Below the pieces are notes generated by a model. The model had not been told where the DNA came from, searched no databases, and saw only the letters and a list, made by a program, of their open reading frames with translations. This document shows, in pieces, positions 1 to 64,000 of a stretch of 64,000 bases of DNA; position 1 is the stretch's first letter, and each line of letters begins with the position of its first letter. The DNA is from Ligustrum vulgare (taxonomy: Eukaryota > Streptophyta > Magnoliopsida > Lamiales > Oleaceae): positions 26,536,862 to 26,600,861 of the forward strand of contig OY743170.1 in NCBI GenBank assembly GCA_963555705.1. The letters run 5' to 3'. A program made the translations under genes and the position numbers.

Positions 1-1874
1 GTAGTAAAAAGTGACATAAGTGATGTAAAAATCTGTTTGGGTTACTTTCTTAAGTTTATGATCACCTATAGATTAGAATCAAGATTTTGATGAAGTAAAA
101 GATTAAATTTAGCTTCTAGGGTGTAATTCAAAGGTTGAGATTCTATGTATTAAACATTGGAAACTTTATTCTATAGTGAAAGAATTGATCTTGATCCTTT
201 ATGTGTTAAGCTAAGGATAAGATAATATGTTTCAATATGTGATTGAATGTTATTATGTAAAGTCTTTCACATGATATTTGATGAATAGAATTTCATCTAA
301 TCATCATAAGCATGCATGATATCATTTCACATAAAAGAGCAAATAATGTGTTTTCAAAATGTGAAGAAATGATCATGTATAAGATCTTTCAAATGATGTT
401 TTCAAGGAATGATCATGAACAATTAAAAATGTCCCTATTTAGGTCGTTGCATCTAGGGAGAAAGTCCCTAATTGGTCACAGGTTGTGAGCTACCCTTCGG
501 GGGAAAGTATCTCTTTTATATATATGCTAGCAAGCCCAAAGAAAGGAAGACCAAGTCTTTTGTACTTGGAGGCGTAAAAGCACGTCAACTATTTATGAAT
601 ACTGACCTTGTGTCGTAGGTACACATACGATGCGCGCGATGCACGACCCTAATATGGGAAGGGCCCCTAAAGTAAAAGACATGAAAGAAATGCAAAAAGT
701 GAAAATTCATACTCATTCATGTCACTTTTCAAAGAAGAAGAAAGAAAGATAAGAAAAGAAAGAAAGAAAGAAATAAAGCATGAAAAAGTGAATAATATTA
801 TCACTCATGCATATCACTTCATAAATTACATTCATGTCATTAATATGAAATTGATTAATTGAATGTAGTTATATGGAAGTAAATGTTGTGAAGTGATTAC
901 AAATGATATATTGAATTGATTATGATTTCTTGTACTATGTGAGAATTGATGTTAAGATTAGAAAGTAGTAAAAGAAATGTAAGAAAAATAAGTAAATGAT
1001 GCTTGTATGATATCAATCTCCACGAACTTTGTTTTCACGATTGAATTGAATATGATCTTTAGAGTTGCTTGAGTTGGTTAGCAAACTAAGTTTGCTATTC
1101 GAATGCTCAAATTATTACTTTAAGAAAAGATGGAAGTTGAAGTTAAGAGGTAAAGTGTATGATTTATATTCATTCATGAAATTGTGAAAGTTTGACGAGA
1201 AAATAATGAAAATGATAGATGTTTATATGACTTTATACACTTTATGTTGAAATTAACTTCTTATTACATGCATCAAGTTTTATTTATTGAACAACGTGGT
1301 TCACAATTGTTTCATATCTCTTTTTATAGGAAATGGAGCATAAATTTTTGTAGAGTAGATTTCTTATGGAGATTGCCGGCCGAGAATGAAGATTACTTTT
1401 TGATAACCGAAAGAAAGAAAAGATTAAGTCCTTTTGTAATTAAACCTATTTTAGAATGAAATTTTTATTCTTCTAGTATTTAAGAGTTATATACTATTTG
1501 GGGCTTGATTTTGAGATGTATAAGTAGATTTTTATGAAAAGAAATGAGCTTTGTATTTTTAAAGTTCCGCTTAATGTTTAAATATTATTCTTATGAAGTA
1601 TTGAAATTGTTTTTGACGTTGTTATTATCAAAATGACAAACTTAAAGTAGGAATGATGATCCTAAATATTTAACAGGGTAAAACTGTTGTTTAGAACAAT
1701 TAAAATGGTTCTAAACAAGTTTAGAAAGAGTTTTTAGTACATGTATCAAATATGCCTTGTTTATGAAGTACGCTACTAGTAGCCACCTGTAACTATGTTT
1801 TCAGTTCACTTTATGCTACTAGTAGCCATCAACAAAATTGAAAAAAAAATGGTCTGAATTTTGGGGTCGTGACA
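1..1874 (+). mobile_element. 3' part of an LTR (Ty3/gypsy-like), running in from the left
   Basis: No gene is visible in these 1.9 kb. The end at 1871-1874 reads GTCGTGACA and is followed at once by ACTTGGTA, a typical plant LTR terminus followed by the first bases of an initiator-Met primer-binding site. The site breaks off after TTGGTA, so the internal region is deleted or replaced. Two copies of the palindrome GCTACTAGTAGC lie near the end (1772-1783 and 1815-1826). The short ORF at 1244-1459 has no recognisable domain and I treat it as chance. The LTR start is outside the window. Confidence 0.45.
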
Positions 1875-2051
1875 ACTTGGTACAAAACCCATTCCCCAGA
1901 GCAACAAGAAACAAACTGAAAAGAAGTAAATTGATGAGGTGAAAACAAAACCATTATCCAAAATTAGCATTATTTGTCACTTTTCTGATCTCGAATAGTT
2001 AGGGAAAGAGCAATCTTCTCGTTCTTTGTTGCTGCTGGAATAGGTAACCTT

Positions 2052-2365
2052 TCAAAAACCCGTTGAGTGATTATGGAAATCTGAGAGGTTGTAAACAACT
2101 TTGCTCAATTCTATATCTTTTTTTCCAAACAAAAGTTCGCATACTAAAATCCCAAAAGTCCACCAATCCACTGCACTTCCATGACCTTCACCTTTGATGA
2201 TTTCAGGTGTCAGATATTCATGGGTTCCCACAAAGGACATTGACCGAGCATTGATTGGTTTCAGACATCATATTAGGGTAACGGGCTAACTTGGTTTCCA
2301 ATTCCAATGTTGGGTTGACAACACAATGAAGTTGCAATTTCGGGTTAGAAATTAAATCAATCAAA
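2052..2365 (-). pseudogene. AGC-family protein kinase fragment (D6PK/PINOID-like), broken
   Basis: The minus strand encodes SFVGTHEYL followed by [20 protein letters not shown], the activation-loop and subdomain VIII-IX signature of plant AGC VIII Ser/Thr kinases, here with T where A is usual before PEII. Upstream (about 2260-2365) another frame gives a kinase-insert-like stretch containing CVVNPTLELETK. The two parts are separated by a frameshift just before the ARSMSFVG segment. Downstream the reading frame loses kinase similarity and stops. No N-lobe, lysine motif or HRD catalytic loop is present. The family acts in auxin-transport signalling, but this piece cannot encode a working kinase. 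It is a retained gene fragment, perhaps moved here by a transposon. Confidence 0.7.
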
Positions 2366-3446
2366 TCATGCAAACAAAGAAACTTGCAATCCCATCCATA
2401 TAATTTAAGAAATCACCAGTGAAAACAAAATTTCTCATGCAATCAAAGTTATTTTTTTGACCGTAGCTCCATTTGAAACCAATTGTCCTTTCCCCAATCT
2501 CTAATCCCAATCTCTAATCCAGCCATGATGATATGGTTAGAGCTCCATCAGGTGGCCACATGAGGGGGATATGAGGGGTTTGGGGCTACATCGGGAAATG
2601 TGGCTTTTGGAGTTGTATGAGTGGATCTCGATGCTATGGAGGTGGTGGGGAGAAGAAGTCATCTTCAGGAAATGGTGAGTCGGCGAAGAGAATAGTAGAG
2701 GAGCAAAATGAGTGGGATTTGGGATTTTCTAGTTTTCTTCCTCTTTTAGGTCGTATTAATAGGATGTGAAGATATAAAAGGGTAATATTCATCTTTACGA
2801 CACCCTTTTATTTTTAATTTTTATTTATTAAACTACACTTATTTACTTATTTTGATACAACTAGTATATAGCACGTGCGTTGCACGTCTTATGTAATTGA
2901 TTAATACTTTATGCAATTTTTTTGTATTGATAAAAATTATTGAACAATAATTACAATGTTTTAGTATAACAAAATCAAACGTTATGAATATAATAAAACT
3001 TCTTTATATATAAATAAGATTTTTTGTTGACGTCATACATTTTTTGTTATTTTTGTGTTCTACTTTTACCAAGACTTCTGTTTTCTGCATTGAAACTGAA
3101 CATGAAAATGTGACACATAGTTATCCATGAGAGAATACATATTTAGGAACATTAGGTATTGTTTGATCTTGAACCTTAGTAATTGTCATTGCAAAGCATA
3201 GTCATATTGGGAAGTGTTTCCTTTGAATTTGAATGGATATCCTTTATCATTTGTTGGAGTTAGTGGGGACCGCGGAAGGAAACTCTAAATATTTGGCATC
3301 ATCACATGTTATAATTATCTCCTTTGGTAAGTTAATAAAGTTGACCTCCATGTATGCTTCTATCCCATTATTAATTTTAATCAAGTATTGAGTAAATCTA
3401 TTATCATTTTGAGCACGCATATTTTGACTTAGTTAAATAAATATTA
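2366..3446. other. intergenic, no gene seen
   Basis: AT-rich sequence with no coding frame of note. A GC-richer patch at 2520-2720 has no stable ORF. Around 2860-2890 there is a GCACGTGCGTTGCACGT palindromic motif, common in dispersed plant repeats, with no element boundaries that I can define. Confidence 0.5.
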
Positions 3447-3706
3447 CTCCCCCCACCCAATTATATAAGTTGTCTTTCCTTTTTTGTTTATCCTAATTAT
3501 ATAGACTTATTTCTTTATTGAGAAATATTTATTTTGTTTATTTACCAATATACCCCTATTTATTACTTCCAATATAATAATTTTGATATTAAATAAGGGT
3601 AAGTTGAAATTTTTCTTTATAAAAATTATTTTTTCAATGACATTAAATATATTTTTTTAATATGCTTGAAAAGTCAAATAAGCCTATATAATTGAAATGG
3701 AGGGAT
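3447..3706. mobile_element. Stowaway-like MITE (Tc1/mariner), 260 bp
   Basis: The left end reads CTCCCCCCACCCAATTATAT and the right end, read inwards, ATCCCTCCATTTCAATTATA, giving imperfect terminal inverted repeats of about 25 bp. Each end is flanked by TA, the Stowaway target duplication. The inside is AT-rich and non-coding. Size, TIR type and TA flanks all fit a non-autonomous mariner-type MITE. Confidence 0.75.
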
Positions 3707-4698
3707 TAGATTATTTACAAACTCAAGGGTCTTGCAAAATTATGTAACTTCACTAATGAACATTAATAAAATCCAATGCAGAAATGAAATGAGCGAGAGA
3801 AAAAGAGAGATTACAGCTCCCAATATTCAAAAGACACGTGCTCCAAGAATACAGAAAACATTTAAATGTCAAAAAAATATGCTAATCTACATGAAATAAT
3901 ATTGCTTGCTAATAAATTAACAAAAAAACGAATAATGACTTTATATTTTCCATGCATATTTCTTTCTTTTTTCTTTTTCGTTTTTCGAGTAACTTGACTG
4001 GAAGGGGATCTTAATTGATTCATTTTATTTGTGCAATTTGAAAAATTTACAATTATCAAATAATGCACAAATCCATTAAAACTGTAAGGCTTGTAAAAAA
4101 AAAAAATTGAAACCCAGAAAAGCTCTTTTGAAAGTCGACCACCCCTTTTTTGAGACCCTTGATAATGAACAAACAATGACTAAATTTTCCTAAATATGTG
4201 GAATTGTATTATGTTTGTAACTTACATGTAATATATATATATACACACACATATTTCACATAATAACTTTTCCGAAATTGCATAGTGGCGCAGCGAGAAC
4301 ATAGTCTTACAATTTTGCTCAAGTAAAAACGTGTCAAGTATTCCTTAAGTTTATCCATATTGCCAATCAATTAAACTTGGCATGGACAGAAATAGATTGT
4401 ACACACTACTATCTCTATCTTGTGACACGTCATCCAATGGCTCTATAATTGCTTTGTTCTTCTACGCTGTGTGGAGGAAATGAAGGAAAAAGTTAAAAGA
4501 AAATATGTTAGCTGGAAGGAAATCGAAATAACAAAAGAGAAGAAAAAACTATGACAAGTTTGTACACCCATTTTGTTTTAATATACTGCAAAAGAGGTTG
4601 TAATGTGCATAGTAGTTCAACTGTCATTCCCTTATATAAAGAAAAAAGAAAGCAATGCAACACATTTAATTTCATTCATTATAATTATTACTTTTTAG

Positions 4699-4770
<72 letters not shown>

Positions 4771-6300
4771 CAAATTAACTCTAAAAACCCACCAAGTACT
4801 TTAGGGGTTACGGAAACAAAAAGGCAAACAATTAAATACTTGTAAGGACTTAATCAAATTTAATTTCATTCATTCATTATACTTATTACTTTTTAGTAAT
4901 TATTATTATTATTGCATATTAACTCCATAACTCCACTAAGCACTTGAAAGTTGAAGGTCTAAGGAGATGAAAAGGCAAACAAATAAATACTTGTGAGGGA
5001 CTTAATTAATTCATTTCCAATCAGATTGTCTACTTCAAAAACATGAACAAATCACCTAAATAATTTATCTACATAGAAATATAACTCATTTGAGATCATG
5101 GGTCACATTACAGTACAGGCATTAGAAATGGAGAAACTAGAAGACAACATAATCATTTGTTAACATCTAATGTGTGGAGGCAATTCAATCAGAAAATCAT
5201 AATTCAGATTCTAAGCTAATCGTATTCCAATAAGATTAGTACATCTTTTGCTATTTCATTTAGGCCTTGCCTACCTAGAGGACTTCAAAAGATTTATATC
5301 CTCCCTAGTTGAATAGGGAATGAGAAAATGACAGCTAAAATAAGAGTGATGTTGGTTTTGTTATAGTTAATGGAGATCTGCTTTTTCAAGCATAATTGTA
5401 GTTAAGTTGGTAATCAACCTGGGAAAAACAAATAGGTATACTCATGTTAAATCTTGAATTATGTTTGTTCAGATAAAAGATAGAATGGATAGTATATTGC
5501 AAGACACTGATTACTAACCCGTGTAATGGGTACAATATGATAATAATGTTTTAATTTTTTAAATGTGATAATGGAAAAAATTAATTCTTCACCGTGACCT
5601 AATAAATTTGGAATCAAGATGAAAAACTTTATATGGTTATCAAATTCAAAAGCTCTAATCAAAGCAAAATAATAATAATAATAATAATTAGCAAGACCAA
5701 TTATAGTTCTAATGAACCAGAAGAACATCAAATAAACTTAACACTACATGAAATATAACTCAATCAAATTATTTCAATCACCTAATCCTTAAGAAATTAC
5801 AAGGCTGTAATTAAAAAAAATGATTAAACAATCTAAAATCTTAGCAGTGTCCAAATAATCTAAATTATTGAGAAGCATCAAATGCTCTATGTAGACTTGT
5901 AAAATAGTTTAATGTTCAATGTTGGGTGAATTAGGCATAATGGGAGATTTGTTGGATAAATTCAATAATATGGGGCCAAACATGTATAAAATAAAATGTG
6001 TGGTGCTGTCTTGAGGATTTAGTCAATGAAGTGATCTACTAAAGATTATTCGGGACTAATGGGTATTAAGTGTCGTGAGATTAAAGTGTAGAGACGGATT
6101 CAATGTTTTAAATTGATGAGGGGCCAATTTAATAACATTGAAACATGATAGTTTCCCTACAACTATTTATACAGGTCATGGTCCCCAATTGAGCGTGGCT
6201 TTTCATAATTCTCTGCATCCCCGTCAACAGAGAAGAAACATAAGGAGAAAACTACGAATCAGTTGGAAGGCCATAACCCCGTTCAATCAAACACAACAAT
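3707..6300. other. AT-rich intergenic DNA with microsatellites and a short tandem duplication
   Basis: No gene recognised. A (TA)n run of about 60 bp lies at 4704-4766 and an ATT/ATA run near 4898-4915. A segment of 150-190 bp is duplicated in tandem (about 4664-4857 and 4858-5002): both copies carry TTTAATTTCATTCATT, CTTTTTAGTAATTA, AGGCAAACAA and AAATACTTGT in the same order. Another AAT repeat lies near 5668-5688. The ORFs here are products of simple repeats or chance. Confidence 0.6.
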
Positions 6301-7900
6301 GAATTCAGGTACGCTTCCGCTTCAGTATCGATCTTGATAATTACAGCATGATGTTCGTGGATTTTAGATGAACATTCATCTATATCAAAATTAATTTAAC
6401 AAGATTATCACTTCAATCTTGTTTCTTGGTCATGCTTAAAAGATATCTGTGAGTTTGAGATAACATTTTGCTTCCAGAAATGTTATGATATATTATTCCC
6501 ACTTATAAGTATAAAATGGAACTCATTTTGAAAGTAAATCATACATGAGAATAACTGTAAGCAAACTTTTTGCTCTATGTACAATGAAATACAAAATATG
6601 AATATCATCCCGTCAAGTTTTCATCCATATTATCATTCAAGTAAAAAAAAACCAGGTTGTTTCTGTCCTATATTCATATGTGCTGCTATAAATTTTCCAG
6701 TAAATAAACAGGGAATCTGATAAAGTAACAATTGTAGATAAGATAGTATATTAAAAAATTGAAACTCGACAATTAATCCATAAAAGCAGCTGAAGGCTAG
6801 CAACATTGTGAAAGCAAACAATTAAAAGCATACCTTTCAATGTAATAGAGGAACTGCTTGTAAGAGAAGCCACACGTAAATACATAAGGAGCAACATAAT
6901 CAAAGGTAAAAGGGCTACAACCCTAAAGATTTGAGATGAGAAAATAGGTACAAAGATCAACCTTTTACTCTTTCAACCTATACAACACATTATTGTAAAA
7001 TTATCTGATTCTTGTATACCAAGCTTAAATATCTTATAGTTGGATTTCCTTTAAAATTAGCAAAAATAAGTACAAGATCAAAGTTTTGTGACACTAAAAA
7101 CTCACACTTCTATAAGAAATTTACACTGGTTCACACATGAAGGAAGTTCACTTCTAATTCTGAATAACACCTAATTCAAAGTGAATAAAAATGGGTAAAA
7201 ACAAAGCTTTTAGCATCAATAAAATAGAAAAGAGATGTTTACCTTGGAAAACACAACCATGAGGTTTAGCGAGAAGGAATCATCCCTAGTCTTTCTTAGG
7301 CGAAAATTCCACCAGCCTCGCATCAACAATTAAGAATTCAGATTCCAATCAGAGAAAAAACAACTTACGGCATAAAAAGAAAATTCCAAATGAAGGAAAT
7401 GTGAGAGAAGGATTTGGACTTCATAAATTCATTTACAGTGTTCATCACCCCGAAACACCTGGGTTGATGGCAAGGAGGAGTTATCGGAGGCGATCTTGGA
7501 TGTGGTGTCGCCACGGATGCCGACGCGGAGTTCGCAAAGGGGGTAGCTCGGTGAGGTATAGGATTCGGGTGGACTGCACCTTATAATACTGTAAGGAAGA
7601 AAACCTCCAGTCCTTTCTTCCCCTTCATCGTCGGTACATCTACCTTCGGTTACATCCAGAACGGTGTCATTTTGAATATCCAGCTGCAATGTAGAAAGAA
7701 ATTGAAATATGAATGGGAGTGGGAGTGGTTGAGAAGAGAACAACCAAGTTGTTTTCTTTCTTCGTTAAAGTCACATGTAACGTCGGTGACCTGTAGATCG
7801 AGGTGATGAAGATCCACCGAAGGTCGGAGTGTTTTTGTTTACAACATTAGGATTTTCAAATGGAGGAGGATAAGGGGCGTATGGTTCCTAGATCTATTAT
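6301..7900. other. unassigned region, possible remnants of exons
   Basis: On the plus strand a start codon at about 6301 is followed after ten bases by GTACGC (ATGAATTCAG|GTACGC), which could be a tiny first exon with a donor. On the minus strand, 6751-6960 encodes a hydrophobic stretch (LLPLIMLLLMYL) that ends at a GTATGC donor-like site, and 7429-7743 is a 104-codon ORF starting near a TTGCAG acceptor-like site. None resembles a family I can name and I cannot link them into one gene. They may be decayed exons or chance. Confidence 0.2.
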
Positions 7901-9434
7901 TCTAGAATTGATAGATAGAAGTAGGAAGGGTATATTTGGTTTTGGATAAAAAATGCGAGGGTAAATTCGTCAAGTAAAAGATTTTCATCTATCCATACTT
8001 TTAAGTAGTAGATAGATAGAAGATTATTGTATTATTTTTTGTTAAATTAATGTTGGTCCATTGATTTGGTGGCATGACTGAAATGCTACATGAAGTTGGG
8101 TGATCATGGGGAATCAAAATTAATTTAGATGATCATGATGACATTTATTATTATTATTATTATAGAAATTAATGACACGTAAGTATACATTTTAGTTTGT
8201 AATCGTGACTCATTAAGGATGAATTTTGGATATGACTATCTATTCTTTGAACATCAATACCACATAAATTAGACGCTTTTCAGCTTGACTATCTGTTGTG
8301 AAAATATTGGAAGGGCATTATATCGTGAACAAGTAGTAAAGTGAAATTTTTGAATTCGAGTTGTCTATCTCAAGAGAACTAATTTATCTATTAATAGCCT
8401 AAATTAATCAATACCTAAACTATAAATAAACACAAATATTTGGAACTACTAACTAGTGAAAGCAGTTAAATATCAAAGTAGGATAAATAAGCAAATAAAA
8501 TTGGATTTTTGTTTTTATGAATTAAAAGTGTTGGGACTAACAAATGAATCCTAGTTCTCACCTCAAGTATTCTTTCTAATGTTGTACTTGATCGAATTCA
8601 CAATTGTATCCAAGATTTCCCTATTGAGTCTAAATTAGCTTTATCTAGTTAACTCAACCACATATCTCTATGTTGGATCATAATAAGCTCCAATATATTT
8701 AAATGCATTCAATATCAAGAATTCTTAAAGATCACAAAAACCACGATCACCCATCCCTATCCTTTTGTTAAATTACTGAAATTTATCACTTGGTTTAAAA
8801 ATATAACTCACATATCGACTCATTACAATCCACAAATCAATGAGTTACTGGCCAATTAATTAATGCATTAAGAGTGAAAATAAATTCAATACGTAATATT
8901 TAAGCGTAAAACTAAATAATTGAAATCAAACAATCAAATTAGGAATATATCGTTCGCCCCAACTTTAGATTTAGTTACACATAATAAAATACAAAAAAGA
9001 AGATTGAAGAATTGACAACATTAAAAATTTATGGAATTAGGTTGAGAAGATGAAATGAATTCTTGCACCAAGATCCAATTTTCAACCAAAAATCTTGATT
9101 TCTTCTCTGGCTTCTTGAAAATCTCATGAGATTTCTTGTATATTTTTGGATGAATAATAATGAATAGAGAAGAGAAGAAGTGAAGTGAATACCCTTTTTT
9201 TGTCTAGTGTATGTCTTTTTATAGTTTTGAAGTCAAGAAAGTGATTTAATCCTAGTTGGGCTCGAAAATAACTAAAATTAAATAAAAGAAAAACGTAAAA
9301 ACGAAAGGAAAAAAAAAAAAACCTAAACAATCTTCGAGCCAAACCGCGATTTCTTTCTTTCGTTTGTTGCAGTTCAATCCCCAGTTAATTGTAGGTTTGG
9401 TCCTCCAAGTTTCATTCTTCTACATTTTATTCCT
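7901..9434. other. intergenic, repeat-derived, no gene seen
   Basis: AT-rich DNA with a short TTA microsatellite at about 8143-8163 and no supported coding frame. From about 9060 the sequence takes on the style of an LTR (alternating oligo-T and 'gtcc'-type phrases), but I cannot place boundaries. Confidence 0.4.
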
Positions 9435-10253
9435 CAATATTTCACTTTTGTTTCAATTAGGTCCTTTTTTTAATTGCTACTCAAGTCCTTTAACTTTCAA
9501 AAGTTTACAATTTGTCCCCTAAAAGCTATTTTTGTACATATTTGGTCCTTTTTCTTCGTTTTGCCTCCAAACACATCCAAATTCGAGTTTTTCCTAATAC
9601 AGTAAAAATAAATAAATACTTAAGCATTATCAAGTTTTAAATTAATTACAATTGTCTAAATTTGAGATAAAAATAAGTAACATCGTACTTATCATTATCA
9701 CATAGGTTGGAATAGACTGGATGTACCGAAGTTACTTTCAGTACCAATATTTCACTTTTGTTTCAGTTAGGTCCTTTTTTTAATTGCTACTCAAGTCCTT
9801 TAACTTTCAAAAGTTTACAATTTGTCCCTAAAAGCTATTTTTTTGTACATATTTGGTATTTTTTCTTCGTTTTGCCTCCAAACACATCCAAATTCGAGTT
9901 CTTCCTAATACAGTCAAAATAAATAAATACTTAAGCATTATCAAGTTTTAAAATAATTACAACTGTCTAAATTTGAGATAAAAATAAGTACAACATCGTA
10001 CTTATCATTATCACATAGGTTGGAATAGACTGGATGTACTGAAGTTACTTTCAGTACCAATATTTCACTTTTGTTTCTGTTAGGTCCTTATTTTAATTGT
10101 TACTCAAGTCCTTTAACTTTCAAAAGTTTACAATTTCCCTAAAAGCTATTTTTTTTTTTTTTGTACATATTTGGTCTTTTTTCTTCGTTTTGCCTCCAAA
10201 CACATCCAAATTCGAGTTCTTCCTAATACAGTCAAAATAAATAAATACTTAAG
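9435..10253. repeat. tandem repeat of about 313 bp: copies 1, 2 and the first part of 3
   Basis: The unit starts at CAATATTTCACTTTTGTTTC, found at 9435, 9745 and 10058 (periods 310 and 313). Each unit contains in order TTAGGTCCTT, CAAGTCCTTTAACTTTC, TTTGCCTCCAAACACATCC, CTTAAGCATTATCAAG and GACTGGATGTAC. The third copy stops at 10253, where the LTR element is inserted, and resumes at 13280. Copies differ by a few percent by eye, mainly in homopolymers. The phrasing resembles LTR sequence, so this may be an amplified piece of an LTR. Confidence 0.85.
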
Positions 10254-10970
10254 TGATGTGTTCCGGACCCGCGACAATCGGAGTCATAGCAGGCTTGACA
10301 GAAGATTAAATATTCAAGCCAAAATTAAAGTGCAGTCCAGTCAACCATGTCGGAATTAGATGCATAATATGTGTTTTTCGAGTAGAAATGAGCCACTAAG
10401 CAAAACTCATGGCTAAAGCCCTTGAGCCGACTGATTTTATGACCAAATTCCATCATTTGGGGCTTCAAAACAATAAGTCAATTATGCAGACGGAAATTAG
10501 GGTTTTTGCGTTAAATTTTGTTTTTAATTATTTGTTTGCCTATTTTAGAATTTTAGTCTAATTAGAATTTTATTTTCAGTCAATTAGCGGTTAGGTTATT
10601 TTACTTATTTATATTCATTTCCATTCATTGTAATTCAGACTTGAGACTTTGATGATTGAATAAAAAGAGATTGACTGTTTTTCAATTGTTTAATGTGTGG
10701 ATTCATATTACAAACCCAAACTTATCAAGATTGATTATCTTGTGGCGTTCATCCAGAACTTATCAAATATTAGCGAGAGTATTTGTGGCGTTGAAAATCA
10801 GAGACTTATCAAGGAGATTGGGCAAATCCTTGTGGGGTTTCGAAAGTCGTGATTTTTTATTCCGCATCGTCGAGTCATCGCGTCGTGAATATCGGGTCAT
10901 GATTCATCCGTCCAACCACAACTTGAGTTCGGAACTTTCCGGCGTTTCTTCCTCGCTTCGAACCTCATCA
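10254..10970 (+). repeat. left LTR of the 3.0-kb element
   Basis: 717 bp, TG...CA termini, nearly identical to the right LTR apart from scattered substitutions and a small indel near the start. The ORF at 10656-10994 lies wholly within LTR sequence, recurs in the right LTR, and is not a gene. Confidence 0.85.
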
Positions 10971-10972
10971 TC

Positions 10973-10987
10973 TAGTATCAGAGCTGG
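10973..10987 (+). other. primer-binding site (initiator tRNA-Met type)
   Basis: TAGTATCAGAGCTGG lies 2 nt after the left LTR. It differs by one base from the usual plant TGGTATCAGAGC site, a G-to-A change at position 2. Confidence 0.75.
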
Positions 10988-11456
10988 ACTTTGAATACAG
11001 GTTTTTCTATCCAGTTTGATTTTTATGTTTATCATCGAGTCCCATAAAAATCATCCATATCTTGTTGAGGGTTTTGCTTTCAGTTTTTTTCGTTCTTCTT
11101 GTTCTTGAGTTTGTTGAGTCTTTAATCAAGAAAATCGTTCCAAAATTTTTTTAAAAGTGTTTTTTTTTGCTTAATTCTTATCCGAATTAAGTTCCGTTTG
11201 TTTTGTCGTGTTCGTTGTCAAATTTTCGAAATTATAAAAAAAATTAAAAAAAAATTATTTATTTTATTTATTCCGAAAATTCATCCGTTATTCAAAAAAA
11301 AAAAAAAAAAAAAGTCGTTCCAAGATTCAAGAACCACTTTCTTGAATTTCCTTAAATTCTTGATATTCGTTTCCTTCCAAATCAATAAAATTCGTTCTTG
11401 CTATTTGATGTCTAAATCATCTTCATTCTTAAATTTATTTTAACGTCACATAAGGC

Positions 11457-12547
11457 ATGGATTATGATCCGGGCTCTTTATTCCAAACTAAATGTTATGT
11501 GGATCATAAGGGGTGCAATTTGGCGATTGATGGAAATTGTTTTACTAATTTCGTTAGTAGCACCGTGGTTGAAAAATTAGGATTACCCCTGAACCACACT
11601 ATAAACCTTATAGGATGACATGGATGAGAGAGTTTGGGAATTTCAAAGTAACCAAACAAGTTCTAGTGCCTATCACCCAGGGAAGGTATAGTGAGGATGT
11701 ATGGTGTGATGTAGTGCCATTAAAATCTTATCATATTTTATTGGGAAAATCATGGAGACGTAGGAGGGAGGCTGTTTATGATAAGAGTATGCACATATAC
11801 CAATTCCTTAAGAAAGAGAAAACATGCGTACTATACGGGTTGACATTAGAGGAAGCACTAGAAGATTCAAGAATTGTAAGGAAGGAGAGTGAAAGGTGGT
11901 GTAATAGGAGGCATCGTGGGGATAAGGATATTGAAAAGAAGGAGGGGGAGTTTAAGTTAAAAACGAATAAACAAACTCCAAAATTTGATGAGGAGAAGGT
12001 GGAGTTGGGAAGCGAGGAATTGATTAGGAATGAAATTGTTGATGATAAGAGGAATGAAATGAAAGTTGATGTAGGAATTCAAAATGTGAGCTTTGAATTG
12101 GTAGATACACATTTGAATACCGTTGAGGGAGTGCATGAAATTAGTAATAAAAATTTGGAGGTAGAAGATGTGGTTGAATTTGAAAGTAAAAATTTTGAAA
12201 AAGTGGTTGAAGATGCAAAGGAAGAACGAGGTGAAGAGGAGGGCCTCGTGGTTCTTAAAAAAGAATTGGAGATGGTGATTAATCATGGATACAAGGATCC
12301 ATACCTTGTACCTCATGAACCTAACATTTCCCTCCCCGCTTTATTTAATTTTGTCTTGCAGGTTAAATGTGCTTGGAAATTTAGGCAACACCACCAATGC
12401 CCACAGGAGTTTCTACTTCAATCCATTCATGTAACCCAAGTTACAGGATACTATTGGTCATCCCTTTGGCATGAAAGCAATAATTTTTCGTTTGATCCAG
12501 GAGGTGAAGTGAAACAACAGGCTATGATTCGGGGCGAATCACCCTAA
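11457..12547 (+). pseudogene. retropepsin-like gag-pol remnant in the 3.0-kb element
   Basis: From the ATG at 11457 one frame reads a Ty3/gypsy protease-like region with IDGNCFTNFVSSTVVEKLGL and stops with TGA at about 11612. The next frame (11615 onwards) continues the same domain with VTKQVLVPITQGRY, CDVVPLKSYHILLGKSW and the HIYQF stretch that ends such domains. One frameshift therefore splits the domain. The catalytic triplet reads D-G-N rather than D-S-G or D-G-G, so activity is doubtful. After it comes an acidic, Lys/Glu-rich segment of about 130 residues with no RT motif, then a tail ending at 12547 just before the polypurine tract. RT, RNase H and integrase are absent. The 310-codon frame is open, but I read it as a relic carried by a non-autonomous element. 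Confidence 0.7.
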
Positions 12548-12559
12548 AGAAGGAGGGTA

Positions 12560-13274
12560 TGATGTGTTCCGGACCCGCGACAATCAGAGTCATAGCAGGC
12601 TTGACAAAAATTAAATATTCAAGCCAAAATAAAAGTGCAGTCCAGTCAACCATGTCGGAATTAGATGCATAATATGTGTTTTTCTAGTAGAAATGGGCCA
12701 CTAAGCAAAACTCAGGCTAAAGCCCTTGAGCCGACTGATTTTATGGCCAAATTCCATCATTTGTGGCTTCAAAACAATAAGTCAATTATGCAGACGGAAA
12801 TTAGGGTTTTTGCGTTAAATTTTGTTTTTAATTATTTGTTTGCCGATTTTAGAATTTTAGTCTAATTAGAATTCTATTTTGAGTCAATTAGCGGTTAGGT
12901 TATTTTACTTATTTATATTCATTTCCATTCATTGTAATTCAGACTTGAGACTTTGATGATTGAATAAAAAGAGATTGAGTGTTTTTCAATTGTTTAATGT
13001 GTGGATTCATATTACAAACCCAAACTTATCAAGATTGATTATCTTGTGGCGTTCATCCAGAACTTATCAAATATTCGCGAGAGTATTTGTGGCGTTGAAA
13101 ATCAGAGACTTATCAAGGAGATTGGGCAAATCCTTGTGGCGTTTTGAAAGTCGTGATTTTTTATTCCGCATCGTCGAGCCATCGCGTCGTGAATATCGGG
13201 TCATGATTCATCCGTCCAACCACAACCTGAGTTCGGAACTTTTCGGCGTTTCTTCCGCGTTTCGAACCTTATCA
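12560..13274 (+). repeat. right LTR of the 3.0-kb element
   Basis: 715 bp. It starts TGATGTGTTCCGG after the polypurine tract, ends CTTATCA, and is followed by the TTAAG target duplication. The ORFs at 12665-12865 and 12960-13295 are LTR sequence. Confidence 0.85.
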
Positions 13275-13279
13275 TTAAG

Positions 13280-13403
13280 CATTATCAAGTTTTAAAATAA
13301 TTACAATTGTCTAAATATGAGATAAAAATAAGTACAACATCGTACTTATCATTATAACATAGGTTGAAATAGACTGGATGTACCGAAGTTACTTTTAGTA
13401 CCT
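13280..13403. repeat. rest of the third 313-bp tandem repeat
   Basis: CATTATCAAG through GACTGGATGTACCGAAG to about AGTACC repeats the unit's second half and continues the copy broken at 10253. Confidence 0.85.
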
Positions 13404-13854
13404 AATACTGGAGCTCATCTCGACTAACATCTAACCCTCTTTTTGCTGGCTCAATTTTTTTTTTTTTTTTAAATGAGGAATTTTGTTTTCTAAAATAAAA
13501 TGTGTGGTTGAAATTCTTTTTTAAGAAAACATGTGTCTTTAAAAAAATAATTTTGAAAAATATGTTATTTATAAATAATTTTATCAAACACAATTAATAG
13601 AATACCAATTGTGCGATGAATCTGAAATTTTGTCTAAAACTCAGTGAAATTAACTCCTTTTCCTTGCTGTTTTTGTCTATTCTTTCCTGCAGAAGAAATA
13701 CGCACTTCACCGCTTGAGCTACAAAGTCCCCACTTCTCAGTGAGAACCTCACCTAACGAACCCATTACAAAAGCCCACCCTTATTCCCTTCCCTACAACT
13801 CCCCACCCTACACCTACACTTACAGTGTGTGAAAACTGAAAAGTGAATAACAGT
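13404..13854 (+). promoter_or_regulatory. upstream region and probable 5' UTR of the tetraspanin gene
   Basis: This 450-bp stretch between the tandem repeat and the start codon holds no ORF of its own. From about 13640 it becomes CT- and CA-rich (for example CCCTACACCTACACTTACA), which is usual for plant 5' UTRs. I cannot place a TATA box with confidence. Confidence 0.35.
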
Positions 13855-16382
13855 ATGGCGGTGAGCAATAACCTAACAGCAATCCTCAATTTCATTGCAT
13901 TCATGTGTTCCATTCCCATAATTACCGCTGGAATATGGCTCGCATCAAAGCCAGACAACGAGTGTATCCACTGGCTCCGGTGGCCGGTGGTCTTCATGGG
14001 AATATCTGTCCTCCTTGTTTCCTTACTGGGCTTCGTCGGTGCCTACTGGAAAAAGGAAGGCCTCCTCGGCGTTTACCTTGTTTTAATGGCAATTCTCATA
14101 GTTCTACTCCTTGTTCTACTGATTCTTGCCTTCGTCGTCACGCGCCCGAACGGCGTGTACTCTGTGCCCGGCAGGGCTTACCATGAGTACCGGCTGGAGG
14201 GTTTCTCCCCTTGGCTGAGAAATCATATTACTAGCTCCGATTACTGGGAGAAGATAAGGGCGTGTTTGGCTGACTCTTCCATTTGTCCTAAATTGTCTCA
14301 GGAGTATGTAACACCTGCTGATTTCTTTGCTGCCCACCTGTCTCCAATTGAGGTAAAGATACTGGATGATTCCAAACGCAGTTTTATGTGTTTTACATTT
14401 CTTTTGACTTGTAAATTCTTCTAATTGTAGTTGTTGAGATGATAATTTAGAGTCTTATTATTAACACTATTTGATTTATAAATTGGTTTATTTATGATTC
14501 TGGGGTAAAGAGTAATAGATAAGAGAGAGAAAACGTGTAGTTAAAAAGTGATTTGAGAAATTGTAGAATTTATAAATTAGTTTATAAACAACAAAATAAA
14601 ATAAAATAAAATTGGGTTATCAAACAGAGAAGAAACTTCTGGCGAGGAATTTCATGAACAGTAGACCATGGTTAGTACAACTTTTTTTCTAGGAGATGAA
14701 GTTCTACGATATAGGGGTCACGAATATATAGGATCCGGAACATATAGCCCTTGTTTGAGCCCCATTATTTCTCATATTTTTTATAAATTTTTTTTTACAG
14801 TAATCAATTTCAACCATCTAAAAGAGTCGAGCCCATAATTTTTTACTTTTCAAATCACTTTTTAATCATTAGATTTCCAAAACCCAAAGTTTAAATTGAA
14901 ATAATGGAGCTCGAACAAGGGCATAGTATAGATTGATACAAAGAAGTTTGAACCTTCCAACGGGAGAAGTCGGGATGAGTTTTGAGCCCTTGCTTGGTTC
15001 TCCTTAAATTTTTTTTTTCTACCGTATACAATCTCATCTATTCATTAAAAATCTCAGTCTCTCATTCTCCTAAATATCACTATTTATTTTAAAAAAAAAA
15101 AATTCTGTTTAAATAATACCAAACACACATTGAATTTACATATTGTAGTTGTCTACTGTATTTTCTATATTATGTTCATTGAATTCGGAAATGCGGGCAT
15201 CCCTGAAGTTTCTCTGAGCCCTACCATGGAATTTTCATGTTCAAAATCAATATTGGCATAATATTATATTAAATGCAAAATAAATAGTTCCCATTTGAAT
15301 AAACAAAGAGAGGTGATCACGGCCGTCCCTAGCCTTATGTAGTCCATGCAACTGCATATGACCTTCAAGGTGTAAAAACTCACAAAAGTATATAAGGTCC
15401 ATCAATTTAACTTAATAGACAGTCCAAAATTTTTAATAAAAATGTTCAATTAATATAATTGTTAATTTTTTCATTTAAAAATATTATAATAATAAATTTA
15501 ATTTGAACTTTTGAAGATTTACATTATTATTTGAATGATTTTAAGACCCAATTTAAAATTTGGCATAAATTCCTCAAAATTTCATGAGCGCCCCAGGGCC
15601 GGTCGGAATGTGAACTGGACTTACTACAATAATTTTCGTTGCATGTAAGTCAATTTGTTCATAATTTGCTTGATTAATCTATTATGACTTTTAAGCTTAA
15701 GAGTCAAAGACATCATTATCACACAAATCTGGATTCTTTGGGAATTGGGCCACAATTCCATGTGGATTCCACAGTTCTTTATTCTCTATCATACCATTTA
15801 TTTAAATTTGATGAAAATGAATTTATCTAACCAACCAACCAACCTGTAGTCTAACTAGTGGGGGTCCCTTGCTAGCATTTTCCGATTGCATGCTGTCATC
15901 TACGATATCTGAATTTTTTTCTGTTTTTTCATAGCTCACGTGATCTGGAAATTTTGCACCTAATTCAACTCGGCTGGCCCTGAGATTTTGGGTGTCCTGA
16001 CAATTTAAAATCACTCCTTACAAATTAATTTTTGCCCTTATAACCAATTTTTTTCTTTAGGTACCCTATAAGTGCTGAGAATTTTATACAAATTCTTTCT
16101 CTAATTAACTTCATAGGAATTTTTGATATTCAAGAAATAATTGAGCCAACAAGAAAATAAAATAACAACGTAAAATTTACGAACCTTCAAAGCTTTTCAC
16201 TATATAATAAATTGTTACAATTATATAGACTTTGCACTCACCTAACCCTCTGGTATTGTAGGAAAAAATAATCAAGTTTAAACACATCTATCAATTTCTA
16301 CATTTTTGTACAACTCACAAAGAAACGAAGAATAATCAAGATGTCAGATTACATTTTTTCTCACAATACTCTCTAGTAAATG

Positions 16383-16461
<79 letters not shown>

Positions 16462-19303
16462 GGAATAATTCACTGTCATGGCAATCATCAAATTCAGGTT
16501 GAAGAGTTGCTTTCCCATTTCTAGTCAACTACTAATGTTCTCAATTTACTAGTACACGCCACCTGTAGAAAGCATTGGATAATTAACACAATTAATACAA
16601 TTACCAATTACCTCAAATATTCCACCATGACACGTAACCTGACGAGAAAACCAACATTACTTCCATTAGGATTTTAATCCCCTATTTCAATAACCAAGTA
16701 GTTGAATTAGGAATTCTTTTTCACCAATTACAATTTAAATCCTCCAACTTATGGCAATTTGAGGCAATAATCCAACAATAAGGTCCTGTTCGGTCGTACA
16801 ACGTACACTCCCTCGGGGCCACCTCTGAATTCAATTACTCTGCAATAATTGGGAGTTTGTGTGATGAGAACCCGGAGGGGGTCCTCGTCGTAACTCGCGG
16901 AATAACGCTTGGAAAGTTCCAAATCCAGGTTGGAACGGACTATAACAATGCAATCCCGACCTCACGATACAAGAACCAGGGGTATTGATGAGAACCCGGG
17001 AGGGGGTCCTCGTCGTAGCTCGCGGAATAACGCATGGAAAGATAAGAACGACAAAGGGGGAACGCCACAAGAAATGTCCAGATCCTTGATAAGTTCGAAG
17101 GATTGAACGCCACAAGATTTGAATCTTGATAAGTTCGTTGTTTAAAGGGAAAATCCTCACCTTTAGAGAGAGTAAAAACACTCAATAATTTTATTCATCA
17201 AAAGTATTCTGTTTTTTACATTGAATGGAAAATCATATAAATAGGCAAAATAAACCCTAGTCGCTAACTGACTCTGAATAGAATTCTAATTATGCTAAAA
17301 TTACCAAAATAACCAAAATTACCAAAATTGGAAAAAGAATAAAAAACCAATAAAGAAAATATAAATCAACTGAAATACTAAAAATCCCGAAAATCTGATT
17401 CGCGCCGCTTACGGCCGTAAAAGTCGGACTTACGGCCGTAAGTCATTCTCTGATCAAAATGTCTCAATTATTATTTACGGCCGTGAAGATTGATGTTACG
17501 GCCGTAAAATTCCATGGATTAGTTACGGCAGTGAGAACCCAATTTTCTGATCCTTTGACATTAATTGATCTGATTTGAATCTCGACTCAAGCCCAACATG
17601 AAACTTGTTCATTTTCTCATGTAGAATATTGTTGAATTGCCCGTATCTTGATTTCTCATTTTTGACGCTTTTTCCGGATCACATCATCCCCTCTTCCTTT
17701 AAGATGATTCGTCCCGAATCATAACATTGTTCTTAGAGCTTCTTTCCAGGATCATATCATCCCCTCTTCCTTTAAGATGATTCGTCCCGAATCATAACAT
17801 TGTTCTTAGAGCTTCTTTCCAGGATCATATCATCCCCTCTTCCTTTAAGATGATTCGTCCCGAATCATAAAGCTGTTCTTGGCTTACTCACTTGGTTTAG
17901 CCTCGAACCTTCTTCGTACAACGCAACCCCGACCTCACGACGCAAGAACCAGGGGTATTGATGAGAACCCAGGAGGGGGGCCTCGTCGTAACTCGCGGAA
18001 TAACGCTTGGAAAGTTCCGAATCCAGGTTGGAAAAGACGATAACAATGCAACCCCGACCTTACGACGCAAGAACTATGAGTATATTAAACCCATAACCCG
18101 TTACGATGCGGAGATAAGAACCACAAAGGGGGAACGCCATAAGGAATGTTCAGATCCTTAATAAGTTCGATTTGTTGAACGCCACAAGATTTGAATCTTG
18201 ATAAGTTCGTTGTTTAAAGGGAAAATCCTCACCTTTGGAGAGAGTAAAAATACTCAACAATTTTATTCATCAAAAGTATTCTGTTTTTTACATTGAATGG
18301 AAAAGAATATAAATAGGCAAAATAAACCCTAGTCGCTAACTGACTCTGAATAGAATTCTAATTATGCTAAAATCGCTAAAATAACTAAAATAACCAAAAT
18401 TACCAAAATTGGAAAAAGAATAAAAAACCAATAAAGGAAATACAAATCAACTGAATTACTAAAAATCCCGAAAATCTAATTCGCGCCGCTTATGGCTGTA
18501 AAAGTCGGACTTACGGCCGTAAGTCATTCTCTGATCAAAATGTCTCAATTATTTTTTACGGCCGTGAAGATTGATGTTACGGTCGTGAAATTCCATGGAT
18601 TAGTTACGGCAGTGAGAACCCAATTTCTTGATCCTTTGACATTAATTGATCTGATTTGAATCTCGACTCGAGCCCAACATGAAACTTGTTCATTTTCCCA
18701 TGTAGAATATTGTTAAATTGCCCGTATCTTGATTTCTCATTTTTGACTCCTTTTCCGGATCACATCATCCACTCTTCCTTTAAAATGATTCGTCCCGAAT
18801 CATAACATTGTTCTTAGAGTTTCTTTTCCGGATCATATCATTGTGCCCCTAGACTGATAGATATTTCATATGGTTGCTAGTTTTGGCACCTTGCTTTACA
18901 TTTTTGGGTGCCCAAACAGTTCATTTCAAAACATTTTTCTTGGACTTGTTTCTCTTTCCGATAACATATCTTCAAATTTTGCTCATTGCAGTCGGGTTGC
19001 TGTAAGCCTCCAACAATATGTGGGTTCCGATACACGAGTCCTACATCGTGGATCAGCCCATCGAACCAAGCAGTGGACGCAGATTGCTTCGTATGGAACA
19101 ACGATCCTAGCCAATTCTGCTATAACTGTAATTCTTGCAAGGCTGGTCTACTGGGAAACCTAAGACAAGAATGGAGGAAAGCCAACATAATCCTTATAAT
19201 CACAGTTGTGGTTCTAATTTGGGTTTATCTTATTGCTTGTAGTGCATACAGAAATGCTCAGACCGAAGAATTATTCCGCAGATACAAACAGGGCTGGGTT
19301 TAA
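13855..19303 (+). CDS. plant tetraspanin, two exons (13855-14352, 18992-19303)
   Basis: Tetraspanins are four-pass membrane proteins that organise microdomains in the plasma membrane and on vesicles. Exon 1 gives 166 residues and exon 2 gives 103, in all 269, the normal plant length. The start chosen is ATG at 13855 (MAVSNNL), matching the family's short cytosolic N-terminus. The frame's upstream extension begins with GTG and is not needed. Membrane segments lie at about residues 8-30, 43-66, 72-96 and 230-252. The large extracellular loop carries the plant hallmark GCCKPP (168-173) and further paired cysteines (CYNCNSC). Exon 1 ends GAG|GTAAAG and exon 2 begins after CTCATTGCAG, a phase-0 intron of 4639 nt just before the GCCKPP codons. 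The intron is inflated by transposons. I see no frameshift or stop, so the gene looks functional. Which tetraspanin subgroup it belongs to I cannot say. Confidence 0.93.
14747..14922. mobile_element. small MITE-like inverted-repeat element, 176 bp
   Basis: The left end GCCCTTGTTTGAGCCCCATT and the right end read inwards, GCCCTTGTTCGAGCTCCATT, form terminal inverted repeats of about 25 bp with two or three mismatches. ATA flanks both sides, a possible 3-bp target duplication. The interior is non-coding. The superfamily is uncertain (PIF/Harbinger uses 3-bp targets). Confidence 0.6.
15317..15608. mobile_element. possible decayed hAT-type non-autonomous element
   Basis: The left part has GGCCGTCCCTAG, the right part CAGGGCCGGTC, an approximate inverted pair of the kind ending many plant hAT-derived repeats. 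No clear 8-bp target duplication is visible, so boundaries are rough. Confidence 0.3.
16387..16453. repeat. (GA)n microsatellite
   Basis: About 33 uninterrupted GA units in the tetraspanin intron. The serine/leucine ORF across it on the minus strand is an artefact. Confidence 0.98.
16862..18840 (-). mobile_element. TRIM-like LTR element with 5-bp TSD, in the tetraspanin intron
   Basis: TTGTG occurs directly before (16857-16861) and after (18841-18845) this 1979-bp element. Read on the minus strand it starts TGATATGATCCGG and ends GGGTTCTCATCA. Two long direct repeats (from 16862 to about 17.7-17.8 kb, and 17959 to 18840) act as LTRs around an interior of only 130-270 bp, too short to code. 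In the left LTR a 124-bp segment is doubled (TGATGAGAACCCGG at 16862 and about 16986). Beside it a 73-bp unit carrying the polypurine tract (plus-strand CCCCTCTTCCTTTAA) is tripled at 17688, 17761 and 17834. It belongs to the same broad family as the 10.3-kb element. Confidence 0.8.
17409..17506. repeat. cluster of TTACGGCCGTAA palindromes inside the TRIM LTR
   Basis: Perfect 12-bp palindromes stand at 17409-17420 and 17430-17441, with two close variants by about 17506. The other LTR has the same set near 18488-18590, partly decayed by C/T changes. They could bind a dimeric factor or act in LTR promoter control, but this is only a suggestion. Confidence 0.7.
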
Positions 19304-20542
19304 TTTTTACGACGGTACACGAACAGCTTCGACAATTTCGAATTCTATTGGTTTTGGTGTCTAATTTTTTAATGCATTGTTGCTTTATGACTTCTTGTGT
19401 GTGTATATATATATATATATATATTCTCTGTATTGTTCTTTATAGTTTTGAATTGTAAATTTGTAATGGACCTTTAGAGGGAGAAAAGGGATGAAGTTTG
19501 TATTTTCTATCATAATTTTTTTTTTTCCCCTATATTCTTCTAGGCTCATCACATTATAAAGTATTAGAATCATATCCGAACTTTAGACTTTTTGCTAGAT
19601 TCTTCTAGTTCAATGACTTCTTCCATTTATTGGATGAGAGTTGAATTATGTTGTCTCCAACTTATTGCCTTTCCAATACATTTTTTAAAATCATTTTTTC
19701 TCAACAAATAAGATGTCAAATGCATTTTTTTGCATCTTTTTATTTGTTAAGAGGTGATGCGTCGAAAATGTATTGATGAGATACGAAGTCTGAATAAACA
19801 TATATAGTATGTTCTTATGAAATTTTAGCGGAATTTCAAATTCATTTTAAATTTCACTTTTTTGTCACTAATTATCTTCAAACTAATGAAATTGTCCATA
19901 ATTGACAGACAGTAAATTATCTTTCACGTAATCATTACATGACACCTCTGAAACAAAAATAGTAAACTAACGGTTATGCTTCAGACCAGTGTGTTAAAGA
20001 TATGTTTATTTTTATATCTTTTATTTATAATTTGACGTAATGGTAATTTGGCATTCAAGTAGTTATATAGAAGAATTATTGTAGTAAAACTGACAATTAA
20101 TCGATTTCATTAATTAAGGCGTAAGCGGGGGTTAAATTTGAAATTAAGTGTCTGTTTGAACCAATTTTTGTTTTAGTTTTTGCTTTCGATGGAGGAGCAT
20201 CCTGAAAAATATATCTTAATTTTGTCTAAATCTAATTTCTAAAAACAATTATGACTCCCGTATTGATATCGGTTGAGGCCACAGTGGATCAGTTTTAGAG
20301 CTCTTCTAACCGGCGAAAGTACTTATAAAATTTTCTACCAAACGAATCAAATGCAATTTTTGGATCTCAAAAATCATGCCAAACATGTCCTTTAATTAAT
20401 AATAAGACCAAAGCTAACTAAAATTTTAGGTTTTGTTCATTAAAAGTTTTACGTTTAAAAACATATTTTTTAATATTTTCGATGGAGAATATGTGTGATT
20501 AAAAAGTAGTTTGAAGAGAATTATGTTGTTTAAAAACATGCA
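19304..20542. other. 3' flank of the tetraspanin gene, no further gene
   Basis: Probable 3' UTR for the first 200-300 bp, with a short (TA)n at about 19403-19424. The rest is AT-rich with no coding frame. Confidence 0.5.
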
Positions 20543-21160
20543 TGTTGACCCCAAATTCTGTTAGGAATTTGGATCAACATGTTTCAGCTCCTCTCTCTTG
20601 AACACATGCACTTCCTGCGCACTTGGACAAATGGTCAATGTGCAACAAGTGCCGAAGTGACTCCCATTTGTACTCGACGCTCAAATCAGGACTCATTATG
20701 AGTAAATATAAATTGGATGTAGGAAATATAAGTGTGTAAAAGAGAGAAAAGAAAAATGATTTATATCTTGTATTTGAGTATTGAGTTACTAATCATTTAC
20801 TTGGAGGCAAAGGTGATCTATTTATAGAGAGAGTTATCGTCCCATATTATGACATGCGTTGTACTTTACAAGTTGCAAATTCCTAACCCTTCATGTGGCA
20901 AACTATTTCTTTGGTTATAATCTTCATCATCTACTATATGGTTAAAGCTGCTATCACATCTTATTAAAGATGTTATCACATCAAGCTGCCCCTTGTAAAT
21001 GGGTAACGTCTCTCTAACACATTTATTAGTCTTGTCACCTATCCAGAGTGAGGACTCCAGATGGCATCAGCTGTCATAAGTAGTCTGACTATTGGAGATC
21101 AGGCAATATTGGACCCCAGCGTTTGATCTAAGTCATGAGACATATCTGGAGTAATGACCC
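20543..21160 (-). repeat. left (3') LTR of the Tat-like element, alignable part
   Basis: It aligns by eye with 25313-25940 to the point where the latter is cut (GAGTAATGACCC versus GAGTGATGACGC). It probably continues beyond 21160, but without a second copy I cannot place its true end. No gene is seen from here to 22400; the ORFs at 21223-21444 and 21720-22016 have no family resemblance. Confidence 0.6.
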
Positions 21161-22410
21161 TTGTAGATAAATCAGAACTAATGGACTCCCGACTATAGGG
21201 TTCGGAGTGTTACTAGACACTTGTGAGCCCTACGTCGGCCTTCGTGGATGACATGTCAAGTCCATTTAGGAATGATCGTAACACGAATCTCTCAAGTCTG
21301 ATTAGTTCATTTATTTGTGGACCAGGGTTGACAAAGACAATAAATGGACTTGCTAGAAAGTCCATAATGAAAGGACCATTTTTTAACTTGAAGCAGTGTG
21401 AAGCATTTATAAGTCATGAGTGGGTTCAGGTGGGAGTGATGTAGTGGAGCTTTTAAGGATGAAGTCATTTGTAACAGTCTTTGCTACTTCTATAAATGAC
21501 CCTTGTGTTTATCTTCCTTTCCAAGGCAAATGTTATGTATACTAACATGGTTCTTAAGGTGCATTTATAAAAGAACAATGACGATTTACGAATTCCAAAG
21601 GTTACCCCTGGCAACGCACTCAGACAACTAAACAATTTTATTCTTTTCAAATTCTTACTGGTTGGCGCTTCAATTCACTTGCTAGTGGGGCACGTGAAAG
21701 GCTAAGATTAATTTCGATTTTGAGAATTAACGGTATAAATAGGAAACTACTTACCATAAAATCTTCGCTACATCCCATTTCCTTCTTTTTGCAATTTCAA
21801 CACTCTTATGGATTTTCCAAGATTCTTTATTGTCTTCCTGTGAGTAACTTTACCATAATCCCTGAAGGCTCTAATCGACGAGCCATTTCAGGCATACAAG
21901 AACCTTCCTTACGCTGCTTTTTGCTTGCTAGGGAACTTCTCATCTCCTTTTTTTGGGTAATTTCTTTTTTCCCTGTATGTGTTCATTGCTTTTTTAAGAC
22001 CTTGTTTTCTTTCTGAGTACTTTTTGAGTGCGTTTCTTTTTCTTTTTTATTTTTGCACCTCCCAATGCTTAGTTCCATTTTGGGGAACATAGAAGGAGTC
22101 ATAGGAACAGAGCCACAGGAGTTGGTGGTTATGGCCAACCCTATTTGAGGCTATTTCCCTTGGTCCCACTTAGTTTTTAGCTCTGGTTATTTTAGCAAAC
22201 TTAAGAAGAACCAAAATAGGAAATTTTTCAGAGAAGAAGAGAAATACGAGCCCTACACGCCCCAAGTTATCAATAGAAGAAGAGGTTTCATTACAGGAGC
22301 TCTAGGAAAAAAAAGCAAGGAGTTAAGGGGAGAAGAAGTGGTGGGTCCCCGCCCAGAGTGCAAGAATCTAATTTAAGCGTTAGGGCCCCTTTTAGGGCAC
22401 CTAGGTAGGA

Positions 22411-23677
22411 ACTAGGAATAACGGAGGAGCAGATTACCCAATTAGAAGATTGGGTAGATTATGTGAATAAGACTTCGGGGTCCATATTGACCCAAAACTT
22501 CATCTTGAATTATTGGAGTCCAATGAAGTTGAGAGTGAGGTTCGAGGGGGATGATGATGTCGTGGAAGTGGCAGCAGGTGAATAGCCACCTCTAAAAATA
22601 TTAAGGGGCAAAGGTGATTCTTTCATTGCTTATGACATTCCCTTGGGTGATTCTTCTGCCATATCTTCAGATTTTCCCAAGGATGCGGATTCGTCAATGA
22701 TTCATTTACTTGGTACTGAGGAAAGGACGGAGCAGGAAGTGTCCTTGGAGGTGACTCTGATCAAGGTTTCCCTTGCTGCTAAGATGTCAATTCTAGATCC
22801 TAATGCCTTGTCAGCCATTTCGGAGTCCTGCACTAAGGTTGTTACTGCGATGGACTCTTCTAACAGTTCACCCAGCCAGAGACTGGTGGCTATTAAGGAA
22901 ATGAGTGTCAGGACCTTAGCCTTAATTGATGAGATAGAGTCATTGGTCTAAGAGCTTGAGCAGAGAGAGGAGAGTGCCAAGGTAGCTATACGTAATGCAA
23001 TTAACATGGTGATGGAAATCAAGGATATGAGGAACTCCTTAAAAGCAGTCCTGAGGTCTCTTCAGGACGAAAGGAACGGTTTAAGGCCCTTAAAGGAGGA
23101 CAACAAAAAATTGAAGAAGGATCTCATTTCTGCAAAGGTGGACTTGGCTAATCTATACAATAAGTATGACAATGCCACCTAAGCTCAAGCAATGACTACT
23201 AATGTCGTTTCTATAGCCAGTACTATGAAGGGAAACCTCATAGATAAGATAGATGAGCTTACTAAAGAACTGGAGGAAGAGAAGGAGGCTAGACAAAATG
23301 AGAAGGAGGCTTTGGTTTAGGCATGGGAAAAATATAAATCCTTGGGGCAAAGTGACAAGGCCAAGGTTGCTGAAGGTGTCCAAAATTTCAAGGACATTTT
23401 TGAGAATACTGAGGAATATGAGCTGAACCAGAAGCTCTTCAGTAACATTGGTGCTCTGATGGCTTTGAAGGACGTGAATGATTAGTTTTCATGTTTGGAT
23501 CTTTCAAAGATAGAGGCCTTCTACCTAGAGCCTCAAGATGCTAAAGTGGAAAACTCTCCTTCAATTCTTCTGGCAGTACTCCGGCTTAGAATGCTCCTTC
23601 TATCTATCGCTTCTACTCAGGGTCCCCATGATGCTTCTGCCATCACTTCTATTGAGGATGCTCTTGCTTCCTCTTAA
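22411..23677 (+). pseudogene. coiled-coil protein, antisense to its host element, decayed by in-frame stops
   Basis: One plus-strand frame runs about 420 codons, broken only by in-frame stops: a TAG near 22588, TAA after EIESLV (22949), TAA after LYNKYDNAT, TAG after EKEALV, TAG after LKDVND, and the final TAA at 23675. The middle is a strong coiled coil rich in Glu, Lys and Leu (for example LIDKIDELTKELEEEKEARQ). Ty3/gypsy elements of the Tat lineage are known to carry extra ORFs antisense to gag-pol near the 3' LTR. Position and orientation here fit that. No enzymatic motif is visible and the function is unknown. Confidence 0.5.
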
Positions 23678-24762
23678 TTCTCTCAACTTTTGTAGTACTT
23701 CAATTTATTTCACATTACGATTTATTTCACAAGTGAATATTTGTTCATCTATTTCTTTTATACCTTTAGCTAAGTACTTTGTTTGTCTTTCACATATTTG
23801 GCTCAATTTGGACAAGCAATAATCAGCGTGATGCTCTTGATGGAATAAAGCATGTACTTTAACGTAATGTAAACATTTAATGTTAAATTTCCAAACGATG
23901 TGGAGTAATTTCGATTTAATAAAGAGTAATATGGAGTGTTATAGTGTTAAAGAGTACTATGGAATGTTATAATGTTATACTTCAAACGATGATAGTCCCT
24001 CAAACCTAATTTTAAGACCTTGAAAGGAAGTTTTCTCCATACTTGGTGGGCAATCCCTAGTTGATCTTCGATAAACCTATTTATATCCATTAGTTAGGTT
24101 TGGATATGATTAACGCTTTTCAAAGAGATTTCAAAATGTTCGTGATTTCTAATATGTACTTACGCTCCGTCCACTATTTTGGATATGTCGTGTGGATTTT
24201 TATGCTGGGGTGCTCCTTGTCAAGTGACGGAGTCCCTAGCTGACCAAAGTTGATAAAGTGATGGAGTACCTTAAATTTTTATAAAAGGCCGAGTCCTTTG
24301 TAGGAACTATGTTTTTACCTTATACAACTTAACACAGATTAATAAATAATGAATCTTTGGAACTTTGCTCAGTATGATAGTCATGCACTGTCATTAGTAA
24401 TAATACACCGAATTTCATTCTGACAAGTGTTCTAGATCATGCTTCTCAATATAGGTTGTAATTTATCCAGTGCGAAATAAATACGAAGATGTTCATTGCA
24501 TAACTTAGAAAGTAAGTACTACATACCACATATTTTCAACAATTCCTTTTATTGATAATAACGACGGAGGTGCTCAGTATTCCAAGGATTTGGTAGGGCT
24601 CTTCAGGAGAGATTTTTCTATTCTGTAAGTCCGAGGAACTACCTCAGAGTAAATCTGTATGGTCCTTCCCAATTAGGCCTCAAAGTTCCAACTCAGGGTT
24701 CCTGAGTTAAAATGAGCACCTTTTTTTTTAAGACCAAATGTTCGATTATGAGGAACCTTCTC
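23678..24762. other. internal region of the Tat-like remnant, no gene seen
   Basis: About 1.1 kb without a supported frame. Around 23860-23990 it carries short repeated phrases (AATGTAAACATTTAATG, GGAGTAATTTCG, GGAGTGTTATAGTG). Pol, expected in this part of an intact element, is absent. Confidence 0.4.
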
Positions 24763-24978
24763 TTAACCTTTTTGTTGAAGTATTGTGCCACCTTTTTGAG
24801 CTGCCATGCATGTCATGTCTCTCATTAGATGCCAACTTCTATGTTTGCGATGTGGGTTTGTTTGAGGAACCTCCTCATTGGCATCTTGAGGTTGGAAACG
24901 TGGGGGTATTTCCTCCTCAACATTATGCTGTTCACCCCTGCTTCTCTTAGGATTTGCGTCACTGTCATTGTCATTCAT
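24763..24978 (-). pseudogene. gag N-terminus-like fragment
   Basis: 71 codons from ATG at 24978: a polar, Asp/Asn/Arg-rich start (MNDNDSDANPKRSRGE), then a proline/glutamine stretch, ending after MRDMTCMAAQKGG. It lies 335 bp inside the presumed 5' LTR, where gag should start. No capsid domain follows before the deletion. Homology is inferred from position and style only. Confidence 0.3.
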
Positions 24979-25312
24979 GACTATTTATAGTTTATAAGTT
25001 AGCATTTCTTCAAGGTTGTAAAACTTTTATTTCAGAGTATTAACCCTTTTTTGAGGTTGTTAAACTTGTATTTCAAAGTTTTAAACCTTTTATTAAAGGT
25101 TTTCCCAAGTGTGTTTTTCTCACTTCTTCTTCAGAAGGTTGCTTATAAGCATTACCAGTCTTTTTCAAGAGGTTTCTCAACTTTTTCAGGGTTTTTACGG
25201 TTCTTTTTCACTCTTTTTCAAGAGTTTCTTTGCCTTTTTTCAAGGTTTCTTGTAACTTTTCACCACATGAATTCTTGGTTAGAGGTGTGTTTTCTCACGA
25301 ATGACGTCAAAA

Positions 25313-25940
25313 TGTTGACCACAAAATCGGGTAGGACATTTACATTGGATCAACACGTCTCAGCTCCTACCTCTTGAACATGTGGACTTCCCGTGCACTT
25401 GGAAAAACGATCAGTGTGCAACGGGAGCTGAGGTTGCTCCCGTTTTCCCTTCGAGACTCAAGTCAGTACTGATTATGAGTAAATATAAATTGGATACGAG
25501 AAATATAAGTGTGTAAAAGAGAGAAAGGAGAGTGAGAGTCATATCTTGTGTTTGAGTATTGAGTTTCTAACCTTGTACTTGGAGGCAAATGTGACCTATT
25601 TATAGAAAGAATTATTGTCCCAGATTATGACATGCATTGTACTTTACAAGTGGTAAATTCGTAACCCTTCATGTGGTAAATCATTTCTTTGGTTAAAATC
25701 ATCACCATCTACTATAGCGTTAAAGATGGTATCACATCCTACTAAAGATGTTGTCACATCAAGTTGCCCATTACAGATGAATCACATATCTCGACACATT
25801 GATTAGTCTTGTCAACTTTTCGGAGTGAGGACTCCGGATGGTATCAGTCTATCATAAGTTGTCTAACTATTGGAGACCGGGCAATATTGGACCCCTGCAT
25901 TTGATTAAAAGTCATGAGATATATCCGGAGTGATGACGCT
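25313..25940 (-). repeat. right (5') LTR of the Tat-like element, truncated
   Basis: Starts at TGTTGACCACAAAATCG and is interrupted at 25940, directly before the TGTAACTCCCC end of the next element. The presumed primer-binding site lies just inside the element at about 25297-25312 on the minus strand. Confidence 0.6.
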
Positions 25941-26437
25941 TGTAACTCCCCGAGTTATAAATATCCGGAATATCACTTCATTGTCTCAAACAACTTTCAA
26001 AATGATAATTGAGCGGAAAATAACTGTAATCTCAATTCGCGTAATTTTATAAAATTCAAATGATCATTTGTGCTCATTTTTGAAAAGAAGAGTTTATAAA
26101 TATGAGTCTACCCTATTTCTCGAGTTTTTGACCTACGGAATTAAACTTTCTAGCATTCTTGTACCTCATCTATTCCTATAAAAAATATATATATAATTAA
26201 AATCATACTTTGGAATAATTAAGTTTAGAAAGATGAATTTGTGTAAAAGAAGGTTTTTAAAAAGGCTTTAGGGACTAAATAATGTAATTGTAAATAATCA
26301 GGGGCTACTTCATGTAAATAATGAACTTTGGGACTAATTTGTGTAACTAAATAAATTTTTGGGACTAAAATAAATTATTCATAAAGCTTGGGACTCAAAG
26401 GGAAATTTATCAAAATGATTTTTTTATAATATCAAAA

Positions 26438-26507
<70 letters not shown>

Positions 26508-27139
26508 GAGAGAGAGAAAGAGAAGCGGGCGGGCGACGTTGCTCACCCGTTTTCCGGATACAGTCACCGGCCAGGATGTTGACGACAGCACCACTGTCTT
26601 GTGGTGGCACCGATGGTGGAGACGGTTTTTGGTCAGATTTTTGGGTGCAAAAGTCGAGTTGACCGAGGCTTAGGTTCGATATTGAGAATTGCAATTTCCG
26701 GCCAAATTTCTGGCAACGAAGGTAAGTATTGAGTTTCTTGGTTTATGCTTGGTTTGGGATTGACTTTTGGAGTTTAAAACTATTACGTACTAGTTTTATT
26801 GCTGGAGATGTATTGGAGTTGAAGAAAATTTGTATTTATTGAGAGTAAAGCTTTGTATTGATTTTGAGAATTTAACAGCAATAATAATATTAAAATCAGA
26901 AATTTGAATATTATATATTTGAGTTTAAAAATGAAATAATTATTTTGAACAAGTTTAAAATTGCAAATTGGAATTAAAAATTTATATGAATTTAAATTTC
27001 TTTCTTAAAATCTCAAAATAACTAATATGGCTATACGAGAGCAGTAATTTTGAAAATAATGACCGTTAAGATTGAAGGGTCGGAGCGACAAGTTTGATAA
27101 AACTAACTTTTCGAATTTGAATATTTTTCAGTCGCTACA
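25941..27139 (-). repeat. minus-strand chromovirus LTR (element M1), 1.2 kb
   Basis: Read on the minus strand it begins TGTAGCGACTG (at 27139) and ends CGGGGAGTTACA (at 25941), close to the TGTAGCGACC...GGGGCGTTACA termini of the young chromovirus LTRs at 44-62 kb. A polypurine-type tract (AAGTGGGGAAGG) sits just outside at 27140-27155. It contains a (CT)n microsatellite and the 'gggactaa' phrases common in these LTRs. The minus-strand ORF at 26410-26694 is LTR sequence. Confidence 0.75.
26441..26506. repeat. (CT)n microsatellite
   Basis: About 32 CT units within the M1 LTR, followed by a short GA-rich inverted piece (AGAGAGAGAAAGAGA). Confidence 0.97.
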
Positions 27140-27420
27140 ACCTTCCCCACTTAAAATAATTTCATCCTCGAAATTTAACTAATTTGTGCTGGGAGGTTTG
27201 AGTATTTGGCAAGAATATCTTCTTCCTTTTCTCTAGGTGACCTCAACTTTACTATATTTACCCCATTGGACTTTGACTAAAGGAACTTCTCGATTTCTAA
27301 GGACATGAACTTTCTCTCTCTAGGGTGCGCACATATGTCTCTTTGTATGTCAAGTCTGGCAGAACACCAACTGACTGAATATTCTCCATGATGGTTTAGG
27401 TCATAGATAAACATCTCTAC
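27140..27420 (-). pseudogene. chromovirus pol C-terminus with chromodomain remnant (M1)
   Basis: Minus-strand frames give pieces such as EIEKFL and KSNGVN next to the LTR. With frame changes they match the end of the young Pol, whose chromodomain reads [14 protein letters not shown]. Frameshifts and stops abolish coding. The order (chromodomain, then GAGGATGAAATT, polypurine tract, LTR) equals that at 51.9-52.08 kb. Confidence 0.65.
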
Positions 27421-28816
27421 CTACATGGCTGAGATAAGGCAGTGAAGTGATTTAACCTTAAACTCATAGGATCTAAATTCATCATTCCAGTTTCTCAAAA
27501 TAATCTCAATCGTGTGGATATTGCTCAACATCATAACCAATCATTTCAATTACGTGTAAATCGACTCCCAAGACTAAACCATCGAAATCTATCATTATTT
27601 CCCTAGTTATCAGATAATATATCACGTAATCAAGTAGACAAATAAACACATTCTACTCACCTTGATTTAGAATGGTCGGAAAGAAGTTCTTTACTTTGTA
27701 GAGATATTGATGTTGTCACATGTATTGATATATATTGTTTGTCATGATTTTTACTGTACATGTATTGAGACATACTGTAGATATATTGATACATGTTGTC
27801 TGAGGTATATGTATCGATACATACTCTAAATGTATCGATACTTGCAGGAATTTCAGCATTTCTGGACTTATTTTTTTGTTTTTTTTAAGGCTTTATATAT
27901 TTGGTTGAGCAAAATATCATTCAAGGAATCAAGATCATGTTATTAAACTAACAAGTCTTGATCCTAAACAATATTCAAACATAATTGTATTCTATAATTT
28001 TTGAAAGAGGAAGAAATGAGCTATTCACGACTTATTTGCTAGAAATTTGTGTGTTTATTCCATTCAATTTGATGGCCTATTTATAGGTGAAAAAAGATGC
28101 AGAAATGAAAGAAAATATTTAGCTATATATGATTTCATCCATTATTTTACACATTAGAGATGTTGGCCACGTTTCCTAAGCAAGAGGTGGGAATTCTATT
28201 TAATGCAAAAGCAGTAGGTGTCAAGACAACTTTAGGTGAGTAATCAATCCTACAATTGCAGCCGTGTCCATTGGTTTGACATCTCATTGTTAAAAATATG
28301 AAAATTTAGTTTTCAAGTGCTGTGTTTGAGCCAAGATTTGAGGTATCAAACAGAGTCAAGATCTTTGTTTCTTGGTACCATTTCGAAGTACTCACGGAGT
28401 ACTTTAATGTGCAATTTACGGTGCATGAAATAATCGAGGAGGAAGTTGTGGATTTCCAAACTAGGTCATTTAAAACTATTTTCGGGTTAACAGTTTTTAC
28501 CATTTAACTTTAAAAATTCCCCGAGGGCTATTCATTCGTCAAAATGACAAAATGTTTTCATATTCTCGAAGTTCACTCCTAGAACTTATCCGTACATGTA
28601 TCACATGTAATCAAATGAGGTCGGGAGTACTAGAAAAAGTCTCGAATGAAGGGGCAATTAAATATGTTTTTGACGTAATTTTTATTTATTTAATATTTTC
28701 ATTTCTCTTTCATTTAAACACATTTTTCTTTATTTACATTCCAAAATAATTACATAAATTACAAAATAATTTTATTACGTCATAATAAAGGACGTCAAAG
28801 TTTTTGGATCGTTACA
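27421..28816 (-). mobile_element. further M1 remnant and a second minus-strand LTR (M2)
   Basis: 27421-27660 is internal remnant: the phrase ACTAAACCATCGA recurs in M3 at about 31845. From some point after that the sequence is LTR, ending at 28816 with minus-strand TGTAACGATCC. It is preceded by a polypurine tract (AAGAGGGGAAGA) and by AATTTCGAGGATGAAATTC. The left end of this LTR is not visible. The ORFs at 28306-28507 and 28552-28749 have no domain and lie inside the LTR. Confidence 0.5.
27715..27850. repeat. cluster of degenerate TGTATCGATACA palindromes
   Basis: Five spaced copies: TGTATTGATATA, TGTATTGAGACA, ATATTGATACA, TGTATCGATACA and TGTATCGATAC. Similar palindromes occur in LTRs of some plant retroelements. 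Their role is unknown. Confidence 0.6.
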
Positions 28817-29830
28817 ATCTTCCCCTCTTAAAAGAATTTCATCCTCGAAATTCATGTAAGAGAATACTTTAGATTTCATATACTTGATCAATGATGAAGT
28901 ATATATTTAAGGTCTCAAATAGGATTCAAAATACATGGGATAAAGTTTTAAAATACTTTGTACAAGAGAAAGGTATATTCGACACAAAATAATCGAATAC
29001 GCTCTTTTTGGAAAAAGATATTTTGAACCCATGACTTCCGTAAGAATTACTAAACAATTTCAAACTTTAAATAGTTATTTCAGAAAGGAAACTTATAACA
29101 CACTCACGCTTCAGCTGCGCCCTCTGATTTTATAAATGATGACACTATTACAAAGATAACTTTTAACATTTTTATGCTTCTGCTACATATTTTGATACTA
29201 TAAGGAATGGTATTATCAGATTTCAATCTTCAAGGATTTAACTTTTAAGTCCAAGGAATTCTACGGCAGATCAAAGGACAATATGAAAGACTCAAGAAAA
29301 GGATGACCTCTATCTAGAAGGTCTTAACTTAATGGCCGATACCTTAGTTTCTCGAGATACAACACGAAAATAGTGGTGTAAATCTTTCTATGAAGCTAAC
29401 ATTGAAAAGTTAGTTACATATGCCAATCATTATTCAAACATGTCAATAATTATTTCTCGAAAATAACAAAGGCAAAGCACATAGATTTGATTGGTTTAAA
29501 GTCAATGTATTCAAATGAATAGATACTTTGCCAAAAAGAGTGAAGCACTTTATGCACATGTTTGTAAAACAAGCTCGAGCTATGTGTACATTTCTTAAAT
29601 TCAAAATCTTGCCCAAAGACATATGGATCTGAGCCCGTAGGCAAGTAGGTCACGCCTAAAGACTTGTGAATTTGGGCCCGAAAGCAAGTAGTCTCATGCC
29701 CGAAGACATATGGATCTCATAAATTACATAATCAGATGCATAAATTTACAATACAGGTTTACTTAATATTGCACATATAAAATAAAAGATTTTTGAAGTA
29801 ATGAACCTACCTTAAAAATGTTATTGAGTT
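28817..29830. other. repeat-derived, no gene seen
   Basis: Decayed internal or LTR sequence. At about 29605-29720 a unit of about 45 bp is repeated imperfectly (GCCCAAAGACATATGGATCT, GCCTAAAGACTTGTGAAT, GCCCGAAGACATATGGATCT, alternating with GGCAAGTAG / AGCAAGTAG), as seen in some gypsy LTRs. Confidence 0.45.
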
Positions 29831-31454
29831 CGTTGAGTAATAAGAATTCTAGCCTTCTTGGAAGTATCGCTCCTCATCTAACCCTAAAATAATTAAATTC
29901 TAATTAGAAACTTGTAATTAAAGTTTTGTAAATGAATATAAATTTTGAGGGCTGAACTAAAAGAATTTAAAAGTGTAAGGCTTGGTCTAAAATGGTAAAG
30001 TGTAACGATTTGGGACTAATACGTGCAATTAAATGAAATATGGGACTGGTTTCATCAAATAGCAAGTTTTTGGTCCAAATTAGATTTTCCAAAAACAGTT
30101 GGGATTTAAAATGAGTTGTTTTGAAATTTAGGGCTGAAATAAAGCATTTAAAAACAAGGAGGACTGAAATAAATGACTTTGCGAACAGAAAGGGCTTAAA
30201 GGGAAATTGAAACATTAAAATAATCATCCCTTGTCTCTCTACTCATTTAGAACCAGAGTGTGAAGAGAGAGCGAAGAGGGCGATCTGTGCCCCGTTCCCA
30301 GTGCCCACCGGTGGTGACGCTGTCAACGAGCGGCGAGAGACGGCTGGCGTTGGGGAGGAAAAATTAAAAGAGTTGGGGTTCGAATTTTGGTGCAAACCAA
30401 AGCTTGGGACTGCTTTTTTTTGGATTTGCAATTCCGGTGATGAAGGTCGGGTCTAGGTAAGTAAATGGGTCTTGTTTATTCTTGGGATTTGCTTGGTGTT
30501 TGGGTGTAGATTGTGGTGATTTAGAAGTGGTAGTGGCGGTTTGGGGGTATTTCGGCTGGCGGTTGAGGCGGTGAAGGGCGGTCGGTGGTGATACTTGGTA
30601 GGGGTGGTGAAATTTGGGTAATGGCAGTGCGTTCGGTGGTGCTAGGTTGTGAGATTGAGGTTCGGCAGTGATGGTGGTGTCTCAGCTTGTGATGGGTTTG
30701 ACAGTGGGTTTGTGTATGTGTCGGATTCTTCATGCGGTTGATGACTAGAAACTGGTTTTCTAGCATCAACATGTAAGTTTCAAATCCATGGCTACAGTGA
30801 GTACACTATGAGAGGAGAATTGTCAATACCAAGAAATGGTATGAGTTGCTACAACCTTTTTGTGTCGTGAATAAAGGATTGAAGAGAAATTTATGTATTG
30901 ATTTTTAAAGTTTGAAGTGGTAGATTAGGGATGAGTGGGTGATTGAGTGGAAATTGGGGATGGATTATGGGAAGTTTGAATTTGCTATGTAAGGGAGATG
31001 ATGGTATAATTTATGCTTTGATTGTGATTTAATTTTTGGTAGAATCGATTAAGCCTCTGATTGAGAGAATTTGGGAATTGATCATGAGTTATAGATTATT
31101 GGGAAAAAAAGTGTGAATTGAAGAGGGAAGATTTCAAACTTGTTGGGTGTTCCAAATTTGGATTAAAGAAAGTTTAGTTTATTTAAACGGGATAAAATAA
31201 TTAAATTGGGAATTTGGAAAATAAATTGGATTCAAAATAAATAAAATTTGGATTTAAAAATAAATAAGAAATTCGGACTTCAAAATTGGGATTGGACTAA
31301 GTTTTAAATAAACTTAAATTTATCTACTTGAATAAGCTTATCATGGCTAGACGAGTGCACTAACTTTTGAAAATAGTAACCGTTAAAATTGGAGGTCGTA
31401 ACGACAAGTTTGTTAAAACGAATTTTTAAATTTGAAAATTGTTCAATCGCTACA
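29831..31454 (-). repeat. minus-strand chromovirus LTR (element M3), left end uncertain
   Basis: Ends at 31454 with minus-strand TGTAGCGATTG preceded by AAGTAGGTAAGG and AATTTCGAGGACGAAATTT, the same arrangement as at 52.04-52.09 kb. The GC-richer block at 30240-30770 corresponds to the GC-rich block of the young LTRs. The ORFs at 29967-30772 lie in the LTR. Confidence 0.6.
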
Positions 31455-31860
31455 ACCTTACCTACTTAAGAAAAATTTCGTCCTCGAAATTTAACAAATT
31501 TAAATGTAGAAGGTTTGGGTATTTTGCATGAGTGTTTTCTTCCTTCTCATAGGTGACCTCGTGTCTACTATATTTACCTCATTGGACTTTGATAAAAAGG
31601 AACTTCTCGATTTCTATGGACATAGAATTTTCTTCCTTGGTGCACGCAAGTGCCTTCTCATATGTCAAGTCTTGTCAAAAACCAATTTTCTGAATATTGA
31701 CTACATGGTTCGGGTCATAAATCTCAATAAGGACACATGGAACATGTTCTGTACCGTTGAAAGTTCTGGTGGCAAGACCAACTAATAAAATCACATTCTT
31801 GATTTTTCCTAGTATCTTGAATGGACGAATAAATCTGTCTCTAAAACTAAACCATCGACG
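31455..31860 (-). pseudogene. chromovirus pol C-terminus (M3)
   Basis: Minus-strand pieces include PFKILGKI, matching the [12 protein letters not shown] of the young Pol, and EKFLFIKVQ plus EVTYEKEE, matching its chromodomain ([18 protein letters not shown]). Stops and frameshifts are present. The sequence then joins the gag region at 32.1 kb, so most of pol is deleted. Confidence 0.65.
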
Positions 31861-32098
31861 TCTATCTATGTTGTCCTATCTATTGTATCCGTATAAATAG
31901 TTTATCGTGATAGCACACTAACCTCGAGTATACTAACAGTCACTAGTTCCAAACTAGCTAGGCATCAAAATCGATTAAAACACATACAAGAATGCTAGCG
32001 ATAGCATACCTGTGTTCCATCAGAATCTTGACTGGCGTCCTAATATGTCTTGGCGAACATTCTGGCATTTCCCTCCTTTCCTTGATCATTCTACCAAG

Positions 32099-32986
32099 TC
32101 AGCTCGTTGTCCCTAGTTGAACCGGAGCAATAATCATTCGCCCTGTGACCCGGGTTTCAGCATCTATAGCAAAAACCTTTTCCCCAGAGGCACTCCCCCC
32201 GATGAGGCCTTTGACGCTTGGGGCATGAAGGGTTATTACTAGATGTTTGTCCTCCAGTAGGCCTATTGTTGGATTTCTTGTTAGGTGCGTTGTTCTCATT
32301 CTTATGTTGATCTTGATTGTGGTTATGTAATTTACTTTTTCCATGTTTATTCTGAGAACTCTATCCACCATACTTCATGTCGACATATGCCATGACCTGA
32401 GCTTTTGTTACTACCTCTTGATAGGTAGGGAGCTCGCAGGAGCTAAAAATTTGACAAATATCCGAGCGTAAACCCCACTCGAAGCGACAAGATTTCTTCT
32501 CTTCCATTTCAACCAGATGAGGAGCATAACAGGACAGCTCCTCGAACCTCCTCTCATACTCTGTAATTTCCATTTCTCCCTAAAAAAGACAAAGAAATTC
32601 TGCCTCTTTAGCATCTCTGAGAGCTTGAGGAAAGAACTTGTCTCTGATCTCTTCTTAAAAATCAGCCAATGTTAAGGCCTCCTGTTGAGCTGGAGTATTG
32701 GTTCGCGATGCTGACTCCCACCAGTAGCTGGCTCTACACACTAACATGAATTCAGCACAAGAAACCTTTTTGCCTTCCCAATAGGAGATTTTTCGGAACA
32801 TCATCTCGATGGCCTGGAGCCACTCTTCCACTGCCATTGGACCATCTCCGCCATCAAACGTACCTAGACGGACCTCCTATACTGTTCTATCACTGTCACC
32901 GTAGAGTTAACTGGCTGTGGGGCTTGTCTCATTTCTTGCACTTCCTTATGTAATTCCCTAATGATGTCGACTTGACCTCTAGCCAT
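32099..32986 (-). pseudogene. chromovirus gag (M3), broken
   Basis: From the ATG at 32986 (MARGQVD) the frames parallel the young Gag: VIEQYRR, AVEEWLQAIEMMFRKI, CAEFMLVCRASYWWESASR, then YERRFEELSCYAPHLVEMEEK, LPTYQEVVTKAQ and a zinc knuckle CYRC...NPGHRANDYC. Several frameshifts and stops (one TGA within the knuckle) separate the pieces. An AG lies three bases before the ATG (TTATTAAG|ACTATG), as in the young elements. Confidence 0.75.
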
Positions 32987-33480
32987 AGTCTTAATAAATC
33001 AAAATAAAAAGAGGTTTTACAACTGAATTCAAGTGTACCCAACATAAAGTAGATATAGCAATAAAAGAGGACATCGACCGAAATTAATAAAAAATGACAT
33101 TTTATTTAAAATTTTAAAATCCTTCCATGAGGGAACAAAAATAGGAGGGCATGTAATGCCAAATGACTCAATTTTTTTTTTTTTCACCACCTAAGACATA
33201 TCAACTTGAACCTGACCTTTTCCTATAAGGTTACCACTGGCACTCCCTTACAAGATTCCTAAGTTAACTTATCCCTTTCCCCAGTATCTAAGGATCACAA
33301 CAGGCTCACTCCGGCCAACAATCCTATCTCTCTGGGTCACTCAGGGTTAACTTAAAAACAGTACGGCTTCTAAAGATCAAGTTATGCTTTTATGATATGC
33401 ATAGAATGAAATGATTTAAATCTTCCAACAAAATTTACATCATATGAACTGCTTAAAAAACATAAATAAAAAAATGTAAA
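32987..33480. other. 5' region of M3, junction with viral DNA, no gene seen
   Basis: Presumed leader of the M3 element. The boundary with the viral sequence lies somewhere around 33.37-33.56 kb but cannot be fixed without a second copy. Confidence 0.35.
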
Positions 33481-33533
33481 ATAAAGATAAACATTTTTGG
33501 AGATTCATTAAAACATTATAAAGATAATACAAC

Positions 33534-33562
33534 TAAGGGTTTCCCTTTCGGAAAATCCCTTA
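33534..33562 (-). promoter_or_regulatory. hairpin with GAAA tetraloop in the viral leader region
   Basis: The minus strand folds as TAAGGG / CCCTTA outside and TTTTCC-GAAA-GGGAAA inside, twelve base pairs with a one-base bulge and a GNRA loop. It lies about 150-180 nt downstream of the presumed transcription start. Caulimovirid leaders use structured elements for ribosome shunting; whether this one does is not shown. Confidence 0.5.
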
Positions 33563-33699
33563 AAGGATGAAATAAAACTTAAAAGAAACAAGTACCTTGG
33601 AGATATTCACAGTTTTTCTATACAGGGGCTCCTATTTTGGATTGAGAATTTTTCTGATAAGGAAGGTTTATCGGGGTAGAGAGCAAGGAGATCACAGGC

Positions 33700-34024
33700 T
33701 GAAAACTCTTGCTTCTTCCTTTGAAAACCAACTCCTTATATAGAGAAATTCTTGGGAGCAAAAGAAAACTCTATCCTAAACGAATCTTATCTTTTTACAG
33801 CTGTCCTTGCTTTTTTAAAGTTGTCTCATACTTTTTTGACACGCGTTTCTCCGAGCAACTCTGGTCAAAAAGTAGTTGGGCAATTTTTATCAAAAGCATC
33901 TTCTTTTCTAAAAGCTCTTGTCGGCAGCATCTTTTTCTGAAAAAGTCTTTTGGCAGTTTCTTTCTAAAGTTCTTGTCTGCAGCATCTTCTTACAAGTCCT
34001 TTGTTCTTTAGCGTCGGCAACATC
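33700..34024 (-). promoter_or_regulatory. probable pregenomic promoter of the virus
   Basis: TATATAAG (33735-33742, minus strand) is the TATA box type of caulimovirid 35S-like promoters and lies at the expected place, just after the viroplasmin ORF. Upstream, three imperfect repeats begin GATGTTGCCGACG, GATGCTGCAGACAAG and GATGCTGCCGACAAG, an enhancer-like arrangement. The start site would be near 33705-33712. Confidence 0.65.
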
Positions 34025-35440
34025 TTATGTATTTAAATTGTGTTCTGCTGTTGATGAGAAAGACATTCCACTATCTGAATTATTGAATGCTTCTCCTTCA
34101 TGGCCTTCGTGACTATTTCCTTGACTAGATTCATTGTCTTCTGGTACTGGCATGTTCTGTGGATATTCTGAAATTTCTTTTTCTCTTTCTGTTCTATTTT
34201 GTGAATAAATTTTTTCAAAAATTTTCTCAATTGTCTCACTCATTTTTTCTTCAAGATCTTTTTCTTTTTTCTTTTTAATTAAAAAATTTTTCTTTCTTTT
34301 TGACGACGTCTCTTCTTTGCTAGAGGGAGTCTTTTGAAGTTTTTGTATCTGAGAAAGTAAATGATTAATTGAAATAATATCGTCTTCTGGATCTTGGGCT
34401 TCTTGGACAATTTCTTTTCCTTTTGTATTCTGACTACAAGATTCTTCTTGGGTATTTTGTACTGGGCTAAAATTCTGGGCTGGGCTAGAAAATGGTTCTT
34501 GGGATTCATGGGAGTATTTGACAAGATAGTCAAATTTTCCACTGGGTTGGCCCAATGTGTCCCAAATTTATTTGGTCTGAAGGGAAAATTGCTGGGTCTT
34601 TTCAAAAAATAAATGAGCTTGTGTACTAGGGAAATCAACAGTTCCCTGAGTCTGTTGGACTTTTGGCAAGTCCATAGCCATCAACGGGTTTGAAAAGTCT
34701 TTACCAGCTACCGTTTGAACTGGACTAGCTACTGACTTCTTGGGCTCAGTAGTACCTTTCCCTAAACTAATCTTCAGGCTGATTATTTCTTTCTCCATTT
34801 CTGTGATTTTCTTCTGTAAGAGGGTTCTTTCTGAAGTAAGGTTCTGATTAGCTTCATTGATGACTCTGAAGTTGTTCTTCATACACTCACAATGATTACA
34901 AAAAATGTTCTCTTCTCTGCTTGGGGAAAAATCAGGAGGAGGGTCTTGGTAATTTTTGAGAGAAGGAGAAATGAAGAAGTTAATACCTATAAGCTGTCTT
35001 GCTGAGTCTAAAGCTTCTTTCAAATTTGTAAATCCTTTATAAAGAGGGTCTTTAAAATTACTGATGCTTTCTAAAACTTCTAACCATGTATAAAAGACGC
35101 CTAACTTATGACCTTTTATGACTACATAAAACTTGAACTTTGTTCTGTTCTGATTAAAATGTTCTGACAATGCATTCATGCATGCAAGAAAGTACTTCTG
35201 GTCTTTTGGATTTTTGTTAAATGAAATCCATAAATTATCTAAAATGCATTTCTCTTCTTTTGAAATTGAAACGTGTGCAAGTGCTTTAAAAGAAATGTTA
35301 CTACTAGGAAAACATGTAAGTTCTTGATTACCAAATCTAATTCGTTCTGAGTAATTTGGTCTGTTCTGAGTAGTTGGAGTCTGAAATGATGCATAGGAAT
35401 TTCCCGGAGGAATTCCTGGTCTTGGAGGCGGTCTAGACAT
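34025..35440 (-). pseudogene. viroplasmin / transactivator-like ORF, one in-frame stop
   Basis: Starts at ATG 35440 (MSRPPPRPG). Around residues 103-150 is the caulimovirid viroplasmin (RNase H1 N-terminus-like) motif: FYVVIKGHKLGVFYTWLE, then PLYKGFTNLKEALDSA. In the family this protein forms inclusion bodies and promotes reinitiation on polycistronic viral RNA. A Cys/His cluster (CNHCECMKNN) and a coiled coil (residues about 200-235) follow. TAA at 34568-34570 interrupts the frame after 290 codons. The same frame then stays open to 34025, giving about 180 more codons with a Ser/Glu-rich part, a Lys-rich patch (KRKKNFLIKKKKEKD) and a Ser-rich end. I therefore read one ORF of about 470 codons with one stop. 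Confidence 0.8.
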
Positions 35441-35455
35441 CTGTAGAAAACAAGA

Positions 35456-36123
35456 TTATAATGAGTTTATTTCAAAAATTTCTTTATTTTCTACCATCCT
35501 ACTGAGGATGTCTGCTGCTTTATTATCTACTCCTTTAATATGTTCAAATTCTATGTTTATTCCTGTATTAGTAATTCTATCAACAAAATTCAACCATCTT
35601 CTTCTGCTAGTTTTCTTAGAATCTAATTTTAATTTATTATAAAAAGAAACAATAGCAACACAGTCTGTTCTAATTGTGATTTCTTTCTTTGAAATAATAA
35701 AAAGTTCAAAACTGTCTAAGGCATAATTAACAGCTAAAAGTTCTGCGTCTATGCTACTCATGTTTCCTTTTTCTTTGTAGTTACCACTATTATATCTACA
35801 AATTCTTTCTGTGTTTTTATCTGCATATCTATTTGGTTTACATAATAGAATGGCTCCCCATCCTAATATGCTTCCATCTGTTTCTATGATCAGAAAATCT
35901 GTATCTAGGGGCATTGCTAGTTTTGGTAAATTTTTTATTCTTTCTTTGATTTCTTGAATAAGTTTAATATCTTCTTGATTAAAATGCCTTTGTCCTGTTG
36001 GAGAGGTCTTGGAATATAAGGGTCCTGCAATTTTTCCTAAATCTTTTATAAATGGTCTTGCATAATTTACTAATCCTAAAAATTTTTGGATTTGTTTTAA
36101 ATCCTCAAGCTTGTCTGGAAATT
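35456..36123 (-). pseudogene. viral RNase H region of the polyprotein (third frame segment)
   Basis: Carries the four catalytic acidic positions of an RNase H: ETDGSILGWGAIL, SSIDAELLAVNYAL, IRTDCVAIVSF and KGVDNKAADILSRM. The frame is open from just after the frameshift near 36140 through the RT connection region (GLVNYARPF) to the stop at 35456. It ends 16 bp before the viroplasmin start codon. RNase H removes the RNA template during viral reverse transcription. Confidence 0.85.
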
Positions 36124-37193
36124 CTAATGCTTTCTGGGCTGTAATTTTATCTCTCCTTGGCCTATATTGACTCCTGAAAAATCTATATATTCTTTAAACA
36201 AAATCATCTTTTTCTTACTTATGATTAATCCATGTTTAATAAATTCTGAAAACACAATTTGTAGGTGTTCTCTATGTTCTCTTCTGTTTTTACTAAAAAC
36301 AAGAATGTCATCTATGTATGCTATAATAAACTTGCTATGTTTATTAAAAATGTCTTCCATCTTTCTCTGAAAAATACTAGGTGCATTCTTTAATCCAAAT
36401 GGCATGACTAACCATTCATAATGTCCTTCTGGACATGTGAATGCTGTCCATCTTATACTATCTGGGTGCATTTTAACTTGCCAGAATCCTGACTTTAAAT
36501 CAAACTTACTAAAAAATTTACATTCTTGTATCTTATTGATTAAAACTGTCTTATCTGGAATTTTGTATGCATCATCTACTGTATTATCATTAAGTCTTTT
36601 ATAATTAATAACCATTCTGCTTTTTCCTCTAACTATTTCTGAGTGTTTTCTAACAATAAAGGCTGCTGATCTATGAGGGCTATCTGATCTTCTAATGACT
36701 CCTAATTTCATTAGTTCTTCAATATGCATTTTGAAATCTTCTAAATCTAAATTAGTTGCCTCTATGTTCTTAGTTCTTATGATATATACTGGATTCTTAA
36801 TTTTTATTTCACAAAAAATCTTGTCTTTTTCCCAGTATTTTAAAACATTTTCTCCTAAGATTTCCATTTTTTCCAATCTATTAATCAAATTTTCTATATC
36901 TTGTTCTGTAATCAACATATCATAAATTTCTTCATTATCAATAAATTGATAATCTATTTCTATATCTTCTAATTCTTCATCATTTTCTTCTTCTAAATTT
37001 TCTAAAAGCTGACATTCTTTTTCTTTATTACAGGGACAAAATTTTTCTTCTTTAGGGCTTCCACCACGCTTCTCAGCGTACTCTGATGGGTAATGTATTG
37101 TCTGAGATGGTGTGAATAATGTATGTTTCTGGAAATGTATAAAATCTTTTGTAATTGTAACACTACCATTGTCTTTTAATAAAAAGCTAAGAC
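36124..37193 (-). pseudogene. viral reverse transcriptase region (second frame segment)
   Basis: Contains RT motifs in order: RMVINYKRLND, FFSKFDLKSGFWQVKM, MPFGLKNAPSIFQRKM, AYIDDILVFSKN (YIDD catalytic box) and FSGVNIG. The segment is open from the frameshift near 37198 to TAG at 36124, where a second frameshift near 36140 displaces the frame. The N-terminal part (about 36920-37190) is an acidic protease-RT linker. The equivalent right-copy region begins at about 63.6 kb. Confidence 0.88.
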
Positions 37194-40100
37194 CTATGAT
37201 AAATCTGTTTCTTTTAAATTGAGGGATCTAACCCATGTTGAGTCTCTTGGTAATGTATATTCTGTACTAAGGCCACAATTTGTTTCAAAACTTATTTTAC
37301 TATTTGGTCTTAATAATTCTGTATATGTATATAATCCTCCATCTATTTGTTGTGCATTGATTGGATTTTTGGATTCTATAACATATTGGTCTGGAATTAA
37401 TTTTTTATTTATTATACAATTACTACTTCCTGAGTCTATTAATCCTAAGCATTTTATTATATAATTTCCTATTCTGATCTGGCATTTCACTTTGATTGTT
37501 TTAAGCTTTTCTGAATTACAAACAACTTGAACATAATTTACTTGTGAGCATTCTAAATTTGGTTCTTCTATCATGATTTGCTTATCTTTTCTATTTGATT
37601 CTAATATTTCGATTCTTTTAATCATTAGATTCTGCATTTCTTCTAAACTTTCAGTTCTTTTTCTAAGAATTCTGATTTCAGAAATTTCTAATTTATTTCT
37701 TTCTACTTCAATGTTTGTTTCTTCTTTTTCTAGAATCAAATTTTCTTCTAAACATCTTATGCATGCTTCTTTATAACATTCTAAACATTTTGCTCTAAGT
37801 TTTCTTGCTGGATACCATTTACAAATAAAACATGCTATATTATCCATTCCTATGTTCTTCTGCCATTTATGTTTACATGAGTCTAAAGATGTTTCCATAA
37901 ATTCAGTTTCTTGTTCTGATTCTGATTCTTCATTTATTTTGAATTTAGTAAATTCATCTAATATTTCATAATCAGAATGTTCTTCTTCTATATTAGTTTG
38001 ATCTTCTATTGATATAATACTATAAATAGATTCTTTGTCTGAAATGTATTCATCTAATTGTATTAAATCTTCATTTGTACATTCTATAAGAGTACTTTTC
38101 TTATCATAATTGTTTATTCTTTTAGGACATGTTCTTGCTAAATGTTCATTACTATTGCAAACAAAGCAATTTAATTTATTTTTATAAGTTCTTTCTGGCT
38201 TAAATTTTCTAACATGTCTCTTTTCATCTAAGTAAGGTTTCCTCTTATTTGATTTTCTTAAGAAATATCTTTTCTTAATTGGTTTTCTAAGATTCTTCTT
38301 ATATTTTTTCTTATAAGGTTTAGATGTTGAAGCTCCATATGTCTGAGGTGCAAAAATATCTTTACAGAATTTATAATCTGTCTTTTTTAATTGTTTTTGG
38401 ATTTGTAATTCTACGCATTTACCTTTTTTAATTTCTAATCCTAATGGTCCTGATAATTTATGAAATAACTTATTTCCTATTTCTTGGTTAAATGTATTTC
38501 CTGAAATTGAGGTCTGATAATAATATTCATTTAAAAATCTTTTTACATATTTACCTTTAGTCCATTTATATAAATTGAGCTGTTCTAAGTCTCTCATTGC
38601 TTTTCTTTGTATACTCATATGTCCTGAATTAGGGTCTGCTCCTATGATTAGAATTTGTACTTTATTAACAAAATTATAAGGGTTACTTCCTAATTGTATT
38701 AATTGATCATATTCTTCTTTTCTTTCTACCTTATAAGCTTCCCACATTGCTTTTGTACTTTCTCCTAAAAATGTTTCTAAGTATCTATACATATCTAAAG
38801 GTTCCATGTCGTTTATGTTTCTAATATAATGTCCTATTATAGTATTTTTCCAAACATCTATGACATTTGTCCATGTTTGTGGATCATGTGCCGTAATGTT
38901 TAGTATTTGTGCTTTAGAGGCTGTCTGAAATTCTATTTTTTGTTCTAAAGGTCTCTCACTTCCTCTTGCTATGTATTTACTATTCTGTGGTGGTTCATTA
39001 TATGTATTATAGGCTCCTCTAGGAGGAAAACCATCTCCATAAGTTAAAATCTCATGTTTAACAGTCTTATCGAAAGGAGTTTCATCAAATGTTCTGTATC
39101 TAATAGTATCTTCCATGAGTTCTTTTGTATAACTATAATCTGTAACTTCTGTATTGTTATCATTTTCTTCATTAATAATACCTACCCTAATATTCTGTTC
39201 TAGATCATAATATAAATACTCATTTTCCTTTATCTGTTTTGAAATATACATTTGAACTTCTAATTCTAAGAGTTCTTCTTTATTTAAAATGATTCCTAAT
39301 TCTTTTGGATAAATTATTTTTTCAATATCTTCTCCTAATAGTTCTATGTGAACTTTATCTTGGTGTGGTTCTTGTTGTTCTTCATCAGAAATCTTTGGTA
39401 CAAATTGATAATCAGTAAATCTTAAACTTGTTCTACCATGTGCGTCTTTATATGTTAAAGATTCTCTAGATGCTATTGGTTTTTCTTCTTCTTCTAAAAA
39501 TTTGTCCATATCCCATTCTAATCCAGCTAATTTTTCTGCTGAAAATTCTTTAGGCTTAACCATATTTATTCCTTTACTACTCATTAGTCCTACTACTTTA
39601 TCCATATATACTTTGTATTTTGTCTGGGAATTGATTGAACATCTTCCTAAGAATCCTACATGTATCAAAAGATTGTCTCCACTATTAGTATCTTCGTATC
39701 CTTTAGTTTGTATACCTATTTTAATTTTTTCTGAAAAATCTCTAATAGTCATTAAGAAGTCTGGATTACAGTAAATAATACCGTTATTACTATTCATGTC
39801 TACTTCCATGCTTGCTATCTGTCCTTTTTCTATATTATTGAATCTTTCATCATAAATAGTAATTAATGTCTTACATCCTAAACTTTTTCTAGTTAATCCT
39901 TTTATTCCTATTACAATTAATCCTAGGTGAATAAATCTAAAATTTCTTTTTCTAAGTTCTTTCTTAGAATCTTCTGAAATTAAATTAAGTTTTACTACTT
40001 GGTTTCCTAAACATTGTATTTCTACTTCTCTATGGTGTCTAAGGAATTGGGTTCTTGATTCAAAAATTCCTCTGTTATATAAGATATCTGGATTAAGTAC

Positions 40101-40292
40101 TCTTAATCCATGTGTCTGAAATCTTGCATAATCTTGTTCTGGATCTATAATTTCTTCTAGATTCTGATTATGTTGTTCTACTCTTCTTAAAACTCGATCT
40201 AAGAAATTTCTATTTTCTCCTGATGTACTTGGTCTAGATGTTCCTTCACTAATTGTTCTAGATCTTCCTATAAAAGGAGTTGTTAAATTCAT
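37194..40292 (-). pseudogene. viral polyprotein, N-terminal part: movement protein, coat protein, protease start
   Basis: 1032 codons from ATG 40292. Residues about 50-330 form a movement-protein region of 30K type (IHLGLIVIGIKG, LLIHVGFLGRC). Residues about 440-660 look like the coat-protein core. Two zinc motifs follow: CX2CX4HX4C (709-722, CFVCNSNEHLARTC) and CX2CX11CX2CX4CX2C (821-847). The second is a signature of badnavirus and tungrovirus coat proteins. A coiled coil (about 855-905) precedes the retropepsin active site LIDSGSSN (D953). The frame ends early at 37194 because a T run at 37198-37200 is one base shorter than in the right copy. Its ATG overlaps the ORF2 stop (ATGA). Confidence 0.9.
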
Positions 40293-40786
40293 CTTGGAAA
40301 TTTTAAGTCTCTTGATAATCTTCTTGTTACTTTTTCTTTGCCTGTTTCTTTAATGTTTAAATTTCCTAATTTATTTGTTATAGATCTTAAGTCACTTTCT
40401 ATTTCAGGGTCTATTCTTTTATCAAAGGCTTCTAATTTTTTATGTAAACTTACTAAGAGAGTAATAATTATATTATTTTGTCTTATTAAAATTCCTTCGG
40501 AAACTTTTGGAGAGTCTATATTTGTTATTCCTTCTGGATCCTTATGGTAAATTCTACAATAATCAAAAGCTTCTTTGTAATTTCTTTCGTTTTCAAATTC
40601 TCTATTCATTAACTAAGAATAAGTCCTTTTAGTTCTTCTGTCTCATTACTAATCTTCCTTGTTTCTTGTAAAATTTCTTTATTTGAATCTAAAATTTTTG
40701 TTATTTCTGGAAAATTATTTGTTAAAGTTATGGTTTCTTGTTTGGAAATCTTTTCTAAAATAACACAATTTTGATTTTTAATAAAG
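38429..40786 (-). repeat. inverted repeat, left arm (2358 bp)
   Basis: The reverse complement equals 41661-44018 with the same length and, by eye, almost no differences (one seen: ATGAGA here against ATAAGA at about 41812). It covers the end of ORF1, ORF2 and 621 codons of the polyprotein. Confidence 0.9.
40289..40609 (-). CDS. viral ORF2, 106 codons, left copy
   Basis: Starts at ATG 40609, overlapping the ORF1 stop (TAATG), and ends in TGA overlapping the polyprotein ATG (ATGA). It is basic at the C-terminus (TRRLSRDLKFPR), with a leucine-rich helix in the middle (LVSLHKKLEAFDKRI). Small basic proteins at this place in badnaviruses bind nucleic acid or virions; that role is inferred from position only. 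There is no internal Met codon and the ORF is intact. The right copy at 41838-42158 encodes the same protein. Confidence 0.75.
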   Translation of the reverse strand: MNREFENERNYKEAFDYCRIYHKDPEGITNIDSPKVSEGILIRQNNIIITLLVSLHKKLEAFDKRIDPEIESDLRSITNKLGNLNIKETGKEKVTRRLSRDLKFPR

Positions 40787-41076
40787 TCTAAATTTTATTT
40801 AATATTTTTAAAATCTAAGTTTCTTGTTTTTAGATGATCTGAAACTTCTTCTAAAGTTTTATTAATCTTTTTATTAGCTTGTTCTAAATTTTTTGCAAAA
40901 TTTATAACTAAGTCTATTAAAAAATTCTGACTTGGATCTTCTGAAAACAAACTATGTAATTTATGTGCTGTTTCTAAATTACAATTTAAAATATTATTTT
41001 CTATAGTCTTGAACTTTTTACCTTGACTATAAAGTTCTAAGTCTAAATATTCTATGTATCTTTTATTAGCTATGGC
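40609..41076 (-). pseudogene. viral ORF1, no AUG start, one in-frame stop
   Basis: A frame of about 150 codons runs from the primer site to TAA at 40609-40611, broken by one TAA at 40795-40797. It contains no Met codon at all, so translation would need a non-AUG start, as known for ORF1 of rice tungro bacilliform virus. The product is helical and charged (NFAKNLEQANKKINKTLEEV, EITRILDSNKEIL). The function is unknown. Confidence 0.6.
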
Positions 41077-41086
41077 CCTGATACCA
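41071..41086 (-). other. viral primer-binding site (initiator tRNA-Met)
   Basis: Minus strand TGGTATCAGGGCCATA matches the caulimovirid consensus TGGTATCAGAGCCA with one mismatch. It primes minus-strand DNA synthesis. A run of nine or ten C (minus strand) lies a few bases upstream. Confidence 0.85.
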
Positions 41087-41183
41087 AAAGAGAGGGGGGG
41101 GGTATATACTTAAAATAAACACAGCCACTGGCGTAGAAGGGTTTATTCTAAGGTTGGATGTAGAGGTCGGCTTGTGTGCGGAA

Positions 41184-41567
41184 TTATTGGTCTAAAAGAC
41201 TTTCACAATCTTGTCTATAATATCCTGTCTCTATTCTATACTGTTCTAGATAGAAAGGATAGAATTCACTGTCTGTTCTTAAAATTTTTGTTTCTAAAAT
41301 TTCTTCAAGTTCTTTGATTTTAAATTGTAAATCAAAACTTCTTTTACTAGTTCTGTTAATATAATTCTTAAAAGGATAAAAATTACTACTATATCCTTGA
41401 ATGTCTATAACTTTGTCTAAAGTTTTATAGTCTTCTTCTAAAGTTTTGTCTATGACAAAAACTTGGGTCTGGTGTACTGATAATAAATATTGAAAATCTG
41501 AAATAATTTTTGGAAATTCCTTTTCTATGTTTATCTCGTTTGAAGTGTGTGAAGATGAAGGGTTCAT
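41184..41567 (-). CDS. small viral ORF upstream of the primer site, about 127 codons
   Basis: I take ATG 41567 (MNPSSSHTSNE) as start; the frame is open upstream only to a TTG. It reads EFPKIISDFQYLL, a Tyr/Phe-rich middle and a predicted helix (FDLQFKIKELEEILETKI). No known domain. It lies between the leader and the primer site, a place where most caulimovirids have only short ORFs. It exists only in the spacer of the inverted repeat, so there is no second copy to compare. Confidence 0.55.
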   Translation of the reverse strand: MNPSSSHTSNEINIEKEFPKIISDFQYLLSVHQTQVFVIDKTLEEDYKTLDKVIDIQGYSSNFYPFKNYINRTSKRSFDLQFKIKELEEILETKILRTDSEFYPFYLEQYRIETGYYRQDCESLLDQ

Positions 41568-41660
41568 GAAATTCTTTTGTTTTTTCAAATCGTACTTTTA
41601 TCCTACTAGGTACTTTCCTTAGTTTTTCTGTATTTCTTTAATAATATTCTAACAAATCTC

Positions 41661-44018
41661 CTTTATTAAAAATCAAAATTGTGTTATTTTAGAAAAGATT
41701 TCCAAACAAGAAACCATAACTTTAACAAATAATTTTCCAGAAATAACAAGAATTTTAGATTCAAATAAAGAAATTTTACAAGAAACAAGGAAGATTAGTA
41801 ATAAGACAGAAGAACTAAAAGGACTTATTCTTAGTTAATGAATAGAGAATTTGAAAACGAAAGAAATTACAAAGAAGCTTTTGATTATTGTAGAATTTAC
41901 CATAAGGATCCAGAAGGAATAACAAATATAGACTCTCCAAAAGTTTCCGAAGGAATTTTAATAAGACAAAATAATATAATTATTACTCTCTTAGTAAGTT
42001 TACATAAAAAATTAGAAGCCTTTGATAAAAGAATAGACCCTGAAATAGAAAGTGACTTAAGATCTATAACAAATAAATTAGGAAATTTAAACATTAAAGA
42101 AACAGGCAAAGAAAAAGTAACAAGAAGATTATCAAGAGACTTAAAATTTCCAAGATGAATTTAACAACTCCTTTTATAGGAAGATCTAGAACAATTAGTG
42201 AAGGAACATCTAGACCAAGTACATCAGGAGAAAATAGAAATTTCTTAGATCGAGTTTTAAGAAGAGTAGAACAACATAATCAGAATCTAGAAGAAATTAT
42301 AGATCCAGAACAAGATTATGCAAGATTTCAGACACATGGATTAAGAGTACTTAATCCAGATATCTTATATAACAGAGGAATTTTTGAATCAAGAACCCAA
42401 TTCCTTAGACACCATAGAGAAGTAGAAATACAATGTTTAGGAAACCAAGTAGTAAAACTTAATTTAATTTCAGAAGATTCTAAGAAAGAACTTAGAAAAA
42501 GAAATTTTAGATTTATTCACCTAGGATTAATTGTAATAGGAATAAAAGGATTAACTAGAAAAAGTTTAGGATGTAAGACATTAATTACTATTTATGATGA
42601 AAGATTCAATAATATAGAAAAAGGACAGATAGCAAGCATGGAAGTAGACATGAATAGTAATAACGGTATTATTTACTGTAATCCAGACTTCTTAATGACT
42701 ATTAGAGATTTTTCAGAAAAAATTAAAATAGGTATACAAACTAAAGGATACGAAGATACTAATAGTGGAGACAATCTTTTGATACATGTAGGATTCTTAG
42801 GAAGATGTTCAATCAATTCCCAGACAAAATACAAAGTATATATGGATAAAGTAGTAGGACTAATGAGTAGTAAAGGAATAAATATGGTTAAGCCTAAAGA
42901 ATTTTCAGCAGAAAAATTAGCTGGATTAGAATGGGATATGGACAAATTTTTAGAAGAAGAAGAAAAACCAATAGCATCTAGAGAATCTTTAACATATAAA
43001 GACGCACATGGTAGAACAAGTTTAAGATTTACTGATTATCAATTTGTACCAAAGATTTCTGATGAAGAACAACAAGAACCACACCAAGATAAAGTTCACA
43101 TAGAACTATTAGGAGAAGATATTGAAAAAATAATTTATCCAAAAGAATTAGGAATCATTTTAAATAAAGAAGAACTCTTAGAATTAGAAGTTCAAATGTA
43201 TATTTCAAAACAGATAAAGGAAAATGAGTATTTATATTATGATCTAGAACAGAATATTAGGGTAGGTATTATTAATGAAGAAAATGATAACAATACAGAA
43301 GTTACAGATTATAGTTATACAAAAGAACTCATGGAAGATACTATTAGATACAGAACATTTGATGAAACTCCTTTCGATAAGACTGTTAAACATGAGATTT
43401 TAACTTATGGAGATGGTTTTCCTCCTAGAGGAGCCTATAATACATATAATGAACCACCACAGAATAGTAAATACATAGCAAGAGGAAGTGAGAGACCTTT
43501 AGAACAAAAAATAGAATTTCAGACAGCCTCTAAAGCACAAATACTAAACATTACGGCACATGATCCACAAACATGGACAAATGTCATAGATGTTTGGAAA
43601 AATACTATAATAGGACATTATATTAGAAACATAAACGACATGGAACCTTTAGATATGTATAGATACTTAGAAACATTTTTAGGAGAAAGTACAAAAGCAA
43701 TGTGGGAAGCTTATAAGGTAGAAAGAAAAGAAGAATATGATCAATTAATACAATTAGGAAGTAACCCTTATAATTTTGTTAATAAAGTACAAATTCTAAT
43801 CATAGGAGCAGACCCTAATTCAGGACATATGAGTATACAAAGAAAAGCAATGAGAGACTTAGAACAGCTCAATTTATATAAATGGACTAAAGGTAAATAT
43901 GTAAAAAGATTTTTAAATGAATATTATTATCAGACCTCAATTTCAGGAAATACATTTAACCAAGAAATAGGAAATAAGTTATTTCATAAATTATCAGGAC
44001 CATTAGGATTAGAAATTA
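41661..44018 (+). repeat. inverted repeat, right arm: second viral copy, first part
   Basis: Begins within ORF1 (CTTTATTAAAAATC) and runs in viral sense on the plus strand to AGAAATTA, where it is cut. It continues after the retrotransposons at 62484, with 129 bp of virus (equivalent to 38300-38428) missing. Confidence 0.9.
41838..42158 (+). CDS. viral ORF2, right copy
   Basis: Identical in protein to the left-copy ORF2, with the same TAATG and ATGA overlaps. The 5' part of ORF1 is missing here because the arm starts inside it, and no viral promoter precedes this copy. Confidence 0.75.
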   Translation: MNREFENERNYKEAFDYCRIYHKDPEGITNIDSPKVSEGILIRQNNIIITLLVSLHKKLEAFDKRIDPEIESDLRSITNKLGNLNIKETGKEKVTRRLSRDLKFPR

Positions 44019-44080
44019 CAGAATCATGGAATAATCTAGCATCTGTAAAAGAATTTTCAGGAAATACATTTTTTAAATAA
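42155..44080 (+). pseudogene. viral polyprotein, right copy, cut off by the retrotransposon
   Basis: 621 codons identical to the left copy (movement protein and most of the coat core) up to PLGLEI. After that come about 17 codons of filler DNA and a few codons of LTR before the stop at 44080. The zinc fingers and protease are separated by 18.4 kb and resume at 62484. Confidence 0.88.
44019..44069. other. 51-bp filler at the virus/LTR junction
   Basis: This belongs neither to the aligned virus nor to the LTR. Its last 17 bases (TTTCAGGAAATACATTT) repeat viral sequence lying about 100 bp upstream (about 43951-43967). The first 25 bp of the LTR and 129 bp of virus are missing here. Confidence 0.8.
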
Positions 44081-46416
44081 AATGTTTTAAAACTTTAAAT
44101 GCGCGTCGCTACGACTTCTCCAATTTAATTTTAAAAAAAAAAAAATAGTCGTCTAGCCAAATTATAAATGAGATTAAATTAATTTTCATAATATTCAAAC
44201 TTCAGAATTTTACTCAAAATATCCCAACGTCACCGTTTTAAATTTTAATTCAAAAATTTAACGATTTTAAAGCCCAAGATCAAAATTTTATTTTATTATC
44301 AACCAATTAAAGTTCAGCCTCTGTTTTCCATTTTTAAAACCACAATTCAGACACTTTCCCCTCTTAAAGAGAATTCACACACGTTTATATCCACACCTAT
44401 CTGCAAGACTTCCATCCTTCACATCCCTAATCCTCTCCCTCTCTTCCTTAATAACCATGGCCATCCTACTGCAATCCTGCAATTCAGCCTCAATCAAGAG
44501 ATTATGCTTGCAACTGTCCAAACCTACATCACCTCTTTCAGCCCTCAATTCTGCGTCCAGCTCCCTACAATTCTTCCAATCAAACGAATGCCAACAATCT
44601 TCTTTTTTTTTTCAGACTTCAATCTCCAGCATTCCAGTGAGGATCCTTAATTCCAATAATTCCACCCCCTTTCCAACTGCACTCCCTAATTCTCTCCCTC
44701 TTTTCCTTAACGACCATGCCATCCTACTGCATTCCTGCATTACTTCCTCAATCAGCAGGCTACCTCAACTCCCTCAATTCTGCATTCAGTGATTTCAATC
44801 CCTGCATTTCTTCCTCAATCAACAGGCTTCCTCATCCTACCAAATTCAGAAAAAGCAGCTAAAATAACATACCCCATTCTTCATTTCCACACGAGCTCAC
44901 CCAGGCCAAACGACATTACTGGTAATAATTTTTCTGCATTGCTGAACACCTCACAGCCATCGTCACTGCATTCCCAAACCAATCCAACAATACAACACCA
45001 TCATCAAATCCCAAACAAACCCAAATTTCCACAACCAACACATCATGATCGGCCACCATCATTCACCGCACCGAATCAGCCACTACCCAACCTCGATCCA
45101 CACCATTTTTGTCCCAAATCAACCCAAACACCAAGAAAAACAAAGAATCAAGCAAACTCATAAACATACCTCAAACTTTACCGGAGTTCTTCGCCGGAAA
45201 TCACCTAAAGAGTCGAACCACCAAGCCTCGGTTTGGTCTCATTTTCACACCCCAAACCCATCCTTACCATACACAAGAACCACCACCCTAAGGTGGCGCT
45301 AGCGCCGGCGGGATGGCAGCGGAGAAGGGGCGGATCCCCCTCCTTTCCCCATCGTCTCTCTCGGCCACTCTACTCTCTCTCTTTCGATCCTGAAGATTTG
45401 AGAGAGAAATGAGATTTTAATTTTATTTTATTTAGTTTAAGTTTTTGCAAATTTCCTTTTCATCCCCAAGTTTTGAAGTATATTCAATTCAGCCCTTTGT
45501 AATTCAAAAACCTATTAATTTCAGTCCTCTTGTCTAAAATGATTTCAATTTAGTTTTAAATGTTTTTATAATTTACAAATCAGCCCTTATTTTCGTAAAA
45601 TGACTATTTCAGTCCTAAACCTTTCAATTTCTTTAATTTTCAATTTAACCATAAGATTTTATTTTATCACTTAAGACTTTAAATTTCTAAAATACTAATT
45701 AAATTAATTTACTTTTTGGCTAGACGAAGCAGTTGGTGATTTGAGAAGCTGACGTGTTAATCCCGCTCCAATTTTTGAGAACTCGTAACATTTAAAGGTA
45801 GACTCGCCCCCACTAATTGATTTATATTATAATTGCACGTGATTATGTGGATTTGTGTGATATTGTATGCTTAATTGCATGAGAAAAGAAAAGAATATCT
45901 CGTATGAGATAAATTTGAGAATTTATGTTATGCACGTCATAACCTATCTGCTAGCATGATTTAAGAAAAGAATGGTTCATTTGCGTTCACTATGTGATGC
46001 CTATGAATAAGAAAAGAACGTCACTACATTATTTGCATGATTACTTGTCCAATTATCTTTTAGATTAATTATTGGAGTTGAGTCTACTGAGTATTTCATT
46101 TTGAAATGCTCACCCCGTGGTTTTAACAATTTTGCAGATTTCGGCGACGGTGGCGAGTGATGGGCAATGGCGAAGAAAAAAAAAATTTTTGGATATCATT
46201 TTTTGAAAGTCGTGGATTTCGAAATAAACAATTTCATTTTATCATGAATTCCCATTTTTAATAAGTTTGTAAGAATTATTCCATTTAAATTGAATTATCG
46301 CTAAACTTTGATTTATTAAACGTGATATTTAATATTTAGTCATATTTCCGCAATAAAGTGTATTCGAAAATTTAGAAAAGTGACGTTCCGGGCTCCACGG
46401 AACTCGGGGCGTTACA
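44070..46416 (+). repeat. LTR1 (5' truncated by 25 bp)
   Basis: Matches LTR2 from its 26th base (TTTTTAAATAAAATG) to the GGGGCGTTACA end. Inside, a segment with CTCTCCCTCT, CCATCCTACTGCA and TCCTCAATCA is repeated about 240 bp further on. The ORFs at 44457-45302 recur in all three LTRs, have no domain and are not credited as genes. Confidence 0.92.
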
Positions 46417-46419
46417 GCG

Positions 46420-46431
46420 TGGTATCAGAGC
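46420..46431 (+). other. primer-binding site, copy 1 (initiator tRNA-Met)
   Basis: TGGTATCAGAGC starts 4 nt after LTR1. The same site lies after LTR2 at 54453-54464. Confidence 0.95.
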
Positions 46432-46551
46432 GGGTCTACGTTTCTGTAGACTTACAAATTTTGAAAAGAGAATTTTTTTTTTTAAAAAAATAATTGAAAT
46501 AATGTTTTGACGACTTTTTGCCATTGCCATCATTTTCCGCCGACTCCGAAG

Positions 46552-46800
46552 GTAACGAAGTTTAGTATATTGATTTATTTCGGATACTTAAGAATAAATG
46601 TTTTGAGAATTTGACGAGAAAAGAAAAGAAAATACGAGAAAGAATTAGACAACTAGTATCCGAAATAATGAGAAAGAAAGAAACGAGTTTTGGAGCATAA
46701 TGGGAATTAGTACAATTTAAGAAAATTTTCATAAAATATTTCGTCCCTAGATTTAAATAAGTAATAAAACCCTAACTGGACTTTGCATAATGGATTCTAG
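46552..46800 (+). other. candidate leader intron, copy 1
   Basis: Possible donor CCGAAG|GTAACG (46552), a plant-type branch site CTAAC at 46772-46776, and acceptor GATTCTAG ending at 46800, two bases before the ORF1 start codon. A second acceptor (TTCATTTAAG, ending 47520) lies three bases before the gag ATG, after a pyrimidine-rich stretch. Copy 2 has the same sites at +8034. No transcript evidence is available. Confidence 0.45.
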
Positions 46801-46802
46801 GC

Positions 46803-47315
46803 ATGGCACCAATTGACGGGATATCAAACCACATCCTTCGTTTTTGCGCCATACGTCATGACGCTATAGCTAGTGGACTTAGGCTGACTGATGCTCAATC
46901 TATTAGCCGCCTTTTGACTACATTTCCAGAATGTCAGCGTGAACTAGCGATCGATTTTTATAATGACGTGAAGAGATGCCTAGGAGAGGACGTGAAATTC
47001 CAGACTGTCTGCGACGAATTTGTAATGCGGTGGGACCGCTACCTAACCCATGCTCCAGCGCCAGAAATAATTATTCTATCAGATGACGAGGGAGAACCAA
47101 TTGAGATACCCGACGCCGAGTCAGGCATATATGACTATACTCCTAGCTCACCGGGTTATATTTTAGACTCCCCAAGTATGACACCGGGTGCACCCGACTA
47201 CACTCCTGGCTCACCAGGGTATACCCTTGACTCACCGACTATGACCCCGGGCGCACCAGATTATACCCCAGGCACACCAGGATCGATATCTCCTATGTCA
47301 CCACCAAAGATGTAG
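46803..47315 (+). CDS. chromovirus ORF1, 170 aa, with Pol II CTD-like heptads (copy 1)
   Basis: ATG 46803 lies in a good context (GCATGG). Residues 1-85 look like a small helical domain (ILRFCAIRHDAI, ISRLLTTFPECQRELAIDFY). Residues 89-98 (IIILSDDEGE) match a SUMO-interaction motif: a hydrophobic run followed by acidic residues. Residues 112-167 fall into consecutive heptads: YTPSSPG, YILDSPS, MTPGAPD, YTPGSPG, YTLDSPT, MTPGAPD, YTPGTPG, then SISPMSP. Proline stands at heptad position 6 in all seven, as in YSPTSPS of RNA polymerase II. The two 21-residue repeats use different synonymous codons for the same residues, suggesting selection on the protein. Gag-pol of chromoviruses does not need such an ORF. 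Function unknown; recruiting transcription or RNA-processing factors is an inference. Confidence 0.75.
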   Translation: MAPIDGISNHILRFCAIRHDAIASGLRLTDAQSISRLLTTFPECQRELAIDFYNDVKRCLGEDVKFQTVCDEFVMRWDRYLTHAPAPEIIILSDDEGEPIEIPDAESGIYDYTPSSPGYILDSPSMTPGAPDYTPGSPGYTLDSPTMTPGAPDYTPGTPGSISPMSPPKM

Positions 47316-47523
47316 AATATATTACGGTTATCTTAATTTTAGTCTAGCAGTATTCCCATTCCCATTATTGGCAGTCCTATGTCTTGTATCCTCAATCGAA
47401 GGAAATTTTAATCATTAATGAGAATATTTTCAATTTTCGTTCATATTGGAGTTGAATTTATTACAATATTTGGTATAAATTTTATCAGAAGTTACAATAC
47501 ACTCCTTGTTTTCATTTAAGGGA

Positions 47524-50500
47524 ATGGCTAGACGCGTTAACAGGAGTATTATGGACCGTGCTACATCTGAGCAACAGAACTCAGGACAGGGCCCCACAGC
47601 CCAATCCAGTATCATCAGGGATTTACTTTTGGCTGTGCAAGATTTGAGGCAGGCCCCAACAGGTTCCGCAGTGCCAGTTATTGAACAATTCAGGAGGTAC
47701 CGTCCGCCCACTTTTGACGGCGGGGATAATCCACTGGCCGTGGAGGAGTGGTTACAGGGAATCGAGAGGATTTTCAAGCACATCTCTTGCCCTGAGGACA
47801 AGAAGGTTACTTGCGCAGAGTTTATGCTTATCGGTAGGGCTGGCTTTTGGTGGGAGTCCGCATCACGGACTCGGACCGAAGAGGAACAAGCAGCGTTGAC
47901 CTGGGAAGAGTTTAAGGAAGAGATCAAAGACAAGTTCTTCCCACAAGCCCTCCGAGACCACAAGGAGACAGAATTTTTACAGCTAGTTCAGGGTGAGATG
48001 GACATCACTGACTATGAACGGAAGTTCGAGGAACTGTCACGGTATGCTCCACATCTAGTGGAAACCGAAGTTAAGAAGGCACGCCGATTTGAAAGAGGTC
48101 TGCGTTCGGATATTAGGCAGATTGTTGGCTCACATGAACTGCCCACTTACCGGGAAGTTGTGAAGAAAGCTCAGGCCGTGGCTTTTGCTGTTGCAAAGAT
48201 TGGCAACCAAGGAAATCGGAACAATCAAGGGCATCAAGGTAAACGAAAATGGCATGGTCATCATCAGAACAGGAACCAGAATTTCAATAAGAGACAGAAT
48301 ACAGGACCTAGCAGAGGTCAGGTGACCAGTTTCCCTCCACCATGCCCGAAGTGCCAGAAGACGCATAAAGGAGAATGCCTCTTTGGAAACAAGGTTGTTT
48401 GTTACCGATGTGGCCAACCGGGCCACTTTTCTCGAGATTGCAACACAGCACCCGCTCAAGGCTCGGACCAGAAGAAGAACATTGACCAGAACAGAAAAGG
48501 GAAGGCTAAGGTATTTGCCATGGACGCCGTTGAGGACTCCGACGTGATTGCAGGTACACCATTACTTCAACATTCATATACTTGTATTACTTAATTTCAT
48601 GTATCATGCTTTGATCGAATTAATAATATGAACGACGATAACAGGCATTTTATCTGTTTCTGGTATTCCCGTATACGTCCTAATAGATTCGGGTGCTACA
48701 CATTCATTTATTTCCGACTCATGCTTAACTAAATTGAATTTAGTGGGTGAAATAACTGGTAGCATGCTGGAAGTGAGCTTACCGTCAGGAGAAATCCTTG
48801 ACACTAATAGGATAGTCAAGTCTGTGCGAATGGATTTCGATGGGATAGTGTTTGAGGCAGACTTGAATATTATTTCGATGAAGGATTTCGACATTATCCT
48901 AGGAATGGACTGGCTGAGTGCTAACCGTGCCGCAATCATGTGCCATGAGAAGGAAGTAGTATTTCGAAAGAATGGGGATGAGGTGTTCAGATTTTTTGGT
49001 TCGAAGGTTAAAGCACTTCCTCGCCTTATCTCGGCTATGCAAGCTGAAAAGCTAATTGCCAAGGGAAACTGTCAAAGTTATCTGGTTAATCTCCAAGGAA
49101 AACCTGCCGAGGAAATCAAATTGGAGTCAGTGCCAGTTGTGTGTGACTTTCAAGATGTATTTCCAGAAGACCTATCTGGTACTCCGCCTGATAGGCAAGT
49201 GGAATTTGCTATTGACTTGGTGCCAGGAGCTGCCCCTGTTTCGAAAGCCCCGTATCGTATGGCACCGAAAGAATTACAAGAATTGAAAGTCCAACTGGAA
49301 GAACTGCTAGAGAAGGGCTTTATCAGGCCAAGTGTGTCCCCGTGGGGAGCACCTGTGCTATTTGTGAAAAAGAAGGATGGCAGTATGAGAATGTGCATTG
49401 ACTATCGGGAATTGAACAAGTTGACGATAAAGAATAAGTACCCCCTGCCCAGAATCGAAGATTTGTTTGATCAATTAAAAGGAGCTGCGGTATTTTCAAA
49501 GATGGACTTAAGGTCCGGTTACCATCAATTGAAGATCAAGCCTACGGATATACAAAAGACAGCGTTTAGGACTCGATATGGACACTATGAGTTCACGGTG
49601 ATGCCATTCGGTCTTACGAACGCACCGGCAGTATTTATGGACTTGATGAACCGGGTTTTCCATCAGTACTTGGATAAGTTCGTCATTGTCTTCATTGACG
49701 ATATTCTGGTCTATTCCAAAGATTCACAACAGCATTCGAAACATTTGAGGATTGTGTTGGAGACGCTACGGGCAGAAAAGTTATATGCCAAATTTAAGAA
49801 ATGTGAATTTTGGCTTGAGAAGATAGGCTTTCTGGGTCATATTGTCACAAACAATGGCATCGAAGTTGATCCGTCAAAGGTGGAGACAGTGAGTAATTGG
49901 ACTACGCCAGCGAATGCAGGTGATGTGAGAAGCTTTTTGGGACTAGCTGGATATTACCGACGATTTATAGAGGGTTTCTCTAAGATAGCGGGTCCCATGA
50001 CTCAGTTGACACGGAAGGGTGTAAAATTCCAGTGGACAGAGCAGTGTGAACGAAGCTTCCAGGAATTGAAGAATAGACTGGTTTCAGCTCCAGTGTTAAC
50101 AGTGCCGGATGGATCCAAGGATTTTGTGATATACAGTGATGCCTCGAAACATGGTTTAGGATGTGTGCTTATGCAGAAAGGTAAAGTAATTGCCTATGCT
50201 TCGAGACAGTTGAAGCCATACGAGAAAAACTATCCGACGCATGATCTAGAACTGGCAGCTGTTGTACATGCTCTTAAGATTTGGCGACATTACCTATATG
50301 GGAGTAAATGCGAGATTTACACCGACCATAAGAGTCTCAAGTATTTCTTCACTCAGAAGGAATTGAACATGAGACAACGTCGATGGTTGGAACTGGTGAA
50401 GGATTATGATTGTACTATTCTTTACCACCCGGGTAAGGCTAATAAGGTTGCAGATGCACTAAGCAGGAAAGATGTGGGTCAATTATCAGCTTTGGGAACA

Positions 50501-52084
50501 GTACAAGAACAGTTGATTCGGGATTTTCAGAACTTGAGAATCGAAGTGAGAAACAAAGGAATCCAAAGTTTTAGCCGATTGACAAATTTGACAGTGAAGC
50601 CAGATTTGAGAAACAGAATTGTGATGGCTCAGGAAAGCGATAAGTTTTTGGAAAAGATCAAAGCCGAAGTTGGAACTGGCAAGAGAGCAGATTTTGAAAT
50701 CGGAAGCGATAATGCACTATTATTCAAGGGTCGCCTGTGTGTACCGAAGGATGATCAGATTAGGAATGAAATATTGAGGGAAGCCCACTCAGCTCCATAT
50801 GCAGCTCATCCAGGAGGAACAAAAATGTACCGAGATTTGCGTACTACATTCTGGTGGAGGAATATGAAGGGATGCATCGCTAAGTTTGTCTCACGATGCA
50901 TGACCTGTCAGCAAGTCAAGGCTGAACATCAGAGACCGTCAGGACTACTAAAACCTTTAGACATTCCGGAATGGAAATGGGAGAAGATTTCCATGGATTT
51001 CGTAACAGGCTTACCAAGAACAGTGAGGGGACATGACGCCATTTGGGTTATTGTGGACCGACTTACAAAGTCAGCCCATTTTCTTCCAGTGCGGATGACT
51101 CTCAGTATAGATCACTTGGCCCAAATTTATATAAAGGAGATCGTTCGACTTCACGGGATTCCAGCGTCTATTATTTCAGATAGGGATCCGAGATTCACTT
51201 CGAGATTTTGGAAGAGCTTACACACGGCTATGGGGACTAAATTAAATTTTAGTACCGCTTACCACCCGCAGACGGACGGACAGTCTGAACGCACCATTCA
51301 GACCTTAGAGGATATGCTTAGAGCCTGTGTACTGGACTTAAGCGGCAATTGGGAAGCTCACCTGCCATTGGTAGAGTTTTCTTACAATAACAGTTTTCAG
51401 GCTACCATTGGTATGGCACCGTATGAAGCACTGTATGGGCGAAGATGTCGATCGCCGGTATATTGGGATGAGGTTGGCGAGAGGAAGTTATTGGGTCCTG
51501 AATTAATTGAAAAGACTGTAGGGGCTATCGAGAAGATCAGATTGCGAATTAAAGCTGCCCAGGACAGACAGAAGAGTTATGCTGATCAGAGAAGAAAAGA
51601 CTTGGAGTTCGAGATTGGAGAGAAAGTATTTTTGAAAATCTCCCCTATGAAGGGCACTATTCGTTTTGGCAAGAAAGGGAAATTAAGGCCTCGGTTTATC
51701 GGACCTTTTGAAATATTGGAGAAAGTAGGTAGTGTGGCTTATCGTCTAGCATTGCCACCCGAGCTCTCGGCTATACACAATGTTTTTCACATCTCTCTAT
51801 TGAGAAAATACGTTCACGATCCCAGTCACGTGGTAAACTTTCAGTCAGTCCCGATTCAGAAAAATCTCTATTATGAAGAAGCACCCATGTGCATCATTGA
51901 TAGAAAAGTCCATGTCCTAAGAAATAAAGAAATTTCTCTAGTCAAAGTCCAGTGGGGTAGACATAGTAGCGATGAGGCTACATGGGAAAAAGAAGAAGAA
52001 ATTCTGGCCAAGTATCCAGATATTTTAGATCGAGTAAGTTTTAAATTTCGAGGACGAAATTATTTTAAGGTGGTAGGGTTGTAG
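47524..52084 (+). CDS. chromovirus Gag-Pol polyprotein, spliced (47524-48553, 48645-52084), copy 1
   Basis: Joined, the exons give 4470 nt, 1489 residues. Gag (1-343) has a retrotransposon capsid domain ([25 protein letters not shown]) and a zinc knuckle [14 protein letters not shown]. Protease: [10 protein letters not shown] (D358). [34 protein letters not shown] (about 694). RNase [31 protein letters not shown]. Integrase: zinc-binding HPGG...CMTCQQ, then D-D-E in [21 protein letters not shown] and GQSERTIQ, then a GPY/F-like module ([13 protein letters not shown]). A chromodomain of the Tekay/Del kind (about 1425-1475, LVKVQWG...[10 protein letters not shown]) may guide integration to heterochromatin. 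The gag ATG 47524 (MARRVN) is preferred over an upstream TTG. The stop TAG lies inside LTR2. All motifs are intact. Confidence 0.92.
48554..48644 (+). other. 91-nt intron between gag and pol, copy 1
   Basis: GCAG|GTACAC donor and GATAACAG|GC acceptor, AT-rich. Unspliced, gag stops at 48594 and the protease frame is closed by TGA at 48629. Removing 91 nt (not a multiple of three) joins the two frames exactly, GAG codon phase 1 to [16 protein letters not shown]. Unspliced RNA would make Gag alone, spliced RNA Gag-Pol. Confidence 0.85.
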
Positions 52085-54449
52085 CGACCGGGAATTTTAA
52101 TTTCTTTTTAAATAAAATGTTTTAAAACTTTAAATGCGCGTCGCTACGACTTCTCCAATTTAATTTTAAAAAAAAAAATAGTCGTCTAGCCAAATTATAA
52201 ATGAGATTAAATTAATTTTCATAATATTCAAACTTCAGAATTTTACTCAAAATATCCCAACGTCACCGTTTTAAATTTTAATTCAAAAATTTAACGATTT
52301 TAAAGCCCAAGATCAAAATTTTATTTTATTATCAACCAATTAAAGTTCAGCCTCTGTTTTCCATTTTTAAAACCACAATTCAGACACTTTCCCCTCTTAA
52401 AGAGAATTCACACACGTTTATATCCACACCTATCTGCAAGACTTCCATCCTTCACATCCCTAATCCTCTCCCTCTCTTCCTTAATAACCATGGCCATCCT
52501 ACTGCAATCCTGCAATTCAGCCTCAATCAAGAGATTATGCTTGCAACTGTCCAAACCTACATCACCTCTTTCAGCCCTCAATTCTGCGTCCAGCTCCCTA
52601 CAATTCTTCCAATCAAACGAATGCCAACAATCTTCTTTTTTTTTTCAGACTTCAATCTCCAGCATTCCAGTGAGGATCCTTAATTCCAATAATTCCACCC
52701 CCTTTCCAACTGCACTCCCTAATTCTCTCCCTCTTTTCCTTAACGACCATGCCATCCTACTGCATTCCTGCATTACTTCCTCAATCAGCAGGCTACCTCA
52801 ACTCCCTCAATTCTGCATTCAGTGATTTCAATCCCTGCATTTCTTCCTCAATCAACAGGCTTCCTCATCCTACCAAATTCAGAAAAAGCAGCTAAAATAA
52901 CATACCCCATTCTTCATTTCCACACGAGCTCACCCAGGCCAAACGACATTACTGGTAATAATTTTTCTGCATTGCTGAACACCTCACAGCCATCGTCACT
53001 GCATTCCCAAACCAATCCAACAATACAACACCATCATCAAATCCCAAACAAACTCAAATTTCCACAACCAACACATCATGATCGGCCACCATCATTCACC
53101 GCACCGAATCAGCCACTACCCAACCTCGATCCACACCATTTTTGTCCCAAATCAACCCAAACACCAAGAAAAACAAAGAATCAAGCAAACTCATAAACAT
53201 ACCTCAAACTTTACCGGAGTTCTTCGCCGGAAATCACCTAAAGAGTCGAACCACCAAGCCTCGGTTTGGTCTCATTTTCACACCCCAAACCCATCCTTAC
53301 CATACACAAGAACCACCACCCTAAGGTGGCGCTAGCGCCGGCGGGATGGCAGCGGAGAAGGGGCGGATCCCCCTCCTTTCCCCATCGTCTCTCTCGGCCA
53401 CTCTACTCTCTCTCTTTCGATCCTGAAGATTTGAGAGAGAAATGAGATTTTAATTTTATTTTATTTAGTTTAAGTTTTTGCAAATTTCCTTTTCATCCCC
53501 AAGTTTTGAAGTATATTCAATTCAGCCCTTTGTAATTCAAAAACCTATTAATTTCAGTCCTCTTGTCTAAAATGATTTCAATTTAGTTTTAAATGTTTTT
53601 ATAATTTACAAATCAGCCCTTATTTTCGTAAAATGACTATTTCAGTCCTAAACCTTTCAATTTCTTTAATTTTCAATTTAACCATAAGATTTTATTTTAT
53701 CACTTAAGACTTTAAATTTCTAAAATACTAATTAAATTAATTTACTTTTTGGCTAGACGAAGCAGTTGGTGATTTGAGAAGCTGACGTGTTAATCCCGCT
53801 CCAATTTTTGAGAACTCGTAACATTTAAAGGTAGACTCGCCCCCACTAATTGATTTATATTATAATTGCACGTGATTATGTGGATTTGTGTGATATTGTA
53901 TGCTTAATTGCATGAGAAAAGAAAAGAATATCTCGTATGAGATAAATTTGAGAATTTATGTTATGCACGTCATAACCTATCTGCTAGCATGATTTAAGAA
54001 AAGAATGGTTCATTTGCGTTCACTATGTGATGCCTATGAATAAGAAAAGAACGTCACTACATTATTTGCATGATTACTTGTCCAATTATCTTTTAGATTA
54101 ATTATTGGAGTTGAGTCTACTGAGTATTTCATTTTGAAATGCTCACCCCGTGGTTTTAACAATTTTGCAGATTTCGGCGACGGTGGCGAGTGATGGGCAA
54201 TGGCGAAGAAAAAAAAAATTTTTGGATATCATTTTTTGAAATTCGTGGATTTCGAAATAAACAATTTCATTTTATCATGAATTCCCATTTTTAATAAGTT
54301 TGTAAGAATTATTCCATTTAAATTGAATTATCGCTAAACTTTGATTTATTAAACGTGATATTTAATATTTAGTCATATTTCCGCAATAAAGTGTATTCGA
54401 AAATTTAGAAAAGTGACGTTCCGGGCTCCACGGAACTCGGGGCGTTACA
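52080..54449 (+). repeat. LTR2, shared by both elements (2370 bp)
   Basis: TGTAGCGACC...GGGGCGTTACA. It is preceded by the tract AAGGTGGTAGGG (imperfect polypurine). At two places it differs from both LTR1 and LTR3 (AAACTCAAA near 53050, AAATTCG near 54241). Confidence 0.95.
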
Positions 54450-54836
54450 GCGTGGTATCAGAGCGGGTCTACGTTTCTGTAGACTTACAAATTTTGAAAA
54501 GAGAATTTTTTTTTTTTAAAAAAATAATTGAAATAATGTTTTGACGACTTTTTGCCATTGCCATCATTTTCCGCCGACTCCGAAGGTAACGAAGTTTAGT
54601 ATATTGATTTATTTCGGATACTTAAGAATAAATGTTTTGAGAATTTGACGAGAAAAGAAAAGAAAATACGAGAAAGAATTAGACAACTAGTATCCGAAAT
54701 AATGAGAAAGAAAGAAACGAGTTTTGGAGCATAATGGGAATTAGTACAATTTAAGAAAATTTTCATAAAATATTTCGTCCCTAGATTTAAATAAGTAATA
54801 AAACCCTAACTGGACTTTGCATAATGGATTCTAGGC

Positions 54837-55349
54837 ATGGCACCAATTGACGGGATATCAAACCACATCCTTCGTTTTTGCGCCATACGTCATGACGCTA
54901 TAGCTAGTGGACTTAGGCTGACTGATGCTCAATCTATTAGCCGCCTTTTGACTACATTTCCAGAATGTCAGCGTGAACTAGCGATCGATTTTTATAATGA
55001 CGTGAAGAGATGCCTAGGAGAGGACGTGAAATTCCAGACTGTCTGCGACGAATTTGTAATGCGGTGGGACCGCTACCTAACCCATGCTCCAGCGCCAGAA
55101 ATAATTATTCTATCAGATGACGAGGGAGAACCAATTGAGATACCCGACGCCGAGTCAGGCATATATGACTATACTCCTAGCTCACCGGGTTATATTTTAG
55201 ACTCCCCAAGTATGACACCGGGTGCACCCGACTACACTCCTGGCTCACCAGGGTATACCCTTGACTCACCGACTATGACCCCGGGCGCACCAGATTATAC
55301 CCCAGGCACACCAGGATCGATATCTCCTATGTCACCACCAAAGATGTAG
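54837..55349 (+). CDS. chromovirus ORF1 with CTD-like heptads (copy 2)
   Basis: Identical in protein to the copy at 46803-47315, with the same start context and candidate acceptor two bases before the ATG. Confidence 0.75.
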   Translation: MAPIDGISNHILRFCAIRHDAIASGLRLTDAQSISRLLTTFPECQRELAIDFYNDVKRCLGEDVKFQTVCDEFVMRWDRYLTHAPAPEIIILSDDEGEPIEIPDAESGIYDYTPSSPGYILDSPSMTPGAPDYTPGSPGYTLDSPTMTPGAPDYTPGTPGSISPMSPPKM

Positions 55350-55557
55350 AATATATTACGGTTATCTTAATTTTAGTCTAGCAGTATTCCCATTCCCATT
55401 ATTGGCAGTCCTATGTCTTGTATCCTCAATCGAAGGAAATTTTAATCATTAATGAGAATATTTTCAATTTTCGTTCATATTGGAGTTGAATTTATTACAA
55501 TATTTGGTATAAATTTTATCAGAAGTTACAATACACTCCTTGTTTTCATTTAAGGGA

Positions 55558-58500
55558 ATGGCTAGACGCGTTAACAGGAGTATTATGGACCGTGCTACAT
55601 CTGAGCAACAGAACTCAGGACAGGGCCCCACAGCCCAATCCAGTATCATCAGGGATTTACTTTTGGCTGTGCAAGATTTGAGGCAGGCCCCAACAGGTTC
55701 CGCAGTGCCAGTTATTGAACAATTCAGGAGGTACCGTCCGCCCACTTTTGACGGCGGGGATAATCCACTGGCCGTGGAGGAGTGGTTACAGGGAATCGAG
55801 AGGATTTTCAAGCACATCTCTTGCCCTGAGGACAAGAAGGTTACTTGCGCAGAGTTTATGCTTATCGGTAGGGCTGGCTTTTGGTGGGAGTCCGCATCAC
55901 GGACTCGGACCGAAGAGGAACAAGCAGCGTTGACCTGGGAAGAGTTTAAGGAAGAGATCAAAGACAAGTTCTTCCCACAAGCCCTCCGAGACCACAAGGA
56001 GACAGAATTTTTACAGCTAGTTCAGGGTGAGATGGACATCACTGACTATGAACGGAAGTTCGAGGAACTGTCACGGTATGCTCCACATCTAGTGGAAACC
56101 GAAGTTAAGAAGGCACGCCGATTTGAAAGAGGTCTGCGTTCGGATATTAGGCAGATTGTTGGCTCACATGAACTGCCCACTTACCGGGAAGTTGTGAAGA
56201 AAGCTCAGGCCGTGGCTTTTGCTGTTGCAAAGATTGGCAACCAAGGAAATCGGAACAATCAAGGGCATCAAGGTAAACGAAAATGGCATGGTCATCATCA
56301 GAACAGGAACCAGAATTTCAATAAGAGACAGAATACAGGACCTAGCAGAGGTCAGGTGACCAGTTTCCCTCCACCATGCCCGAAGTGCCAGAAGACGCAT
56401 AAAGGAGAATGCCTCTTTGGAAACAAGGTTGTTTGTTACCGATGTGGCCAACCGGGCCACTTTTCTCGAGATTGCAACACAGCACCCGCTCAAGGCTCGG
56501 ACCAGAAGAAGAACATTGACCAGAACAGAAAAGGGAAGGCTAAGGTATTTGCCATGGACGCCGTTGAGGACTCCGACGTGATTGCAGGTACACCATTACT
56601 TCAACATTCATATACTTGTATTACTTAATTTCATGTATCATGCTTTGATCGAATTAATAATATGAACGACGATAACAGGCATTTTATCTGTTTCTGGTAT
56701 TCCCGTATACGTCCTAATAGATTCGGGTGCTACACATTCATTTATTTCCGACTCATGCTTAACTAAATTGAATTTAGTGGGTGAAATAACTGGTAGCATG
56801 CTGGAAGTGAGCTTACCGTCAGGAGAAATTCTTGACACTAATAGGATAGTCAAGTCTGTGCGAATGGATTTCGATGGGATAGTGTTTGAGGCAGACTTGA
56901 ATATTATTTCGATGAAGGATTTCGACATTATCCTAGGAATGGACTGGCTGAGTGCTAACCGTGCCGCAATCATGTGCCATGAGAAGGAAGTAGTATTTCG
57001 AAAGAATGGGGATGAGGTGTTCAGATTTTTTGGTTCGAAGGTTAAAGCACTTCCTCGCCTTATCTCGGCTATGCAAGCTGAAAAGCTAATTGCCAAGGGA
57101 AACTGTCAAAGTTATCTGGTTAATCTCCAAGGAAAACCTGCCGAGGAAATCAAATTGGAGTCAGTGCCAGTTGTGTGTGACTTTCAAGATGTATTTCCAG
57201 AAGACCTATCTGGTACTCCGCCTGATAGGCAAGTGGAATTTGCTATTGACTTGGTGCCAGGAGCTGCCCCTGTTTCGAAAGCCCCGTATCGTATGGCACC
57301 GAAAGAATTACAAGAATTGAAAGTCCAACTGGAAGAACTGCTAGAGAAGGGCTTTATCAGGCCAAGTGTGTCCCCGTGGGGAGCACCTGTGCTATTTGTG
57401 AAAAAGAAGGATGGCAGTATGAGAATGTGCATTGACTATCGGGAATTGAACAAGTTGACGATAAAGAATAAGTACCCCCTGCCCAGAATCGAAGATTTGT
57501 TTGATCAATTAAAAGGAGCTGCGGTATTTTCAAAGATGGACTTAAGGTCCGGTTACCATCAATTGAAGATCAAGCCTACGGATATACAAAAGACAGCGTT
57601 TAGGACTCGATATGGACACTATGAGTTCACGGTGATGCCATTCGGTCTTACGAACGCACCGGCAGTATTTATGGACTTGATGAACCGGGTTTTCCATCAG
57701 TACTTGGATAAGTTCGTCATTGTCTTCATTGACGATATTCTGGTCTATTCCAAAGATTCACAACAGCATTCGAAACATTTGAGGATTGTGTTGGAGACGC
57801 TACGGGCAGAAAAGTTATATGCCAAATTTAAGAAATGTGAATTTTGGCTTGAGAAGATAGGCTTTCTGGGTCATATTGTCACAAACAATGGCATCGAAGT
57901 TGATCCGTCAAAGGTGGAGACAGTGAGTAATTGGACTACGCCAGCGAATGCAGGTGATGTGAGAAGCTTTTTGGGACTAGCTGGATATTACCGACGATTT
58001 ATAGAGGGTTTCTCTAAGATAGCGGGTCCCATGACTCAGTTGACACGGAAGGGTGTAAAATTCCAGTGGACAGAGCAGTGTGAACGAAGCTTCCAGGAAT
58101 TGAAGAATAGACTGGTTTCAGCTCCAGTGTTAACAGTGCCGGATGGATCCAAGGATTTTGTGATATACAGTGATGCCTCGAAACATGGTTTAGGATGTGT
58201 GCTTATGCAGAAAGGTAAAGTAATTGCCTATGCTTCGAGACAGTTGAAGCCATACGAGAAAAACTATCCGACGCATGATCTAGAACTGGCAGCTGTTGTA
58301 CATGCTCTTAAGATTTGGCGACATTACCTATATGGGAGTAAATGCGAGATTTACACCGACCATAAGAGTCTCAAGTATTTCTTCACTCAGAAGGAATTGA
58401 ACATGAGACAACGTCGATGGTTGGAACTGGTGAAGGATTATGATTGTACTATTCTTTACCACCCGGGTAAGGCTAATAAGGTTGCAGATGCACTAAGCAG

Positions 58501-60118
58501 GAAAGATGTGGGTCAATTATCAGCTTTGGGAACAGTACAAGAACAGTTGATTCGGGATTTTCAGAACTTGAGAATCGAAGTGAGAAACAAAGGAATCCAA
58601 AGTTTTAGCCGATTGACAAATTTGACAGTGAAGCCAGATTTGAGAAACAGAATTGTGATGGCTCAGGAAAGCGATAAGTTTTTGGAAAAGATCAAAGCCG
58701 AAGTTGGAACTGGCAAGAGAGCAGATTTTGAAATCGGAAGCGATAATGCACTATTATTCAAGGGTCGCCTGTGTGTACCGAAGGATGATCAGATTAGGAA
58801 TGAAATATTGAGGGAAGCCCACTCAGCTCCATATGCAGCTCATCCAGGAGGAACAAAAATGTACCGAGATTTGCGTACTACATTCTGGTGGAGGAATATG
58901 AAGGGATGCATCGCTAAGTTTGTCTCACGATGCATGACCTGTCAGCAAGTCAAGGCTGAACATCAGAGACCGTCAGGACTACTAAAACCTTTAGACATTC
59001 CGGAATGGAAATGGGAGAAGATTTCCATGGATTTCGTAACAGGCTTACCAAGAACAGTGAGGGGACATGACGCCATTTGGGTTATTGTGGACCGACTTAC
59101 AAAGTCAGCCCATTTTCTTCCAGTGCGGATGACTCTCAGTATAGATCACTTGGCCCAAATTTATATAAAGGAGATCGTTCGACTTCACGGGATTCCAGCG
59201 TCTATTATTTCAGATAGGGATCCGAGATTCACTTCGAGATTTTGGAAGAGCTTACACACGGCTATGGGGACTAAATTAAATTTTAGTACCGCTTACCACC
59301 CGCAGACGGACGGACAGTCTGAACGCACCATTCAGACCTTAGAGGATATGCTTAGAGCCTGTGTACTGGACTTAAGCGGCAATTGGGAAGCTCACCTGCC
59401 ATTGGTAGAGTTTTCTTACAATAACAGTTTTCAGGCTACCATTGGTATGGCACCGTATGAAGCACTGTATGGGCGAAGATGTCGATCGCCGGTATATTGG
59501 GATGAGGTTGGCGAGAGGAAGTTATTGGGTCCTGAATTAATTGAAAAGACTGTAGGGGCTATCGAGAAGATCAGATTGCGAATTAAAGCTGCCCAGGACA
59601 GACAGAAGAGTTATGCTGATCAGAGAAGAAAAGACTTGGAGTTCGAGATTGGAGAGAAAGTATTTTTGAAAATCTCCCCTATGAAGGGCACTATTCGTTT
59701 TGGCAAGAAAGGGAAATTAAGGCCTCGGTTTATCGGACCTTTTGAAATATTGGAGAAAGTAGGTAGTGTGGCTTATCGTCTAGCATTGCCACCCGAGCTC
59801 TCGGCTATACACAATGTTTTTCACATCTCTCTATTGAGAAAATACGTTCACGATCCCAGTCACGTGGTAAACTTTCAGTCAGTCCCGATTCAGAAAAATC
59901 TCTATTATGAAGAAGCACCCATGTGCATCATTGATAGAAAAGTCCATGTCCTAAGAAATAAAGAAATTTCTCTAGTCAAAGTCCAGTGGGGTAGACATAG
60001 TAGCGATGAGGCTACATGGGAAAAAGAAGAAGAAATTCTGGCCAAGTATCCAGATATTTTAGATCGAGTAAGTTTTAAATTTCGAGGACGAAATTATTTT
60101 AAGGTGGTAGGGTTGTAG
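55558..60118 (+). CDS. chromovirus Gag-Pol, spliced (55558-56587, 56679-60118), copy 2
   Basis: Same exon structure, length and protein as copy 1; all catalytic motifs present. One silent-looking difference was noted (GAAATT here, GAAATC in copy 1, both Ile). Its stop codon lies in LTR3. Confidence 0.92.
56588..56678 (+). other. 91-nt intron between gag and pol, copy 2
   Basis: Same donor and acceptor as in copy 1, shifted by 8034 bp. Confidence 0.85.
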
Positions 60119-62483
60119 CGACCGGGAATTTTAATTTCTTTTTAAATAAAATGTTTTAAAACTTTAAATGCGCGTCGCTACGACTTCTCCAATTTAATTT
60201 TAAAAAAAAAAAATAGTCGTCTAGCCAAATTATAAATGAGATTAAATTAATTTTCATAATATTCAAACTTCAGAATTTTACTCAAAATATCCCAACGTCA
60301 CCGTTTTAAATTTTAATTCAAAAATTTAACGATTTTAAAGCCCAAGATCAAAATTTTATTTTATTATCAACCAATTAAAGTTCAGCCTCTGTTTTCCATT
60401 TTTAAAACCACAATTCAGACACTTTCCCCTCTTAAAGAGAATTCACACACGTTTATATCCACACCTATCTGCAAGACTTCCATCCTTCACATCCCTAATC
60501 CTCTCCCTCTCTTCCTTAATAACCATGGCCATCCTACTGCAATCCTGCAATTCAGCCTCAATCAAGAGATTATGCTTGCAACTGTCCAAACCTACATCAC
60601 CTCTTTCAGCCCTCAATTCTGCGTCCAGCTCCCTACAATTCTTCCAATCAAACGAATGCCAACAATCTTCTTTTTTTTTTCAGACTTCAATCTCCAGCAT
60701 TCCAGTGAGGATCCTTAATTCCAATAATTCCACCCCCTTTCCAACTGCACTCCCTAATTCTCTCCCTCTTTTCCTTAACGACCATGCCATCCTACTGCAT
60801 TCCTGCATTACTTCCTCAATCAGCAGGCTACCTCAACTCCCTCAATTCTGCATTCAGTGATTTCAATCCCTGCATTTCTTCCTCAATCAACAGGCTTCCT
60901 CATCCTACCAAATTCAGAAAAAGCAGCTAAAATAACATACCCCATTCTTCATTTCCACACGAGCTCACCCAGGCCAAACGACATTACTGGTAATAATTTT
61001 TCTGCATTGCTGAACACCTCACAGCCATCGTCACTGCATTCCCAAACCAATCCAACAATACAACACCATCATCAAATCCCAAACAAACCCAAATTTCCAA
61101 AACCAACACATCATGATCGGCCACCATCATTCACCGCACCGAATCAGCCACTACCCAACCTCGATCCACACCATTTTTGTCCCAAATCAACCCAAACACC
61201 AAGAAAAACAAAGAATCAAGCAAACTCATAAACATACCTCAAACTTTACCGGAGTTCTTCGCCGGAAATCACCTAAAGAGTCGAACCACCAAGCCTCGGT
61301 TTGGTCTCATTTTCACACCCCAAACCCATCCTTACCATACACAAGAACCACCACCCTAAGGTGGCGCTAGCGCCGGCGGGATGGCAGCGGAGAAGGGGCG
61401 GATCCCCCTCCTTTCCCCATCGTCTCTCTCGGCCACTCTACTCTCTCTCTTTCGATCCTGAAGATTTGAGAGAGAAATGAGATTTTAATTTTATTTTATT
61501 TAGTTTAAGTTTTTGCAAATTTCCTTTTCATCCCCAAGTTTTGAAGTATATTCAATTCAGCCCTTAGTAATTCAAAAACCTATTAATTTCAGTCCTCTTG
61601 TCTAAAATGATTTCAATTTAGTTTTAAATGTTTTTATAATTTACAAATCAGCCCTTATTTTCGTAAAATGACTATTTCAGTCCTAAACCTTTCAATTTCT
61701 TTAATTTTCAATTTAACCATAAGATTTTATTTTATCACTTAAGACTTTAAATTTCTAAAATACTAATTAAATTAATTTACTTTTTGGCTAGACGAAGCAG
61801 TTGGTGATTTGAGAAGCTGACGTGTTAATCCCGCTCCAATTTTTGAGAACTCGTAACATTTAAAGGTAGACTCGCCCCCACTAATTGATTTATATTATAA
61901 TTGCACGTGATTATGTGGATTTGTGTGATATTGTATGCTTAATTGCATGAGAAAAGAAAAGAATATCTCGTATGAGATAAATTTGAGAATTTATGTTATG
62001 CACGTCATAACCTATCTGCTAGCATGATTTAAGAAAAGAATGGTTCATTTGCGTTCACTATGTGATGCCTATGAATAAGAAAAGAACGTCACTACATTAT
62101 TTGCATGATTACTTGTCCAATTATCTTTTAGATTAATTATTGGAGTTGAGTCTACTGAGTATTTCATTTTGAAATGCTCACCCCGTGGTTTTAACAATTT
62201 TGCAGATTTCGGCGACGGTGGCGAGTGATGGGCAATGGCGAAGAAAAAAAAAATTTTGGATATCATTTTTTGAAAGTCGTGGATTTCGAAATAAACAATT
62301 TCATTTTATCATGAATTCCCATTTTTAATAAGTTTGTAAGAATTATTCCATTTAAATTGAATTATCGCTAAACTTTGATTTATTAAACGTGATATTTAAT
62401 ATTTAGTCATATTTCCGCAATAAAGTGTATTCGAAAATTTAGAAAAGTGACGTTCCGGGCTCCACGGAACTCGGGGCGTTACA
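60114..62483 (+). repeat. LTR3 (2370 bp), 3' end joined to virus
   Basis: Ends GGGGCGTTACA at 62483 and is followed directly by viral AGAAGAATCTT. Two differences from LTR1 and LTR2 were noted (CTTAGTAATTC near 61565, CCAAAACC near 61098). The presumed target duplication AGAAG cannot be confirmed because the 5' flank is deleted. Confidence 0.95.
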
Positions 62484-63436
62484 AGAAGAATCTTAGAAAA
62501 CCAATTAAGAAAAGATATTTCTTAAGAAAATCAAATAAGAGGAAACCTTACTTAGATGAAAAGAGACATGTTAGAAAATTTAAGCCAGAAAGAACTTATA
62601 AAAATAAATTAAATTGCTTTGTTTGCAATAGTACTGAACATTTAGCAAGAACATGTCCTAAAAGAATAAACAATTATGATAAGAAAAGTACTCTTATAGA
62701 ATGTACAAATGAAGATTTAATACAATTAGATGAATACATTTCAGACAAAGAATCTATTTATAGTATTATATCAATAGAAGATCAAACTAATATAGAAGAA
62801 GAACATTCTGATTATGAAATATTAGATGAATTTACTAAATTCAAAATAAATGAAGAATCAGAATCAGAACAAGAAACTGAATTTATGGAAACATCTTTAG
62901 ACTCATGTAAACATAAATGGCAGAAGAACATAGGAATGGATAATATAGCATGTTTTATTTGTAAATGGTATCCAGCAAGAAAACTTAGAGCAAAATGTTT
63001 AGAATGTTATAAAGAAGCATGCATAAGATGTTTAGAAGAAAATTTGATTCTAGAAAAAGAAGAAACAAACATTGAAGTAGAAAGAAATAAATTAGAAATT
63101 TCTGAAATCAGAATTCTTAGAAAAAGAACTGAAAGTTTAGAAGAAATGCAGAATCTAATGATTAAAAGAATCGAAATATTAGAATCAAATAGAAAAGATA
63201 AGCAAATCATGATAGAAGAACCAAATTTAGAATGCTCACAAGTAAATTATGTTCAAGTTGTTTGTAATTCAGAAAAGCTTAAAACAATCAAAGTGAAATG
63301 CCAGATCAGAATAGGAAATTATATAATAAAATGCTTAGGATTAATAGACTCAGGAAGTAGTAATTGTATAATAAATAAAAAATTAATTCCAGACCAATAT
63401 GTTATAGAATCCAAAAATCCAATCAATGCACAATAA
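62484..63436 (+). pseudogene. viral coat zinc fingers and protease, right copy
   Basis: Contains CFVCNSTEHLARTC (T where the left copy has N), the second zinc motif CFICKWYPARKLRAKC...CIRC and LIDSGSSN. The frame is closed by TAA at 63434-63436, where the left copy has a glutamine codon. The ORF's first 12 residues (MTFRAPRNSGRY) come from LTR3. Confidence 0.85.
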
Positions 63437-64000
63437 ATGGATGGAGGATTATATACATATACAGAATTATTAAGACCAAACAGTAAAATAAGTTTTGAAA
63501 CAAATTGTGGCCTTAGTACAGAATATACATTACCAAGAGACTCAACATGGGTTAGATCCCTCAATTTAAAAGAAACAGATTTTATCATAGGTCTTAGCTT
63601 TTTATTAAAAGACAATGGTAGTGTTACAATTACAAAAGATTTTATATACATTTCCAGAAACATACATTATTCACACCAGCTGAGACAATACATTACCCAT
63701 CAGAGTACGCTGAGAAGCGTGGTGGAAGCCCTAAAGAAGAAAAATTTTGTCCCTGTAATAAAGAAAAAGAATGTCAGCTTTTAGAAAATTTAGAAGAAGA
63801 AAATGATGAAGAATTAGAAGATATAGAAATAGATTATCAATTTATTGATAATGAAAAAATTTATGATATGTTGATTACAGAACAAGATATAGAAAATTTG
63901 ATTAATAGATTGGAAAAAATGGAAATCTTAGGAGAAAATGTTTTAAAATACTGGGAAAAAGACAAGATTTTTTGTGAAATAAAAATTAAGAATCCAGAAT
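63437..64000 (+). pseudogene. viral protease end and RT start, right copy, frameshifted
   Basis: After the TAA the frame stays open to 63784, but a TA dinucleotide added near 63645 (TATATA against TATA in the left copy) moves it out of register. The original register resumes from about 63650 to the window end, with the acidic linker (LEEENDEELEDIEIDYQF). The T run shortened in the left copy is full length here. Confidence 0.8.

Follow-up and report, generated by a model that had tools for sequence, protein, structure and literature searches.

A selected 5′ accessory protein of a Ligustrum vulgare retrotransposon with a predicted capsid-like module and putative docking motifs

A Ty3/gypsy retrotransposon of Ligustrum vulgare encodes, just upstream of gag, a 170-residue protein (ORF1) that is under purifying selection, is modular in layout and ends in tails that differ from family to family; the gag-pro RNA of the same element is spliced. 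We propose, with confidence that is about evenly balanced, that ORF1 is a selected 5′ accessory protein in which a module resembling a Gag capsid's C-terminal half presents short docking motifs. The original prediction, made from sequence, centered on a tail of heptads resembling the C-terminal domain (CTD) of RNA polymerase II; the capsid-like N-terminal domain is absent from that account.

The window, by which we mean the whole 64,000-nucleotide stretch analyzed, carries the element as an LTR-internal-LTR-internal-LTR array (44070-62483), a tandem structure reported to be common in plants (PMC11899658). Its two units differ at six positions over about 8 kb and their ORF1 copies are identical. 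The features of the element are as follows:

44070..46416, + strand: first LTR, lacking about its first 25 bases (self-alignment, LTR ends)
46420..46431, + strand: primer binding site, TGGTATCAGAGC
46549..46557, + strand: donor-like site AAG/GTAACG, the best 5′ splice score between 45200 and 47523
46772..46800, + strand: CTAAC branch-point-like sequence and AG acceptor, directly before the ORF1 start codon
46803..47315, + strand: ORF1, 5′ accessory protein, 170 aa (translation, ORF list, selection)
47519..47520, + strand: AG acceptor-like site directly before gag, recurring in the copies displayed (TTTAAG/GG-like)
47524..48594, + strand: gag ORF with CCHC (ORF list, Pfam)
48554..48644, + strand: gag-pro intron, 91 nt, GT-AG, exactly absent from two genomic copies
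48764..52084, + strand: pol ORF with protease, RT, RNase H, integrase and a weak chromodomain (ORF list, Pfam)
52080..54449, + strand: middle LTR, common to both units
54837..55349, + strand: second ORF1, identical to the first
55558..56628, + strand: second gag
56798..60118, + strand: second pol
60114..62483, + strand: last LTR

The primer binding site is presumably of the initiator-tRNA-Met type. Pfam recognized Retrotrans_gag, Ty3_capsid and CCHC domains in gag, followed by protease, RT, RNase H and integrase in the Ty3 order; a chromodomain at the integrase C-terminus scored below threshold (PF00385, E 1.7e-4, 21.9 bits vs. a cut-off of 25.1). We take the element to belong probably to the Tekay clade, following the earlier account and general features of that clade. 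Each LTR also holds a 111-codon ORF (44457-44792, 52490-52825 and 60525-60860) with no Pfam match above cut-off. The element lies in an endogenous pararetrovirus-like stretch and lacks a normal target duplication (44019-44069, 62484): the first LTR, short of its first 25 or so bases, is preceded by about 51 bases of filler, and about 129 bases that the inverted copy has (38300-38428) are missing at the insertion site. The pararetrovirus-like ORFs themselves form an inverted repeat (34568-44069 and 62484-63784).

ORF1 runs in sense downstream of the primer binding site (46420) and ahead of gag (47524), and both of its flanks carry splice-like signals. By matrix scoring, the best donor is the one listed above, and 79 of 90 copies have AAGGTAA in the 400 nt preceding ORF1. 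The 8 bases preceding the start codon read TTCTAGGC or TTCTAGAC (TTCTAG/GC, TTCTAG/AC) in 80/90 copies, and CTAAC lies near this acceptor in most of the copies displayed. Joining the leader donor to one acceptor or the other would yield distinct messages for ORF1 and gag-pol. No leader-spliced join was found in the loci fetched, nearly all of which were chosen for their ORF1 or gag regions. The 91 nt between gag and pro are precisely missing from two of 67 copies (L006 and L047; 23 of the 90 loci lack the region and were left out), an exact loss that indicates reverse transcription of spliced RNA and bears out the earlier suggestion that the element is spliced.

The 1.385-Gb host assembly holds at least 210 ORF1 matches, from a scan in which 150 of 1185 candidates were scored. 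The family A sample consists of 90 loci among the matches listed, mostly good ones, two of them the window's own copies; 15 that do not span residues 1-170 were set aside, as were, in the gag comparison, 35 without a usable gag 1-230. Of the 75 spanning copies, 66 are free of internal stops, and in 65 of them the frame also closes at the expected stop codon, proportions that overestimate intactness because the loci come chiefly from the best matches. The protein is 170 aa long in 49/75, 149 aa in 22/75 (one 21-residue unit fewer, hence four heptads) and of another length in four. The short form corresponds to a group of 30 places in the match list, 97% identical over residues 1-119 and equal in open-frame length; all five that were inspected (L031-L035) encode 149 aa. 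In L081 and L082 (G000:C1, near 71.64 and 71.51 Mb) the frame enters an unrelated stretch (GDVIQITDTSPHKDPLKIKGGPMTRLQAKRAKE...) past residue 129, perhaps marking a chimeric element. Local arrays were also seen, with three ORF1 copies about 1.54 kb apart at G000:C23:23754953-23758473 and four head-to-tail gag copies at about 5.09-kb spacing at G000:C17:30926086-30941543.

Changes found in single copies were near neutral (omega-like ratio 1.26-1.35 in ORF1, 1.04 in gag). Those common to at least five copies were depleted in amino-acid changes, with ratios of 0.21, 0.26 and 0.42 for residues 1-85, 86-107 and 108-170, respectively (0.19, 0.40 and 0.48 with CpG-type changes excluded), and 0.16 for gag (55 copies). 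ORF1 is under purifying selection, and the tail is its least constrained region (0.42 vs. 0.21 for the N-terminal domain). Counting against selection, changes common to 2-4 copies were near neutral over the whole tail (1.06). The same split appeared when the unit absent from the short form was removed (0.26 for at least five copies, 1.81 for 2-4 copies), and all shared changes pooled were not significant for the tail (p=0.087) or for residues 86-107 (p=0.075). Fixed differences of the diverged clade L079, L085 and L087 numbered 10 nonsynonymous and 13 synonymous, 2 and 6, and 4 and 4 in the three regions. Within the heptads, no change common to at least five copies fell at position 1; three fell at position 3, and one each at positions 5 and 6.

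The modules of ORF1 are:

46803..47057, + strand: residues 1-85, predicted four-helix, capsid-CTD-like domain (AF2, fold comparison, profile search)
47064..47096, + strand: residues 88-98, SUMO-interaction-motif (SIM)-like sequence EIIILSDDEGE (sequence pattern)
47112..47159, + strand: residues 104-119, DAES and the GIYDYTPSSPGY block, common to families A, C and D
47136..47282, + strand: residues 112-160, seven CTD-like heptads in three tandem 21-residue units, the last incomplete

AF2 modeled residues 11-80 with pLDDT values of 85-91, and the predicted fold of residues 1-85 resembles the Copia/Ty1 Gag capsid C-terminal domain (PDB 7nlg, 8vvw) over 71-78 residues. A profile search placed a Copia capsid first (E 0.076), and two of nine PF14223 members matched the domain (best E 0.028). 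An unrelated designed barrel came next in the profile search, at E 0.12, for which reason we slightly lower our confidence in the capsid-like fold, to somewhat better than even. Compared with residues 1-230 of the element's own Gag, the domain showed no similarity (hhalign probability 0.15%, itself a weak test).

The motif at residues 89-98, IIILSDDEGE, had been read as resembling a SUMO-interaction motif, and it is conserved: the pattern is present in 74 of 86 copies and in 2.5% of shuffled ORF1 proteins. We liken it to motifs of the DAXX/PIAS class, with a hydrophobic core (IIIL/VIVI) followed by a serine/acidic run. The motif is more widespread than the heptads; it is doubled in family C and in part of family D, and no clear version exists in family B. 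On sequence grounds it appears to be the better supported docking motif of the two.

From residue 112 the tail reads YTPSSPG, YILDSPS, MTPGAPD, YTPGSPG, YTLDSPT, MTPGAPD, YTPGTPG. The heptad pattern described originally is confirmed: proline occupies position 6 in 7/7, preceded by Ser, Thr or Ala in 7/7, and position 1 is Tyr in 5/7 and Met in 2/7. The eighth, near-matching heptad is present as SISPMSP, but agrees with YSPTSPS at 0/7 positions; the maximum for the other heptads is 4/7. TRF found periods of 63 bp and 21 bp in the tail. The first two units are separated by 10 synonymous and 6 nonsynonymous substitutions (dN/dS about 0.10), in agreement with the claim that the blocks diverge mainly at synonymous sites, and the third-position excess is modest (10/16, p=0.016). 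This synonymous excess, together with the depletion of amino-acid changes among shared differences, favors a selected protein over a fresh microsatellite.

The resemblance of the tail to the polymerase CTD is sequence-specific. Searched against whole PDB sequences at E<=10, the 64-residue tail gave 16 distinct matches, all 16 of them RPB1 or CTD peptides (best E 8.5e-12), while two composition-matched, [STA]P-preserving shuffles gave no RPB1 match and 0 and 2 weak, unrelated ones. Alignment to yeast CTD stretches scored 145 with gaps, where 2000 shuffles that retained [STA]P and [DG]Y pairs peaked at 124, and 137 without gaps (best of 2000 [STA]P-preserving shuffles, 135). Within a single 21-residue unit, the middle one, picked by the analyst, a 7-residue lag was detected at p=0.003. 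Whole ORF1 matched the PDB at a best E of 1.2e-5, the domain scores carrying a large bias from composition, from which we conclude that the resemblance is real but depends on the repeats. Like the RPB1 CTD, the tail has heptad spacing, Pro6 and mostly Tyr1, with Thr-Pro at positions 2-3 in 5/7 heptads and Ser/Thr-Pro at positions 5-6 in 5/7. It differs in having mostly four or seven repeats with at most 4/7 consensus identity and no polymerase attached, and the window copy lacks Ser2 and has Met for Tyr in every third heptad.

A diverged gag relic within the window led to the sister families. The minus strand of 27131-33165 holds related Ty3/gypsy relics, one with a gag 54% identical to the window's; immediately upstream, at the place expected for its own ORF1, the pararetrovirus-like stretch appears to interrupt this relic. 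Among 18 regions upstream of sister gag copies, 11 contain a whole or partial ORF1-type N-terminal domain and seven do not, within the roughly 1.1 kb examined. Ten of the 11 constitute family B, whose tails are acidic E/P repeats; in nine of these ten the end can be read, as SDAESCITQ or something close to it, at the point where the heptads of family A begin. Sixteen further loci (L109-L124) were added to the 90 of family A, six from family C and ten from family D. Family C, found via L104, the remaining one of the 11, is large, with 205 matches, and the six loci examined carry a pair of SIM-like motifs and end in a sequence like GIYDYTPSSPGYSPWFNYGAPPAAPPSGGNGWLNE; its 45-aa C-terminus matched nothing in the PDB at E<=10. 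Family D reads EVIIISDDED...DAESGIYDYTPSSPGYSPWFKFGS..., with GIYDYTPSSPGYSPW exact in six of its ten loci and recognizable in the other four, and a tandem SIM-like motif in three (L121-L123). A human CTD stretch reads YTPSSPSYSP, compared to the YTPSSPGYSP block of families C and D.

Between the window copy and family C locus L110, whose N-terminal domains are 48% identical, 12/12 residues of the GIYDYTPSSPGY block are the same, with 7.0 of 8.3 synonymous and 0 of 27.7 nonsynonymous sites changed. Against family D locus L115, 5.0 of 8.3 synonymous sites and no nonsynonymous ones are changed. The diverged family A copy L085 and family D locus L117 differ at 3.0 of 27.3 nonsynonymous sites, so conservation of the block is strong but not absolute. 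Families A, C and D therefore have in common the N-terminal domain, the SIM-like motif, DAES and one YTPSSPGY block. In C and D this single block stands without further heptads, and the multi-heptad tail was found in family A alone among the four families compared. Homologues without heptads, named in advance by the original prediction as a result that speaks against it, thus exist, which tells against the heptads as the core function. CTD mimicry by the family A tail is possible, judging from its sequence, but it would not be the shared function of the protein family.

Outside the genome, a profile built from families A-D and one external match found four homologous proteins (P0002-P0005), all with the N-terminal domain and acidic linkers. 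Because P0002 is itself a row of that profile (A2), its E value against it is not an independent one; profile A1 had already detected the protein at E 1.3e-9. P0002-P0004 have [DE]SExESC near the C-terminus, and EAPPSKLRR (P0004) and EAPPKKIRR (P0005) occur near the ends. P0003 is annotated at NCBI as an uncharacterized protein of Olea europaea var. sylvestris (LOC111398460 isoform X2); this olive host gene model is probably a transposon protein.

The original prediction knew of no chromovirus protein of this kind upstream of gag, but ORF0 (PMC3485330) and the sunflower Tekay group 2 5′aORF (PMC11728184) have been described. The latter lies in sense between the 5′ LTR and gag of a Tekay chromovirus, the position and orientation of ORF1, and is conserved in most copies; its product is proline-rich, as is ORF1, and largely disordered with helical parts (PMC11728184). 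By description, the sunflower protein differs in its length of about 400 aa and its nuclear localization signal, and the accessible part of the report describes no capsid-like domain, SIM or heptads in it and notes no amino-acid similarity between sunflower and grass accessory proteins (PMC11728184). ORF0 of Retrosat2/RIRE3/RIRE8, likewise compared by description, is an extra upstream ORF that accompanies the main ORF1 of those related grass elements and diverges faster than that ORF does; among the homologues compared it occurs in maize, sorghum and Brachypodium and not in Arabidopsis, soybean, poplar, grape or Selaginella, enzyme-like functions were inferred for it from modeling, and CTD-like repeats do not figure in the accessible text (PMC3485330). 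In a survey of plant LTR retrotransposons, almost 4,000 carried extra ORFs (582 Ty1/copia, 3,372 Ty3/gypsy), mostly of unknown function; its stated threshold of at least 250 codons would miss ORFs of the length of ORF1 (PMC6317226). 5′ accessory ORFs are thus already known, and the combination of capsid-like domain, SIM-like motif and heptads is apparently unreported: we found no record of any of the three in 5′ accessory proteins in the open-licence literature.

We propose the following scheme. ORF1 would be made from leader-spliced RNA, using the donor at 46552 and the acceptor before 46803. Its residues 1-85 would fold into a four-helix unit resembling the C-terminal half of a Copia/Ty1-type Gag capsid, followed, after a linker, by the SIM-like motif, the DAES anchor and the conserved GIYDYTPSSPGY block, which in family A is followed by, or may have been amplified into, tandem Pol II CTD-like heptads, mostly four or seven. 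Through the capsid-like module ORF1 may self-associate or join Gag particles, and the multimer could display many docking motifs to nuclear host proteins, candidate partners being SUMO-carrying chromatin proteins, proline-directed kinases and possibly CTD readers. The gain for the element might concern transcription and processing of its own RNA, or the choice of integration site.

Among the alternatives, the tail could be a true Pol II CTD mimic that is phosphorylated, binds capping, splicing, 3′-end or kinase factors and steers processing of the element RNA. The exclusively RPB1/CTD matches of the tail in the PDB, with none to RPB1 for the two shuffles, the alignment scores above all 2000 shuffles of each kind, the YTPSSPGY block in three families and the unchanged heptad position 1 are consistent with this idea. 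We nonetheless consider it unlikely: tandem heptads were seen in family A alone, the tails of B-type and external homologues are of other kinds, with family B ending where the heptads begin, 22 of 75 copies have only four heptads, identity to YSPTSPS is at most 4/7, the family C C-terminus has no PDB match, and the tail is the least constrained region, with widely shared changes at positions 3, 5 and 6. More doubtful still is a fuller scenario, in which a capsid-domain protein displaying a multivalent CTD-like, SUMO-binding tail recruits transcription and RNA-processing factors to the element RNA or to target chromatin, the tail having arisen as an ancestral YTPSSPGYSP block multiplied in tandem.

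Two further explanations attract slightly less of our confidence than the CTD mimic, in equal measure. ORF1 might be a self-encoded restriction or copy-number factor whose capsid-CTD-like domain poisons Gag assembly in the manner of yeast Ty1 p22/p18, likewise a small free-standing retrotransposon protein, whose fold residues 1-85 are predicted to resemble (PMC8458377). However, p22 derives from its own Gag (PMC8458377), whereas ORF1 has a gene to itself, in a Ty3/gypsy element, ends in a docking tail and shows no detectable similarity to its own Gag. A purely self-limiting function would also be hard to keep under purifying selection in the element concerned. p22 is not known to carry a docking tail of the ORF1 type. 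Alternatively, the tail might be an ordinary disordered Pro-rich linker without a specific partner, its periodicity a by-product of minisatellite duplication. The TRF periods and variable unit number, the E/P-rich tails of family B, the near-neutral 2-4-copy changes and the largely disordered, proline-rich sunflower protein, as far as that source describes it (PMC11728184), fit such a linker; the GIYDYTPSSPGY block, unchanged in amino acids relative to L110 and L115 despite its many synonymous changes, the synonymous excess between units and the depletion of widely shared changes in the tail (0.42) argue against it. Capture of a host gene fragment, e.g. from RPB1 or another Pro-rich gene, is highly improbable: the tail is similar to RPB1 and retroelements can transduce host genes (PMC7264820, in the portion available), but the N-terminal domain is common to several families and external homologues with other tails, and the 21-residue units consist of three unlike heptads, not copies of YSPTSPS.

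With ORF1 read as a selected accessory protein presenting docking motifs, one family of accessory ORFs gains an architecture open to testing, in which a predicted capsid-like module is combined with a SIM-like motif and short Tyr/Ser/Thr-Pro motifs under measurable selection. Quite different sequences, including an olive host gene model, are united in one family, and a single genome supplies natural variants with no heptads, one block, or four or seven heptads. Should the likeness to the CTD prove functional, this mobile element would offer an unusual example of mimicry of the polymerase tail.
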